Below are positions 1 through 41,827 of a stretch of 41,827 nt of DNA, piece after piece. The notes under the pieces were generated by a model that saw nothing but the letters and a program-made list of their open reading frames with translations, searched no databases and was not told where the DNA came from. A program made the position numbers and the translations under genes. The first letter of the stretch is position 1; each line of letters opens with the position of its first letter. The DNA is from Sulfurovum sp. (GTDB lineage: Bacteria; Campylobacterota; Campylobacteria; Campylobacterales; Sulfurovaceae), in assembly GCA_028696055.1 (NCBI GenBank), contig JAQVHV010000004.1, positions 1 through 41,827 of the forward strand. Reading direction: 5' to 3'.

Positions 1-108
1 GCCAAGCTTCAGTCCCCCGACAGACTCTTCTAGTGCTGCAAAAGGTGATTTTATAATTTAAATTTTGTTACAATGCGTTTCTCAAACATTGAAAGGAATC
101 ATAGGAAC

Positions 109-447
109 ATGCATTTGGATTTGACACCTGAAGCACTGCTGGGACAACTCGGTTACTCCCAAAACGAACATACTGTGGAACAGATCAAAAGGATTATTGC
201 CAATACGGGTAATTTTGATCATATCTCTAAACATTTGATCACTTTTAATGATGCATTGGCTGTAGAGAAGGGATATATCGCGATGTCCAACTCAAAAGAC
301 TATTTCAAGATCAAGTGCGACGAAGATCCGGGTGCAGACAACCTTGCTGCATTTACGGAGATGGTGGAACACTGGGCGGACAAACACAGCATTGCACTGG
401 AAAAAGTAGAAGGTAAACCTACATACTATATCCTCGGCAACAAGTAA
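109..447 (+). CDS. Conserved hypothetical small cytosolic protein
   Basis: I do not recognise a family. The ORF track begins at 73, but the ATG at 109 is preferred because an AGGAA-type ribosome site lies about 10 bases upstream of it, giving 112 residues starting MHLDLTPEALLGQLGYS. The protein is soluble and mildly acidic, with no signal peptide or membrane segment, and ends about 7 bases before the downstream helicase, so the two are probably co-transcribed. A TACAAT hexamer at about 68-73 could be the -10 box, which would also make a start at 73 impossible. The function is unknown; co-transcription with a DNA helicase is the only hint. Confidence 0.75.
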   Translation: MHLDLTPEALLGQLGYSQNEHTVEQIKRIIANTGNFDHISKHLITFNDALAVEKGYIAMSNSKDYFKIKCDEDPGADNLAAFTEMVEHWADKHSIALEKVEGKPTYYILGNK

Positions 448-453
448 TACTCG

Positions 454-2505
454 ATGCCGCTTAGTACACTCAATGATGAGCAGCTCAGTGCTGCAACTGC
501 ACCGCTGGGACACAATCTCATCATTGCCTCTGCAGGGACAGGTAAAACCTCGACGATCGTAGGACGGATCGGGCATCTTCTCAGATCCGATGTCGATCCT
601 TCCAAAATACTCCTTCTTACCTTTACCAATAAGGCGGCCGGCGAGATGCTCTCCCGCCTGGGGCAGTATTTTCCCGCCAATGTCGTCTCAAAGATCGAAT
701 CGGGCACCTTTCATGCGGTAAGTTACCGCTGGCTCAAGCAGATCCATCCCAATCTTGCCCTCAAGCAGCCGGGTGAGCTGAAGACACTCTTCAGAAGTAT
801 CTATGAGAAGCGTAACTTCGCACGGATGCCGATCTCGACACAGCCCTTTTCCGCAACCTATCTTTATGAGATGTATAGTCTTTACCAGAATGCCTCTCTG
901 GAGAGTTTTGATACATGGTTTCTGGAAAAGTATCCCGAGCATGAAACACTCATGGATGCCTATGTGGATATCACTGAAGAGTTTGAAAGGGAAAAAGTGG
1001 AGTACGGTTTTGCCTCGTTTAACGACCTTCTTTTACGTATGAGAACGCATCTTCAGACGCATGACCTTGGTTTTGAGGAGGTGTTGGTCGATGAATATCA
1101 GGATACCAATACGCTTCAGAGTGCACTGATCGATGAGCTCAGACCAAAATCGCTCTTTTGTGTTGGGGATTATGATCAGAGTATCTATGCCTTCAACGGG
1201 GCGAATATCGAAAATATCGCCACTTTCTCCAAACGCTACCATGAGGCAGAGGTTTATACGCTCAAGACCAATTATCGCTCTACGGCACCGATCCTCTCTC
1301 TGGCAAACCGCGTGATAGAACGCAATGAGAGGATCTATCCCAAGAAACTGGAAGTAGGGCGCCAGGGGAAAACCCACCCACCCAGGCTTCTGATCTACAA
1401 TGATCTTTTTGAACAGTACCAGTCTATCGCACACTCGATCAAGACGACACACGTCCCCAATGACCAGATCGCAGTGATCTTCCGTAACAACTCCAGTGCA
1501 GACGGGATAGAGGCGAGTCTGCGCGAGTACGGTATCGCCTGCAAACGCAAGGGGGGTACGAGCTTCTTCGAGACCAAAGAGGTGAAGTTCCTGCTGGATC
1601 TGCTCTCCCTGCAGGTCAACCCCAAGGATATGATGGCGTTTATCCACATCTTTGAGTATGCCCCGGGTGTCGGTTCTGCGCTCTCCAAGGAGATCTTCCA
1701 GTGTTTCATCCACTTTGGGGAGGGGAGCCTCATACAGGGGGTTCTGCATCCGCGTATCCTTGAGCTGCCAAACTTCAAGCCCAACAAAAATGTGCAGCTG
1801 GGGCTTTTCGATGATGATATGGAGATCGGCAGTGCATCACGGTTCGCCCATATGGGACTGGAGAAAGAGATCATGGCACACCCACTGCTGAAGCATCCGA
1901 AACTCACGCAGGATGGGGTGAAGTTCTTTCAGGAGTTTTACCGTTATATCCTGGAAGTTGAAGCGATGCAAAACCCGTCACAGATACTGGGCCAGGCGAT
2001 GCGCTCCAAGCTTTATGAGAAGGTTGTAAATATCCTTTCCAACCAGAGAGCCAGGCTCAAGTCCGGCGAAATCGATCCGGAGAAAAAGACGCAGGCGAAG
2101 GAGCGAATCGAGCGCAAGGCAAGACTGCTTTGGGAACTGGCCAGACAATACAAAGAGCTCGGACGGTTTGTCAACGCCATGGTACTTGGAGGCAATGAAC
2201 TGAGTGAAGGGGAGGGGGTAAACCTTCTTACGGTGCACGCCAGCAAGGGGCTTGAGTTTCCTGAAGTCTATGTCGTTGATCTGGTAGACGGACGTTTTCC
2301 GAACAGAAGGATGATGAGTTCTATAGAAGAGGAGCGAAGACTGTTCTATGTGGCAGTGACACGCGCCAAAGATAAGCTCTATCTCTCACTGGCAAAATAT
2401 GACAAGATGAAAAAAACCGATTATAAACCTTCTCAGTTTCTGCATGAAGCGGGATTGATAAAAGGGGAGTTTGTGGAGGAAGAAAAGAAGAGTCAGCCGG
2501 CTTAA
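454..2505 (+). CDS. UvrD/Rep/PcrA-family superfamily 1 ATP-dependent DNA helicase
   Basis: A 3'-5' SF1A DNA helicase of 683 residues, the usual size for Rep/PcrA/UvrD. Visible motifs in order: Q-motif LNDEQLSA (residues 6-13), Walker A GTGKT (28-32), Walker B VDEYQDTN (about 211-218), motif III DYDQSIYAFNGA, TNYRS of motif IV, motif V TVHASKGLEFPEVY (about 590) and motif VI RRLFYVAVTRAKDKL (about 630-645). It should unwind DNA in repair or replication restart. Which subfamily (UvrD, Rep or PcrA) cannot be decided from motifs alone, so no symbol is given. It follows the small gene at 109 by a few bases and converges with the cold-shock gene. Confidence 0.95.
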   Translation: MPLSTLNDEQLSAATAPLGHNLIIASAGTGKTSTIVGRIGHLLRSDVDPSKILLLTFTNKAAGEMLSRLGQYFPANVVSKIESGTFHAVSYRWLKQIHPNLALKQPGELKTLFRSIYEKRNFARMPISTQPFSATYLYEMYSLYQNASLESFDTWFLEKYPEHETLMDAYVDITEEFEREKVEYGFASFNDLLLRMRTHLQTHDLGFEEVLVDEYQDTNTLQSALIDELRPKSLFCVGDYDQSIYAFNGANIENIATFSKRYHEAEVYTLKTNYRSTAPILSLANRVIERNERIYPKKLEVGRQGKTHPPRLLIYNDLFEQYQSIAHSIKTTHVPNDQIAVIFRNNSSADGIEASLREYGIACKRKGGTSFFETKEVKFLLDLLSLQVNPKDMMAFIHIFEYAPGVGSALSKEIFQCFIHFGEGSLIQGVLHPRILELPNFKPNKNVQLGLFDDDMEIGSASRFAHMGLEKEIMAHPLLKHPKLTQDGVKFFQEFYRYILEVEAMQNPSQILGQAMRSKLYEKVVNILSNQRARLKSGEIDPEKKTQAKERIERKARLLWELARQYKELGRFVNAMVLGGNELSEGEGVNLLTVHASKGLEFPEVYVVDLVDGRFPNRRMMSSIEEERRLFYVAVTRAKDKLYLSLAKYDKMKKTDYKPSQFLHEAGLIKGEFVEEEKKSQPA

Positions 2506-2511
2506 ACCGGC
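2496..2511. terminator. Candidate hairpin between convergent helicase and cold-shock genes
   Basis: GCCGG and CCGGC form a 5-bp GC stem around the loop CTTAAA, which contains the helicase stop codon. It lies exactly between two convergent genes. On the minus strand it is followed by a T-rich stretch, so it may terminate the csp transcript; the plus side lacks a clear T-run. Confidence 0.35.
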
Positions 2512-2521
2512 CGGTAACAGA

Positions 2522-2740
2522 TTAAAGAGGTGTTACGTTCTCTGCTTGTGGACCTTTTTGTCCTTCACCGATCTCGAAAGTAACAGCTTGACCTTCCTGA
2601 AGTGATACACGTCCGCCGCTTGTGTTGTTTACCTGGCGGAAGTGTACGAATACATCCTGACCACCATTGTCTTGCGCTATAAACCCGTAACCTTTTTCGT
2701 CGTTAAACCATTTTACTGTACCATGGACTAGTTCTGCCAT
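2522..2740 (-). CDS. Cold-shock protein (CspA family)
   Basis: A 72-residue single OB-fold (cold-shock domain) protein that binds single-stranded RNA/DNA and acts as an RNA chaperone. RNP1 is visible as KGYGFIAQ (residues 16-23) and RNP2 as VFVHF (30-34), and the start [20 protein letters not shown] is typical. The length matches CspA/CspD-type proteins. The gene is monocistronic, convergent with the helicase and divergent from tatD. Whether it is cold-induced cannot be read from the sequence. Confidence 0.96.
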
Positions 2741-2798
2741 TGTTATACCTTTGTTATATTATTAGTTGAATCAAAATAGGGGGAGTCTTTCGGGGTCC

Positions 2799-2804
2799 AG
2801 TATA
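2799..2804 (-). promoter_or_regulatory. Candidate -10 box of the cold-shock gene
   Basis: Read on the minus strand this is TATACT, about 59 bases upstream of the csp start codon, which would give an untranslated leader of roughly 50 bases. No convincing -35 box is seen, which is common in Campylobacterota. Confidence 0.3.
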
Positions 2805-2937
2805 GTCTAACGTAACACATAAAACACGAATGATGATCTCTAACCTCATCTTTCATCTCTCACATTCTACCCTAATTTTCTTTGCGCTAACATTATTTTG
2901 ATAAAATAACATCAAATTTTTATTTTTTGGAGCATTT

Positions 2938-3708
2938 ATGATCATTGACACCCACTGTCATCTGGATGACGAAAGATACCATGAAGACCTCGATAGCGTG
3001 ATCGCCAATGCCAGGGCAAAAGGTGTAGAGAGGTTTATCATTCCCGGTGCAGACCCCAAAAGTCTTCCCCGAGCGGTAGAGATCGCCGAAACCTATAAGG
3101 GGGTCTATTTTGCCGTAGGCGTACATCCCTATGATGCTGCCAATTATGATAGAAGCCATCTGGAACCCTATGCAGCGCATCCCAAATGTGTAGCGATCGG
3201 AGAGTGCGGGCTGGACTACTATCGCCTGCCTGAATCCGAAGAAGCGATTGCAGCGGAAAAAAAACTCCAGAAAGAGGTCTTTATCGATCAGATCAAATGG
3301 GCCCAAGAGCTGGATAAACCGCTGATCGTGCATATCCGCGATTCCGGTGCAGATTCGCTGGAGCTCCTCGAAAAGTATGCCGGAGAGAGGGGCGGAGTGC
3401 TCCACTGCTACAATGCCGATGAACAGCTGCTGAAACTTGCAGAAAAAAATTTCTACTACGGTATTGGAGGAGTGCTTACCTTCAAAAATGCACGCAAGCT
3501 GATCCACGTCTATCCGAAGATCCCGGCCGAAAAACTCGTTATCGAAACGGATGCCCCCTATCTTACGCCGCATCCCCATCGCGGGGAGAGGAACGAACCC
3601 GCGTATACCACACTGGTCGCCGAGAAGATGGCGGAGCTCTCCGGTATCAGCAGGGAGGAGATAGAGAAGCTGACTACCGACAACAGCCTAAGGCTCTTTG
3701 ATTTGTAA
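2938..3708 (+). CDS. tatD: TatD-family metal-dependent hydrolase (DNase)
   Basis: A 256-residue TIM-barrel hydrolase of the TatD family (3'-5' exonuclease/DNase-like). Metal ligands are evident: DTHCHLD (His6, His8) at the N-terminus, GECGLDYYR (about 92-100), HIRD and HCYNADEQ in the middle, and the catalytic-Asp segment IETDAPYLTPHPHRG near the end. The length is typical. It heads the envelope cluster and its stop lies one base before the next start codon. TatD is not part of Tat secretion despite the name; its physiological substrate is unsettled. A TTTTGGAG ribosome site sits 6 bases before the ATG. Confidence 0.93.
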   Translation: MIIDTHCHLDDERYHEDLDSVIANARAKGVERFIIPGADPKSLPRAVEIAETYKGVYFAVGVHPYDAANYDRSHLEPYAAHPKCVAIGECGLDYYRLPESEEAIAAEKKLQKEVFIDQIKWAQELDKPLIVHIRDSGADSLELLEKYAGERGGVLHCYNADEQLLKLAEKNFYYGIGGVLTFKNARKLIHVYPKIPAEKLVIETDAPYLTPHPHRGERNEPAYTTLVAEKMAELSGISREEIEKLTTDNSLRLFDL

Positions 3709-3709
3709 C

Positions 3710-4825
3710 ATGAAAAGAGCACTCTTCTCCCTGATCACTTTTTTGTCGGCTACACTCTCTTTGTATGGCACGACGATTACGCAAAAGTACCCCTCTTATG
3801 CCTATGTGCTTTCTGAGTTTGATATCGATACATCGTATGCCTATGACAGGGATTTTGAAACATTTGTAGAACATCACGACAGCCGGTTCAAACGGCTCTA
3901 CAAATGTTCACAGAAAAGAGGAGCATTTTTGCTGCCTATGGTACAGCGGCAGCTGATCGAGGCCGGTCTCTCCGATCTCTTGGCCTATCTTCCCATGATA
4001 GAATCAGGATTCCATACTGATATAGCGTCCCCCAAGAAGGCAACAGGGCTATGGCAGTTCATGCCCTCGACTGCGACAGAATACAACCTTACTGTCGGTT
4101 ACAGTTACGATGAGCGGTGCGACCCGGTCAATGCAACCGAAGCGGCGATACTTCATCTCCAAAGGCTCTACGATAAATTTGGGAAGTGGTATCTGGCTAT
4201 CTTGGCCTACAACTGCGGTGAGGGGAGAGTTTCCCAAGCCATCCGGAGGGCAGGTACTGACGAGCTCTCCATTCTGATAGATGAGAAGGCAAAATACCTG
4301 CCTGGGGAGACAAGGGAATATATTAAACGTTTTCTTTTGGTCGCGATGATAGGAGAGAGCGAAACGATCGATTTCGGGAGTGTAAACCCATCCCAACAGA
4401 ACGGAATCGTCCGGGTTGATGTCAAGGGAGGCACGAATCTTCAGGATGTCGCCTTATTGCTCAAAATGGAACCCAAAGAGCTGGCCAGCCTGAACAGCCA
4501 GTACAAAAAGGGAAGAGTAACCAGCGGACCGGGACGTTACAAGATCGCTATCCCTTATGAAAAACTGATACCTTTCTATCTTCACTATGATTCTCTACCC
4601 GAAGGAGCCGCAAAAGCAACTGATCGCAAGGAACATTTTATCTCCCATATTGTGAGTAAGGGAGAGACACTTGGAAAGGTCGCCCGAAAGTATCGTACGA
4701 GCATTTTTGAGATCACTGCAGCCAATCATCTCCGGGATGACACCAGCCTCCAGCCCGAGCGTCTTTTGATTATCCCCGTTACAGAGGAGCAATTCGAATC
4801 ATTGGTACGTGGGCAGTCACAATAA
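3710..4825 (+). CDS. Membrane-bound lytic murein transglycosylase, MltD-like (SLT + LysM)
   Basis: A 371-residue secreted peptidoglycan lyase. The start is moved from the track's TTG at 3698 to the ATG at 3710, which gives a clean signal peptide (MKRALFSLITFLSATLSLYG) and sits one base after the tatD stop. The SLT domain carries the catalytic Glu98 in PMIESGFH, then GLWQFMPSTA and AYNCGEGR. One LysM peptidoglycan-binding module is at the C-terminus (about 306-360, HIVSKGETLGKVARKY). It should cleave MurNAc-GlcNAc bonds to form 1,6-anhydroMurNAc. No lipobox is seen, so it is probably periplasmic rather than lipid anchored. C. jejuni has a transglycosylase in the same position, from memory. Confidence 0.9.
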   Translation: MKRALFSLITFLSATLSLYGTTITQKYPSYAYVLSEFDIDTSYAYDRDFETFVEHHDSRFKRLYKCSQKRGAFLLPMVQRQLIEAGLSDLLAYLPMIESGFHTDIASPKKATGLWQFMPSTATEYNLTVGYSYDERCDPVNATEAAILHLQRLYDKFGKWYLAILAYNCGEGRVSQAIRRAGTDELSILIDEKAKYLPGETREYIKRFLLVAMIGESETIDFGSVNPSQQNGIVRVDVKGGTNLQDVALLLKMEPKELASLNSQYKKGRVTSGPGRYKIAIPYEKLIPFYLHYDSLPEGAAKATDRKEHFISHIVSKGETLGKVARKYRTSIFEITAANHLRDDTSLQPERLLIIPVTEEQFESLVRGQSQ

Positions 4826-4832
4826 GGGAGCA

Positions 4833-4848
4833 TTTTCGGAACCGAAAA
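4833..4848. repeat. Perfect 16-bp palindrome between mltD-like gene and rlpA
   Basis: TTTTCGG and CCGAAAA face each other across AA. It sits 8 bases after the transglycosylase stop. It may be a weak hairpin slowing transcription or an RNA-processing site; no T-run follows beyond the stem. Confidence 0.35.
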
Positions 4849-4907
4849 GCTAGGATAAAGTGAAATAAAGAGATAATAAGAACTACTATATTGAGAGCGG
4901 GACTGCT

Positions 4908-5690
4908 ATGCGAAAAATCATCTCTTTTTTTTCTATTGTTGTTTTGCTTTCACTCTTTTTCCTCTTTACGGGATGTTCCCAAAGAAGCGGGAGCTATGAA
5001 GCAACCAAATATACCAGTGAAGCACGTCATAAAGCGACGATGCGTTCCTATACCGTACTGGGAAAACGTTATCATCCTACCTTTGTGGAGGTGGGAGACA
5101 AGATGAAAGGGATCTCCAGCTGGTATGGTCCCAACTTTCATGGAAAGCAGACCAGTAACGGCGAACGCTATGATATGCACGGGCAAACCGCCGCACATAA
5201 AACCTGGCCGATGGATACGATGGTAAAGGTGAAAAACCTTGACAACGGCAAAAGCACTATCGTGCGTATCAACGACAGGGGACCGTTTGTGAAAGGGCGT
5301 ATCATCGACTGCAGCTATAAAGCGGGGAAGACACTTGGGCTCGACCGCTCTGGTATCGCTAAAGTAGAGATACAGGTGGTGGGATTTGCCGGCAAGGTCA
5401 CACCGCAGGAGATTATCGCCAAGCAGCAGCGGACACATACCCAGGAGCGTGTCATGATCACCGATTTTGGTGTTCAGGTGGGTGCATTCAGACGCTATCA
5501 GGGTGCACAGATCTACAAGCAACGATACGGGGCATTGGATAGACGCTACCGTCCGATTGTTAAACGTTTTGAAAATGTCGATGGCGCACCGCTCTACCGT
5601 GTCTGGCTGATGGGCTTCAGATCCGAAGAAGAAGCGAGAGACTTTATCGCATCCTTCCATCTTGAAGATGCATTTATCATCAGGCAATAG
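4908..5690 (+). CDS. rlpA: RlpA-like lipoprotein, septal-ring lytic transglycosylase
   Basis: A 260-residue lipoprotein: signal peptide with lipobox FTGC (Cys23), a double-psi beta-barrel domain (about 66-160; GISSWYGPNFHGKQTSNGE and RINDRGPFVKGR) and a C-terminal SPOR domain (about 185-260) that would bind denuded glycan strands at the septum. In Pseudomonas, RlpA cleaves naked glycan; the same role is inferred here. It sits 82 bases after the transglycosylase gene, in the envelope cluster. Domain order and length match canonical RlpA. Confidence 0.93.
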   Translation: MRKIISFFSIVVLLSLFFLFTGCSQRSGSYEATKYTSEARHKATMRSYTVLGKRYHPTFVEVGDKMKGISSWYGPNFHGKQTSNGERYDMHGQTAAHKTWPMDTMVKVKNLDNGKSTIVRINDRGPFVKGRIIDCSYKAGKTLGLDRSGIAKVEIQVVGFAGKVTPQEIIAKQQRTHTQERVMITDFGVQVGAFRRYQGAQIYKQRYGALDRRYRPIVKRFENVDGAPLYRVWLMGFRSEEEARDFIASFHLEDAFIIRQ

Positions 5691-5713
5691 GCCTGCAGTT
5701 ATGAGGAGTAATA

Positions 5714-6286
5714 ATGGTTGAAGTAAGCAGAGAGACAAAAGAGACACAAATCAGTGTCAGATTGAACCTTTACGGAAAAGGTGAAGCGAAGATAGATACG
5801 GGGGTCGGTTTTTTTGATCACATGCTTGAAGCATTTGCAAAACACTCCCATATTGACCTTGAGGTGAAGTGTACAGGGGATACCCATATTGATGACCACC
5901 ACTCCGTGGAAGATGTGGGTATCGCCATCGGCCAGGCGCTGCACAAAGCGATCTATCCGGTGCAGAGTATTGAACGCTACGGCAATGCAACCGTGGTGAT
6001 GGACGAGGCGAGCATTACCTGTGACATGGACATCTCCAACAGGGGATTTCTGGTTTTCGAACTCCCGATAGGCGGTAAGGTCGGAAACTTTGATGTGGAG
6101 CTGGTAGAGGAGTTTTTCAGGGCTTTTGCATTTAACCTTCCCCTGACACTGCACCTGATCTACAACCGCGGCAAAAACAAACACCATATCATCGAAGGTG
6201 CCTTTAAAGCATTGGCTGTTGCCCTGCGCAGGGCTGTGACGATCAATGAAAATGCCGGAATCCCAAGTACCAAGGGTGTGCTATGA
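5714..6286 (+). CDS. hisB: Imidazoleglycerol-phosphate dehydratase (histidine biosynthesis)
   Basis: A 190-residue monofunctional HisB converting imidazole-glycerol phosphate to imidazole-acetol phosphate. Metal-binding signatures are GFFDHMLEAFAKHS (32-45) and DTHIDDHHSVEDVG (56-69), with a second His cluster in NKHHIIEGAFKALA near the C-terminus. There is no fused histidinol-phosphatase domain, as expected outside enterobacteria. GAGGAG lies just upstream of the ATG. It is the only amino-acid gene inside an envelope operon and its last 4 bases overlap kdsC (ATGA), so the two are translationally coupled. Confidence 0.97.
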   Translation: MVEVSRETKETQISVRLNLYGKGEAKIDTGVGFFDHMLEAFAKHSHIDLEVKCTGDTHIDDHHSVEDVGIAIGQALHKAIYPVQSIERYGNATVVMDEASITCDMDISNRGFLVFELPIGGKVGNFDVELVEEFFRAFAFNLPLTLHLIYNRGKNKHHIIEGAFKALAVALRRAVTINENAGIPSTKGVL

Positions 6287-6780
6287 GTATCGAGCTGATC
6301 GTTTTGGATGTTGACGGTACGATGACAGACAGCCGTATCACCTACAGTGAGGAGGGTGATGAGATCAAGTCTTTCAACGTAAAAGACGGACTTGCTATCG
6401 CTTCATGGCGCAAGCTGGGAAAGCAGGTGGCGATCATTACGGGAAGAAGCTCCAGGATCGTTGAAAGACGTGCCAAAGAGCTGCATATAGAGCACTTCTA
6501 TCAAGGAGTGAAAGACAAAAGAGAAGTGTTGGAATCACTGCTTGAGAAACTGGACCTGAAGATGGAAAATGTCGCTGCGATCGGTGATGATCTCAATGAC
6601 CTCAGAATGCTCAAAGCAGTCCAGCTCTCTTTTGTGCCAAGCGATGCTTCGCGATATGTAGACAAAGAAGCGGATGTGGTACTCACTAAAAAAGGTGGTG
6701 ATGGTGCCGTACGAGAGATGATCGAACGCCTGATCATACAGGAAGGGCTCGAAGAGAAGTATCTACAGCTATGGGTGTAA
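6283..6780 (+). CDS. kdsC: 3-deoxy-D-manno-octulosonate 8-phosphate phosphatase
   Basis: A 165-residue HAD phosphatase of the C0 (cap-less) KdsC type that makes free Kdo for CMP-Kdo synthesis. Motif I is DVDGTMTD (nucleophile Asp9, acid/base Asp11), motif II is ITGRSS, and motif IV is GDDLNDLRM (about 101-109). It overlaps hisB upstream (4 bases) and lptC downstream (10 bases). Kdo is needed both for lipid A/LPS, handled by the neighbouring lpt genes, and for the Kdo linker of the KpsC/KpsS capsule encoded later in this window. Confidence 0.94.
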   Translation: MSIELIVLDVDGTMTDSRITYSEEGDEIKSFNVKDGLAIASWRKLGKQVAIITGRSSRIVERRAKELHIEHFYQGVKDKREVLESLLEKLDLKMENVAAIGDDLNDLRMLKAVQLSFVPSDASRYVDKEADVVLTKKGGDGAVREMIERLIIQEGLEEKYLQLWV

Positions 6781-7283
6781 GACTGGAGTATATCATTTTG
6801 GCTCTCATCGCTCTGGTAGTGACGAGTTTTTTTCTGGTCAAAGTAGAACCGGTATCCAGGGAAAAAAGCGGGAATACCAGAGAACTGGCCTTTGGGGATA
6901 CAAGGCTGATTGAAGTTGACACCCAAAATATGCTGGGTTTGGCACACAGCCGTTATGGCGAATATACTGAGAAAGAGTTGAAACTGTATGAGATCGTCTA
7001 CCATACGGACAGGATCAATTTTTTACGTGCAGAGCAGGGTGTCTACCGGGGGGATTGCCTCGAACTTGAAGGCAACGTGACGCTCAATCAGAAAGAGGGG
7101 TTTGATTACAGGGCAGAGAGGGCGAGCTACGATAAAAAGAGTCAGGTTTTAACGATAGATTCCCCTTTTGAAGCATATCTGAACGAAAATATCATTACAG
7201 GAACAGACCTGGTGTATGACATGAAGGCAAAGAGTGCGACTGCCAAAAAGGTCAATGCGGTACTCTACACCCTGGAAAAATAA
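6771..7283 (+). CDS. lptC: LPS export protein LptC-like
   Basis: A 170-residue bitopic inner-membrane protein: one N-terminal membrane segment (about residues 6-23, EYIILALIALVVTSFFLVKV) followed by a periplasmic beta-jellyroll (YRAERASYDKKSQVLTI and GTDLVYDMKA resemble LptC/LptA folds). It would pass LPS from the LptB2FG extractor to LptA. The call rests on the single-TM plus jellyroll architecture, on size and on the adjacent lptA; primary sequence is weakly conserved in this family. The start overlaps kdsC by 10 bases. Confidence 0.85.
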   Translation: MGVRLEYIILALIALVVTSFFLVKVEPVSREKSGNTRELAFGDTRLIEVDTQNMLGLAHSRYGEYTEKELKLYEIVYHTDRINFLRAEQGVYRGDCLELEGNVTLNQKEGFDYRAERASYDKKSQVLTIDSPFEAYLNENIITGTDLVYDMKAKSATAKKVNAVLYTLEK

Positions 7284-7313
7284 TGTATAATAACGAAACT
7301 TGAAAGGCGGCCC

Positions 7314-7778
7314 ATGTTTAGACTAAGATATATGCTTTTTTTTCTTTGTTCGGTTTTGCTTTTTGCTGATAAAGTAGAGATAACGTCAGATACGATGAGG
7401 GCTGAAGAGGCGAAAAAAGAGGTACATTTTATCGGTAATGTCAAGATCGTACAGAACGAAAACTGGATACACGGAGAGCGCGTAGTTGTCTATTTTGATG
7501 AGAATAACCAGACCAAAAGGTATGATGCCAGCGGTAGTGTACGTTTTGAGTTCAGAAAAGAGGAGCGTTTCTACAAAGGCAGTGCCGACAAAGTAACCTA
7601 TGAACCGCTTGAATCGAAATATATACTCAGAGGCAATGCCACTATAGATGATGTTATCAACAAACGCCACATCAACGGAGAGCATATAGAGCTTGATCTT
7701 CATTCAGGTTTGGCGAATGTGGCCGGAAGCAAAAAAGAACCGGTAAAGTTCATTTTTGAAACAGAAGAGATAAAATAA
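7314..7778 (+). CDS. lptA: LPS transport periplasmic protein LptA (OstA domain)
   Basis: A 154-residue secreted protein with signal peptide (MFRLRYMLFFLCSVLLFA) followed by an OstA/LptA jellyroll (DKVEITSDTMRAEEAKKEVHF, YDASGSVRFEF, and HINGEHIELDLHSGLA near the end). It forms the periplasmic bridge carrying LPS from LptC to LptD. It follows lptC with 30 bases between them and a GGCGG-type ribosome site. LptD, LptE and the ABC transporter are not in the window. Confidence 0.9.
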   Translation: MFRLRYMLFFLCSVLLFADKVEITSDTMRAEEAKKEVHFIGNVKIVQNENWIHGERVVVYFDENNQTKRYDASGSVRFEFRKEERFYKGSADKVTYEPLESKYILRGNATIDDVINKRHINGEHIELDLHSGLANVAGSKKEPVKFIFETEEIK

Positions 7779-7795
7779 AAAAGGATTGTTAGCCC

Positions 7796-8419
7796 GTGGA
7801 AGCACCAAGAATCATCGAAGCAGAATTTATAAAATCAGCACAAAGTATCCATGACGCTCTACCCGAAGATATGAGCGAAGTCGTTTTTCTGGGACGCTCC
7901 AATGTGGGCAAAAGTTCGACACTGAACCTTCTTACCGGACGAAAGAACCTGGCGAAAAGTTCTGCCACACCCGGAAAGACGCAGTTGATCAACTTTTTTG
8001 AAACACTTTACAAGTATGGAGAGGAACGCTATCCGGTACGTTTTGTCGACCTTCCCGGGTTTGGTTATGCCAAGGTCTCCAAATCGCTCAAAGAGGTATG
8101 GCAGAAAAACCTTGTGGAGTTCATCAATGAGAGGGTCTCGATCCGTCTCTTTATCCATCTCAGGGATGCCAGACATCCCCATGCGAAGATTGATGATGAT
8201 GTAAAAGAATATATCTCCGAGTTTATCCGTCCTGATCAGCGCTATCTGACGGTATTTACGAAGATTGACAAACTCAACCAGAAAGAGAGAAACAAACTCA
8301 AAAAAGAGTTTCCCGGAGCCATTACCATCTCCAATCTTAAAAAAAGCGGACAGGATAGGGTCCATAAAGAGATACTGACAACGATCTTTGATATCACAGA
8401 GTCCGGAGAAGAGTCATGA
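7796..8419 (+). CDS. engB: YihA/EngB-type GTPase, ribosome biogenesis and division
   Basis: A 207-residue TRAFAC-class GTPase. G1 GRSNVGKSS (33-41), the switch segment SSATPGKTQ, G3 DLPGFGYAKVSK and G4 TKIDKLN are all present. It starts with GTG at 7796, about 11 bases after an AAAGGA ribosome site; no nearby ATG would keep the conserved N-terminus. The family assists 50S subunit assembly. It follows lptA by 17 bases and overlaps the next gene by 4 (ATGA). Confidence 0.95.
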   Translation: MEAPRIIEAEFIKSAQSIHDALPEDMSEVVFLGRSNVGKSSTLNLLTGRKNLAKSSATPGKTQLINFFETLYKYGEERYPVRFVDLPGFGYAKVSKSLKEVWQKNLVEFINERVSIRLFIHLRDARHPHAKIDDDVKEYISEFIRPDQRYLTVFTKIDKLNQKERNKLKKEFPGAITISNLKKSGQDRVHKEILTTIFDITESGEES

Positions 8420-8898
8420 TCGAACTGGTCAAAGCAAAACTCAGTGATATCCCCCAGATGCAGGCGCTGGTGGTAAAAGAGGTGAAAGAGGGTACGATCC
8501 TCTATCGAAGCGAAGATGAAGTCGCTACCAATATCCGCTCCTATGTGCTCGCAAAAGAGGGCGACAAAGTTGTAGGGTATACCGCGCTGCACATTCACTC
8601 CAGAAGACTGGCTGAGATAAGAAGTCTTATCGTCGATGAAGCCTACAGGGGGAAACATATCGGCCAGAGAATGGTTAGGTTCACACTTGATGAGGCAAAA
8701 TTACTCGAAGTAGAGGAGGATGTATTGGTCTTGACCTATCTTCCCGGCTTTTTTCAGAAACTCGGTTTCAAAGAGATCAGTAAAGAGGTGATCCCCGAAC
8801 ATAAAATATGGGCGGATTGTATCAAGTGTATCCACTTCCCGGTATGCAACGAGGTGGCATTGATCTACAAACTTTCAGAATGGGAGAATGATGGCTAA
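8416..8898 (+). CDS. GNAT N-acetyltransferase, probable short ArgA-type N-acetylglutamate synthase
   Basis: A 160-residue GNAT-fold enzyme. The acetyl-CoA loop is VDEAYRGKHIGQRMV (about 74-88), and the C-terminal segment IWADCIKCIHFPVCNEVAL resembles the cysteine-containing tail of short, kinase-less ArgA-like synthases that acetylate glutamate for arginine synthesis. That assignment is inference from the tail motif and from memory of similar proteins. It overlaps engB upstream and the membrane-protein gene downstream, so it is inside the envelope operon. Another GNAT specificity cannot be excluded. Confidence 0.72.
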   Translation: MIELVKAKLSDIPQMQALVVKEVKEGTILYRSEDEVATNIRSYVLAKEGDKVVGYTALHIHSRRLAEIRSLIVDEAYRGKHIGQRMVRFTLDEAKLLEVEEDVLVLTYLPGFFQKLGFKEISKEVIPEHKIWADCIKCIHFPVCNEVALIYKLSEWENDG

Positions 8899-9349
8899 GT
8901 ACACCCGCTCGTTAAAACTTCCCTATCTGCTATGGATACTTGCGGTTATTTTTGTTATTTTCTACCCGATGTTGATCTCAATCTATGTCTTTTTGCCTCT
9001 CCTGATCGGAGTGATGGGATACCTTCTGATCCTTGGGATCGAAAAAGGGCAGAAATCCTATATCTTTACGGCACTGGTCTACTTTATAAACCTGGAGATC
9101 AACCTATCGCTGCCCTTTTTTTTAACGATCATTTCATCACTGGTGATCTATGTACTTTTTTTCCAGTCATTATTACATTTTAGAAAATGTAAGGTATGTA
9201 TTCCAATTATTACGGTGATACTATTGGATTTCTTCTATCTTGGTTCATTAATGGCTTATGATTTTATCTTCCAGGAAACGACGATCATGCTGGACAATAT
9301 ACTGCTTTATTCGCTGGTGATCGACCTGCTGATAGTGGTGATATTATGA
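8888..9349 (+). CDS. Polytopic membrane protein preceding PBP2 (MreD-like position)
   Basis: A 153-residue, very hydrophobic protein with about five membrane helices and few charges. It lies directly before and overlaps PBP2 by 4 bases, the position in which MreD stands in many elongasome operons. No MreD sequence signature is convincing, so this is a positional guess only. From memory, C. jejuni has an integral membrane protein of unknown function at the same place (Cj0651). Two adjacent ATGs (8888, 8891) could serve as the start. Confidence 0.75.
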   Translation: MMAKYTRSLKLPYLLWILAVIFVIFYPMLISIYVFLPLLIGVMGYLLILGIEKGQKSYIFTALVYFINLEINLSLPFFLTIISSLVIYVLFFQSLLHFRKCKVCIPIITVILLDFFYLGSLMAYDFIFQETTIMLDNILLYSLVIDLLIVVIL

Positions 9350-11148
9350 AATATAAATTTATACTTTTGTTGTTTGTCGCGGTATGGGCGGTAATGATCG
9401 CCAGACTCTATCATCTAAGTATCAAATCAAACTACTACTACGAAGAATTGGCGCAGGAGAATATCGAACGTAAACAGTTCATTAAACCGGTTAGGGGGGA
9501 GATCACCGACAGTCATGGCAATCTCCTTGCGATGAACCAGATGGGTTTTTCGGTCTCTATCCTCCCTCACCTGAAACGAAACCCGGAAAAGCTCGAAGAA
9601 ATTATCAACAGGATCGTAGAGACCTTTCCCGATCTTAATAAAACAGTCATGATGAAAGTCTATGACAAACATAACTCTCCTTATAACCATGAGTACATCA
9701 AGGTAGTGGATTTTATCCATTACCCTGATATGATGGGCGCCTACCCCTCTTTGAGCCTCCATCCCGAGATCAAGATCGAAGCGGAGACAAAGCGCTACTA
9801 TCCCTACGGAGTCTACTCTGCACATATTGTCGGCTATACCGGAAAGTCAAACCAGAAAGAGAATGATCAAGATCCGGTGGTCAAAGAGATAGGGAAGGTC
9901 GGGAAAAGCGGCCTGGAGAAACAGTATAACGATGTATTGCAGGGTGAGCTGGGGCATCTCGTCAGCAAAGTAACGGCGACCAATAAAGCCATCGAAGTGA
10001 TCGACAAGGTCCCTCCCAAAGACAATAGAAACATTCAGCTCAATATCGATATCAACCTCCAGAAGATGATACATGACCGTTTCGGAGAGGACTCCGGAGT
10101 GGCGATCGTGATGCGTACAAACGGAGATATCCTTGCTGCAGTCAGCTATCCTTCTTTTGATCCCAACCTTTTTGTAGGGGGGATCAGCCATAAAGACTGG
10201 CAGGCGCTGCAGGAGAATGTGGATAAACCATTTACCAATAAGGTGATACATGGTGCCTATCCTCCCGGTTCCACGATCAAGATGGGAATGGCGCTGGCTT
10301 TTTCCAAAGCCAAAGAGGGTATCCTGGAGAGCGAAGAGCACTGTGCTGGCCATATCACCTTGGGAAAGAGCAATCACAAGTTCCGGTGCTGGTCACGCTG
10401 GGGACACGGAAAGGTCGATCTCAAGAAGGCGATCAGGGAGAGTTGCGATGTCTATTTTTACAACAAGAGCCTCAAGGTGGGGATCAATGCCATGTCGAAA
10501 TATCTCAAAGAGTTTGGTCTTGGCGTCAAGACAGGCATCGATCTACCCAAAGAGTATGCAGGTGTGATGCCCGACAAGGAGTGGAAGCAAAAACGTTATA
10601 AACAGCCCTGGTATATGGGGGAGACCGTCATCGCTGCGATCGGGCAGGGGTATGATCTTGTGACGCCATTACAGGTAGCGCGTCATACCGCCCTGATTGC
10701 GACCGGAAAACTCCCTACACCAAAGCTGGCGCAGGTAATTGATGGTAAAAAGGTAGAAAAAGAGGGTAAACCGGTCACTTTGCATCAGCGCTACCTGCAG
10801 ACGATCAGAGAGGGGATGTATGAGGTGTGCAACACACGAAAAGGTACGGGATACAGTACATTGAGCAAACTTCCTGTCGTCGTAGCGGGGAAGACGGGTA
10901 CCTCACAGGTTACTTCTATCCCTCAGTCCACAATGAAGCGCCTTAAAGAGGAAGAGATGGAGTATTACCACAGATCCCATGCATGGATCACGACCTATGC
11001 ACCCTACAAAGATCCTGAGTATATCGTCACGGTCCTCGTAGAGCACGGTGGACACGGGGGGAGTACAGCCGGACCGATCGCGGCAGATATCCACAAGTGG
11101 CTTTATAAAAATGGGTACTATAAACAGTCTGTTGCAGATGAGTTTTGA
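9346..11148 (+). CDS. mrdA: Penicillin-binding protein 2 (elongasome transpeptidase)
   Basis: A 600-residue class B PBP that cross-links peptidoglycan during cell elongation. It has one N-terminal membrane anchor (about 4-20), a dimerisation/pedestal region (RGEITDSHGNLLA) and a transpeptidase domain with the three active-site boxes: Ser309 in GSTIK, SCD (366-368) and KTGT (516-519). Length and box spacing match PBP2 rather than PBP3. It is the last gene of the envelope run that begins at tatD; its ATG overlaps the upstream membrane-protein gene (ATGA). Confidence 0.96.
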   Translation: MKYKFILLLFVAVWAVMIARLYHLSIKSNYYYEELAQENIERKQFIKPVRGEITDSHGNLLAMNQMGFSVSILPHLKRNPEKLEEIINRIVETFPDLNKTVMMKVYDKHNSPYNHEYIKVVDFIHYPDMMGAYPSLSLHPEIKIEAETKRYYPYGVYSAHIVGYTGKSNQKENDQDPVVKEIGKVGKSGLEKQYNDVLQGELGHLVSKVTATNKAIEVIDKVPPKDNRNIQLNIDINLQKMIHDRFGEDSGVAIVMRTNGDILAAVSYPSFDPNLFVGGISHKDWQALQENVDKPFTNKVIHGAYPPGSTIKMGMALAFSKAKEGILESEEHCAGHITLGKSNHKFRCWSRWGHGKVDLKKAIRESCDVYFYNKSLKVGINAMSKYLKEFGLGVKTGIDLPKEYAGVMPDKEWKQKRYKQPWYMGETVIAAIGQGYDLVTPLQVARHTALIATGKLPTPKLAQVIDGKKVEKEGKPVTLHQRYLQTIREGMYEVCNTRKGTGYSTLSKLPVVVAGKTGTSQVTSIPQSTMKRLKEEEMEYYHRSHAWITTYAPYKDPEYIVTVLVEHGGHGGSTAGPIAADIHKWLYKNGYYKQSVADEF

Positions 11149-11168
11149 CAGGCTTTAGGGGTTTTATC

Positions 11169-11711
11169 CTAGAACTGCCATCCGAAATAGACATATAAAA
11201 AACCGATGGTCTTATAACTGGTAAACGAATAGGACGGTATATAGGAAAAATTCAGAGTAAAGTCATCTATATAAAAAGAGCTTACAGGTGCAATTAGCGC
11301 TATCGGTCTATATTGATACTCCCCGTCATCTTGGCGCATCTTTTTGACGCTGACCACTCCTGCAAGTCCTACCGAGAGATCAAACCATGGGGTCAGAGGT
11401 TTTTCAAAACGGATCGATTTTCCGACGGCGGCATAGGCCTGGAAGTTTTTGTTCGAGTCATTCAGTATCATGGTATGGTAGGTAGTATAAAAATCCCCGT
11501 ACTCCGTAAAGTAGTCTTGTTCATATCCCAGTCCCAAATTGTATTCATTCAATTTATTTCCGTTATCTAAATCTTTTTCATGAACAGTAAAACCGCTTAA
11601 GAGTATACGTTTATTGACATCCTCACCATTTAGAGAGGTACTGAAAACAAGCAATGCCAGCGAGAAGATAAATTTGTTGAACCGATACACTTTATACTCC
11701 TTTTTTTCCAA
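11169..11711 (-). CDS. Hypothetical secreted outer-membrane beta-barrel-like protein
   Basis: A 180-residue protein with a signal peptide after a charged start (KFIFSLALLVFSTSLNGED) and alternating polar/hydrophobic strands rich in Tyr and Phe. It ends in FGWQF, and a C-terminal phenylalanine is the usual BAM recognition residue of barrels. The size would fit an eight-stranded barrel like OmpW or PagP, but no family is recognised. It is convergent with mrdA and divergent from kpsS, with a shared 171-base upstream region containing a perfect inverted repeat. Function unknown. Confidence 0.7.
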   Translation of the reverse strand: MEKKEYKVYRFNKFIFSLALLVFSTSLNGEDVNKRILLSGFTVHEKDLDNGNKLNEYNLGLGYEQDYFTEYGDFYTTYHTMILNDSNKNFQAYAAVGKSIRFEKPLTPWFDLSVGLAGVVSVKKMRQDDGEYQYRPIALIAPVSSFYIDDFTLNFSYIPSYSFTSYKTIGFLYVYFGWQF

Positions 11712-11735
11712 ATTGGGTTGTTACATCATAGCATT

Positions 11736-11760
11736 GATTATCTTATATTATAAGATAATC
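11736..11760. promoter_or_regulatory. Perfect 10-bp inverted repeat in divergent hypothetical-OMP/kpsS region
   Basis: GATTATCTTA and TAAGATAATC face each other across TATTA. It sits 24 bases upstream of the minus-strand gene and 123 bases upstream of kpsS, so it could be an operator for either, or a transcript-end hairpin for leftward-reading RNA. A/T-rich arms argue for a protein-binding site over a terminator. Confidence 0.4.
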
Positions 11761-11793
11761 AAATATTATTTTTGATTACGTTTTTAATAACGC

Positions 11794-11811
11794 GTTGTTA
11801 TAGTCGTTATA
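11794..11811. repeat. Tandem 9-bp repeat upstream of kpsS
   Basis: GTTGTTATA is followed directly by GTCGTTATA. Read on the minus strand this gives TATAACGAC then TATAACAAC, sharing the TATAACG core with the 11-bp tandem repeat upstream of the glmS remnant (17936-17957). It lies about 70 bases before the kpsS start and may be a shared capsule-regulator site. Confidence 0.3.
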
Positions 11812-11882
11812 AGAGAAAGATGATAAAATTCGAAGAATTGTTATTTATCTCTATGAGAGGGGAAAAGTAAGGGGGGAGGATT

Positions 11883-13088
11883 ATGAACAAGATAGGAGAT
11901 CTTAAAGATCAAAATATACTCTTTCTGCAAGGTCCGATGGGGCCGTTTTTTAAAAAACTTGATATGCTTTTCAGAGAAGATGGTGCCACGACTTACAAGA
12001 TCGGTTTTAACTTCGGTGACTACTTCTACTCCCATAAAGACAACTATGTCCCCTACAAAAAAACGCCTGCACAGTGGCCGGAGTTTATCAGGGCTTTTTT
12101 GACCGAAAAGAAGATCGACAAGATCTTTCTTTTCGGTGATTGCCGCTATTATCAAAAGATCACCAGAAAGATCGCGTATGAGAACGGTATCGATGTCTAT
12201 GTCTTTGAAGAGGGATATGTCAGGCCGCACTATATCACGATGGAGAAGTTCGGTGTCAATGGCTTCAGCACACTGTCAAGGGAAGCAAACTTTTACCTGA
12301 ATCTTGAAAAAAGAAACTCTATCACACCCGTACATGCCAAACAAAGCAAATATCAAATGATCAAAAGCGCTGTACACTACTATCTGCTCTCCAACTTCTT
12401 TTGGTTTCAGTATCCCCATTATCTGCACCATCGCGACTTTTCCGCGCTGAAAGAGTTCTTTTACGGGGTAAGGGATGTCTGGAGGAAAGGAGTCTATAAA
12501 GTCGTTGAAAGAGACTATGAAAAGCTGATCACACATACGCTTTCAAAAAAATACTATTTCGTTCCGCTGCAGACGCACAATGACTTTCAGATCCTTCAGC
12601 ACTCGCATTACGGTTCGATCGAGAAGTTCATTATGGAGGTGCTTGAGTCTTTTGCATACCATGCGCCAAAGGAGTGCTACATTGTATTTAAGCACCATCC
12701 GGTGGACAGAGGGCGCAAAAACTATCATGCTTTCATTATGGAGCAGGCGGAGTCTCTGGGTGTCAAAGAGCGTATACTGGTGTTTCACGATGTCTATCTC
12801 CCCACATGCCTTCAGCATGCGATAGGGACGATCACGATCAACAGCACCGTCGGGCTTTCTGCTATCGGGTACGATATCCCGACACTGACTCTGGGAGATG
12901 CAGTCTATGATATCGAAGGATTGACCAACAAAGGAACACACCTGCACCGCTTCTGGCACCACCATAAAGCACCTGATCCGGAGCTTTATCAGAAGTTCAG
13001 AGGCTATCTTGTCGAGCATACGCAGCTCAACGGCAGTTTCTACGGGCTTATACCAAAAGAGTTCACAGATCAGCAGAACATAGTCTAA
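11883..13088 (+). CDS. kpsS: Capsule Kdo-linker glycosyltransferase KpsS
   Basis: A 401-residue cytosolic protein of the Capsule_synth family. In group 2 capsules KpsS adds the first beta-Kdo to lyso-phosphatidylglycerol, starting the linker on which the polymer is built. Visible features: FLQGPMGPFFKKL near the N-terminus, FEEGYVRPHYITMEKFGVN (the EEG/EDG-F/Y-R family motif), IVFKHHPVDRGRKNY and GTITINSTVGLSAIGYDIPTLTLG. A GGGGGGAGG ribosome site precedes the ATG. It opens the capsule locus and would act with the KpsC proteins at 24.1 and 26.5 kb and with Kdo from kdsC. Confidence 0.92.
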   Translation: MNKIGDLKDQNILFLQGPMGPFFKKLDMLFREDGATTYKIGFNFGDYFYSHKDNYVPYKKTPAQWPEFIRAFLTEKKIDKIFLFGDCRYYQKITRKIAYENGIDVYVFEEGYVRPHYITMEKFGVNGFSTLSREANFYLNLEKRNSITPVHAKQSKYQMIKSAVHYYLLSNFFWFQYPHYLHHRDFSALKEFFYGVRDVWRKGVYKVVERDYEKLITHTLSKKYYFVPLQTHNDFQILQHSHYGSIEKFIMEVLESFAYHAPKECYIVFKHHPVDRGRKNYHAFIMEQAESLGVKERILVFHDVYLPTCLQHAIGTITINSTVGLSAIGYDIPTLTLGDAVYDIEGLTNKGTHLHRFWHHHKAPDPELYQKFRGYLVEHTQLNGSFYGLIPKEFTDQQNIV

Positions 13089-13099
13089 CAACACTATGA

Positions 13100-13105
13100 T
13101 ATAAT
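13100..13105 (+). promoter_or_regulatory. -10 box before the lipoprotein-kpsD genes
   Basis: A consensus TATAAT lies 31 bases before the lipoprotein start. The sequence from this box to AGGGT is similar in content and spacing to that before the glmS remnant at 17989, suggesting duplicated promoter-leader DNA within the capsule locus. No -35 box is obvious. Confidence 0.45.
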
Positions 13106-13135
13106 TTCACGATAAATCCCAAGGGTAAGGAAGAG

Positions 13136-13291
13136 ATGTCCAAGTTACGATTTTTTTTATTTTTTTCACTTTTATTTATAACAGGCTGTACACATCAGCC
13201 TCAACCCTATTCAGCCCACAGCGATACAGAGAACTCCTATAGTCTGGAATCCATCGCATACGCATATCAACAGAAGGCAAACCATGAGTAG
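13136..13291 (+). CDS. Small lipoprotein upstream of kpsD (51 aa, absent from ORF track)
   Basis: The reading frame begins MSKLRFFLFFSLLFITGC and runs 51 residues to a TAG at 13289-13291. The lipobox ITGC puts the acylated Cys at residue 18, leaving a mature peptide of about 34 residues rich in Ser, Tyr and Gln. A GGTAAGGAAGAG ribosome site precedes the ATG. Its last 8 bases overlap the kpsD start, so KpsD translation is probably coupled to it. No family is recognised; by position it may assist KpsD assembly in the outer membrane. It might also be only a leader ORF. Confidence 0.65.
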   Translation: MSKLRFFLFFSLLFITGCTHQPQPYSAHSDTENSYSLESIAYAYQQKANHE

Positions 13292-14885
13292 AACTATCCG
13301 ATATCTTTTATTGGTGACAGCATTTTTGACTCTGAGCTTTGGTATCGAGGTCGAGCCTGAAGTCATCAAAGACCAAAGCAAGCTGGAGAGTGCCAACAAG
13401 CACAAAGTCTATTTCGGAGAACAGCTTTTTAAGGGACACTTTACGAACAAGTCCCAGTTTCGTGAGAACCCGGAGTATCTGCTGAAAGTAGGGGATATCA
13501 TTCATATCAATATCTGGGGTGCACGCGAGTTTCAGGGGGATGTGCCGATTGACGGCAGAGGGAATATCTTTATTCCGAAGATAGGAGTCATCCATCTCGA
13601 AGGGGTAAAGAACGGGAACCTTCAGTCTACCCTGACCACCCATCTGGAAAAAACATTCAATGACAATGTGTTTATCTATGCCAATGTCAGGGACTATCAG
13701 CAGCTTTCAGTCTATGTTTCGGGATCGGTGAAAAATGTAGGATTGTATGACGGCGTCTCCAATGATTCTGTCCTTCAGTTCCTTGACAAGGCGGGCGGCA
13801 TCGTTTCGGGAGAGGGGAGTTACAGAAACATCCATATCCTGCGTAACAACCGATTGGTGAAAAAGATCGATCTCTATGCATTCCTGCTCGATGGCTACAG
13901 GGAGAGTTTCCCGTTCAGAGACGGAGATACGATCCTGGTGCAGCCTATGAAGCACTATGTGGAAGTGGAGGGGGATGTCAGCCGCCCTTATATCTTCGAG
14001 CTCAAAGAGAAAAATGACACAGTAAACAGGCTGATGAAGTACACATTGCCCAAACCCGGTGTCAATCGTTTTACGCATATCAAACGTCTGGGGATGAGAG
14101 AGGTCAGCCAGGACTATACATTGGATCAGGCAGGAGAGGTCAAAGTCAAGAGCGGAGAGAAGATCATCTTTACGAGCAACAGCCATCTGCAGAGTTTCAG
14201 TATAGCCATAGAGGGGGAGCACTCAGGCGTGAAACACATCTCTGTTCCGAAAGGTACCTCCCTCTACAGTCTGCTCAAGCAGGTCAACTACACGCCGCTT
14301 TCCCACATTCAGAGTATCCAGCTCTACAGAGAGTCAGTCGCACAAAGACAGAAAGAGCTGCTTGAGACAAACCTTAAAGACCTGGAGGCCAAAGTATTTA
14401 CCTCCGGCTCCTCCACACCCGAAGAGGCTCTCATTCGCAACAAAGAGGCAGAGCTTGTCATGGAGTTCATCAAGCGTGCCAAGCAAGTAGAGTTCAAAGG
14501 GCAGATCATTCTTTCGGCACAGGAAGACCTCCGCAATACGCTTCTTGAGGACGGAGACAGGATCTATATCCCCAGAAAAAGCAACCTTGTCACGGTCCAG
14601 GGCGAGGTCAACATCCCCAATACCCTTACCTACAAAAGCGGCGAAAGCCTGCGTTACTATATCGACGCCTGCGGTGGATACACCGAAAGGGCCGACAGTT
14701 CCGAGGTACTCCTGATCAGATCCAACGGGAAGGTTGAAAAATACAGCGGCGCAGCGGTCCAGCCGGGTGACTCGATTCTGGTTCTGGGCAAAACAGATAC
14801 CAAGAACCTGCTTCTGGCAAAAGACCTTACGCAGATCATCTACCAGGTTGCCGTGGGTGCGGCAGTCGTGCTCAAGTCGTTTTAG
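13284..14885 (+). CDS. kpsD: Capsule export outer-membrane/periplasmic protein KpsD
   Basis: A 533-residue polysaccharide-export (Wza/KpsD, OPX) family protein. It has a signal peptide (RYLLLVTAFLTLSFG), a polysaccharide-export domain (about 64-150; LLKVGDIIHINIWG and IDGRGNIFIPKIGVI), then SLBB-type beta-grasp repeats (VSGSVKNVGLYDG; VEGDVSRPYIFEL; VQGEVNIPNTLTYKSG). KpsD forms the outer-membrane exit for group 2 capsule and docks on KpsE. A GAAGG ribosome site inside the lipoprotein gene precedes its ATG. The length is close to E. coli KpsD. Confidence 0.92.
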   Translation: MSRTIRYLLLVTAFLTLSFGIEVEPEVIKDQSKLESANKHKVYFGEQLFKGHFTNKSQFRENPEYLLKVGDIIHINIWGAREFQGDVPIDGRGNIFIPKIGVIHLEGVKNGNLQSTLTTHLEKTFNDNVFIYANVRDYQQLSVYVSGSVKNVGLYDGVSNDSVLQFLDKAGGIVSGEGSYRNIHILRNNRLVKKIDLYAFLLDGYRESFPFRDGDTILVQPMKHYVEVEGDVSRPYIFELKEKNDTVNRLMKYTLPKPGVNRFTHIKRLGMREVSQDYTLDQAGEVKVKSGEKIIFTSNSHLQSFSIAIEGEHSGVKHISVPKGTSLYSLLKQVNYTPLSHIQSIQLYRESVAQRQKELLETNLKDLEAKVFTSGSSTPEEALIRNKEAELVMEFIKRAKQVEFKGQIILSAQEDLRNTLLEDGDRIYIPRKSNLVTVQGEVNIPNTLTYKSGESLRYYIDACGGYTERADSSEVLLIRSNGKVEKYSGAAVQPGDSILVLGKTDTKNLLLAKDLTQIIYQVAVGAAVVLKSF

Positions 14886-14898
14886 GCAGCCTGAATTT

Positions 14899-15678
14899 AT
14901 GGTAAGAAGAAGCTCCTTCAGTATCTTCAGGTCGGTCATCACCGCACTCTTTTTACGTGAAGTGCAGACACGTTTCGGTACGAAGAAGCTGGGGTATTTC
15001 TGGGCGATCTTTGATGCGATGCTGATGGTCCTTGTCTTTGCGGGGCTGAAGGCGGCGATTGCCGAAAACGCGATGCCGGGTGTAGACTTCCCGGTATTTC
15101 TTGCCAGCGGCTTTCTGGCATTTTTCTTATGGAAAAACATTGTAAGCCGCTCTTTGAATGCATTCAGTGCCAACTCCGCCCTCTTTGCCTACAAACAGGT
15201 CAAACCTTTCGATACGGTATTGACACGGGTTCTGCTTGAGATCCTTGTAAGCACGATGGCAACCCTGGTCTTTATCGCGATCGGACTCTATTTTGAGTTT
15301 GAGATCGCTGTGCAGGATTTTAATATGGTCATCCTTGCGGTGCTCTGGCTGATCCTTTTTGGATTTGGTTTTGGGCTGATGAGTGCGGTCTTTGCGCACT
15401 TCTATGAGACCTTCGGGAAGATCATCAATGTCATTATGACACCGCTGCTGTTTGTCTCCGCATTGATGTATACGGTAGACTCTCTGCCTCCGGTCCTCAG
15501 GGAGCTTATCCTCTACAACCCGCTGGTGCATTTCATAGAGATGATACACGGCTACTACTTTACTGCGCTCGATACGAAGTATGTGGACTATGAGTATATG
15601 CTCTACTGGACCTTGATACCCCTCTATATCGGGCTCTACTTCTATGTCAAAGGGGAGCAAAGGATCCTCTCGACATGA
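14899..15678 (+). CDS. kpsM: Capsule ABC transporter permease KpsM
   Basis: A 259-residue ABC-2 type permease with about six membrane helices. The track start at 14734 lies inside kpsD in another frame; the ATG at 14899, 13 bases after the kpsD stop, gives the canonical N-terminus (FLREVQTRFGTKKLGYFWAI). It would pair with KpsT to export lipid-linked capsule polymer across the inner membrane. Its stop overlaps the kpsT start (ATGA). Confidence 0.93.
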   Translation: MVRRSSFSIFRSVITALFLREVQTRFGTKKLGYFWAIFDAMLMVLVFAGLKAAIAENAMPGVDFPVFLASGFLAFFLWKNIVSRSLNAFSANSALFAYKQVKPFDTVLTRVLLEILVSTMATLVFIAIGLYFEFEIAVQDFNMVILAVLWLILFGFGFGLMSAVFAHFYETFGKIINVIMTPLLFVSALMYTVDSLPPVLRELILYNPLVHFIEMIHGYYFTALDTKYVDYEYMLYWTLIPLYIGLYFYVKGEQRILST

Positions 15679-16337
15679 TAGCGCTGAGAAACGTCACCAA
15701 GTACTACCAGACCAAACATGAAAGAAAGTACATCCTGGACAATGTGACCTTCACGATCCCTTCGGGGGTCAATGTCGGTATCCTCGGGCGCAACGGTGCG
15801 GGCAAGTCCACGCTCCTTCGTATGCTGGGCGGTATCGACTTCCCCAACTCCGGGCACATCTCCTCTCCCAACAGTTTCTCCTGGCCGATGGGGCTGGCAG
15901 GCGGCTTTCAGGGCTCGATGACCGGACGGCAGAATGTACAGTTTGTCAGCCGTATCTACGGGAAGAGCGAGTACGAGATCAAAAAGGTCATCGAATCGGT
16001 CAAAGAATTCTCCGAGCTCGGGGACTACTTCGATATGCCGATCAAGACCTACTCAAGCGGGATGAAGTCACGGCTCAGTTTCGGGATGAGTCTCTCTTTT
16101 GACTTTGATTATCTGATCATCGATGAGACCCTCTCTGTGGGAGACAAGAACTTTCAGCAGAAGTCAAAAACAGCACTGCGCAAAAAGATAGAGAACTGCC
16201 ATATCCTTCTGGTCAGCCACTCGATGCCGGTGCTCAAAGAGATGTGCGATGTGGGTATCGTCGTGCACAACGGTCAGCTGCACTACTGTGACAGGATCGA
16301 AGATGCGATAGAAAGATACAATCAAATAAATGAATAA
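15675..16337 (+). CDS. kpsT: Capsule ABC transporter ATPase KpsT
   Basis: A 220-residue ATPase of the polysaccharide-export ABC subfamily. Walker A is GRNGAGKST (38-46), the signature is YSSGMKSRL, Walker B is YLIIDETL, and the H-loop His is in LLVSHSM. There is no C-terminal carbohydrate-binding extension, as in KpsT (and unlike O-antigen Wzt), which fits a polymer of non-fixed length. Overlaps kpsM by 4 bases. Confidence 0.95.
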   Translation: MIALRNVTKYYQTKHERKYILDNVTFTIPSGVNVGILGRNGAGKSTLLRMLGGIDFPNSGHISSPNSFSWPMGLAGGFQGSMTGRQNVQFVSRIYGKSEYEIKKVIESVKEFSELGDYFDMPIKTYSSGMKSRLSFGMSLSFDFDYLIIDETLSVGDKNFQQKSKTALRKKIENCHILLVSHSMPVLKEMCDVGIVVHNGQLHYCDRIEDAIERYNQINE

Positions 16338-16349
16338 AAGAGACAGATC

Positions 16350-17615
16350 ATGATAAAAAAACTCATACAGCTTTACTGGTTTGAAAAGACGCAGAAAAAC
16401 GAACCGCACAGGACATTTCGTAAAAACTTCGCTCGTTTCAGAAAGCATGGTCTCTCAGGGATGCGGGAAAGGCTGGATAAGGATTATCAACAGATCAAAA
16501 ACGACTATGTGACCAGAAGCATCCTCAACGCACGCTATGCAAAGTTCAAGGTCAGGTTCCTTTTTGTGGCGTTTTTTCTCCTGAGCGCTTTTTATATCCT
16601 TGTGATCAAGTCTGAGCGCTATGAGTCAAAGACCGCACTGATCGTCAAGGACCTGCAGAGCAGCGCGCCGACGGACAGCCTTGGATTGTCGCTGCTGGGT
16701 GTGGGGGCATCTTCCCAGCTGCAGGACAGCATGATCGTCGAAGCCTACCTGAAGTCACTGGATGTCTATCAGGTTGTGGACCGGAAATTTCATCTTACCG
16801 AACACTACAAGAGCAGCGCCCTTGACTCTATCAGCAGGTTATCGGATGATGCCACAGAGGAGGAGGTGCTTGCGTTTTACAACAAGCATCTGATCATCAA
16901 CTATGATGAGATCTCAGGTATTCTCAACATCGCATTTTCTCATGTGGAGCGTCAGAAGGCACAGGAGATCCTGGCGTTTCTGGTAGCGCAGGTCGAAGCG
17001 CAGATCAATGAGCTCAACCGCCGCAAAGCGCGCAAACAGCTGGAGTTTATCGAAACTGAGTTTGAGAAGGCCAAGCAGAAAATGGAGGCCTCCTCCCAGA
17101 AACTCGAAGCCTACCAGAACCAACACCTGTTGCTCGATCCTAATGCCGAAGCGACGACCTCGAGCGGTATCATCGCTCAGCTCGAAGCCTCTCTCATGCA
17201 AAAGAAGATAGAGTACGCGACGATGTCAAGCTATCTCAAAGAGGATACCTATGAGCTCAAAGCGCTGCAGAAAGAGATAGAGGAGATCAGCCGTTCGATC
17301 ACCAAAGAGAGAAAAGCGCTGACAGGTACTTCGGATGAGCGGCTCAACAAGGTGCTTTTCGGGTTTGAGAAGCTCAAACTTCAGCTGGAGTTTGACACTG
17401 AGGTCTACAAAAATACCCTCATCCAGCTTGAGACGAAAAAGCTTGCAGTTCTGCAGGAGGCAAAGACACTGAGTATCCTAAGCCAGCCGAACCTGCCTGA
17501 CGGCTATACCTATCCGGACAAACCAAAGAGCTTTATGACGCTCCTGTTTATGACGCTTCTTCTCTATGGTATCGTCTCGATGCTCGGCGCGATCATCAGA
17601 GACCATAAAGAGTAG
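16350..17615 (+). CDS. kpsE: Capsule export inner-membrane adaptor KpsE
   Basis: A 421-residue polysaccharide co-polymerase (PCP-3)-type protein. One membrane helix lies near the N-terminus (about 69-86, RFLFVAFFLLSAFYILVI) and one at the C-terminus (about 393-414). Between them is a periplasmic domain with a long coiled coil (about 220-370). KpsE links KpsMT to KpsD. It follows kpsT by 12 bases and is the last export gene before the AT-rich cassette. A KpsF (arabinose-5-phosphate isomerase) and a KpsU are not present in the window. Confidence 0.92.
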   Translation: MIKKLIQLYWFEKTQKNEPHRTFRKNFARFRKHGLSGMRERLDKDYQQIKNDYVTRSILNARYAKFKVRFLFVAFFLLSAFYILVIKSERYESKTALIVKDLQSSAPTDSLGLSLLGVGASSQLQDSMIVEAYLKSLDVYQVVDRKFHLTEHYKSSALDSISRLSDDATEEEVLAFYNKHLIINYDEISGILNIAFSHVERQKAQEILAFLVAQVEAQINELNRRKARKQLEFIETEFEKAKQKMEASSQKLEAYQNQHLLLDPNAEATTSSGIIAQLEASLMQKKIEYATMSSYLKEDTYELKALQKEIEEISRSITKERKALTGTSDERLNKVLFGFEKLKLQLEFDTEVYKNTLIQLETKKLAVLQEAKTLSILSQPNLPDGYTYPDKPKSFMTLLFMTLLLYGIVSMLGAIIRDHKE

Positions 17616-17631
17616 CCGAAAAGGCTCCTTT
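17607..17631 (+). terminator. Possible hairpin at the end of kpsE
   Basis: AAAG...AGCC can pair with GGCT...CTTT around GAAAA, with a bulge; the stop codon is in the 5' arm. There is no strong T-tract, so termination may be partial. Confidence 0.3.
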
Positions 17632-17935
17632 ATCGGTGCCATAACACACGTTTTGTATCATAGTCTTTTCAACGATACAGTCATATATCCTACTCTTAAA
17701 AATCTCTATTTATATTGTAGTATTATTAAAATAAATATATAAAGTTTATATATTTTATAAAAAAAGTTGTTTTAAAATTTACGCTTCGCTACTTTCTCCA
17801 TATTTTTAAAGATTTTTTCAAAAATCTGCATCTCCTGATAACACCTCTATGATAAAGGCATTAATTGGTTTTTTTCACGGCACAATAGGAGTTTATAGCT
17901 TATCAGCGTCGTTTTTCATACTCTGCCATAAGATA
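17632..17935. other. AT-rich non-coding stretch between kpsE and the glmS remnant
   Basis: About 300 bases with no supportable ORF or RNA gene. A/T content rises sharply here compared with the kps export genes, and several poly-T and poly-A runs occur. It marks the left edge of the variable capsule cassette. Confidence 0.5.
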
Positions 17936-17957
17936 AAATATAACGTAAATATAACGT
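17936..17957. promoter_or_regulatory. Perfect 11-bp tandem direct repeat, candidate regulator site
   Basis: AAATATAACGT occurs twice with no gap. The second copy ends 31 bases upstream of a consensus -10 box, so it overlaps the -35 region. Tandem repeats one helical turn apart are typical of sites for OmpR-type or other activators binding one DNA face. The regulator is not identified. Confidence 0.4.
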
Positions 17958-17988
17958 TAGGTTCACCGTACTAAAAGACGATGTCTAT

Positions 17989-17994
17989 TATAAT
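17989..17994 (+). promoter_or_regulatory. -10 box upstream of the glmS remnant and capsule cassette
   Basis: TATAAT lies 34 bases before the glmS-type start codon. The following bases (TTTCA, then a TCC..AGGGT block) resemble the leader of the lipoprotein-kpsD promoter at 13100. It could still drive the AT-rich cassette although the first gene is broken. Confidence 0.45.
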
Positions 17995-18028
17995 TTCATC
18001 CATAATTCCGAGGGTGGAAGAGGAGACA

Positions 18029-18262
18029 ATGAGTAAATGTTGTGGCATTGTAGGTCATATCGGCAATAATAAAACAAAAGAGATCCTTCTAAGCGGCCTT
18101 CAGGAACTCGAGTACCGTGGATATGATTCAGCAGGCATAGCGCTGCTGCATCAAGGCAACTTCTATACCTACAAATCAGTAGGCAAACTTCACAACTCTA
18201 CTAGGGAAGAAAACAATCAAATATATTTTTTATATTTTATTCAGAATATATGTAAAATGTAA
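18029..18262 (+). pseudogene. glmS: Truncated glmS (glutamine-fructose-6-phosphate aminotransferase) N-terminus
   Basis: The first 50 or so residues match the glutaminase domain of Glm[10 protein letters not shown], then [17 protein letters not shown] and SVGKL. Full GlmS has about 600 residues; here homology stops near base 18195 and an AT-rich tail reads to a stop, so no sugar isomerase domain remains. The start is ATG at 18029 (GGAAGAGGAG upstream), not the track's 17981. The N-terminus reads MSKCCGIVG, which adds residues before the catalytic Cys that is normally residue 2. Intact GlmS would make glucosamine-6-phosphate. The cut coincides with a base-composition drop, so this is probably a recombination scar. 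Confidence 0.8.
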
Positions 18263-18309
18263 AAAATTATAGACAGAAAATTATTTATTTACAAAGGATA
18301 AACTTATTT

Positions 18310-18705
18310 ATGAAACGTGTACTTACATTTGGAACATTCGATTTATTTCATTATGGGCATTTAAGAATTTTAGAAAGAGCATCAAAGTTAGGTGAAGAAT
18401 TGATCGTAGGGGTTTCTTCAGATGAATTGAACTTTTCTAAAAAGTCACGATATCCACTATACACAGAAGAGGAGAGAATGCATATAGTATCATCACTTGG
18501 ATTTGTAAATGGTGTTTTTCTTGAAGAATCATTAGAATTAAAACGTGATTATTTGATAGAGCATAATGCATCTATTTTATTGATGGGGCATGACTGGGAA
18601 GGTCGTTTTGATGAGTTTAAGGATATCTGTGAAGTCATATACTTACCACGAACTCCATCTGTATCGACAACAGAGCTAATAGAACGTATCAAGGTTGAAT
18701 TTTAG
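18310..18705 (+). CDS. tagD: Glycerol-3-phosphate cytidylyltransferase (CDP-glycerol synthesis)
   Basis: A 131-residue nucleotidyltransferase of the TagD/GCT type, making CDP-glycerol from sn-glycerol-3-phosphate and CTP. Signatures: TFGTFDLFHYGH (HxGH at 14-17) and RTPSVSTTELI (the RTxGxSTT motif, with Ser for Gly). The length matches Bacillus TagD (129). An AAAGGAT ribosome site is 15 bases upstream. Its stop overlaps the next gene's GTG start. Together with gpsA and the two transferases downstream it supplies a glycerol-phosphate polymer. A related cytidylyltransferase with another polyol phosphate is possible but less likely given gpsA. Confidence 0.9.
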   Translation: MKRVLTFGTFDLFHYGHLRILERASKLGEELIVGVSSDELNFSKKSRYPLYTEEERMHIVSSLGFVNGVFLEESLELKRDYLIEHNASILLMGHDWEGRFDEFKDICEVIYLPRTPSVSTTELIERIKVEF

Positions 18706-19883
18706 TGAATTTCCCTTTTTTTAGACGACGTAAATGGAAAATAATATTAACTGCCATTATTGATACAATAGTATTTAAAAAAAAGAACAAAATAGTTTTT
18801 GTTTCTAAAAAAAAGTTTCCATTCTCAGGAAATTTACGTCTTGTCTGTGAAGAAATGTCTAGAAATAAAGATTTAGAACTATTTGTGTTTGATGAAGGGT
18901 ATATTCCTGAAAACACAATCAATTATTTAAGTGAAAAAAATATAAAAGTATTATCATCTTTTTCATTAACATCGGTATTCCATATCACCACTGCATCAAA
19001 AATTATTATAAGTCATTCAATCAGAGATGCATATATATCACGTAAAAACAGAAAAAGAAAAATCATTAATCTTTGGCATGGTGTTCCAATCAAAAAAATT
19101 GAAATGGCTATGCCTCATACTTCCTCAAGTCGTTACAATTTAATCCGTAGAAACTCCGATTTATATGATTTAATGATAGCTAGTAGTCCGATAGATCGTT
19201 TAGCGATTAGTGCATGTTTCAATATCGATTACAAAAAAGTTAAAACAACCGGTTTACCACGATTCGACATGCTTAAAAAAGACTATGCCATACCTGGGGA
19301 TCAACATATACTTTATAAAAACTTATCTAAACTTTTAAAAAACAAAAAGTTTATTTTATATGCACCGACTTTTAGAGAAAACAATGTCTCGATTATGGAT
19401 TCTTTTTCTTCTAATGATATAGAGAATTTAAAAATATTTTTAGAAAAAAATGGATGTATATTGGGGATAAGAACTCATAGTTATGATTCTAATTTATGTG
19501 ACTGTATTGATGGAAATTTAATCTTGGATTGTTCAGCAAGAGTTTATATAGAAACGAATCTATTGTTACGCTATGTAGATATTTTGATAGTAGATTACTC
19601 AAGTATTTGGGTTGATTATTTGCTTTTAAACCGTCCAATAGTTGGTTATATCCCGGACTATAAAACTTATAAAACTGACGAAAGAGATTTTCTTTACGAT
19701 TATGAAAAAGTTTTTCCAGGTAATATGACAAGAACATCAAAAGAACTTATTGCAGAGTTAGAAAAACTACTATATCAAGATAATCATACTATAGATTATA
19801 ACAATACAAAAGATATTTTCTTGGAAAATACTTTTAATTGTACACAAAACGTCGTTAAAATAATAGGAGGAAATAATGAGTAA
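18705..19883 (+). CDS. CDP-glycerol glycerophosphotransferase family protein (TagB/TagF-like)
   Basis: A 392-residue Glyphos_transf family protein. It starts with GTG at 18705, overlapping the tagD stop by one base. Family motifs: INLWHGVPIKKIEM (about 122-135, catalytic His in the LWHG box), LYAPTFRENN, GIRTHSYDSN and VDYSSIWVDYLLLNRPIVGY. The size equals a single transferase domain without the extra N-terminal domain of TagF, so it could be a primase (TagB-like) or a polymerase. There is no membrane helix; membrane association would be peripheral. Codon use is AT-rich like the rest of the cassette. It overlaps the next gene by 8 bases. Confidence 0.88.
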   Translation: MNFPFFRRRKWKIILTAIIDTIVFKKKNKIVFVSKKKFPFSGNLRLVCEEMSRNKDLELFVFDEGYIPENTINYLSEKNIKVLSSFSLTSVFHITTASKIIISHSIRDAYISRKNRKRKIINLWHGVPIKKIEMAMPHTSSSRYNLIRRNSDLYDLMIASSPIDRLAISACFNIDYKKVKTTGLPRFDMLKKDYAIPGDQHILYKNLSKLLKNKKFILYAPTFRENNVSIMDSFSSNDIENLKIFLEKNGCILGIRTHSYDSNLCDCIDGNLILDCSARVYIETNLLLRYVDILIVDYSSIWVDYLLLNRPIVGYIPDYKTYKTDERDFLYDYEKVFPGNMTRTSKELIAELEKLLYQDNHTIDYNNTKDIFLENTFNCTQNVVKIIGGNNE

Positions 19884-21342
19884 ACTCACAAAACTAATTA
19901 AAACGCCATCATATTTTTTTTATGATGCACTTGCAAAACGTATTGATACGCCATTGATGATTGAGAGTAAACCAGTAGCAAAAAAACCAGTAGCAAAAAA
20001 ACCAACAGCTAAAAAACCTGTAGCTAAAAAACCTGTAGCTAAAAAACCTGTAGCTAAAAAACCAACAGCTAAAAAACCTGTAGCTAAATCTTTTTATGAT
20101 TTGATGCCAGCTGATGTAAAGAATATCTTTCATCGCTATGCCAATATGACATTTGAACATATCGATGTCGTAATCTATTTTGATGGAAAGATGGATAATG
20201 TATACCAACTCAAACAATGGACACAGCCTTTTATCGAACTTAATAAATATCATAAAACACTTTTTGTCGTAAGAGATAGAGAAGTATTTGAGTTTCTTGG
20301 AAAAACTTCTCCATTTAGACTTTATTATGCCAATACACTTAACGATTTAACTAACTTTTACAACGAGAATGACTTTAAAGTGATCTTGTATGTCAATAAT
20401 GCATGTAAGAATTTTCAATCACTTATTCATCCTTTTGCACTCCATGTACACATTAATCATGGTGAAAGTGAAAAAGCTTCTATGTCAAGTAATCAGTCAA
20501 AAGCGTATGATTATGTACTTACAGTCGGGGAAGCTGGTATTGAGAGATACAAAAATAAATTGATAAAATTCAATCCAGATCAATTTATTAGTATAGGAAG
20601 GCCTCAACTTGACTGGATCGAGCCATTTGAACATGGACTTGATCCTGAATTACCTACGATTCTGTATGCACCTACATGGGAGGCAACTCATGAATTGATG
20701 AATTATTCTTCATTGGCAGAGTATGGGTGGGAATTGTTTGATAGTATTTTTCAATCAGGAAAATATAATATCATCTATAGACCACACCCTGCAAGTGGTT
20801 CTAAGGATAGATCAGTCAAAGCAGTAGATTTAAAAATAAAAAATACAATTAAATTGCATGCAGATGAGATCGAATCTTATAATAAAAACTTAAATGATAT
20901 TGAAGAGATAATAGATCAAGATATTACTATTGAGCCTATTTATTACAAAACAGTTTATAAACGAGCCTTATTGGAAGAGTCACTAGATATTAACTCAATT
21001 TTTCAGACAATAGACATCGGAATTTTTGATAATTCCTCAGTTATGATAGACTATCTCGCTACAAACAATCCGATCATTTTGACTGATCGTTTTAAAGAAG
21101 GAGAAGAGAGAAGTGCTATAGTTGATGCAGCTTGTTTGATAAATAAACTAGATGCTGAGTCAATATTGGATATTATTGAGACACAATTGGGTACTGATCC
21201 GCTTAAAGAAAAACGAGAAAAGATTAAAAATTATTATTTGGGGAAGTATGGACCAAAACAAAGTACACAAAAATTCATAAATACTGTTGGGGGTATCATC
21301 AAAGAACGTAATGAGTCTTTAATAAGTAGTAGTGTTAGTTGA
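19876..21342 (+). CDS. Glycerophosphotransferase-family protein with Lys-Pro-Ala repeat segment
   Basis: A 488-residue protein. Residues about 32-71 are eight units of a five-residue repeat (KPVAK/KPTAK), highly basic and probably extended. After the repeat comes a CDP-glycerol glycerophosphotransferase domain: HVHINHGESEKASM (catalytic-His box), TILYAPTWEATHE, IIYRPHPASGSKD, FDNSSVMIDYLATNNPIIL. With the preceding gene it likely builds the capsule backbone; one may prime on the Kdo linker and the other polymerise. The basic repeat could tether the enzyme to anionic membrane or polymer, which is speculation. The N-terminal YDALAKRIDTPLM precedes the repeat and FYDLMPADVKNIFHRY follows. Confidence 0.85.
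   Translation: MSKLTKLIKTPSYFFYDALAKRIDTPLMIESKPVAKKPVAKKPTAKKPVAKKPVAKKPVAKKPTAKKPVAKSFYDLMPADVKNIFHRYANMTFEHIDVVIYFDGKMDNVYQLKQWTQPFIELNKYHKTLFVVRDREVFEFLGKTSPFRLYYANTLNDLTNFYNENDFKVILYVNNACKNFQSLIHPFALHVHINHGESEKASMSSNQSKAYDYVLTVGEAGIERYKNKLIKFNPDQFISIGRPQLDWIEPFEHGLDPELPTILYAPTWEATHELMNYSSLAEYGWELFDSIFQSGKYNIIYRPHPASGSKDRSVKAVDLKIKNTIKLHADEIESYNKNLNDIEEIIDQDITIEPIYYKTVYKRALLEESLDINSIFQTIDIGIFDNSSVMIDYLATNNPIILTDRFKEGEERSAIVDAACLINKLDAESILDIIETQLGTDPLKEKREKIKNYYLGKYGPKQSTQKFINTVGGIIKERNESLISSSVS
19969..20088 (+). repeat. In-frame 15-bp tandem repeat (8 units) inside a transferase gene
   Basis: Eight consecutive 15-base units encode KPVAK or KPTAK. Several units are identical in DNA (AAACCTGTAGCTAAA), whereas the first use different codons (CCAGTAGCA). 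The unit length is a multiple of three, so unit gain or loss would keep the frame. Recent expansion is suggested by the near-identical central units. Confidence 0.95.
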
Positions 21343-21458
21343 TTTAAATTTAGGTTGTAGGGATATACACTTAATGCAGTGAATCCAACGCTACTTTGAA
21401 GCTTCGAGACAAAGATATGCACTGTATTGGATAAAGAAAGATTATGAAGGAATTAGAA

Positions 21459-22349
21459 ATGGTTGGTATTATTGGTGCCGGTAAATGGGGACAAGCATTA
21501 GCTTATGCACTAAGTAAAAAAAATACAGTAAAAATTTATTCTAGGACACCTAGAGATATTCCTGGGTTTACAACACTGGATGAAGTAATGAAATGCAAAT
21601 ATATCATATTTGCTATCTCTACCCAAAATGTTAAACAATTTTTAACTGAACATTTTGTTTTTAAAGGGCAAAAAATTCTAATTGCATCAAAAGGAATAGA
21701 TGTTAACTCTAAAAGCTTTCTATTTGATATTTTTAAAGATTTTGTACCAAAGAAAAACCTATGTTATCTTTCTGGACCTAGTTTTGCCAATGAAGTGATG
21801 AATGATCTCCCTACTGCTCTAGTGATAAGTTCGAAAAATAAAAAACTTGCACATAAGTTTAGCACTTTATTCCCGTCGCTTATTAAAACATATGTCACCA
21901 AGGATGTGATTGGTGCTGAAGTTGCTGGAGCCTATAAAAATGTTTTAGCGATTGCTGCAGGAGTAAGCGAAGGATTAGAGCTTGGGAACAATGCAAGGGC
22001 TGGACTAATCTCACGTGGTTTAGTGGAAATGAATCGTTTTGGAAAAAAATTTGGAGCAAAGAAAAGTACATTTCTGAATCTTTCTGGTGCGGGAGACCTG
22101 TTTTTAACCGCTAGCAGTGTCCAATCGCGTAATTTTAGAGTTGGATTAGGTTTGGCTAAAGGGAAATCATTAGAAGATATACTAGAAGAGATGGGTGAAG
22201 TGGCAGAAGGTATCGAAACTGCGAAAGCGATAGTTATGCTAGCAGAAGAATATAATGTCTATACGCCGATTGCATCAGAGGTCAGTCAAATGCTTCTTGG
22301 ACAATCACCGAATGTTACTGTCAATAATCTTTTAAAAAGGAGTTCTTAA
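21459..22349 (+). CDS. gpsA: Glycerol-3-phosphate dehydrogenase [NAD(P)+]
   Basis: Makes sn-glycerol-3-phosphate from dihydroxyacetone phosphate. Rossmann motif GAGKWGQALAYAL at the N-terminus; catalytic-Lys region GAEVAGAYKNVLAIAAG; NNARAGLISRGLVEM; SGAGDLFLTASS. The ATG at 21459 is preferred over the track's 21444 because AAGGA lies 7 bases upstream and it gives the usual GpsA N-terminus (296 residues). The codons are AT-rich like the capsule cassette, so this is probably a dedicated copy that feeds TagD, separate from a housekeeping gpsA elsewhere (not visible here). Confidence 0.92.
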   Translation: MVGIIGAGKWGQALAYALSKKNTVKIYSRTPRDIPGFTTLDEVMKCKYIIFAISTQNVKQFLTEHFVFKGQKILIASKGIDVNSKSFLFDIFKDFVPKKNLCYLSGPSFANEVMNDLPTALVISSKNKKLAHKFSTLFPSLIKTYVTKDVIGAEVAGAYKNVLAIAAGVSEGLELGNNARAGLISRGLVEMNRFGKKFGAKKSTFLNLSGAGDLFLTASSVQSRNFRVGLGLAKGKSLEDILEEMGEVAEGIETAKAIVMLAEEYNVYTPIASEVSQMLLGQSPNVTVNNLLKRSS

Positions 22350-22350
22350 G

Positions 22351-22970
22351 ATGAATATCAGCTACATCAGCAAAAAGGCTAGGATTGACGATAGTATTTC
22401 TTATGAGCATCCAATTCGTATTTATGGTAACGCTGTTGTAAAAGCTAAGTCAAGTATAGGTTCATTTACATTTATTAATACCGGTACTACTCTTTTTCGA
22501 GGTACTAAAGTTGGAAGATATTGTTCTATTGGAAAAAGTTGTGAACTTGGTGCGTTTGATCATCCGATTGATTGGTTGTCTAGTTCGCCTTTTCAATACA
22601 ATATGAAAATGCATTTTCCAGATTTTGCAGAAAATTTTTCACAAATAAACTTTAATCGACCACGAGAAACAATTATTGGCAATGATGTATGGATAGGGTC
22701 GTTATCTATTATTAAACGTGGTGTGACAATAGGTGATGGAGCTATTATCGCAGGGGGGCAGTTGTCATCAATGATGTACCTCCCTATGCTATTGTAGGTG
22801 GTGTCCCAGCAAAATTATTAAAATATCGTTTTGAGGATACCATTATTAAGGAGCTATTAGCACTTAAATGGTGGAATTTAGATATTTCGGATTTAAATGA
22901 AATCACTTTTGATAAAATTGATGATGTTTTGACTCAATTAAAAATTATAAAATCCAAAAAAGGAAGATAA
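22351..22970 (+). pseudogene. Hexapeptide-repeat acetyltransferase, frameshifted at a G6 tract
   Basis: A left-handed beta-helix O-acetyltransferase (CatB/WbbJ-like). Frame 1 from 22351 reads KVGRYCSIGKSCELGAFDHPIDWLSS, then IGNDVWIGS and [13 protein letters not shown], and then drifts to a false end at 22797. After GGGGGG at 22753-22758 the missing C-terminus continues in another frame: [20 protein letters not shown], then the usual [11 protein letters not shown] tail, ending with TAA at 22968-22970. One extra G would restore a 206-residue protein. It could be phase variation, a sequencing error or true decay. When in frame it would acetylate the capsule. The stop overlaps the next start. 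Confidence 0.88.
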
Positions 22971-23221
22971 TGATTTATAGAATAATTAGAAATGTTCTTA
23001 GTGAAGCAAATGTAGATGAAAAGTTAATAAATTTAATTCTTTCAGATCAAAAAGTGTTTCATGACTACGATTATGAAGATGAATATGATCAAATGATTAT
23101 AAATCATAAACTTACAGCAATTCTTGAGGTGATAAACTCGTATGATGATTTGGGAATGGTAACTGATGATTATGGAGCTATTTTGTTTAGAGTGTCAAAG
23201 ATATTAAAATCAAAATATTAA
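22970..23221 (+). CDS. Hypothetical small acidic protein in capsule cassette
   Basis: An 83-residue protein of no recognised family, starting MIYRIIRNVLSEANVDEKL. It is mostly helical in appearance, with an acidic patch (HDYDYEDEYDQ) and no signal peptide. Its ATG overlaps the acetyltransferase stop (TAATG), so it belongs to the cassette operon. AT-rich codon use matches its neighbours. It could be a small partner of a capsule enzyme; nothing more can be said. Confidence 0.65.
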   Translation: MIYRIIRNVLSEANVDEKLINLILSDQKVFHDYDYEDEYDQMIINHKLTAILEVINSYDDLGMVTDDYGAILFRVSKILKSKY

Positions 23222-23240
23222 AATTCCTCAAGTTATAATT

Positions 23241-24098
23241 GTGAAGTTATTTTTTTGTTTAATTATAATTTTTTCTTCTGCTTATTCTTTAGAGTTCGAA
23301 AAAAAACAAGAATTTATTACTATTTTAAATACACAAGATAATGGTAATAAACAATCTTATGTAGGCAATGTTATCCAAGGCCTAGCAAGTTTTGGTGACT
23401 TATGGGTAACGACACAAACTGTAGCTGATAGATTTTTAATTGTTAATTTTTTAGATAAAAAAGGTAATTCAATATATCATGAAAGAGTTTTGTACCAATC
23501 TCATGGCCAAGATTTAAGTATTGAGTATAATAAAGCAGATAAACTTTTGCATTTATATACAGTTGCGACTAATTGGGCAGGAATAGCAAAGATAACATAC
23601 TCTTTAAATAATGTGTTGCCACAGTTTATTAGTATTGATGAATATAATTTGAATTGTAATCATTGTACATCTAGTATAAGTGAAGATAAAAAGTTTTTTG
23701 CCATAAGAGATAAAAATAAAATTTATGTGTATGATAAAGATAGAGTTATCAGAGATCAAGTAAAAACTGCGTTATTGCATAACTTTAAATTACACAAAGA
23801 ACAAAGAAAAAAAGGTTTGTGGTTTCAAGGTATTGCTATGAAAGATAACTTAATCTATTGTCTATCAAGTGATAATTCGTTAGGTAGTGATAAATTTTTA
23901 TTTGTTTATGACTTGAGTGGAAAGGTTGTTTTTGTTACTAAGCTTACAGCTGGGAAAGAGATGGCAATACTGGAGGGGGATAAATATGAATTTGAGGGTC
24001 TTACATTTAAAAACAATAGTTTATATACAACCGTTATGAGTGGGAAAAAAGGAAAAAATATCAAAAGACTTTATAAAATTCTGGAGATTATTCCATAA
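23241..24098 (+). CDS. Predicted secreted beta-propeller-like protein in capsule cassette
   Basis: 285 residues with a signal peptide (MKLFFCLIIIFSSAYSLEF) and repeated strand-rich blocks with Asp/Gly turns (QGLASFGDLWVTTQ; LYQSHGQDLSIEY; GIAMKDNLIYCLSSD; FVYDLSGKVVFV; EFEGLTFKNNSLYTT), which suggest a propeller fold. The only cysteines of the mature part are in LNCNHCTSS and YCLSS. It starts with GTG and has a weak ribosome site. It may bind or modify the capsule outside the cytosol, by analogy with secreted proteins in other surface-polymer loci; no enzyme signature is visible. Confidence 0.7.
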   Translation: MKLFFCLIIIFSSAYSLEFEKKQEFITILNTQDNGNKQSYVGNVIQGLASFGDLWVTTQTVADRFLIVNFLDKKGNSIYHERVLYQSHGQDLSIEYNKADKLLHLYTVATNWAGIAKITYSLNNVLPQFISIDEYNLNCNHCTSSISEDKKFFAIRDKNKIYVYDKDRVIRDQVKTALLHNFKLHKEQRKKGLWFQGIAMKDNLIYCLSSDNSLGSDKFLFVYDLSGKVVFVTKLTAGKEMAILEGDKYEFEGLTFKNNSLYTTVMSGKKGKNIKRLYKILEIIP

Positions 24099-24103
24099 TA
24101 AAT

Positions 24104-25207
24104 ATGAAAAAATACACAATCTCAAACCAACTCATAAAAAACACCAAAAACTTTTTGGAGATCAGGCATTATACTTTTGTCGATGAGCTTCTTGGGAAAA
24201 GCGGTGTTTTTTACGGCTGGGGAAGAAAAAAGTCAGGCTTAAAGGCGATAGCACTCGCAAAAAAGCATGATACCTCTTTTGTCCTCCTCGAAGACGGCTT
24301 TATCCGCTCGCTCGGTCTTGGAGTAAACGGTTCTCCCTCTTTTTCGTTGGTGGAGGATGATGTGGGGATCTACTACGATGCTACGGCGCCTTCCAGACTT
24401 GAAAATATTTTAAACTCTTATGATTTCGCTTCAGATGTTAAGTTAATGGATGATGCTAGGAGAGCTATGAAGCTTGTACGGGAGCATAATATCTCTAAGT
24501 ATAATAGTGCTCCTTCTGTCATTCCCAGCTTGACTGGGAATCTAGATCCCCGGGTCAAGCCCGAGGATGACGGAAAGATCAAGCCTGAGGATGACGAGAA
24601 GGTCAAGCCCGAGGATGACGAAGTGGTGGATTCCCGCCTTCGCGGGAATGACGGGGAAATGGTGCGGGATGGCGTCTATCGTGTTCTCATCATCGCACAG
24701 ACTGCGGGGGATGCTTCACTGCAGTATGGGATGCTGGATGGGTATACGACCGATGAGATGATCGCTGCTGCGATCGGGGAGAACCCCGATGCCGACGTCT
24801 ATCTGAAGATCCATCCGGACGTACTCAGCGGGAAGAAGAAGTCCGATATCGACATAGCAAACCTTGATAGCAGAGTGCAGGTGATCACAGAAAACGTGAA
24901 CCCCGTCTCCCTCCTGAAATACTTTGACAAAGTCTACACCAAAACATCGGGGATGGGGTTTGAAGCGCTTTTGGCAGGGTGCGAATGTGTCTGCTTCGGG
25001 ATGCCTTTCTATGCAGGGTGGGGGATCACGGATGATAAGACGATCTGCAAACGCCGCAAACGCAAACTGACCGTAGAAGAGGTCTTTGCCGGAGCCTACA
25101 TCCTCTACACCCGTTACCATAACCCCTACACCAACAAAGCAAGCGATATCTTTGACACCATAGAGACGATCGTGAAGAGGAGATCCCAGGGGCAAGCTCG
25201 AGTATGA
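24104..25207 (+). CDS. kpsC: KpsC N-terminal module as a separate protein (beta-Kdo transferase), with repeat insertion
   Basis: 367 residues matching only the N-terminal half of E. coli-type KpsC: VFYGWGRKKSGLKA, LLEDGFIRSLGLGVNG, VGIYYDATAPSRLE, ISKYN, LKIHPDVLSGKKKSD, then TSGMGFEALLAGCECVCFG and MPFYAGWG. KpsC extends the Kdo linker on which the capsule is built, and its N- and C-modules are known to be separate Kdo transferases. Residues about 138-185 are an in-frame insertion encoded by palindromic repeats, directly after the SKYN motif where the family has a linker. The last 8 residues are also repeat-encoded, so the native C-terminus is lost; a homologous one survives at 26352-26497. 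Confidence 0.88.
   Translation: MKKYTISNQLIKNTKNFLEIRHYTFVDELLGKSGVFYGWGRKKSGLKAIALAKKHDTSFVLLEDGFIRSLGLGVNGSPSFSLVEDDVGIYYDATAPSRLENILNSYDFASDVKLMDDARRAMKLVREHNISKYNSAPSVIPSLTGNLDPRVKPEDDGKIKPEDDEKVKPEDDEVVDSRLRGNDGEMVRDGVYRVLIIAQTAGDASLQYGMLDGYTTDEMIAAAIGENPDADVYLKIHPDVLSGKKKSDIDIANLDSRVQVITENVNPVSLLKYFDKVYTKTSGMGFEALLAGCECVCFGMPFYAGWGITDDKTICKRRKRKLTVEEVFAGAYILYTRYHNPYTNKASDIFDTIETIVKRRSQGQARV
24517..24656 (+). repeat. Palindromic repeat cluster inserted in frame within kpsC-N
   Basis: Order: hairpin A (CATTCCCAG, loop CTTGA, CTGGGAATC) at 24520-24543; an inverted-orientation copy B (AGATCCCCGGGTCAAGCCCG...) at 24544-24574; two further 24-base copies of the B end giving KPEDDE-type peptides; and hairpin C (ATTCCCGCC, CGCGGGAAT) at 24630-24648. 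It resembles the dRS3-like/REP-like 'GTCATTCC...GGAATGAC' elements seen in many proteobacteria. The reading frame stays open throughout. Confidence 0.85.
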
Positions 25208-25211
25208 CGGA
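25181..25211 (+). repeat. Degenerate repeat copy B at the kpsC-N 3' end
   Basis: Matches the B element inside kpsC-N (24544-24574) at 27 of 31 bases, beginning AGATCCC and ending ATGACGGA. It supplies the last codons and stop of the truncated kpsC-N and forms the left edge of the toxin-antitoxin island. Confidence 0.8.
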
Positions 25212-25248
25212 CAAAATGTGTTTGACAAAAAATATCAAACTCGCTAAA

Positions 25249-25265
25249 ATGACAATATATTGTCA
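25249..25265. promoter_or_regulatory. Inverted repeat upstream of yefM-yoeB, candidate autoregulatory operator
   Basis: TTGACA-like and TGTCAA-like arms face each other in TGACAATATATTGTCA, a near-perfect palindrome 12 bases upstream of the preferred antitoxin start. YefM/YoeB complexes typically bind palindromes overlapping their own promoter; the assignment here is by position. Confidence 0.5.
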
Positions 25266-25277
25266 ATAGGGGTTTTT

Positions 25278-25523
25278 ATGCAGGCAGTTTTTTATTCACA
25301 AGCTAGAAATAATCTAAGAGATATCATCAATAAAGTGTGTGATGACTTTGATGAGTACATCATCACGACGAAAGATGAAAAGTCGGTCGTACTTATATCA
25401 TATGAAGAGTATAGCGCCATGAAAGAGACGATGTATCTATTGTCATCAAAAATCAATAGAGACAGGCTAAATGATGCCGTAGAGCAGATAGAAAGCTTAG
25501 AGTTTACCAAAAGAGAAATTTAA
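25278..25523 (+). CDS. yefM: YefM/Phd-family antitoxin
   Basis: An 81-residue antitoxin of the Phd/YefM fold: MQAVFYSQARNNLRDIINKVCDDF, then VVLISYEEYSAMKETMYLL. It should bind and neutralise YoeB and repress its own operon. The ATG at 25278 is preferred over the track's 25260 because an AGGGG ribosome site lies 6 bases upstream and YefM proteins begin at this point. TGACAATATATTGTCAA at 25249-25265 contains an ATTGTCA/TGACAAT inverted repeat just upstream and could be the autoregulatory operator. Three bases separate it from yoeB. Confidence 0.9.
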   Translation: MQAVFYSQARNNLRDIINKVCDDFDEYIITTKDEKSVVLISYEEYSAMKETMYLLSSKINRDRLNDAVEQIESLEFTKREI

Positions 25524-25526
25524 TCT

Positions 25527-25787
25527 ATGGTTGTAGGTTTCGCCGATAGGGCATGGGAAGACTATCAGCACTGGATACACCATGACAAAAAGATACTCAA
25601 ACGCATCAATCTGCTTTTAGAAGATATCAAAAGGAATCCGACAGATTCAAATGGTTTGGGAAAACCTGAAAGACTAAAAGAAAATTATCAAGGCTATTTT
25701 TCAAGAAGGATCACCGCTGAACACAGATTGGTTTACAAGATCATCGATGACCTGGTTGTAGTAGCACAGTGTAGATATTATTATTAA
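25527..25787 (+). CDS. yoeB: YoeB-family ribosome-dependent mRNA endoribonuclease toxin
   Basis: An 86-residue toxin matching YoeB over its full length: WEDYQHWIHHDKKILKRINLLLEDI, GLGKPERLKENYQGYFSRRI, EHRLVYKI and the C-terminal CRYYY. Catalytic residues expected for YoeB (a Glu in KPERLK, an Arg in SRRI) are present. The C-terminal His-Tyr of E. coli YoeB is replaced by Tyr-Tyr here, a possible difference in activity. It is intact and directly follows yefM. It sits inside a capsule locus as part of a repeat-bounded island. Confidence 0.92.
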   Translation: MVVGFADRAWEDYQHWIHHDKKILKRINLLLEDIKRNPTDSNGLGKPERLKENYQGYFSRRITAEHRLVYKIIDDLVVVAQCRYYY

Positions 25788-25801
25788 GATCATAGGGAGC
25801 T

Positions 25802-25860
25802 GGATCCCCGCCTGCGCGGGAATGACGGCTTTTGACATTCCGGACTTGATCCGGAATCTA
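25802..25860 (+). repeat. Palindromic repeat pair (C then A) between the two toxin-antitoxin modules
   Basis: The C part (GGATCCCCGCCTGCGCGGG...) matches 24628-24654 at 25 of 27 bases. The A part has arms GGA/TCC where the kpsC-N copy has CAG/CTG around the same CTTGA loop, so base changes are paired and the hairpin is kept. It abuts the truncated toxin at 25863. Confidence 0.85.
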
Positions 25861-25862
25861 AT

Positions 25863-26015
25863 GTGGTTCAAAGAAGTGGTGGTATCAGAAATATATACTA
25901 CTACTATGAAGAGAAATATACTTTGTATATGATATATGTTTACGAAAAAAGTAAAACAGAAGATCTGACACCAAAACAGATCGAAATGTTAAAAAAAACA
26001 TTTTTGGGAGAATAA
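25863..26015 (+). pseudogene. N-terminally truncated RelE/HigB-type toxin
   Basis: About 50 codons remain, in one open frame: SGGIRNIYYYYEEKYTLYM then VYEKSKTEDLTPKQIEMLKK, ending with a TAA that overlaps the antitoxin ATG (TAATG). This matches the C-terminal half of HigB/RelE-like toxins of about 105 residues that pair with an XRE antitoxin; the N-terminal half is replaced by the repeat pair. No start codon with a good ribosome site is seen (a GTG opens the frame), so it is probably dead. Confidence 0.75.
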
Positions 26016-26302
26016 TGATGGATGAAAAAAATTTTGAAAGACTAATATCAAGTGCTAAAGAAGTAAAAGAGATCATGAATGGACAAAAAGAGCCGAGTAG
26101 AAAGTTTTTTATTGAGGAGCCAAATCCAAAAGATATAAGAGCCAAGCTTTCTCTTACTCAAGAAAAATTTGCTATGTTAATGAACATAAGCGTTCACACT
26201 CTTAGAAACTGGGAACAAGGTAGACGTCATCCTGAAGGTCCTGCGAGGGTACTTTTGAATGTTGTGAACAATCATCCTGAGGTATTGATGGAAATGGTTT
26301 AA
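26015..26302 (+). CDS. HigA/NadS-type XRE-family antitoxin (orphaned)
   Basis: 95 residues: an N-terminal toxin-binding/linker part and a C-terminal XRE helix-turn-helix (IRAKLSLTQEKFAMLMNISVHTLRNWEQGRRHPEG, about 44-78), followed by a short tail. This order is typical of the reverse-organised HigBA-type modules, with the toxin gene first, as here. The partner toxin is truncated, so the protein is likely an orphan; it may still repress its own promoter or cross-talk with other systems. Start at the ATG overlapping the toxin stop; a second ATG follows immediately. Confidence 0.85.
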   Translation: MMDEKNFERLISSAKEVKEIMNGQKEPSRKFFIEEPNPKDIRAKLSLTQEKFAMLMNISVHTLRNWEQGRRHPEGPARVLLNVVNNHPEVLMEMV

Positions 26303-26336
26303 AGACTTGCTTTTGGTGTTATCCCCAACTATATAA

Positions 26337-26351
26337 GGAATGACGGGGAAG
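26337..26351 (+). repeat. Fragment of palindromic repeat C at right edge of the island
   Basis: AGGAATGACGGGGAA matches the end of the C repeat in kpsC-N (GGGAATGACGGGGAA at 24643-24657) at 14 of 15 bases. It directly abuts the kpsC-N 3' remnant. Confidence 0.65.
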
Positions 26352-26497
26352 CCAATGTCTTTCAAAGAAGAACCCGGAAGCTGACCGTCGAAGAAGCCTA
26401 CATCCTCTACACACGTTACTTTAATCCCTATACAAAACAAAAGAGTGATATTTTCGATACCATTGGAACTATTATTAAACAGAGAGAAAAAACTTGA
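26352..26497 (+). pseudogene. Remnant 3' end of a second kpsC-N allele
   Basis: The open frame reads QRRTRKLTVEEAYILYTRY, then FNPYTKQKSDIFDTIGTII, and stops at 26495-26497. It is homologous to the end of the intact-looking KpsC-N protein (KLTVEEVFAGAYILYTRYHNP) but is diverged and lacks a short VFAG-like stretch, so it is not a recent copy. Its TGA overlaps the TTG start of the KpsC C-module gene, which looks like the original, translationally coupled junction. There is no start and no upstream part. Confidence 0.82.
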
Positions 26498-27594
26498 ATA
26501 CAACACACGCTTACTTTTTCGGATTTTCCCGGTGGAAACACGGGTTTGTCAAACCTTTTTTCAAAGAGTATGGTGCAGGGGAGATGATCTTTGTCAATCC
26601 TCTCTTCTCTTCGCACCTGAAGCTGGCACTAAGAAAAGGGCTGGACGAGCACTCCCATATCTACTTCTGGGGGAGAAAGAACTTTCCGCAGGTAGAAGCC
26701 TATGCCGCTGAACATGGGATACCCGTCTACCGCGTAGAGGACGGGTTTATCCGGTCTGTGGCTCTGGGCTCTGACCTGACGCAGCCGTACTCCCAGGTGA
26801 TCGACAAGAGGGGGATCTACTTCGACCCCACGCAGCCCAGCGACCTTGAGGAGATACTGAGCAGCTATGACTTTGCGAATGACCCGCAGCTGATAGCGCG
26901 GGCAAAAAAGCTCAAAGAAAAGATCATCCTCAACAAGATATCCAAGTACAACGCCGACAGCGACAGAACCGTCGACTTCTCCTCCCAATGGAAAACAGTA
27001 GCACTGGTCGCAGGGCAGGTCGAGGATGATGCCTCGATACAGTATGGTGCCAACGGCATGACAAACCTTGAGCTGCTGCAGACGGTAAAAAAGCATTATC
27101 CCGACCGGTACATCATCTTCAAGCCCCATCCCGATGTACTGAGCGGTAACCGCATAGGGAACATCCCCGAAGAGGAAGCGCTGCGCTACTGCGATACAGT
27201 GATCACCGATATCGGGATGGGAAGCATGCTTGCCGCCGTCGATGAAGTCCATACGATGACCTCCCTGACAGGGTTTGAAGCACTGGTCTACGGAAAGAGG
27301 GTCTATACCTACGGGATGCCGTTTTATGCGGGGTGGGGGCTGACGACCGACAGAGAGCAGTGCAGCAGAAGAGGGCGGAAGCTTGATGTTGATGCGCTGG
27401 TCGCCGCGGTCTATCTGCTCTATCCGCGGTATATCTCTCCAAAGACCATGAAGCAGTGTGAAGCAGAGGAGGTCATCCGCGAACTCAAAGCCCAAAAAGA
27501 GGCCCTGGAGCACTCCTCGCTGCTGCGGGCAAAGTTCAAAACCTACAACTATCTCAGCAGGTTTTCCCAAAAACTGCTGAGCTACCTGAAGTAG
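26494..27594 (+). CDS. kpsC: KpsC C-terminal module as a separate protein (beta-Kdo transferase)
   Basis: 366 residues matching the C-terminal half of KpsC: YFFGFSRWKHGFVKPFF, IYFWGRKNFPQVEA, YRVEDGFIRSVALGSDLT, DKRGIYFDPTQPSDLEEIL, ISKYN, VAGQVEDDASIQYG, IIFKPHPDVLSGNR, DEVHTMTSLTGFEALVYG and MPFYAGWGLTTD. It starts with TTG at 26494, overlapping the remnant's stop. In single-chain KpsC (about 670 residues) this module adds the other Kdo linkage. Its G+C-richer codons match kpsDMTE, so it belongs to the stable export core, not to the AT-rich cassette. Confidence 0.9.
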   Translation: MNTTHAYFFGFSRWKHGFVKPFFKEYGAGEMIFVNPLFSSHLKLALRKGLDEHSHIYFWGRKNFPQVEAYAAEHGIPVYRVEDGFIRSVALGSDLTQPYSQVIDKRGIYFDPTQPSDLEEILSSYDFANDPQLIARAKKLKEKIILNKISKYNADSDRTVDFSSQWKTVALVAGQVEDDASIQYGANGMTNLELLQTVKKHYPDRYIIFKPHPDVLSGNRIGNIPEEEALRYCDTVITDIGMGSMLAAVDEVHTMTSLTGFEALVYGKRVYTYGMPFYAGWGLTTDREQCSRRGRKLDVDALVAAVYLLYPRYISPKTMKQCEAEEVIRELKAQKEALEHSSLLRAKFKTYNYLSRFSQKLLSYLK

Positions 27595-27602
27595 CTGACA
27601 GC

Positions 27603-27620
27603 GTGGGCTGGCAAGCCCAC
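27603..27620. repeat. Hairpin element after kpsC, possible terminator
   Basis: GTGGGCT and AGCCCAC form a perfect 7-bp stem around GGCA, 8 bases after the kpsC stop. GTGGGCT/AGCCCAC hairpins are common scattered repeats in bacterial genomes. A TTAAAAAT tract follows on the plus strand, so it may end the capsule transcript; it also marks where the GNAT gene on the minus strand is cut. Confidence 0.55.
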
Positions 27621-27629
27621 CCTGCGTTA

Positions 27630-27829
27630 AAAATAGGGAGATATGTTCGTGATCTAAGGTTTTTTTCAAAGGTTAGAGCTTTATTGTAAAGAAAATCTTG
27701 CAAGTCTATATTTCTTGAACAGCCAAAAGTATTTAACAGCTTTTTAATTTTTCTATTGGAGTCAGTATTTTCTATGATTTCAGATAAGGGGAATAATGAA
27801 AAAGCCTCATCAAACTGTGAGCGGGTCAT
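27630..27829 (-). pseudogene. Truncated GNAT-type acetyltransferase (probable toxin remnant)
   Basis: The first 65 or so residues resemble the N-terminus of GNAT toxin-like acetyltransferases: FPLSEIIENTDSNRKIKKLL, then FGCSRNIDLQDFLYN and ALTFEKNLRSRTYL. Homology ends at the hairpin element; the rest of the track's 91-residue ORF is read-through into the kpsC end. The acetyl-CoA-binding motif is missing, so it should be inactive. It lies 13 bases downstream of the small gene at 27843-28013 on the same strand. Confidence 0.62.
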
Positions 27830-27842
27830 TCGCTATAGAGGC

Positions 27843-28013
27843 CTAAAAAAGATCTTTGATAGAAAGTTTTCTACCCGATGTTCTTTTTAATTGAGTTTTT
27901 CTTTTTGCGTCAAAATCCTTGACTTTTTTCAAACTTTTTTTGGAAAAAGCATCAAGGACAAGTTTTTCATTTTCTGGTTTAAGTACCATTGTTTCTAAAA
28001 ATGCTTTTGTCAT
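27843..28013 (-). CDS. Small basic protein, putative antitoxin of the truncated GNAT gene
   Basis: A 56-residue ORF too short for the track: MTKAFLETMVLKPENEKLV, then SKKSLKKVKDFDAKRK and ending SGRKLSIKDLF. An AAAGGAAAAGG ribosome site precedes the ATG. It is lysine-rich and could be a small antitoxin given the GNAT-like partner downstream, the usual antitoxin-first order. I do not recognise the family, so the role is inferred from position only. Confidence 0.5.
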   Translation of the reverse strand: MTKAFLETMVLKPENEKLVLDAFSKKSLKKVKDFDAKRKTQLKRTSGRKLSIKDLF

Positions 28014-28078
28014 TTTCGATCCTTTTCCTTTATTTATGTTCTATTTTACACTATTTTGATAAATATAGCAAATATTTA

Positions 28079-28262
28079 TTACCATTTCATTTTTTGAAGA
28101 TGTTTTGCACATTCAATAGATGCTAATTCAAGAGCTTCACTATATCTATCATTGAAAGATTTGAGTATGCTATTGTTTTCCAGTACATTTTATAAGCTTC
28201 TGCTCTTTAATTTTCATCCAGAGTTTTAATATCTTTAAGCGTTTCGAGAGGACAATGATTTT
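28079..28262 (-). pseudogene. Decayed gene fragment with stop and frameshift
   Basis: Two frames on the minus strand together read like one protein tail: HCPLETLKDIKTLDEN, an in-frame TAA, RAEAYKMYWKTIAYS, a frame change, then SFNDRYSEALELASIECAKHL ending KMKW at 28079. No family is recognised. The break pattern suggests a long-dead gene within the graveyard downstream of the capsule locus. Confidence 0.45.
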
Positions 28263-28639
28263 TTGCACCCCAAGGGTACTTCCTTCGGGCGCAAGTTTTT
28301 TCTCTTAGTGAAACGTAGCGGTGACGAAGTCATCACTCTCTTTGAGAAAAAATGAAGAGATAAACACCACCACAGCTTTATTGAGATGGAAATATGAGTG
28401 AACTACCAAATCTCTAAAGAAGATTTGGCTTCCTTGGCTGAGTCTGCCCATAGGGTCTGTGTTGGTTCTCGACAATCCCTTGATAGGGATTTTACGGAGG
28501 TCGAACTCCAACTCATTCCCTACAGGTCTCACATACTCATATATCCAAAGGCGTTACTTTCGACAGTTCCTGCCGTAGATAAGAAATGATAGCGAAAAAA
28601 GATATACAAAATCAAGGCTAACGCCTTGTACGCATTCAT
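28263..28639. other. Non-coding or degraded stretch, possible transposon remnant
   Basis: Two short overlapping ORFs are present (28398-28589 plus, 28305-28532 minus). Neither has a recognisable domain or ribosome site. By position, just before an IS200/IS605-like end, the plus-strand one could be the tail of a TnpB relic, but no TnpB zinc-ribbon or DDE-like motif is seen. Confidence 0.3.
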
Positions 28640-28662
28640 CCCAACGGCTAAAGACCATTGGG
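28640..28662 (+). mobile_element. Possible right-end hairpin of an IS200/IS605-family relic
   Basis: CCCAACGG and CCATTGGG pair with one mismatch around CTAAAGA. The setting (CATTCATCCCAACGGCTAAAG...GGGATTTCTGC) resembles the subterminal hairpins of IS200/IS605 elements as I recall them. No left end, TnpA or TnpB is identifiable here. Confidence 0.35.
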
Positions 28663-28733
28663 ATTTCTGCTAAGAGTGGTTAAAGAAGAATGTAGAAGTG
28701 TAGTCAATATATTAGCAATAATTTTGATCTAAA

Positions 28734-28761
28734 AACGTTATATATTTCAGTATACAATGAT
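28734..28761. promoter_or_regulatory. ModE-box-like operator 1 upstream of the TonB receptor operon
   Basis: AACGTTATATA, six bases (TTTCAG), TATACAATGAT. The ModE consensus I recall is ATCGNTATATA-N6-TATATAACGAT. The left arm matches at 10 of 11 (N counted) and the right arm at 9 of 11, with the exact 6-bp spacer. It lies immediately upstream of the TATAAT -10 box, where a bound repressor would block RNA polymerase. Confidence 0.72.
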
Positions 28762-28766
28762 ATAAT
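28761..28766 (+). promoter_or_regulatory. -10 box of the TonB receptor operon
   Basis: Consensus TATAAT between the two ModE-like sites. It would start the transcript near 28773, leaving a leader of about 70 bases that contains operator 2. Confidence 0.55.
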
Positions 28767-28794
28767 CCTTGCCGAAAAAGTTATTTTTTTAATT

Positions 28795-28822
28795 ATCGTT
28801 ATATATATAATTATACAATGGA
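28795..28822. promoter_or_regulatory. ModE-box-like operator 2 upstream of the TonB receptor operon
   Basis: ATCGTTATATA (perfect left arm), TATAAT as the 6-bp spacer, then TATACAATGGA (weaker right arm). It agrees with operator 1 at 21 of 24 core positions. Centre-to-centre distance from operator 1 is 61 bp, close to six helical turns, so both would lie on the same DNA face. Confidence 0.68.
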
Positions 28823-28843
28823 TAGCTACGTCAAGGAGTATGA

Positions 28844-30844
28844 ATGAAAAAAATTGTCTTATCGGGGGTGGTTGCCGCTCTCCTGGTACTAAACCTTCAT
28901 GCAGAGGTGTTTGAACTGGGGAAGATCAACGTTGCCAGCGAGCTGAATGAAGAGAGGGTCTTTGAGGAGACGACGACCGGGGAAACCATACAGCGGGACA
29001 ATGCGGTAACCGTCAGTGAAGCACTGGACAATATCAGCGGGGTTACGCAGGATACCCAGGGGGGAAGAGCAGAATCAACACTCTATATCAGGGGATTTGA
29101 TGCAAGGAGAATAGGGTTTTTTATCGATGGTGTACCAGTCTATGTCCCCTATGACGGGAACTTTGACTATGGGCGTTTCCTGACTGCCGATATCGCAGAG
29201 ATCGATGTATCAAAAGGGTACTCCTCTGTCGCCTATGGCGCCAATACGATGGGCGGGGTGATCAATGTGATCTCCAAAAAGCCTACCAAAGCGCTGGAAG
29301 GCTCCATCCGAAGCCATGTCGTATTTGACCGTGACGCCGGCTTCGCGAAGCAGGTAAGCGCTCTCAATGTCGGGACACTGCAGGAGAACTACTATATCCA
29401 GTTGGGCGCAAACTACGCCAACCAGGACCACTTCAGGCTGAGTGATGATTTTGAGCCGACCGCCTATCAGCCGGCAGGCGACCGTCTGCGTTCCGAGACA
29501 AAAGATCACAAGGTGAACCTCAAAGCAGGGTATTTTATCGATGCAAATACAGAGCTGGCATTGGGGTATATCAACCAAAAAGGGGAGAAGCAGCAGCCAC
29601 CTGCGACAGATACGGCGTTCAGCAAAGAGAAATACTGGGACTGGCCCTACTGGGACAAGGAGACCGTTTACCTCAATGGGCAGAAGACTTTCGATCACAG
29701 CTATCTGAAAGCGCTGCTCTATTATGACAGGTTCAAAAACTCTTTATACTCCTATGCGGATGATACCTACAGCACCTTCAACAGCAAAGGGTTTACCTTT
29801 AAGAGCAAATACGATGACTACAGCTACGGCGCACGTCTCTCCTATGGAACGGAGATCGGGAAACACCTGATCACACTCTCTGCGAATTATAAAACAGACG
29901 TACACCGCGGCTATGATATCGACAAAACCAATTCCGCTGTTACGATGATCGAAAAATATGAAGACCGTACCCTCTCGCTCGGGATGGAAGATGCCTACAG
30001 GCTTTCTGATCAGCTGGAGCTTCTGGGCGGCATCAGCTATGATAGGAAAAAAGGTGAATATGCCTATGATGAGGACTCGGCGACAGAAGGGATCCCGCTG
30101 GGGACGCAGGACACCTACAACCCGCAGATCGCATTGGTCTATAAGGCAGATGCAAGCAGCATCTACAGGGCAAGTATTGCCAGAAAGACTTATCTGACGT
30201 CGATGAAGGACAGATACAGCAGAAGACTGGGCTCGGCAGAACCGAACCCGGATTTGGAGTCCGAGAAATCCACCCATTTTGAGCTGAGCTATGATAAAAA
30301 GATAGACAATACACAGATAGGCATTACCGGTTTCATCGCCCGGGTGGATGACACGATCCAGAATGTGATTATCGACGACAGCGGTACACCCGGAGATACG
30401 AAAGATGATCTCTTCCAAAACCAGAATATCGGCAAGTTTGAACATCGCGGTATAGAGCTGGATCTGAATTATCGGGGGGAGGGTTTCCAGGCGGGCGGTA
30501 ACTACACCTATCTCTCCCTGGTCAACAAAAGTGACAATGATGCAAAACTGATCGATGTACCAAAACACCAGCTCTTTGCGTATGTCCAAAAAGATCTGAC
30601 CCCAAATCTCTTGCTTTACGGAAATGTCAAAATGAGAAAAGGGGCCTATGAGCAAAAAATGGATCGCAGCTACGTCATCAACCCTACATTTACCACACTC
30701 GATGCCAAAGTGGTCTATACCCCGTGGGAAGATCTTACCACCGAGTTCGGTATCAAGAATCTCACGGATAAGTATTATGCCTATGACAGTGCGTTCCCTA
30801 TGCCAGGGAGGGAGTTCTTTGTGACAATGGAGTATAAGTTCTGA
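28844..30844 (+). CDS. TonB-dependent outer-membrane receptor, probable molybdate/tungstate-responsive
   Basis: A 666-residue TonB-dependent receptor: signal peptide (KKIVLSGVVAALLVLNLHA), plug domain (about 40-150; VTVSEALDNISGVTQDTQGGR, LYIRGFDARRIGFFIDGVPVY, GANTMGGVINVISKKPT) and a 22-strand-type barrel ending in FFVTMEYKF with the terminal Phe. The TonB box is not clear; FELGKINVAS after the signal may serve. An AAGGAG ribosome site precedes the ATG. Family members import ferric siderophores, haem, cobalamin and other chelates. The ModE-like operators and the coupled binding protein point to Mo or W here; that is inference. Confidence 0.93.
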   Translation: MKKIVLSGVVAALLVLNLHAEVFELGKINVASELNEERVFEETTTGETIQRDNAVTVSEALDNISGVTQDTQGGRAESTLYIRGFDARRIGFFIDGVPVYVPYDGNFDYGRFLTADIAEIDVSKGYSSVAYGANTMGGVINVISKKPTKALEGSIRSHVVFDRDAGFAKQVSALNVGTLQENYYIQLGANYANQDHFRLSDDFEPTAYQPAGDRLRSETKDHKVNLKAGYFIDANTELALGYINQKGEKQQPPATDTAFSKEKYWDWPYWDKETVYLNGQKTFDHSYLKALLYYDRFKNSLYSYADDTYSTFNSKGFTFKSKYDDYSYGARLSYGTEIGKHLITLSANYKTDVHRGYDIDKTNSAVTMIEKYEDRTLSLGMEDAYRLSDQLELLGGISYDRKKGEYAYDEDSATEGIPLGTQDTYNPQIALVYKADASSIYRASIARKTYLTSMKDRYSRRLGSAEPNPDLESEKSTHFELSYDKKIDNTQIGITGFIARVDDTIQNVIIDDSGTPGDTKDDLFQNQNIGKFEHRGIELDLNYRGEGFQAGGNYTYLSLVNKSDNDAKLIDVPKHQLFAYVQKDLTPNLLLYGNVKMRKGAYEQKMDRSYVINPTFTTLDAKVVYTPWEDLTTEFGIKNLTDKYYAYDSAFPMPGREFFVTMEYKF

Positions 30845-31641
30845 TGAAAAAAATTATTTTATTTTTTATGCTACTGCTGTCAGTACACCTCCACGCCGAT
30901 GCAAAACCGCTGCGTGTTGCGGTGATCGGCGGTATCACGATGAGCGGATTGTGGGAAGAGATCTCTGCCGCGTTTGAAAAAAAGTACGGGATACCAACCG
31001 AGCTCGTCGTCACGGGACCCAAAGGGGTCCTGAACGCCTATGCGCAAAAGCATCCGGTGGACTTCATCACGATGCACTCCAGCGACACGATCTCCAATCT
31101 CGCTTCAAGCGGGATGATCGAAGGGCTGACTCCGTGGATACACAATGCCCAGATGCTTATCTCGGAGCGATCCAACCCTGCAAAGATCAGCGACAGCGAC
31201 ACGATCGAGGCCGCGCTGAAGAAGATCGAGGAGACCAACAGCACCTTCATGATACACCTGAGCGGAGGGACCTTTGAAGTCTTTCATGAAATAAGCAGCC
31301 GCTATGCATTTTATCCCAATGTCGTTCTGACACAAAAAAAGCACGGTTTTCTAAAAGATGTGGTATCCCGGAAAGCCTATACGCTCTTTGGTGTGATCCC
31401 TTTTCTGATGCAAAAACACTCCGATCCGGATATCAGAGGGTATCTGATCGATGCGGAGGCGCTGCACAGACCCTATCTGGCAGCAACTGGGACCATCGAA
31501 AGGATAGGGGAAGAGCGCTACCGAAATGCCAGGCTCCTGGTAGAGTTTTTGACTTCTCCTGAAGTACAGCAGCTGATCCGTGACTTCAGGCTTAAAGCGT
31601 TCCCGCAGGTCCCTGTCTTTTTCCCGGCAAGAGCCAGATAA
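30844..31641 (+). CDS. Periplasmic binding protein, TupA/ModA-like (oxyanion)
   Basis: A 265-residue secreted substrate-binding protein. Signal peptide KIILFFMLLLSVHLHADA, then RVAVIGGITMSGLWEEISAAF, ELVVTGPKGVLNAYAQ and a hinge region followed by IHLSGGTFEVFHEI. The lobe pattern (AAFEKKYGI...GPKGVL...VDFITMHSSD) recalls the tungstate-binding TupA and related PBP-like proteins. Its ATG overlaps the receptor stop (TGATG), so the two are translationally coupled. No permease or ATPase follows in this operon; one elsewhere, or an outer-membrane-linked role, must be assumed. Other anions are possible. Confidence 0.8.
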   Translation: MKKIILFFMLLLSVHLHADAKPLRVAVIGGITMSGLWEEISAAFEKKYGIPTELVVTGPKGVLNAYAQKHPVDFITMHSSDTISNLASSGMIEGLTPWIHNAQMLISERSNPAKISDSDTIEAALKKIEETNSTFMIHLSGGTFEVFHEISSRYAFYPNVVLTQKKHGFLKDVVSRKAYTLFGVIPFLMQKHSDPDIRGYLIDAEALHRPYLAATGTIERIGEERYRNARLLVEFLTSPEVQQLIRDFRLKAFPQVPVFFPARAR

Positions 31642-31734
31642 AGAGGACCTGGAAAATACAGCATCAGTGCATTACGTCCGATACATGTATGCGCATAGAT
31701 CTATGCGTTGTCAAAATCTTTTCAAGGAGATGAA

Positions 31735-32541
31735 ATGGGGATAGAAAAAACAAATCTTTCGGAAATAGATTTTTCCAATCTTTATAGCCGGCAAATGGAA
31801 AACTCGACGTTTCAGGGCAAAAGCGCAGCAGACTGGGATGAAAAATCGAAAAACTATCTTGCATCGATGAAAGAGAGCGACTATCTCAAGAGAATGATGG
31901 AGATGATCGATCTGACGGGTGCGGAAACGCTGCTTGATATCGGCTGCGGGCCGGGGACCCTCTCTGTTCCTTTGGCTAAAAAGCTCAAACATGTCTTTGC
32001 GCTTGACTATTCCAACGGGATGTTGGCCAGCCTGGCTGAAGCGTGCCGGGCGCAAGGGGTGGAAAATGTTATCCCTTTGAACCGTTCATGGGAGGAGGAT
32101 TGGAGTGATATACCGCAAGCTGATATCGTGATCGCATCAAGATCACTGGAGGTGAAAGAGATAAAAAAGGTATTGGAAAAAATCGTATCCAAGGCAAAAA
32201 GAAAAGTCTATCTTACCTTCAAAGTCGGTGGAAGTTTTGTTGATGAAGAGATACTGGAGCAGATCCAACGCAAAGTCATACCCAGACCCGATTATATCTA
32301 TCTTGTCCATACGCTTCATCAGATGGGTATCTATGCCAAAATTGATTTTATACGATCCAAAAACAATAAATTCAAGAGTAACGATAGCGAAAGTTTTATC
32401 AAGAAGGTACGGTGGAGCCTTGGGGAACTCACTCCTTTTGAAGAGGAAGCGCTGAAAACCTACTTTCAGAATGTTTATCATAAAAAACAGGATCAAAGTT
32501 TTACAGACTGGGCATTGCTTTCATGGGAGGTCAATCTATGA
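31735..32541 (+). CDS. Class I SAM-dependent methyltransferase in the Mo/W-type operon
   Basis: 268 residues from the ATG at 31735 (AAGGAGATGAA upstream; the track's TTG start at 31708 has none). Motif I is LLDIGCGPGTLSVPLAKKL, followed by the acidic post-I ALDYSNGML and motif-IV-like ADIVIASRSL. Substrate cannot be read. Being in a metal-uptake-type operon it may methylate a chelator or a cofactor precursor; it could equally be an unrelated passenger. The 93-base gap after the binding protein has no obvious terminator. Confidence 0.85.
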   Translation: MGIEKTNLSEIDFSNLYSRQMENSTFQGKSAADWDEKSKNYLASMKESDYLKRMMEMIDLTGAETLLDIGCGPGTLSVPLAKKLKHVFALDYSNGMLASLAEACRAQGVENVIPLNRSWEEDWSDIPQADIVIASRSLEVKEIKKVLEKIVSKAKRKVYLTFKVGGSFVDEEILEQIQRKVIPRPDYIYLVHTLHQMGIYAKIDFIRSKNNKFKSNDSESFIKKVRWSLGELTPFEEEALKTYFQNVYHKKQDQSFTDWALLSWEVNL

Positions 32542-32643
32542 AATCTATGGTTTTCGGGCTATACTTTCCAGGTGTCAAGAGATTTGTACTATACTATTAG
32601 ATATGATGAAGATAAATACCAATTTAATCGTAAGGAGAATAAA

Positions 32644-33225
32644 ATGAAAAAATGGCGTTTGGATTTTAGAATCTGGCACTGGGTGCATGCGGCGGTGGTG
32701 TTGGGGCTGCTGGGGACGGTGTTTTTGAGAAAAACGTTTTTAAGCTGGAGAACCAACAGCGAACTTCTCAGCCAGAAGCTTGCCGAAATGGACCTTACTG
32801 TAACCGTAGAACAGGCAAAAGCACTTGCCACTACCATCCGTGCACCGATGTGGGAGTGGCATATCCTCCTGGGGTATGCGCTGGCAGCATTGCTGGTCTT
32901 GAGGATCCTGCTCTTCTTTACTAAAAACGGAAAACGAAACTACCAAAACCTCAAAGAGGAGACGCTTCATAAAAAGATCGTCAAACTGGGCTACATCGCG
33001 ATCTACGGGATTTTGATCTTTATGGCTGCAAGCGGGCTGATCCTCCATTTCCATGAAGCACTCGGCCTTACCGAAGAGGGCGCACATTCGCTCAAAGAGC
33101 TTCACGAGCTGGTCTATAACGCGGTACTCATCTTTGTCGTATTGCATATCATCGGTGTGGTCATCGCGGAAACCAGGGATGAAAAGGGGATCATCTCAGA
33201 GATGATTCACGGCGGGGAGAAATAG
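32644..33225 (+). CDS. Cytochrome b561-like membrane protein
   Basis: 193 residues from the ATG at 32644 (AAGGAG 8 bases upstream); the track start at 32572 is unsupported. Four membrane helices with histidines placed for two b-type haems: WHWVHAAVVLGLLGTVF (helix 1), WEWHILLGYALAALL (helix 2), GYIAIYGILIFMAASGLILHFHEAL (helix 3), LHELVYNAVLIFVVLHIIG (helix 4). It resembles bacterial cytochrome b561/Ni-Fe hydrogenase b-subunit type quinol oxidoreductases. In this operon it might donate electrons for reduction of an imported metal complex, which is speculation. A TATACT box in the upstream gap could give it its own promoter. Confidence 0.85.
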   Translation: MKKWRLDFRIWHWVHAAVVLGLLGTVFLRKTFLSWRTNSELLSQKLAEMDLTVTVEQAKALATTIRAPMWEWHILLGYALAALLVLRILLFFTKNGKRNYQNLKEETLHKKIVKLGYIAIYGILIFMAASGLILHFHEALGLTEEGAHSLKELHELVYNAVLIFVVLHIIGVVIAETRDEKGIISEMIHGGEK

Positions 33226-33309
33226 GGGGAATATCAGACCCTATCTCTCTGTATCTTCTTTGGAAGGCTGTAATTGACATATTTTATCCGTTATGGTAGT
33301 ATCCTGCCC

Positions 33310-33594
33310 ATGAAAGTGAGCAGGTATTATCTCGTATCGATCCTTGTCATTATGTTGAGCCTGATTTCGTTTGATATCTCTTCGCCTCAGTCTGTTGATC
33401 TTGTATCGGAAACACAGGTTGAGATTTTCCCGGAGGAGAAAGAGTCCAAAACAGGGTATGACTACATCGCAGATACCCCAACATATGATCTCAGGGATAT
33501 CTATGCCTTTACCGGTTTTTACTGGGTGGTACCCCGTATCGACCTTCTCTATCTCAACAACATATTCAAACCTCCGATATCCCTTCATTTCTAA
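33310..33594 (+). CDS. Hypothetical small secreted or anchored protein
   Basis: 94 residues from the ATG at 33310: KVSRYYLVSILVIMLSLISFD is a signal peptide or membrane anchor, followed by an acidic middle (VEIFPEEKESKTGYDY) and an aromatic tail (TGFYWVVPRIDLLYL). No family recognised. It lies 84 bases after the cytochrome gene on the same strand. The opposing 131-residue ORF on the minus strand is less credible because it lacks any ribosome site. Confidence 0.55.
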   Translation: MKVSRYYLVSILVIMLSLISFDISSPQSVDLVSETQVEIFPEEKESKTGYDYIADTPTYDLRDIYAFTGFYWVVPRIDLLYLNNIFKPPISLHF

Positions 33595-33647
33595 CCGATA
33601 AATATTTTGTAACAAACCATTAAAATAAATAACCATTCAGGAGAATA

Positions 33648-34064
33648 ATGATGAAAAAACTACTTATACTTACAACAATGGCAGGTTTTTTGCTAGGATC
33701 TAACGGATATGCGGCGTCACCTATGACCGTACAGGAAACTGAAATACTCAACGCAATACAGAAAGGCGCGCAGAGAGATGCGTGGATACAGTATATTCCT
33801 TCGGAAAAATGCGCTGAGCAGAGACTCTATTTCAAAAAAAGGCTCAAAAACCATCAATACCATACATACAGATATCAAAACAGGGACAGACATGGTTATA
33901 CGACGGTCTATGCAGAGGTAGCATACTCAAAAAACGGTTTTGATGTCCAGTTTGTAGACAAGGTAGGTATGAACCTTGGCAGGCTCGGCAGTGACAGCAG
34001 TCTGGATAAAAGCCTGGACGAACTTAGAGAAGCGATCGATCTTGAACTCACTGTCCGCTCATAG
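33648..34064 (+). CDS. Hypothetical secreted protein
   Basis: 138 residues with a signal peptide (MMKKLLILTTMAGFLLGSNGYA) and a mature, mildly basic domain (YFKKRLKNHQYHTYRYQNRD, then AYSKNGFDVQFVDKVG). A single Cys (EKCAEQ) remains. CAGGAGAATAATG gives a strong ribosome site. No family recognised. It is probably monocistronic, in a region of small envelope proteins. Confidence 0.75.
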   Translation: MMKKLLILTTMAGFLLGSNGYAASPMTVQETEILNAIQKGAQRDAWIQYIPSEKCAEQRLYFKKRLKNHQYHTYRYQNRDRHGYTTVYAEVAYSKNGFDVQFVDKVGMNLGRLGSDSSLDKSLDELREAIDLELTVRS

Positions 34065-34292
34065 GCGATCATCTCTTTTGCACTCCCTCCGGAAGGCTGG
34101 AAGTGCATTTCCCATCGATACCTATGCGTCTGACTGATTCACTTTTAAATAAAAGTGCCGGAAACATTGACATAGACTAATAAAATGACTACAACAAAAG
34201 GGGAGTTTGTATATTTGGGTTGCTTCCGTAGATATCGTCTTATCGCTGGTCAAGGATTTGCCTTGGATCATTGTCATACACCTTAATTGTCT
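34065..34292. other. Non-coding stretch, nothing recognised
   Basis: No supportable gene. A short plus-strand frame from about 34184 to 34285 has no recognisable product or ribosome site. Confidence 0.4.
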
Positions 34293-34522
34293 ATGACCCA
34301 TCGAATGGATAGAGAAGGCGAAGCGCTCAAACAGGAAAAAAAGATGATACTTAAAATACTGATAGAAGAACATAGAGAAAAATTTGGGAAAGAGCCTGTG
34401 ATTGCTGACATGGATTTACGCGTGCCCCTGAAAGACTCATAGAGTTGATCATGGATGCGATAGCAGAGGATAAGCCCTACGATGAGTCGGAACAGCTCAC
34501 TGAAGAAATAGAGTTTTCATGA
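34293..34522 (+). pseudogene. Small helical protein gene broken by a frameshift at a C4 tract
   Basis: The first frame gives 49 codons (MTHRMDREGEALKQEKKMIL, then HREKFGKEPVIADMDLRV) and stops at 34442. After CCCC at 34425-34428 a second frame continues sensibly as PERLIELIMDAIAEDKPYDE and ends with a TGA at 34520-34522. One extra C would join them into about 76 residues. Unknown family, charged and helical. Confidence 0.5.
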
Positions 34523-34657
34523 TAAAGTGAGCTATTCCATAGCCATATCATGGCGTTACCTTGCTTATCGTCAATAGGAACAGGATAAAACTGCACCTGC
34601 AATTTGAATGAACGATTTTGTATCTTAAATGTGTTGGAGAAATTATTTTTTGAAGAT

Positions 34658-34734
<77 letters not shown>

Positions 34735-34767
34735 ACAGTTAAAAAGTAAGGATTTAAAAATCCTGAG

Positions 34768-34842
34768 TGGATGGGGTAGAGGGATTCGAACCCCCGAATA
34801 TCGGCACCAGAAACCGAGGCCTTACCGCTTGGCGATACCCCA
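34768..34842 (-). tRNA. tRNA-Gln (CTG)
   Basis: 75 nt on the minus strand with encoded CCA; begins TGGGGTATCGCC, typical of Gln. Anticodon stem TCGGT/GCCGA with loop TTCTGGT gives anticodon CTG. It differs from the TTG copy at the anticodon's middle-left base and one neighbouring stem base. Confidence 0.94.
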
Positions 34843-34884
34843 ACAAGTTATTTCTCATAAGGCTCTATTGCTTATGTGGACGGC

Positions 34885-34913
34885 ATTATAGCTTAAATGA
34901 AAGAGATTGTCAA
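34885..34913 (-). promoter_or_regulatory. Consensus promoter of tRNA unit 1
   Basis: On the minus strand: TTGACA (34913-34908), 17 bases, TATAAT (34890-34885). Both boxes are perfect sigma70 consensus. It reads into tRNA-Gln(CTG) and tRNA-fMet copy 1. Confidence 0.85.
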
Positions 34914-34978
34914 TTAAATTGCAATAAAAAACAATATTGATCTAGTTTTTTAATGGATTGAATTTTAGTGGTTGAAAT

Positions 34979-35055
<77 letters not shown>

Positions 35056-35100
35056 ACAGTTAAAACTATATAAAATGGTTAAAAATTATATATTGAAGAT

Positions 35101-35177
<77 letters not shown>

Positions 35178-35209
35178 ACAGTTAAAAAGTAAGGATATAA
35201 AATCCTAAG

Positions 35210-35284
35210 TGGATGGGGTAGAGGGATTCGAACCCCCGAATATCGGTACCAAAAACCGAGGCCTTACCGCTTGGCGATACCCCA
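35210..35284 (-). tRNA. tRNA-Gln (TTG)
   Basis: 75 nt on the minus strand with encoded CCA. Anticodon stem TCGGT/ACCGA with loop TTTTGGT gives anticodon TTG. First gene after the promoter of unit 2. Confidence 0.94.
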
Positions 35285-35326
35285 ACAATGTGTTTCTCAT
35301 AAGGCTCTGTTGCTTATGTGGACGGC

Positions 35327-35355
35327 ATTATAGCCCAAATGATAGGCATTGTCAA
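35327..35355 (-). promoter_or_regulatory. Consensus promoter of tRNA unit 2
   Basis: Minus-strand TTGACA (35355-35350), 17 bases, TATAAT (35332-35327). The flanks (CTCATAAGGCTCT, GCTTATGTGGACGGC) are nearly the same as at unit 1, showing that promoter and leader were duplicated with the tRNAs. Confidence 0.85.
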
Positions 35356-35492
35356 GGAATTTTTTAGATTTCTTTAAAATTTATTAAATTTTTTTTGCAT
35401 TGATTGCATAGATGAAGATGGAAAAGGTATAATACTCCTTACTTGTTAAAAAAAATCAAAATAAGTATATATACAGACAAATGGGAGATGCA

Positions 35493-36524
35493 ATGTCAGC
35501 TGAAGCGATAGCACGGGTAGAGAGAGCGATCAAAGAGATCAAAAGCGGGAAAATGGTCATTATGATGGATGATGAGGACAGAGAGAACGAAGGTGACCTT
35601 GTCTATGCTGCTACCTTTTCGACACCCGAGCTTGTCAACTTCATGGCGAAGGAGGCCAGAGGCCTTATCTGTACACCCGTGACCCGAGAGATCGCGGCAA
35701 AGCTTCACCTGGTACCGATGGTGGACAAAAACGTGTCGGCGCATGAAACGGCATTTACGATCTCGATAGACTCGGCTACAGCCTCTACGGGTATCTCGGC
35801 AGGGGAGAGGGATGACTGTATCTGCAGGCTTGCCAATCCGCTGACCGTCCCTGAAGACTTTGTTCGCCCCGGGCATATCTTCCCCCTGATCGCAAAAGAC
35901 GGAGGGACCCTTGTGCGTACCGGGCATACGGAGGGTTCTGTGGACCTCTGCAAACTGGCTGGGCTTGTACCCGCAGCGGTGATCTGCGAGATCATCAAGG
36001 ATGACGGGACGATGGCACGGATGGATGACCTGGAGATCTTCTCCCAAAAACATCACATGCCGATCGTCTATATCTCCGATATCGTAGAGTACCGCCTCGC
36101 GAATGAGAAGCTTGTAAAGCGCATCAAAGAAGAGGAGTCCTTGCTCAGAGGCATGAAGGTGGAGAAGATCACCTACAGCGACCATCTGGGGCGTACACAT
36201 ACGGTGATACAGTTCTACAAAGCCCATGAGACCTCCAATGTGAAGTTCCACAACATCGGATCGGATATCGATCTTGTACTGGATGACAGACGCTATCAGG
36301 CCCTTAACAATGCGATCGACTATCTCAAAAAAAATGGCGGCGTACTCGTCTTCCTGGATACCAAAGTGATCTCCCACGAGCAGGCCAAAGAGTTCGGTGT
36401 CGGTGCACAGATACTCAAAGACCTGGGGATCAGGAACATCAACCTGCTTACCACCAATAAAGATACCGAGTTTGTCGGGCTGGGCGGATTCGGGTTGGAT
36501 GTAGCAGAGAAGATCATCATCTGA
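35493..36524 (+). CDS. ribB: 3,4-dihydroxy-2-butanone 4-phosphate synthase with degenerate RibA-like C-terminus
   Basis: 343 residues. The N-terminal RibB domain (about 1-205) is complete: DDEDRENEGD, CTPVTREIAAKL, GISAGERDD, RPGHIFPL and RTGHTEGSVDLCKLAG. It makes the four-carbon riboflavin precursor from ribulose 5-phosphate. The C-terminal half resembles GTP cyclohydrolase II in outline (SDHLGRTHTVIQF; INLLTTNKDTEFVGLGGFGL), but the three zinc-binding cysteines are absent, so that activity is not expected. Similar hybrids (RibBX) are known in epsilonproteobacteria, from memory. The ATG at 35493 has GGGAG upstream; the track's 35481 does not. Confidence 0.93.
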   Translation: MSAEAIARVERAIKEIKSGKMVIMMDDEDRENEGDLVYAATFSTPELVNFMAKEARGLICTPVTREIAAKLHLVPMVDKNVSAHETAFTISIDSATASTGISAGERDDCICRLANPLTVPEDFVRPGHIFPLIAKDGGTLVRTGHTEGSVDLCKLAGLVPAAVICEIIKDDGTMARMDDLEIFSQKHHMPIVYISDIVEYRLANEKLVKRIKEEESLLRGMKVEKITYSDHLGRTHTVIQFYKAHETSNVKFHNIGSDIDLVLDDRRYQALNNAIDYLKKNGGVLVFLDTKVISHEQAKEFGVGAQILKDLGIRNINLLTTNKDTEFVGLGGFGLDVAEKIII

Positions 36525-36542
36525 CAGGGCCACCCTGGTACA

Positions 36543-38159
36543 ATGAAAAAATTTCTGAGCAACCTGAGCCTCCACTCGATCAATTTTTTAGGGATCATTG
36601 TACTTTTTCTCTTCGCACTGCTTTTTACCTTCCTGGTGATCTTTGAAGAGTACCGGGATTTTGAGCAGGAATCGATCCATATCCGCAATGCCTACCTTGC
36701 CACCCAGAAAGCAAAAGCCAAAGAGGAGACACAAAGGGTCCTGGAGTATATCAACTACTCCGACACTTCGATGAACGGGAAATTGGATCCCGATCAGATC
36801 AAAGCACACGTCATCAACTCCATAGAACACCTCTTTGACCGCAAAAGCGGGAGCAGCTACATCTTTATCTACACGCTGGAGGGGGTCAATATCTCTGATC
36901 CCAACAAACCAGGCAACCGCGGCAAGAACATGATAGACCTTCAGGATACCAGCGGTAAGTATATCATCAAAGCGCTGATCAACGAGGCTGAAAGCGGAGG
37001 AGGGTATGTAGCGTATCTCTGGGAAAACCCGGTCAATGCCCAACTCTCTGCCAAGGTCTCGTACGCCGCTGCATACAAACCGTGGAACTGGATGGTGGGA
37101 ACAGGTGTCTACCTCGATGAGATCGATGCGATGATCAATGCAAAAAAAGAGAAGATGAAGGAGCGCCTGATCAGATACATCATGGAGGTGCTGACCCTCT
37201 CATCCATTCTCTTCTGGATCGCCTGGGGCGGGATCAAGCTGATCAACGGGGTGATACAGAAGGAGATGTCGACATTCAGGGACTTTTTCCGGCAGTCGGT
37301 ACTGTACAATATCGTGATCGATAAACGGCAGATCAAGATCAAAGAGTTTCAGGTGCTCGTCGCCTATGTCAACGAAATGGTGAGCGCCATCCATGAGAAA
37401 AACAGGGAGCTCAGGGAGCTCAATGCCTCACTGGAGGAGAAAGTACTGCAAAAAACCGCCAAACTTCAAGACCAGATGCAGTATAATGAGAAGCTGGTCG
37501 CCGCACAGGACAGCTTCATCAAGCACTCTATCCATGAGGTCAATACGCCATTGGCGGTGATCATGACCCATATCGATATCTATAAGATGAAGCATGGAGA
37601 GAACAGGTATCTTACCAAGATCGAAGCGGCAGCGAAAATGATCTCCACGATCTATGAAGACCTGAGCTATATGGTGAAAAGAGACCGTCTGCATTATGAA
37701 AAAGAGTGGATCGATATCAAAGCCTATCTGCTTTCTCGCATCAAATTTTTCGAGGAGATCGCATACAGCAATGAGCATCGGATCGTGACGGAGCTTTGCG
37801 AGTGCGGAAATATATGGTTCAACGATCTTGAACTGCAGCGCATCATTGACAACAATCTCTCCAATGCTATAAAATATGCAAAGAGGGGAACGGATATCAG
37901 GATAGAGCTTGGCGAAGAAGAGGGGGATATCATGATACGGTTTGTGACCCACTCTAGGAAGATCGAGGATACAAAGAAGATCTTTGAGGCGTTCCACAGG
38001 GAAGACAAGGTCAAGTCAGGGTTCGGGCTGGGGCTTGAGATCGTAGGGGAGATCTGCGAAAAAGAGGGGATCACGATCGATGTGGTTTCCAGTGAAGCGA
38101 TGACGGTCTTCAGTTACCGGTTTAAGAAAGGGAAAAAAGATGAGAATACTCCTGCTTGA
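36543..38159 (+). CDS. Cache-domain sensor histidine kinase with atypical catalytic boxes
   Basis: 538 residues: membrane helix 1 (about 14-38), periplasmic Cache_2-type sensor (about 45-200; KSGSSYIFIYTLEGVNISDPNKPG and PWNWMVGTGVYLDEID are classic), helix 2 (about 218-238), coiled coil, then HisKA-like and HATPase domains. The H-box is SIHEVNTPLAVI (His331), with Val-Asn where most kinases have Leu-Arg. The N-box is DNNLSNAIKYA and the G2 box is GFGLGLEIV, but the G1 Asp-x-Gly is missing (THSRKIED). Small carboxylates are typical Cache_2 ligands. It overlaps the response regulator by 20 bases and may act mainly as a phosphatase. Confidence 0.9.
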   Translation: MKKFLSNLSLHSINFLGIIVLFLFALLFTFLVIFEEYRDFEQESIHIRNAYLATQKAKAKEETQRVLEYINYSDTSMNGKLDPDQIKAHVINSIEHLFDRKSGSSYIFIYTLEGVNISDPNKPGNRGKNMIDLQDTSGKYIIKALINEAESGGGYVAYLWENPVNAQLSAKVSYAAAYKPWNWMVGTGVYLDEIDAMINAKKEKMKERLIRYIMEVLTLSSILFWIAWGGIKLINGVIQKEMSTFRDFFRQSVLYNIVIDKRQIKIKEFQVLVAYVNEMVSAIHEKNRELRELNASLEEKVLQKTAKLQDQMQYNEKLVAAQDSFIKHSIHEVNTPLAVIMTHIDIYKMKHGENRYLTKIEAAAKMISTIYEDLSYMVKRDRLHYEKEWIDIKAYLLSRIKFFEEIAYSNEHRIVTELCECGNIWFNDLELQRIIDNNLSNAIKYAKRGTDIRIELGEEEGDIMIRFVTHSRKIEDTKKIFEAFHREDKVKSGFGLGLEIVGEICEKEGITIDVVSSEAMTVFSYRFKKGKKDENTPA

Positions 38160-38799
38160 AGATGAGCTGATGCTGCAAAGTGCCATTGTCGAGTATCTTA
38201 CGGCAACGGGGTATATCGTCGATGCTTTCGAAGACGGGGAGGAGGCCTACCAACAGATCAAAACAACCGCTTATGACCTCTTTGTCTTCGATATCAACAC
38301 CCCTTCGATCGATGGCCTTACCCTGCTTGAAAAACTCCAGAAAGAGAAGATCCATGTCCCCACGGTCTTTATCTCTGCGATCACCCAGATCGAACAGATC
38401 TCAAAGGCCTACGAACTTGGATGCTATGACTACCTCAAAAAACCTTTTCACCTCAAAGAGCTGACTTTGCATATAGAGCGGCTGCTCAAAATGGCAGACA
38501 TCCACTCAAAAAGCATCGTCAAGCTGAGCCGGATGTACAGCTATGACCTGGAGAAGGACAGGCTGCTCTTTGACAATGTCGAACAGGAACTCAAACCCAA
38601 GCATCAGCAGATCATGCGTCTGCTCGCCTCCAATGTGGAGAGGGTGGTGGACTTCGATATGCTCCGGCACTATGTGTGGGATGATATCCATGTGGATGCC
38701 GCAACGATCAGGGCCGAGATGCACAGGGTACGCCAGGCGCTCAAAGAGGATCTGATCGTTAGTATCAAGGGGATGGGGTACAAACTGGCAAAACACTGA
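38140..38799 (+). CDS. OmpR/PhoB-family response regulator
   Basis: 219 residues: receiver domain (LLLEDELMLQ; phospho-acceptor Asp51 in FVFDINTPSIDG; the conserved Lys in YLKKPFH) and a C-terminal winged helix (LRHYVWDD, then AATIRAEMHRVRQALKE). It is the partner of the overlapping kinase. Eleven-base tandem repeats 126 bases downstream, upstream of the porin gene, are a plausible binding site. It probably controls porin, DUF485 and actP genes, as inferred from adjacency and the sites. Confidence 0.93.
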   Translation: MRILLLEDELMLQSAIVEYLTATGYIVDAFEDGEEAYQQIKTTAYDLFVFDINTPSIDGLTLLEKLQKEKIHVPTVFISAITQIEQISKAYELGCYDYLKKPFHLKELTLHIERLLKMADIHSKSIVKLSRMYSYDLEKDRLLFDNVEQELKPKHQQIMRLLASNVERVVDFDMLRHYVWDDIHVDAATIRAEMHRVRQALKEDLIVSIKGMGYKLAKH

Positions 38800-38864
38800 T
38801 CCTACACAATCTTTAAATCCTCTTCTATTCATTTTTCTTTACATTCACTATAACTCAAGAGAAG

Positions 38865-38885
38865 TATGTAACGATTTTATACATA
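38865..38885. promoter_or_regulatory. Inverted repeat upstream of the porin gene
   Basis: TATGTA and TACATA face each other across 9 bases (ACGATTTTA). Possible operator or part of the promoter region; no assigned regulator. Confidence 0.3.
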
Positions 38886-38924
38886 TTTTTACTTTTTTTT
38901 CCGCAATTTTCACCGAAAACCGCT

Positions 38925-38946
38925 ATGCTATGTTAATGCTATGTTC
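38925..38946. promoter_or_regulatory. 11-bp tandem direct repeat upstream of the porin gene, candidate response-regulator site
   Basis: ATGCTATGTTA is followed directly by ATGCTATGTTC. OmpR/PhoB-type regulators bind such 11-bp head-to-tail repeats. A partial further copy (CGCTATG) precedes. The second copy ends 96 bases before the porin start. Confidence 0.5.
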
Positions 38947-39042
38947 AGTTTTTATGATGTGAATGTTTGGAATTTTGAATCCTTTGCAAACCTTATTATT
39001 GAGATAAAAGGCTACACAAAGGGTTCTGCTAAAAGGAGAAAT

Positions 39043-40392
39043 ATGAAACTGATCAAGATGAGTCTTGCTGCTTCGCTTGCAGTAAGTCTGGCTGCAGCCG
39101 GCGGAGAGATCGCACCGGTGCAGGAAACCGCACCTTCGGCAGAGACGGAAGTCGATTACGGTACCGTGTTCGGGCAATTGCGTACTTTCTATATCGACAG
39201 GACCTACAAAGGTTCTATCGAGAACAACCGCAATTCACTGGCGACAGGTGGATATATAGGGTACAAAACACCGGACTTTCACGGCTTGAGCGCGACAGCG
39301 GCGCTTTACGGCGTGTATGGATTTGATATCCATGACGAGGATGCTGAGGCGGCGTGCGGATCAAGCTATGACCCCTCACTCTATGGCGATGGCTGCAAAA
39401 ACTATCTCTTCCTCGGTGAGGCATACCTGAACTATACGTATGAGAATACGACGCTTAAAGTCGGCCGACAGAAGCTTGATACGCCGCTTGCAGGGGCAGA
39501 CGATGCAAGAATGCTTCCGAACCTTTTTGAGGCGGCGGTCCTTACCAACAGCGACATCAAAGATACGACCCTGATCGCTGCGCATATCACCAAAGAGAGC
39601 GTGGGGACATTCGGGAACGCCTATCCCACCACTTCTCCAGGGTTACTTTCGCTTGCGATCCAGAGCGGTTACGGGTACGGCTACAAGCTTGGCACGAACG
39701 GCGAGTTCGCAGATATGGGCGAGATCGCACTGGGCACAGGGAATGATACTGCCGGTGTAACGGCCCTGGCGGCGATCTACAAAGGGATCGACAGGGTGAC
39801 GCTTCAGGCATGGGACTACTATGCGCATGATATCCTCAACGCACTCTACCTACAGGCCGATATCGGCTGGAACTGTATGGTGAATGATGCAGTGAAAATG
39901 AACGCCTCGCTTCAATATGTTAATCAAAGTGATATCGGCGATGCACTTGCGGGTAAAGTGGACAGCAACTACTGGGGTGCCAAACTGGGTGCTACCTATG
40001 GAAACTTGAGCGGATATGTTGCCTATTCTCAGACTGCAGACAGTAACGGTGCGGAAAATGGTGGTATCATCACTCCATGGGGAGGGATGCCGGCATTTAC
40101 GCAGGGGATGGTGACAAGACACCAGTTCTTCTCGGATACTGACAGCTATAAAGTTGCTGCGACCTATAACTTCAGTGATTATAATGTGAAGGCGACAGCC
40201 TATTTCGCCTCATTTGATGTAGGGCAGAGTGCAACCTATGCAACCGGGCTGGATACGAAAGAGAGCGGTTTTGATATCATCTACCAGGCGAGCAAAGATC
40301 TCCAGTACAGATTCAGAGGGAACTTCCCGAATAACTATGGTCCGACATATGACTGGGATGAATATAGATTTATCATAAACTATAACTTTTAA
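39043..40392 (+). CDS. OprD-like outer-membrane porin of the Campylobacterota type
   Basis: 449 residues from the ATG at 39043 (AAAAGGAGAA upstream; the track's 38941 lacks a site and lies in the operator). Signal peptide KLIKMSLAASLAVSLAAAGG, then a barrel of about 18 strands with typical phrases (TVFGQLRTFYIDRTY; KVGRQKLDTPLAGADDARMLPN; DWDEYRFIINYNF at the end with terminal Phe). The KVGRQ-LDTP-DDARM-PN block marks the OprD/OmpD-like family of this phylum, which takes up small anions and organic acids. It opens the acetate-uptake set. Confidence 0.9.
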   Translation: MKLIKMSLAASLAVSLAAAGGEIAPVQETAPSAETEVDYGTVFGQLRTFYIDRTYKGSIENNRNSLATGGYIGYKTPDFHGLSATAALYGVYGFDIHDEDAEAACGSSYDPSLYGDGCKNYLFLGEAYLNYTYENTTLKVGRQKLDTPLAGADDARMLPNLFEAAVLTNSDIKDTTLIAAHITKESVGTFGNAYPTTSPGLLSLAIQSGYGYGYKLGTNGEFADMGEIALGTGNDTAGVTALAAIYKGIDRVTLQAWDYYAHDILNALYLQADIGWNCMVNDAVKMNASLQYVNQSDIGDALAGKVDSNYWGAKLGATYGNLSGYVAYSQTADSNGAENGGIITPWGGMPAFTQGMVTRHQFFSDTDSYKVAATYNFSDYNVKATAYFASFDVGQSATYATGLDTKESGFDIIYQASKDLQYRFRGNFPNNYGPTYDWDEYRFIINYNF

Positions 40393-40450
40393 AAATAAGT
40401 TTTTTACAGTATCGTTGTAAAAAGATACTGTAGAGAGAAAAGGAAAAACA

Positions 40451-40756
40451 ATGACACATGAACAAGTCGAACAGGTAAAGAACAACCCGAAATATCAAGA
40501 ACTTGTCAGCAAAAGAAGTGCTTTTGCATGGATGCTCTCGATTATCATGCTTGTGATCTACTATGCATTTATCATGCTGATCGCATTCAAGCCTGAACTG
40601 CTGGGAATGAAAACAGGCGAGGGGGTCATGACGATCGGTATCCCTATAGGTATTGCGATCATCGTGATCTCATTTGTGCTTACGGGTATCTATGTAAGAA
40701 GAGCGAACAGCGAGTTTGATGCACTCTCGCAGCAAATCAAAGATGAACTGAGATAA
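40451..40756 (+). CDS. yjcH: DUF485-family membrane protein (YjcH-like)
   Basis: 101 residues with two membrane helices (about 28-50, [22 protein letters not shown]; 62-85, [20 protein letters not shown]) and a cytosolic tail. DUF485 proteins are the small companions of acetate/cation symporters, encoded immediately upstream, as here: 8 bases separate it from actP. The role is unclear; probably assembly or regulation of ActP. Confidence 0.9.
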
Positions 40757-40764
40757 GGAGCAGG

Positions 40765-41827
40765 ATGATGAACAGAATTTTATGGATGGCACTGCTTCTG
40801 AGTGCAGGATTGTTTGCAGCGGGAGCATTGGAAGGCGCAGTGGAAAAACAGCCTCTCAATGTCTCGGCGATCGTGATGTTCCTGCTCTTTGTGGGGGGTA
40901 CACTGGGTATCACCTACTGGGCAGCCAAAAGAACAAAAACGGCAAAAGATTTCTATACCGCTGGCGGAGGGATCACAGGTTTCCAGAACGGTATGGCGAT
41001 CGCGGGCGACTATATGTCAGCAGCTTCATTCCTCGGTATTTCGGGGCTGGTCTATCTGGCGGGATTTGACGGATTGATCTATTCGATCGGTTTCCTTGTG
41101 GGATGGCCTATCATTCTTTTCCTGGTATCGGAAAGATTGAGAAACCTCGGTAAGTATACCTTTGCGGACGTTGCAGCCTACAGACTCAAGCAGACACCGA
41201 TCAGAACGCTGGCGGCATTCGGGTCGATCGCTACGGTGATCCTCTACCTTATCGCGCAGATGGTCGGTTCAGGAAAACTGATCCAGCTGCTTTTCGGCCT
41301 CCCTTATGAGTATGCGGTCGTTCTTGTAGGCGCATTGATGATCCTCTATGTGACGTTCGGCGGGATGCTTGCGACAACATGGGTACAGATCATCAAGGCG
41401 ATCCTGCTGCTTTCAGGTGCGACATTTATGGCGGTTGCTGTACTGAGCCACTATGGATTCAGCCCTGAAGCACTCTTTGCCAAGGCGGTAGAGGTACACG
41501 AAAAGGGTGAAGCGATCATGGCACCTGGCGGACTGGTATCCGACCCGATCTCGGCGATCTCTTTGGGTATCGCGCTGATGTTCGGTACGGCGGGTCTTCC
41601 TCATATCCTGATGAGATTCTTTACCGTGGCAGATGCGAAAGAGGCAAGAAAGTCGGTATTTTACGCGACAGGGTTTATCGGGTACTTCTACATCCTGACG
41701 TTTATCATCGGTTTTGGTGCGATCGTCATGGTACTCAACAACCCGCAATACCTTGATGTGGCAAAACAGGCGATCGAAGGCGGTTCTCCGATCATCGGCG
41801 ACAAGAACATGGCAGCGATCCACCTCT
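40765..41827 (+). CDS. actP: Sodium:solute symporter, acetate permease ActP-like (cut by window end)
   Basis: Reads 354 residues without a stop to the window edge, which is why the ORF track misses it. AAGGAGCAGG precedes two adjacent ATGs (40765, 40768). Features of SSS-family ActP: N-terminal signal-like segment, [81 protein letters not shown] and [18 protein letters not shown]. It takes up acetate and other small monocarboxylates with a cation. The full protein has about 550 residues, so roughly a third lies outside. Confidence 0.95.

Follow-up and report, generated by a model that had tools for sequence, protein, structure and literature searches.

The window, the whole 41,827-nucleotide stretch of DNA that was analyzed, lies on contig C34 of a Sulfurovum sp. 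MAG of 1.92 Mb (87% complete). On its plus strand, it encodes a TonB-dependent outer-membrane receptor (TonB_A, 666 aa, 28844–30844; Pfam PF07715 and PF00593), a periplasmic TupA-like binding protein (SBP, 265 aa, 30844–31641; PF13531), a class-I SAM methyltransferase (268 aa, 31735–32541; PF13649, with the ATG at 31735 as the best start) and a cytochrome b561-type membrane protein (193 aa, 32644–33225; PF01292). The receptor and SBP genes overlap as TGATG, while gaps of about 100 bp precede the methyltransferase and cytochrome genes, so that tight coupling is confined to the first two genes. A palindrome (CGCATAGATCTATGCG, window 31692–31707), located between the SBP and methyltransferase genes, is largely kept in close relatives.

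Two ModE boxes are found upstream of these genes, both on the plus strand: box 1 (AACGTTATATA-TTTCAG-TATACAATGAT, 28734–28761) and box 2 (ATCGTTATATA-TATAAT-TATACAATGGA, 28795–28822). Each of them is 28 bp long, with 11-bp arms and an exact 6-bp spacer, and their starts are 61 bp apart. In line with the earlier description of two such sites around a TATAAT, they lie on either side of a predicted -10 element (TATAAT, 28761–28766) preceded by TGA, a likely extended -10 (TGATATAAT, 28758–28766, plus strand) that overlaps the end of box 1. The ModE consensus of E. coli is ATCGNTATATA-N6-TATATANCGAT (PMC545781). A pattern search of the window allowing up to two mismatches yielded four matches vs. 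0.20 expected, with zero and one mismatch in the two operon boxes and two mismatches in each of the other two. We also employed a weight matrix derived from 16 sites ahead of modA, OprD-modA or modE-modA operons, all from other genomes; the training set included no orthologue of the window's promoter, and some of the training mod operons carry the receptor gene (L043, L044 and L046). With this matrix, which leans towards the E. coli consensus because its training sites were picked with that consensus, boxes 1 and 2 scored 25.1 and 25.3 bits, respectively, and the third-best place in the window scored 8.6 bits. Scores at the level of the boxes were absent from 78 Mb of first-order Markov sequence and from 20 Mb of 30%-GC sequence, so the predicted match to the ModE consensus lies far above chance. 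A generic promoter/terminator scan performed barely above shuffles and revealed no clear terminator.

Both operators are conserved in the orthologous promoters of related Campylobacterota. Alignment footprinted the two boxes in L033–L036, where they constitute, together with the -10 element (TATAAT or TATGAT in these four relatives) and the ribosome-binding site, the main conserved blocks of the upstream regions; in L032, box 2 is visible at the contig edge. In ten genomes, the motif (up to one mismatch) gave 73 matches over the two strands compared to 7 for the reversed control; the motif is nearly palindromic, and a single site may therefore be counted twice, once per strand. Spacing between the boxes of tandem promoters was 60–77 bp in most cases, 39–41 bp in two and 22 bp in one. 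The distance of 61 bp claimed for the window was confirmed, and its reading as a strict six-turn helical phasing was discarded in view of this variation. Just upstream of the operon promoter, an Rfam match to the Helicobacter sRNA HPnc0580 was detected on the minus strand (window 28486–28590, 88 bits).

Searches with HTH_1 and TIGR00637 in the source MAG (87% complete) returned only a LysR-type regulator and no ModE, and modA was not found in this MAG either. Since the three closest relatives (92–94% complete) all carry ModE, missing assembly is the likely reason for these absences, gene loss being the alternative. The search for a ModE homologue proposed with the original prediction was negative in the source MAG and positive in 24 of the 26 receptor genomes, where strong TIGR00637 matches were obtained (E 4e-21 or better; frames of about 257–300 aa). 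ModE from a close relative comprises HTH_1 and two TOBE stretches (molybdate-binding domains) and aligns to the E. coli ModE structures, with a well-kept HTH closely resembling that of E. coli. Since 227 of the 298 genomes of the class have a ModE-type match, the presence of ModE alone is weak evidence. The failure to find ModE in the source MAG is what one would expect if the boxes were recognized by a different regulator of similar motif and their connection with molybdenum were coincidental. Against this, the matrix was derived from mod promoters, nearly all receptor genomes encode ModE, and mod genes are linked to the receptor, which makes such a coincidence very improbable. A ModE-type operator lies upstream of the receptor operon, as in members of the ModE regulon, and control of this operon by ModE is well supported.

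Linkage to mod genes was observed in several arrangements. The modABC and OprD-modA operons of close relatives are headed by the same boxes, which often occur in pairs and are also located between modE and modA. Three Sulfuricurvum MAGs have the receptor gene embedded in the mod cluster, in the order modE, box, modA, TonB, receptor, TupA-like SBP and modD, with a methyltransferase gene before modD in two of the three; the longer Sulfuricurvum contigs (L044 and L046) carry Mop, modB and modC after modD. Upstream of the receptor, L049 has a directly adjacent Mop gene and L053 a nearby one. Altogether, 34 of the 42 distinct receptor loci have, within 8 kb, either a box scoring 15 bits or more or a mod/Mop gene, and 50 boxes were counted at receptor loci vs. 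0.5 expected. In the receptor tree, a clade of 26 members (support 100/99) that includes the window's receptor is wholly linked, and the unlinked relatives fall outside it. The receptors of L147–L151 and L055–L057 (34–38% identity) have neither a box nor a mod gene nearby, and therefore the wider receptor family need not be molybdenum-specific. Separately, the receptors of L146–L151 (36–39% identity) are linked to a binding protein, a FecCD permease, an ATPase and a methyltransferase without ModE boxes, and L146 alone among them has a ModE/Mop-type gene nearby.

The box sequence and geometry, the architecture of ModE (HTH plus TOBE/Mop) and the position of boxes ahead of modABC are shared with the ModE regulon of E. 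coli and relatives, which controls modABC. In contrast to that classical regulon, the likely targets here also include TonB receptors, a TupA-like SBP, methyltransferases and other genes, and the boxes are often paired. A locus from another phylum, known from annotation only, places a TonB receptor and an ABC transporter beside modE/G and modABC.

The nearest named relatives are MAGs of Campylobacterota with the labels Sulfurovum, Campylobacterales or Epsilonproteobacteria, and many carriers of the receptor bear the names of sulfur-cycle genera. In all, 26 loci homologous to that of the receptor were retrieved. The distribution of the receptor is patchy: a relative at E < 1e-60 was found in 45 of the 298 class genomes, about ten of them exceeding 40% identity, and it is absent from six further genomes belonging to the genus of the source MAG.

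The search for further ModE sites revealed three more boxes in the source genome, all on contig C85 (L030), at positions 10834, 16026 and 16065, in and before a second cluster (2318–16100). This cluster encodes three TonB receptors, several periplasmic binding proteins (the one scanned being PF01497, Peripla_BP_2), a FecCD-type permease, an ATPase and a luciferase-like monooxygenase, the permease and ATPase having been assigned by eye from translated ORFs. A type II importer, MolABC of Haemophilus influenzae, has a binding protein that takes molybdate and tungstate (PMC4031551). The C85 cluster, here under ModE boxes, appears to resemble it in its Peripla_BP_2-type SBPs and its putative FecCD-type permease and ATPase, and differs in its combination with three TonB receptors. 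A 419-aa ORF of the same cluster (L030 6512–7771) fuses a methyltransferase to a bacterial-type globin; relatives encode the two by separate genes.

In agreement with its original assignment, the product of the first gene has the Plug and beta-barrel domains of a TonB-dependent receptor, following an N-terminus that is signal-peptide-like. Its predicted structure (pTM 0.85) matched TonB receptors in a fold search, including siderophore and haem receptors, and its best family scores were likewise obtained with haem/haemoglobin and siderophore receptor models. Assignment to the haem or siderophore receptors was nevertheless rejected on score: it reached 156.6 bits with the haem receptor model TIGR01785 (cut-off 316.85) and 132.3 bits with the siderophore receptor model TIGR01783 (cut-off 223.5), and no named receptor family of NCBIfam gave a score above its threshold. 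Plug, barrel and fold are common to the TonB-dependent metal receptors (siderophore, haem, BtuB and OprC), from which the window receptor differs in its position under ModE boxes and in its sub-threshold family scores.

These similarities are also what would be expected if the receptor imported haem or a siderophore loaded with iron or another metal, and if ModE control were indirect, e.g., because Mo-limited cells change respiration or share chelators. FecCD-type ABC genes are also used for iron compounds, and siderophore-type TonB receptors are activated in Azotobacter vinelandii in the absence of molybdenum (PMC9542535). We nevertheless regard import of iron or haem as unlikely, given that the haem model yielded about half of its cut-off (157 vs. 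317 bits), that mod operons contain the receptor gene and Mop genes adjoin it elsewhere, and that the SBP coupled to it most resembles TupA/ModA types.

The SBP had been described as TupA/ModA-like and coupled to the receptor by TGATG, and its overlap and fold agree with this description. Profile searches matched the TupA structures 3muq, 3lr1 and 5my5, and the predicted structure (pLDDT 89) had TupA 5my5 as its best fold match (E 1.5e-15, TM 0.67–0.70), with ModA structures matching the model as well. The proposed pocket of TupA comprises TTTS, His59, Arg118, Thr124 and Asp170 (PMC5517513). In a profile alignment, remote as it is, His59 and Thr124 are kept in the SBP as H78 and T143, while TTTS, Arg118 and Asp170 are replaced by VIGG, H138 and G183, respectively. 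The SBP was rejected as a TupA proper, with 28 bits in the NCBIfam TupA model (cut-off 400) and most pocket residues changed. It therefore has fold and profile similarity in common with the tungstate-binding TupA and lacks TTTS, Arg118 and Asp170, and its operon has no tupBC partner. Because the pocket differs, the ligand may differ from that of TupA too, judging by these replacements.

A methyltransferase of the same family is encoded near 30 of the 42 distinct receptor loci. In L041 (8930–10003), a member of this family has an extra N-terminal membrane segment, which resembles a small membrane protein whose gene neighbours that of the receptor in L038, L045 and L054. Only three loci, those of the window, L032 and L034, were found to have the cytochrome b561 gene after the receptor; the L033 contig ends before that position. 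Its membership in the system is doubtful, it was dismissed as a conserved partner on account of this distribution, and the redox release formerly attributed to it found no support.

Taken together, the central proposal, a TonB operon under ModE operators as a candidate outer-membrane Mo/W uptake system, was supported by the conserved operators, by ModE in relatives and by receptor genes inside mod operons. Very probably, then, the region constitutes a ModE-regulated, TonB-energized outer-membrane uptake operon for molybdenum (or tungsten). Since the receptor and its partners stand under a molybdenum sensor, and often inside a molybdate-transport operon, we strongly infer that Mo/W is taken up by the operon, and Campylobacterota of the sulfur cycle probably pump Mo (or W) across the outer membrane rather than relying on diffusion.

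Repression, substrate, direction of transport and hand-over can be pictured as follows. When molybdate is sufficient, molybdate-loaded ModE would occupy the two boxes around the -10 element and block transcription, and a shortage of Mo/W would lift this repression. The receptor would capture scarce Mo/W species at the cell surface, using energy from TonB-ExbBD, and the coupled TupA-like protein would probably take the ligand in the periplasm. Because the operon encodes no permease, we infer that the ligand is then passed on to ModBC, or else to the MolABC-type transporter encoded by the C85 cluster, which is co-regulated. Speculatively, the methyltransferase, and in other species also a luciferase-like monooxygenase and a globin, may process the ligand.

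A narrower version of this Mo/W uptake, contained within it as a subtype, is that the substrate of the receptor and SBP would be an organic Mo/W chelate or thiomolybdate and not bare molybdate. Large or scarce ligands are the usual cargo of TonB receptors, the recurrent methyltransferase, luciferase-like monooxygenase and globin genes suggest ligand chemistry, and the SBP pocket departs from that of TupA. Furthermore, many of the carriers bear the names of sulfur-cycle genera, and sulfide converts molybdate to thiomolybdates (PMC3528336). Weighed against the fact that no chelator biosynthesis genes were identified, these points leave such a complexed substrate at slightly less than even chances. 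We put forward yet more tentatively the full pathway, in which TonB energy would bring in a complexed species (chelate or thiomolybdate) for a TupA-like protein with a remodelled pocket, the methyltransferase would process it, and the whole would be widespread, though patchy, in Campylobacterota under ModE.

An experimentally demonstrated TonB-dependent Mo or W receptor was not found in the open-access literature searched, and a 2020 review of molybdoenzymes in pathogens mentions neither TonB nor porins. In Pseudomonas aeruginosa, molybdate is taken up by a T6SS-ModA-IcmP route (PMC8602904), which has a dedicated outer-membrane step for molybdate in common with the step predicted here; by contrast, P. 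aeruginosa secretes ModA, and the outer-membrane partner there, IcmP, is of the metalloproteinase type. If a TonB receptor belongs to the molybdenum regulon, Mo/W would join the metals that TonB serves, and the acquisition of Mo/W at the outer membrane could be tested directly. Such a receptor would also bear on the molybdoenzyme supply of sulfur- and nitrogen-cycling Campylobacterota in sulfidic or Mo-poor settings.

Several other features of the window were recorded. An OprD-family porin (window 38941–40392) follows a two-component system (36543–38799) and has no ModE box near it; in relatives, OprD-family porins precede modA. Five consecutive tRNA matches are located on the minus strand (window 34661–35284). 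Finally, a protein encoded at window 23241–24098 matches a phage 5-bladed propeller receptor-binding domain (PF21311) and adjoins a capsule synthesis gene at 24104.
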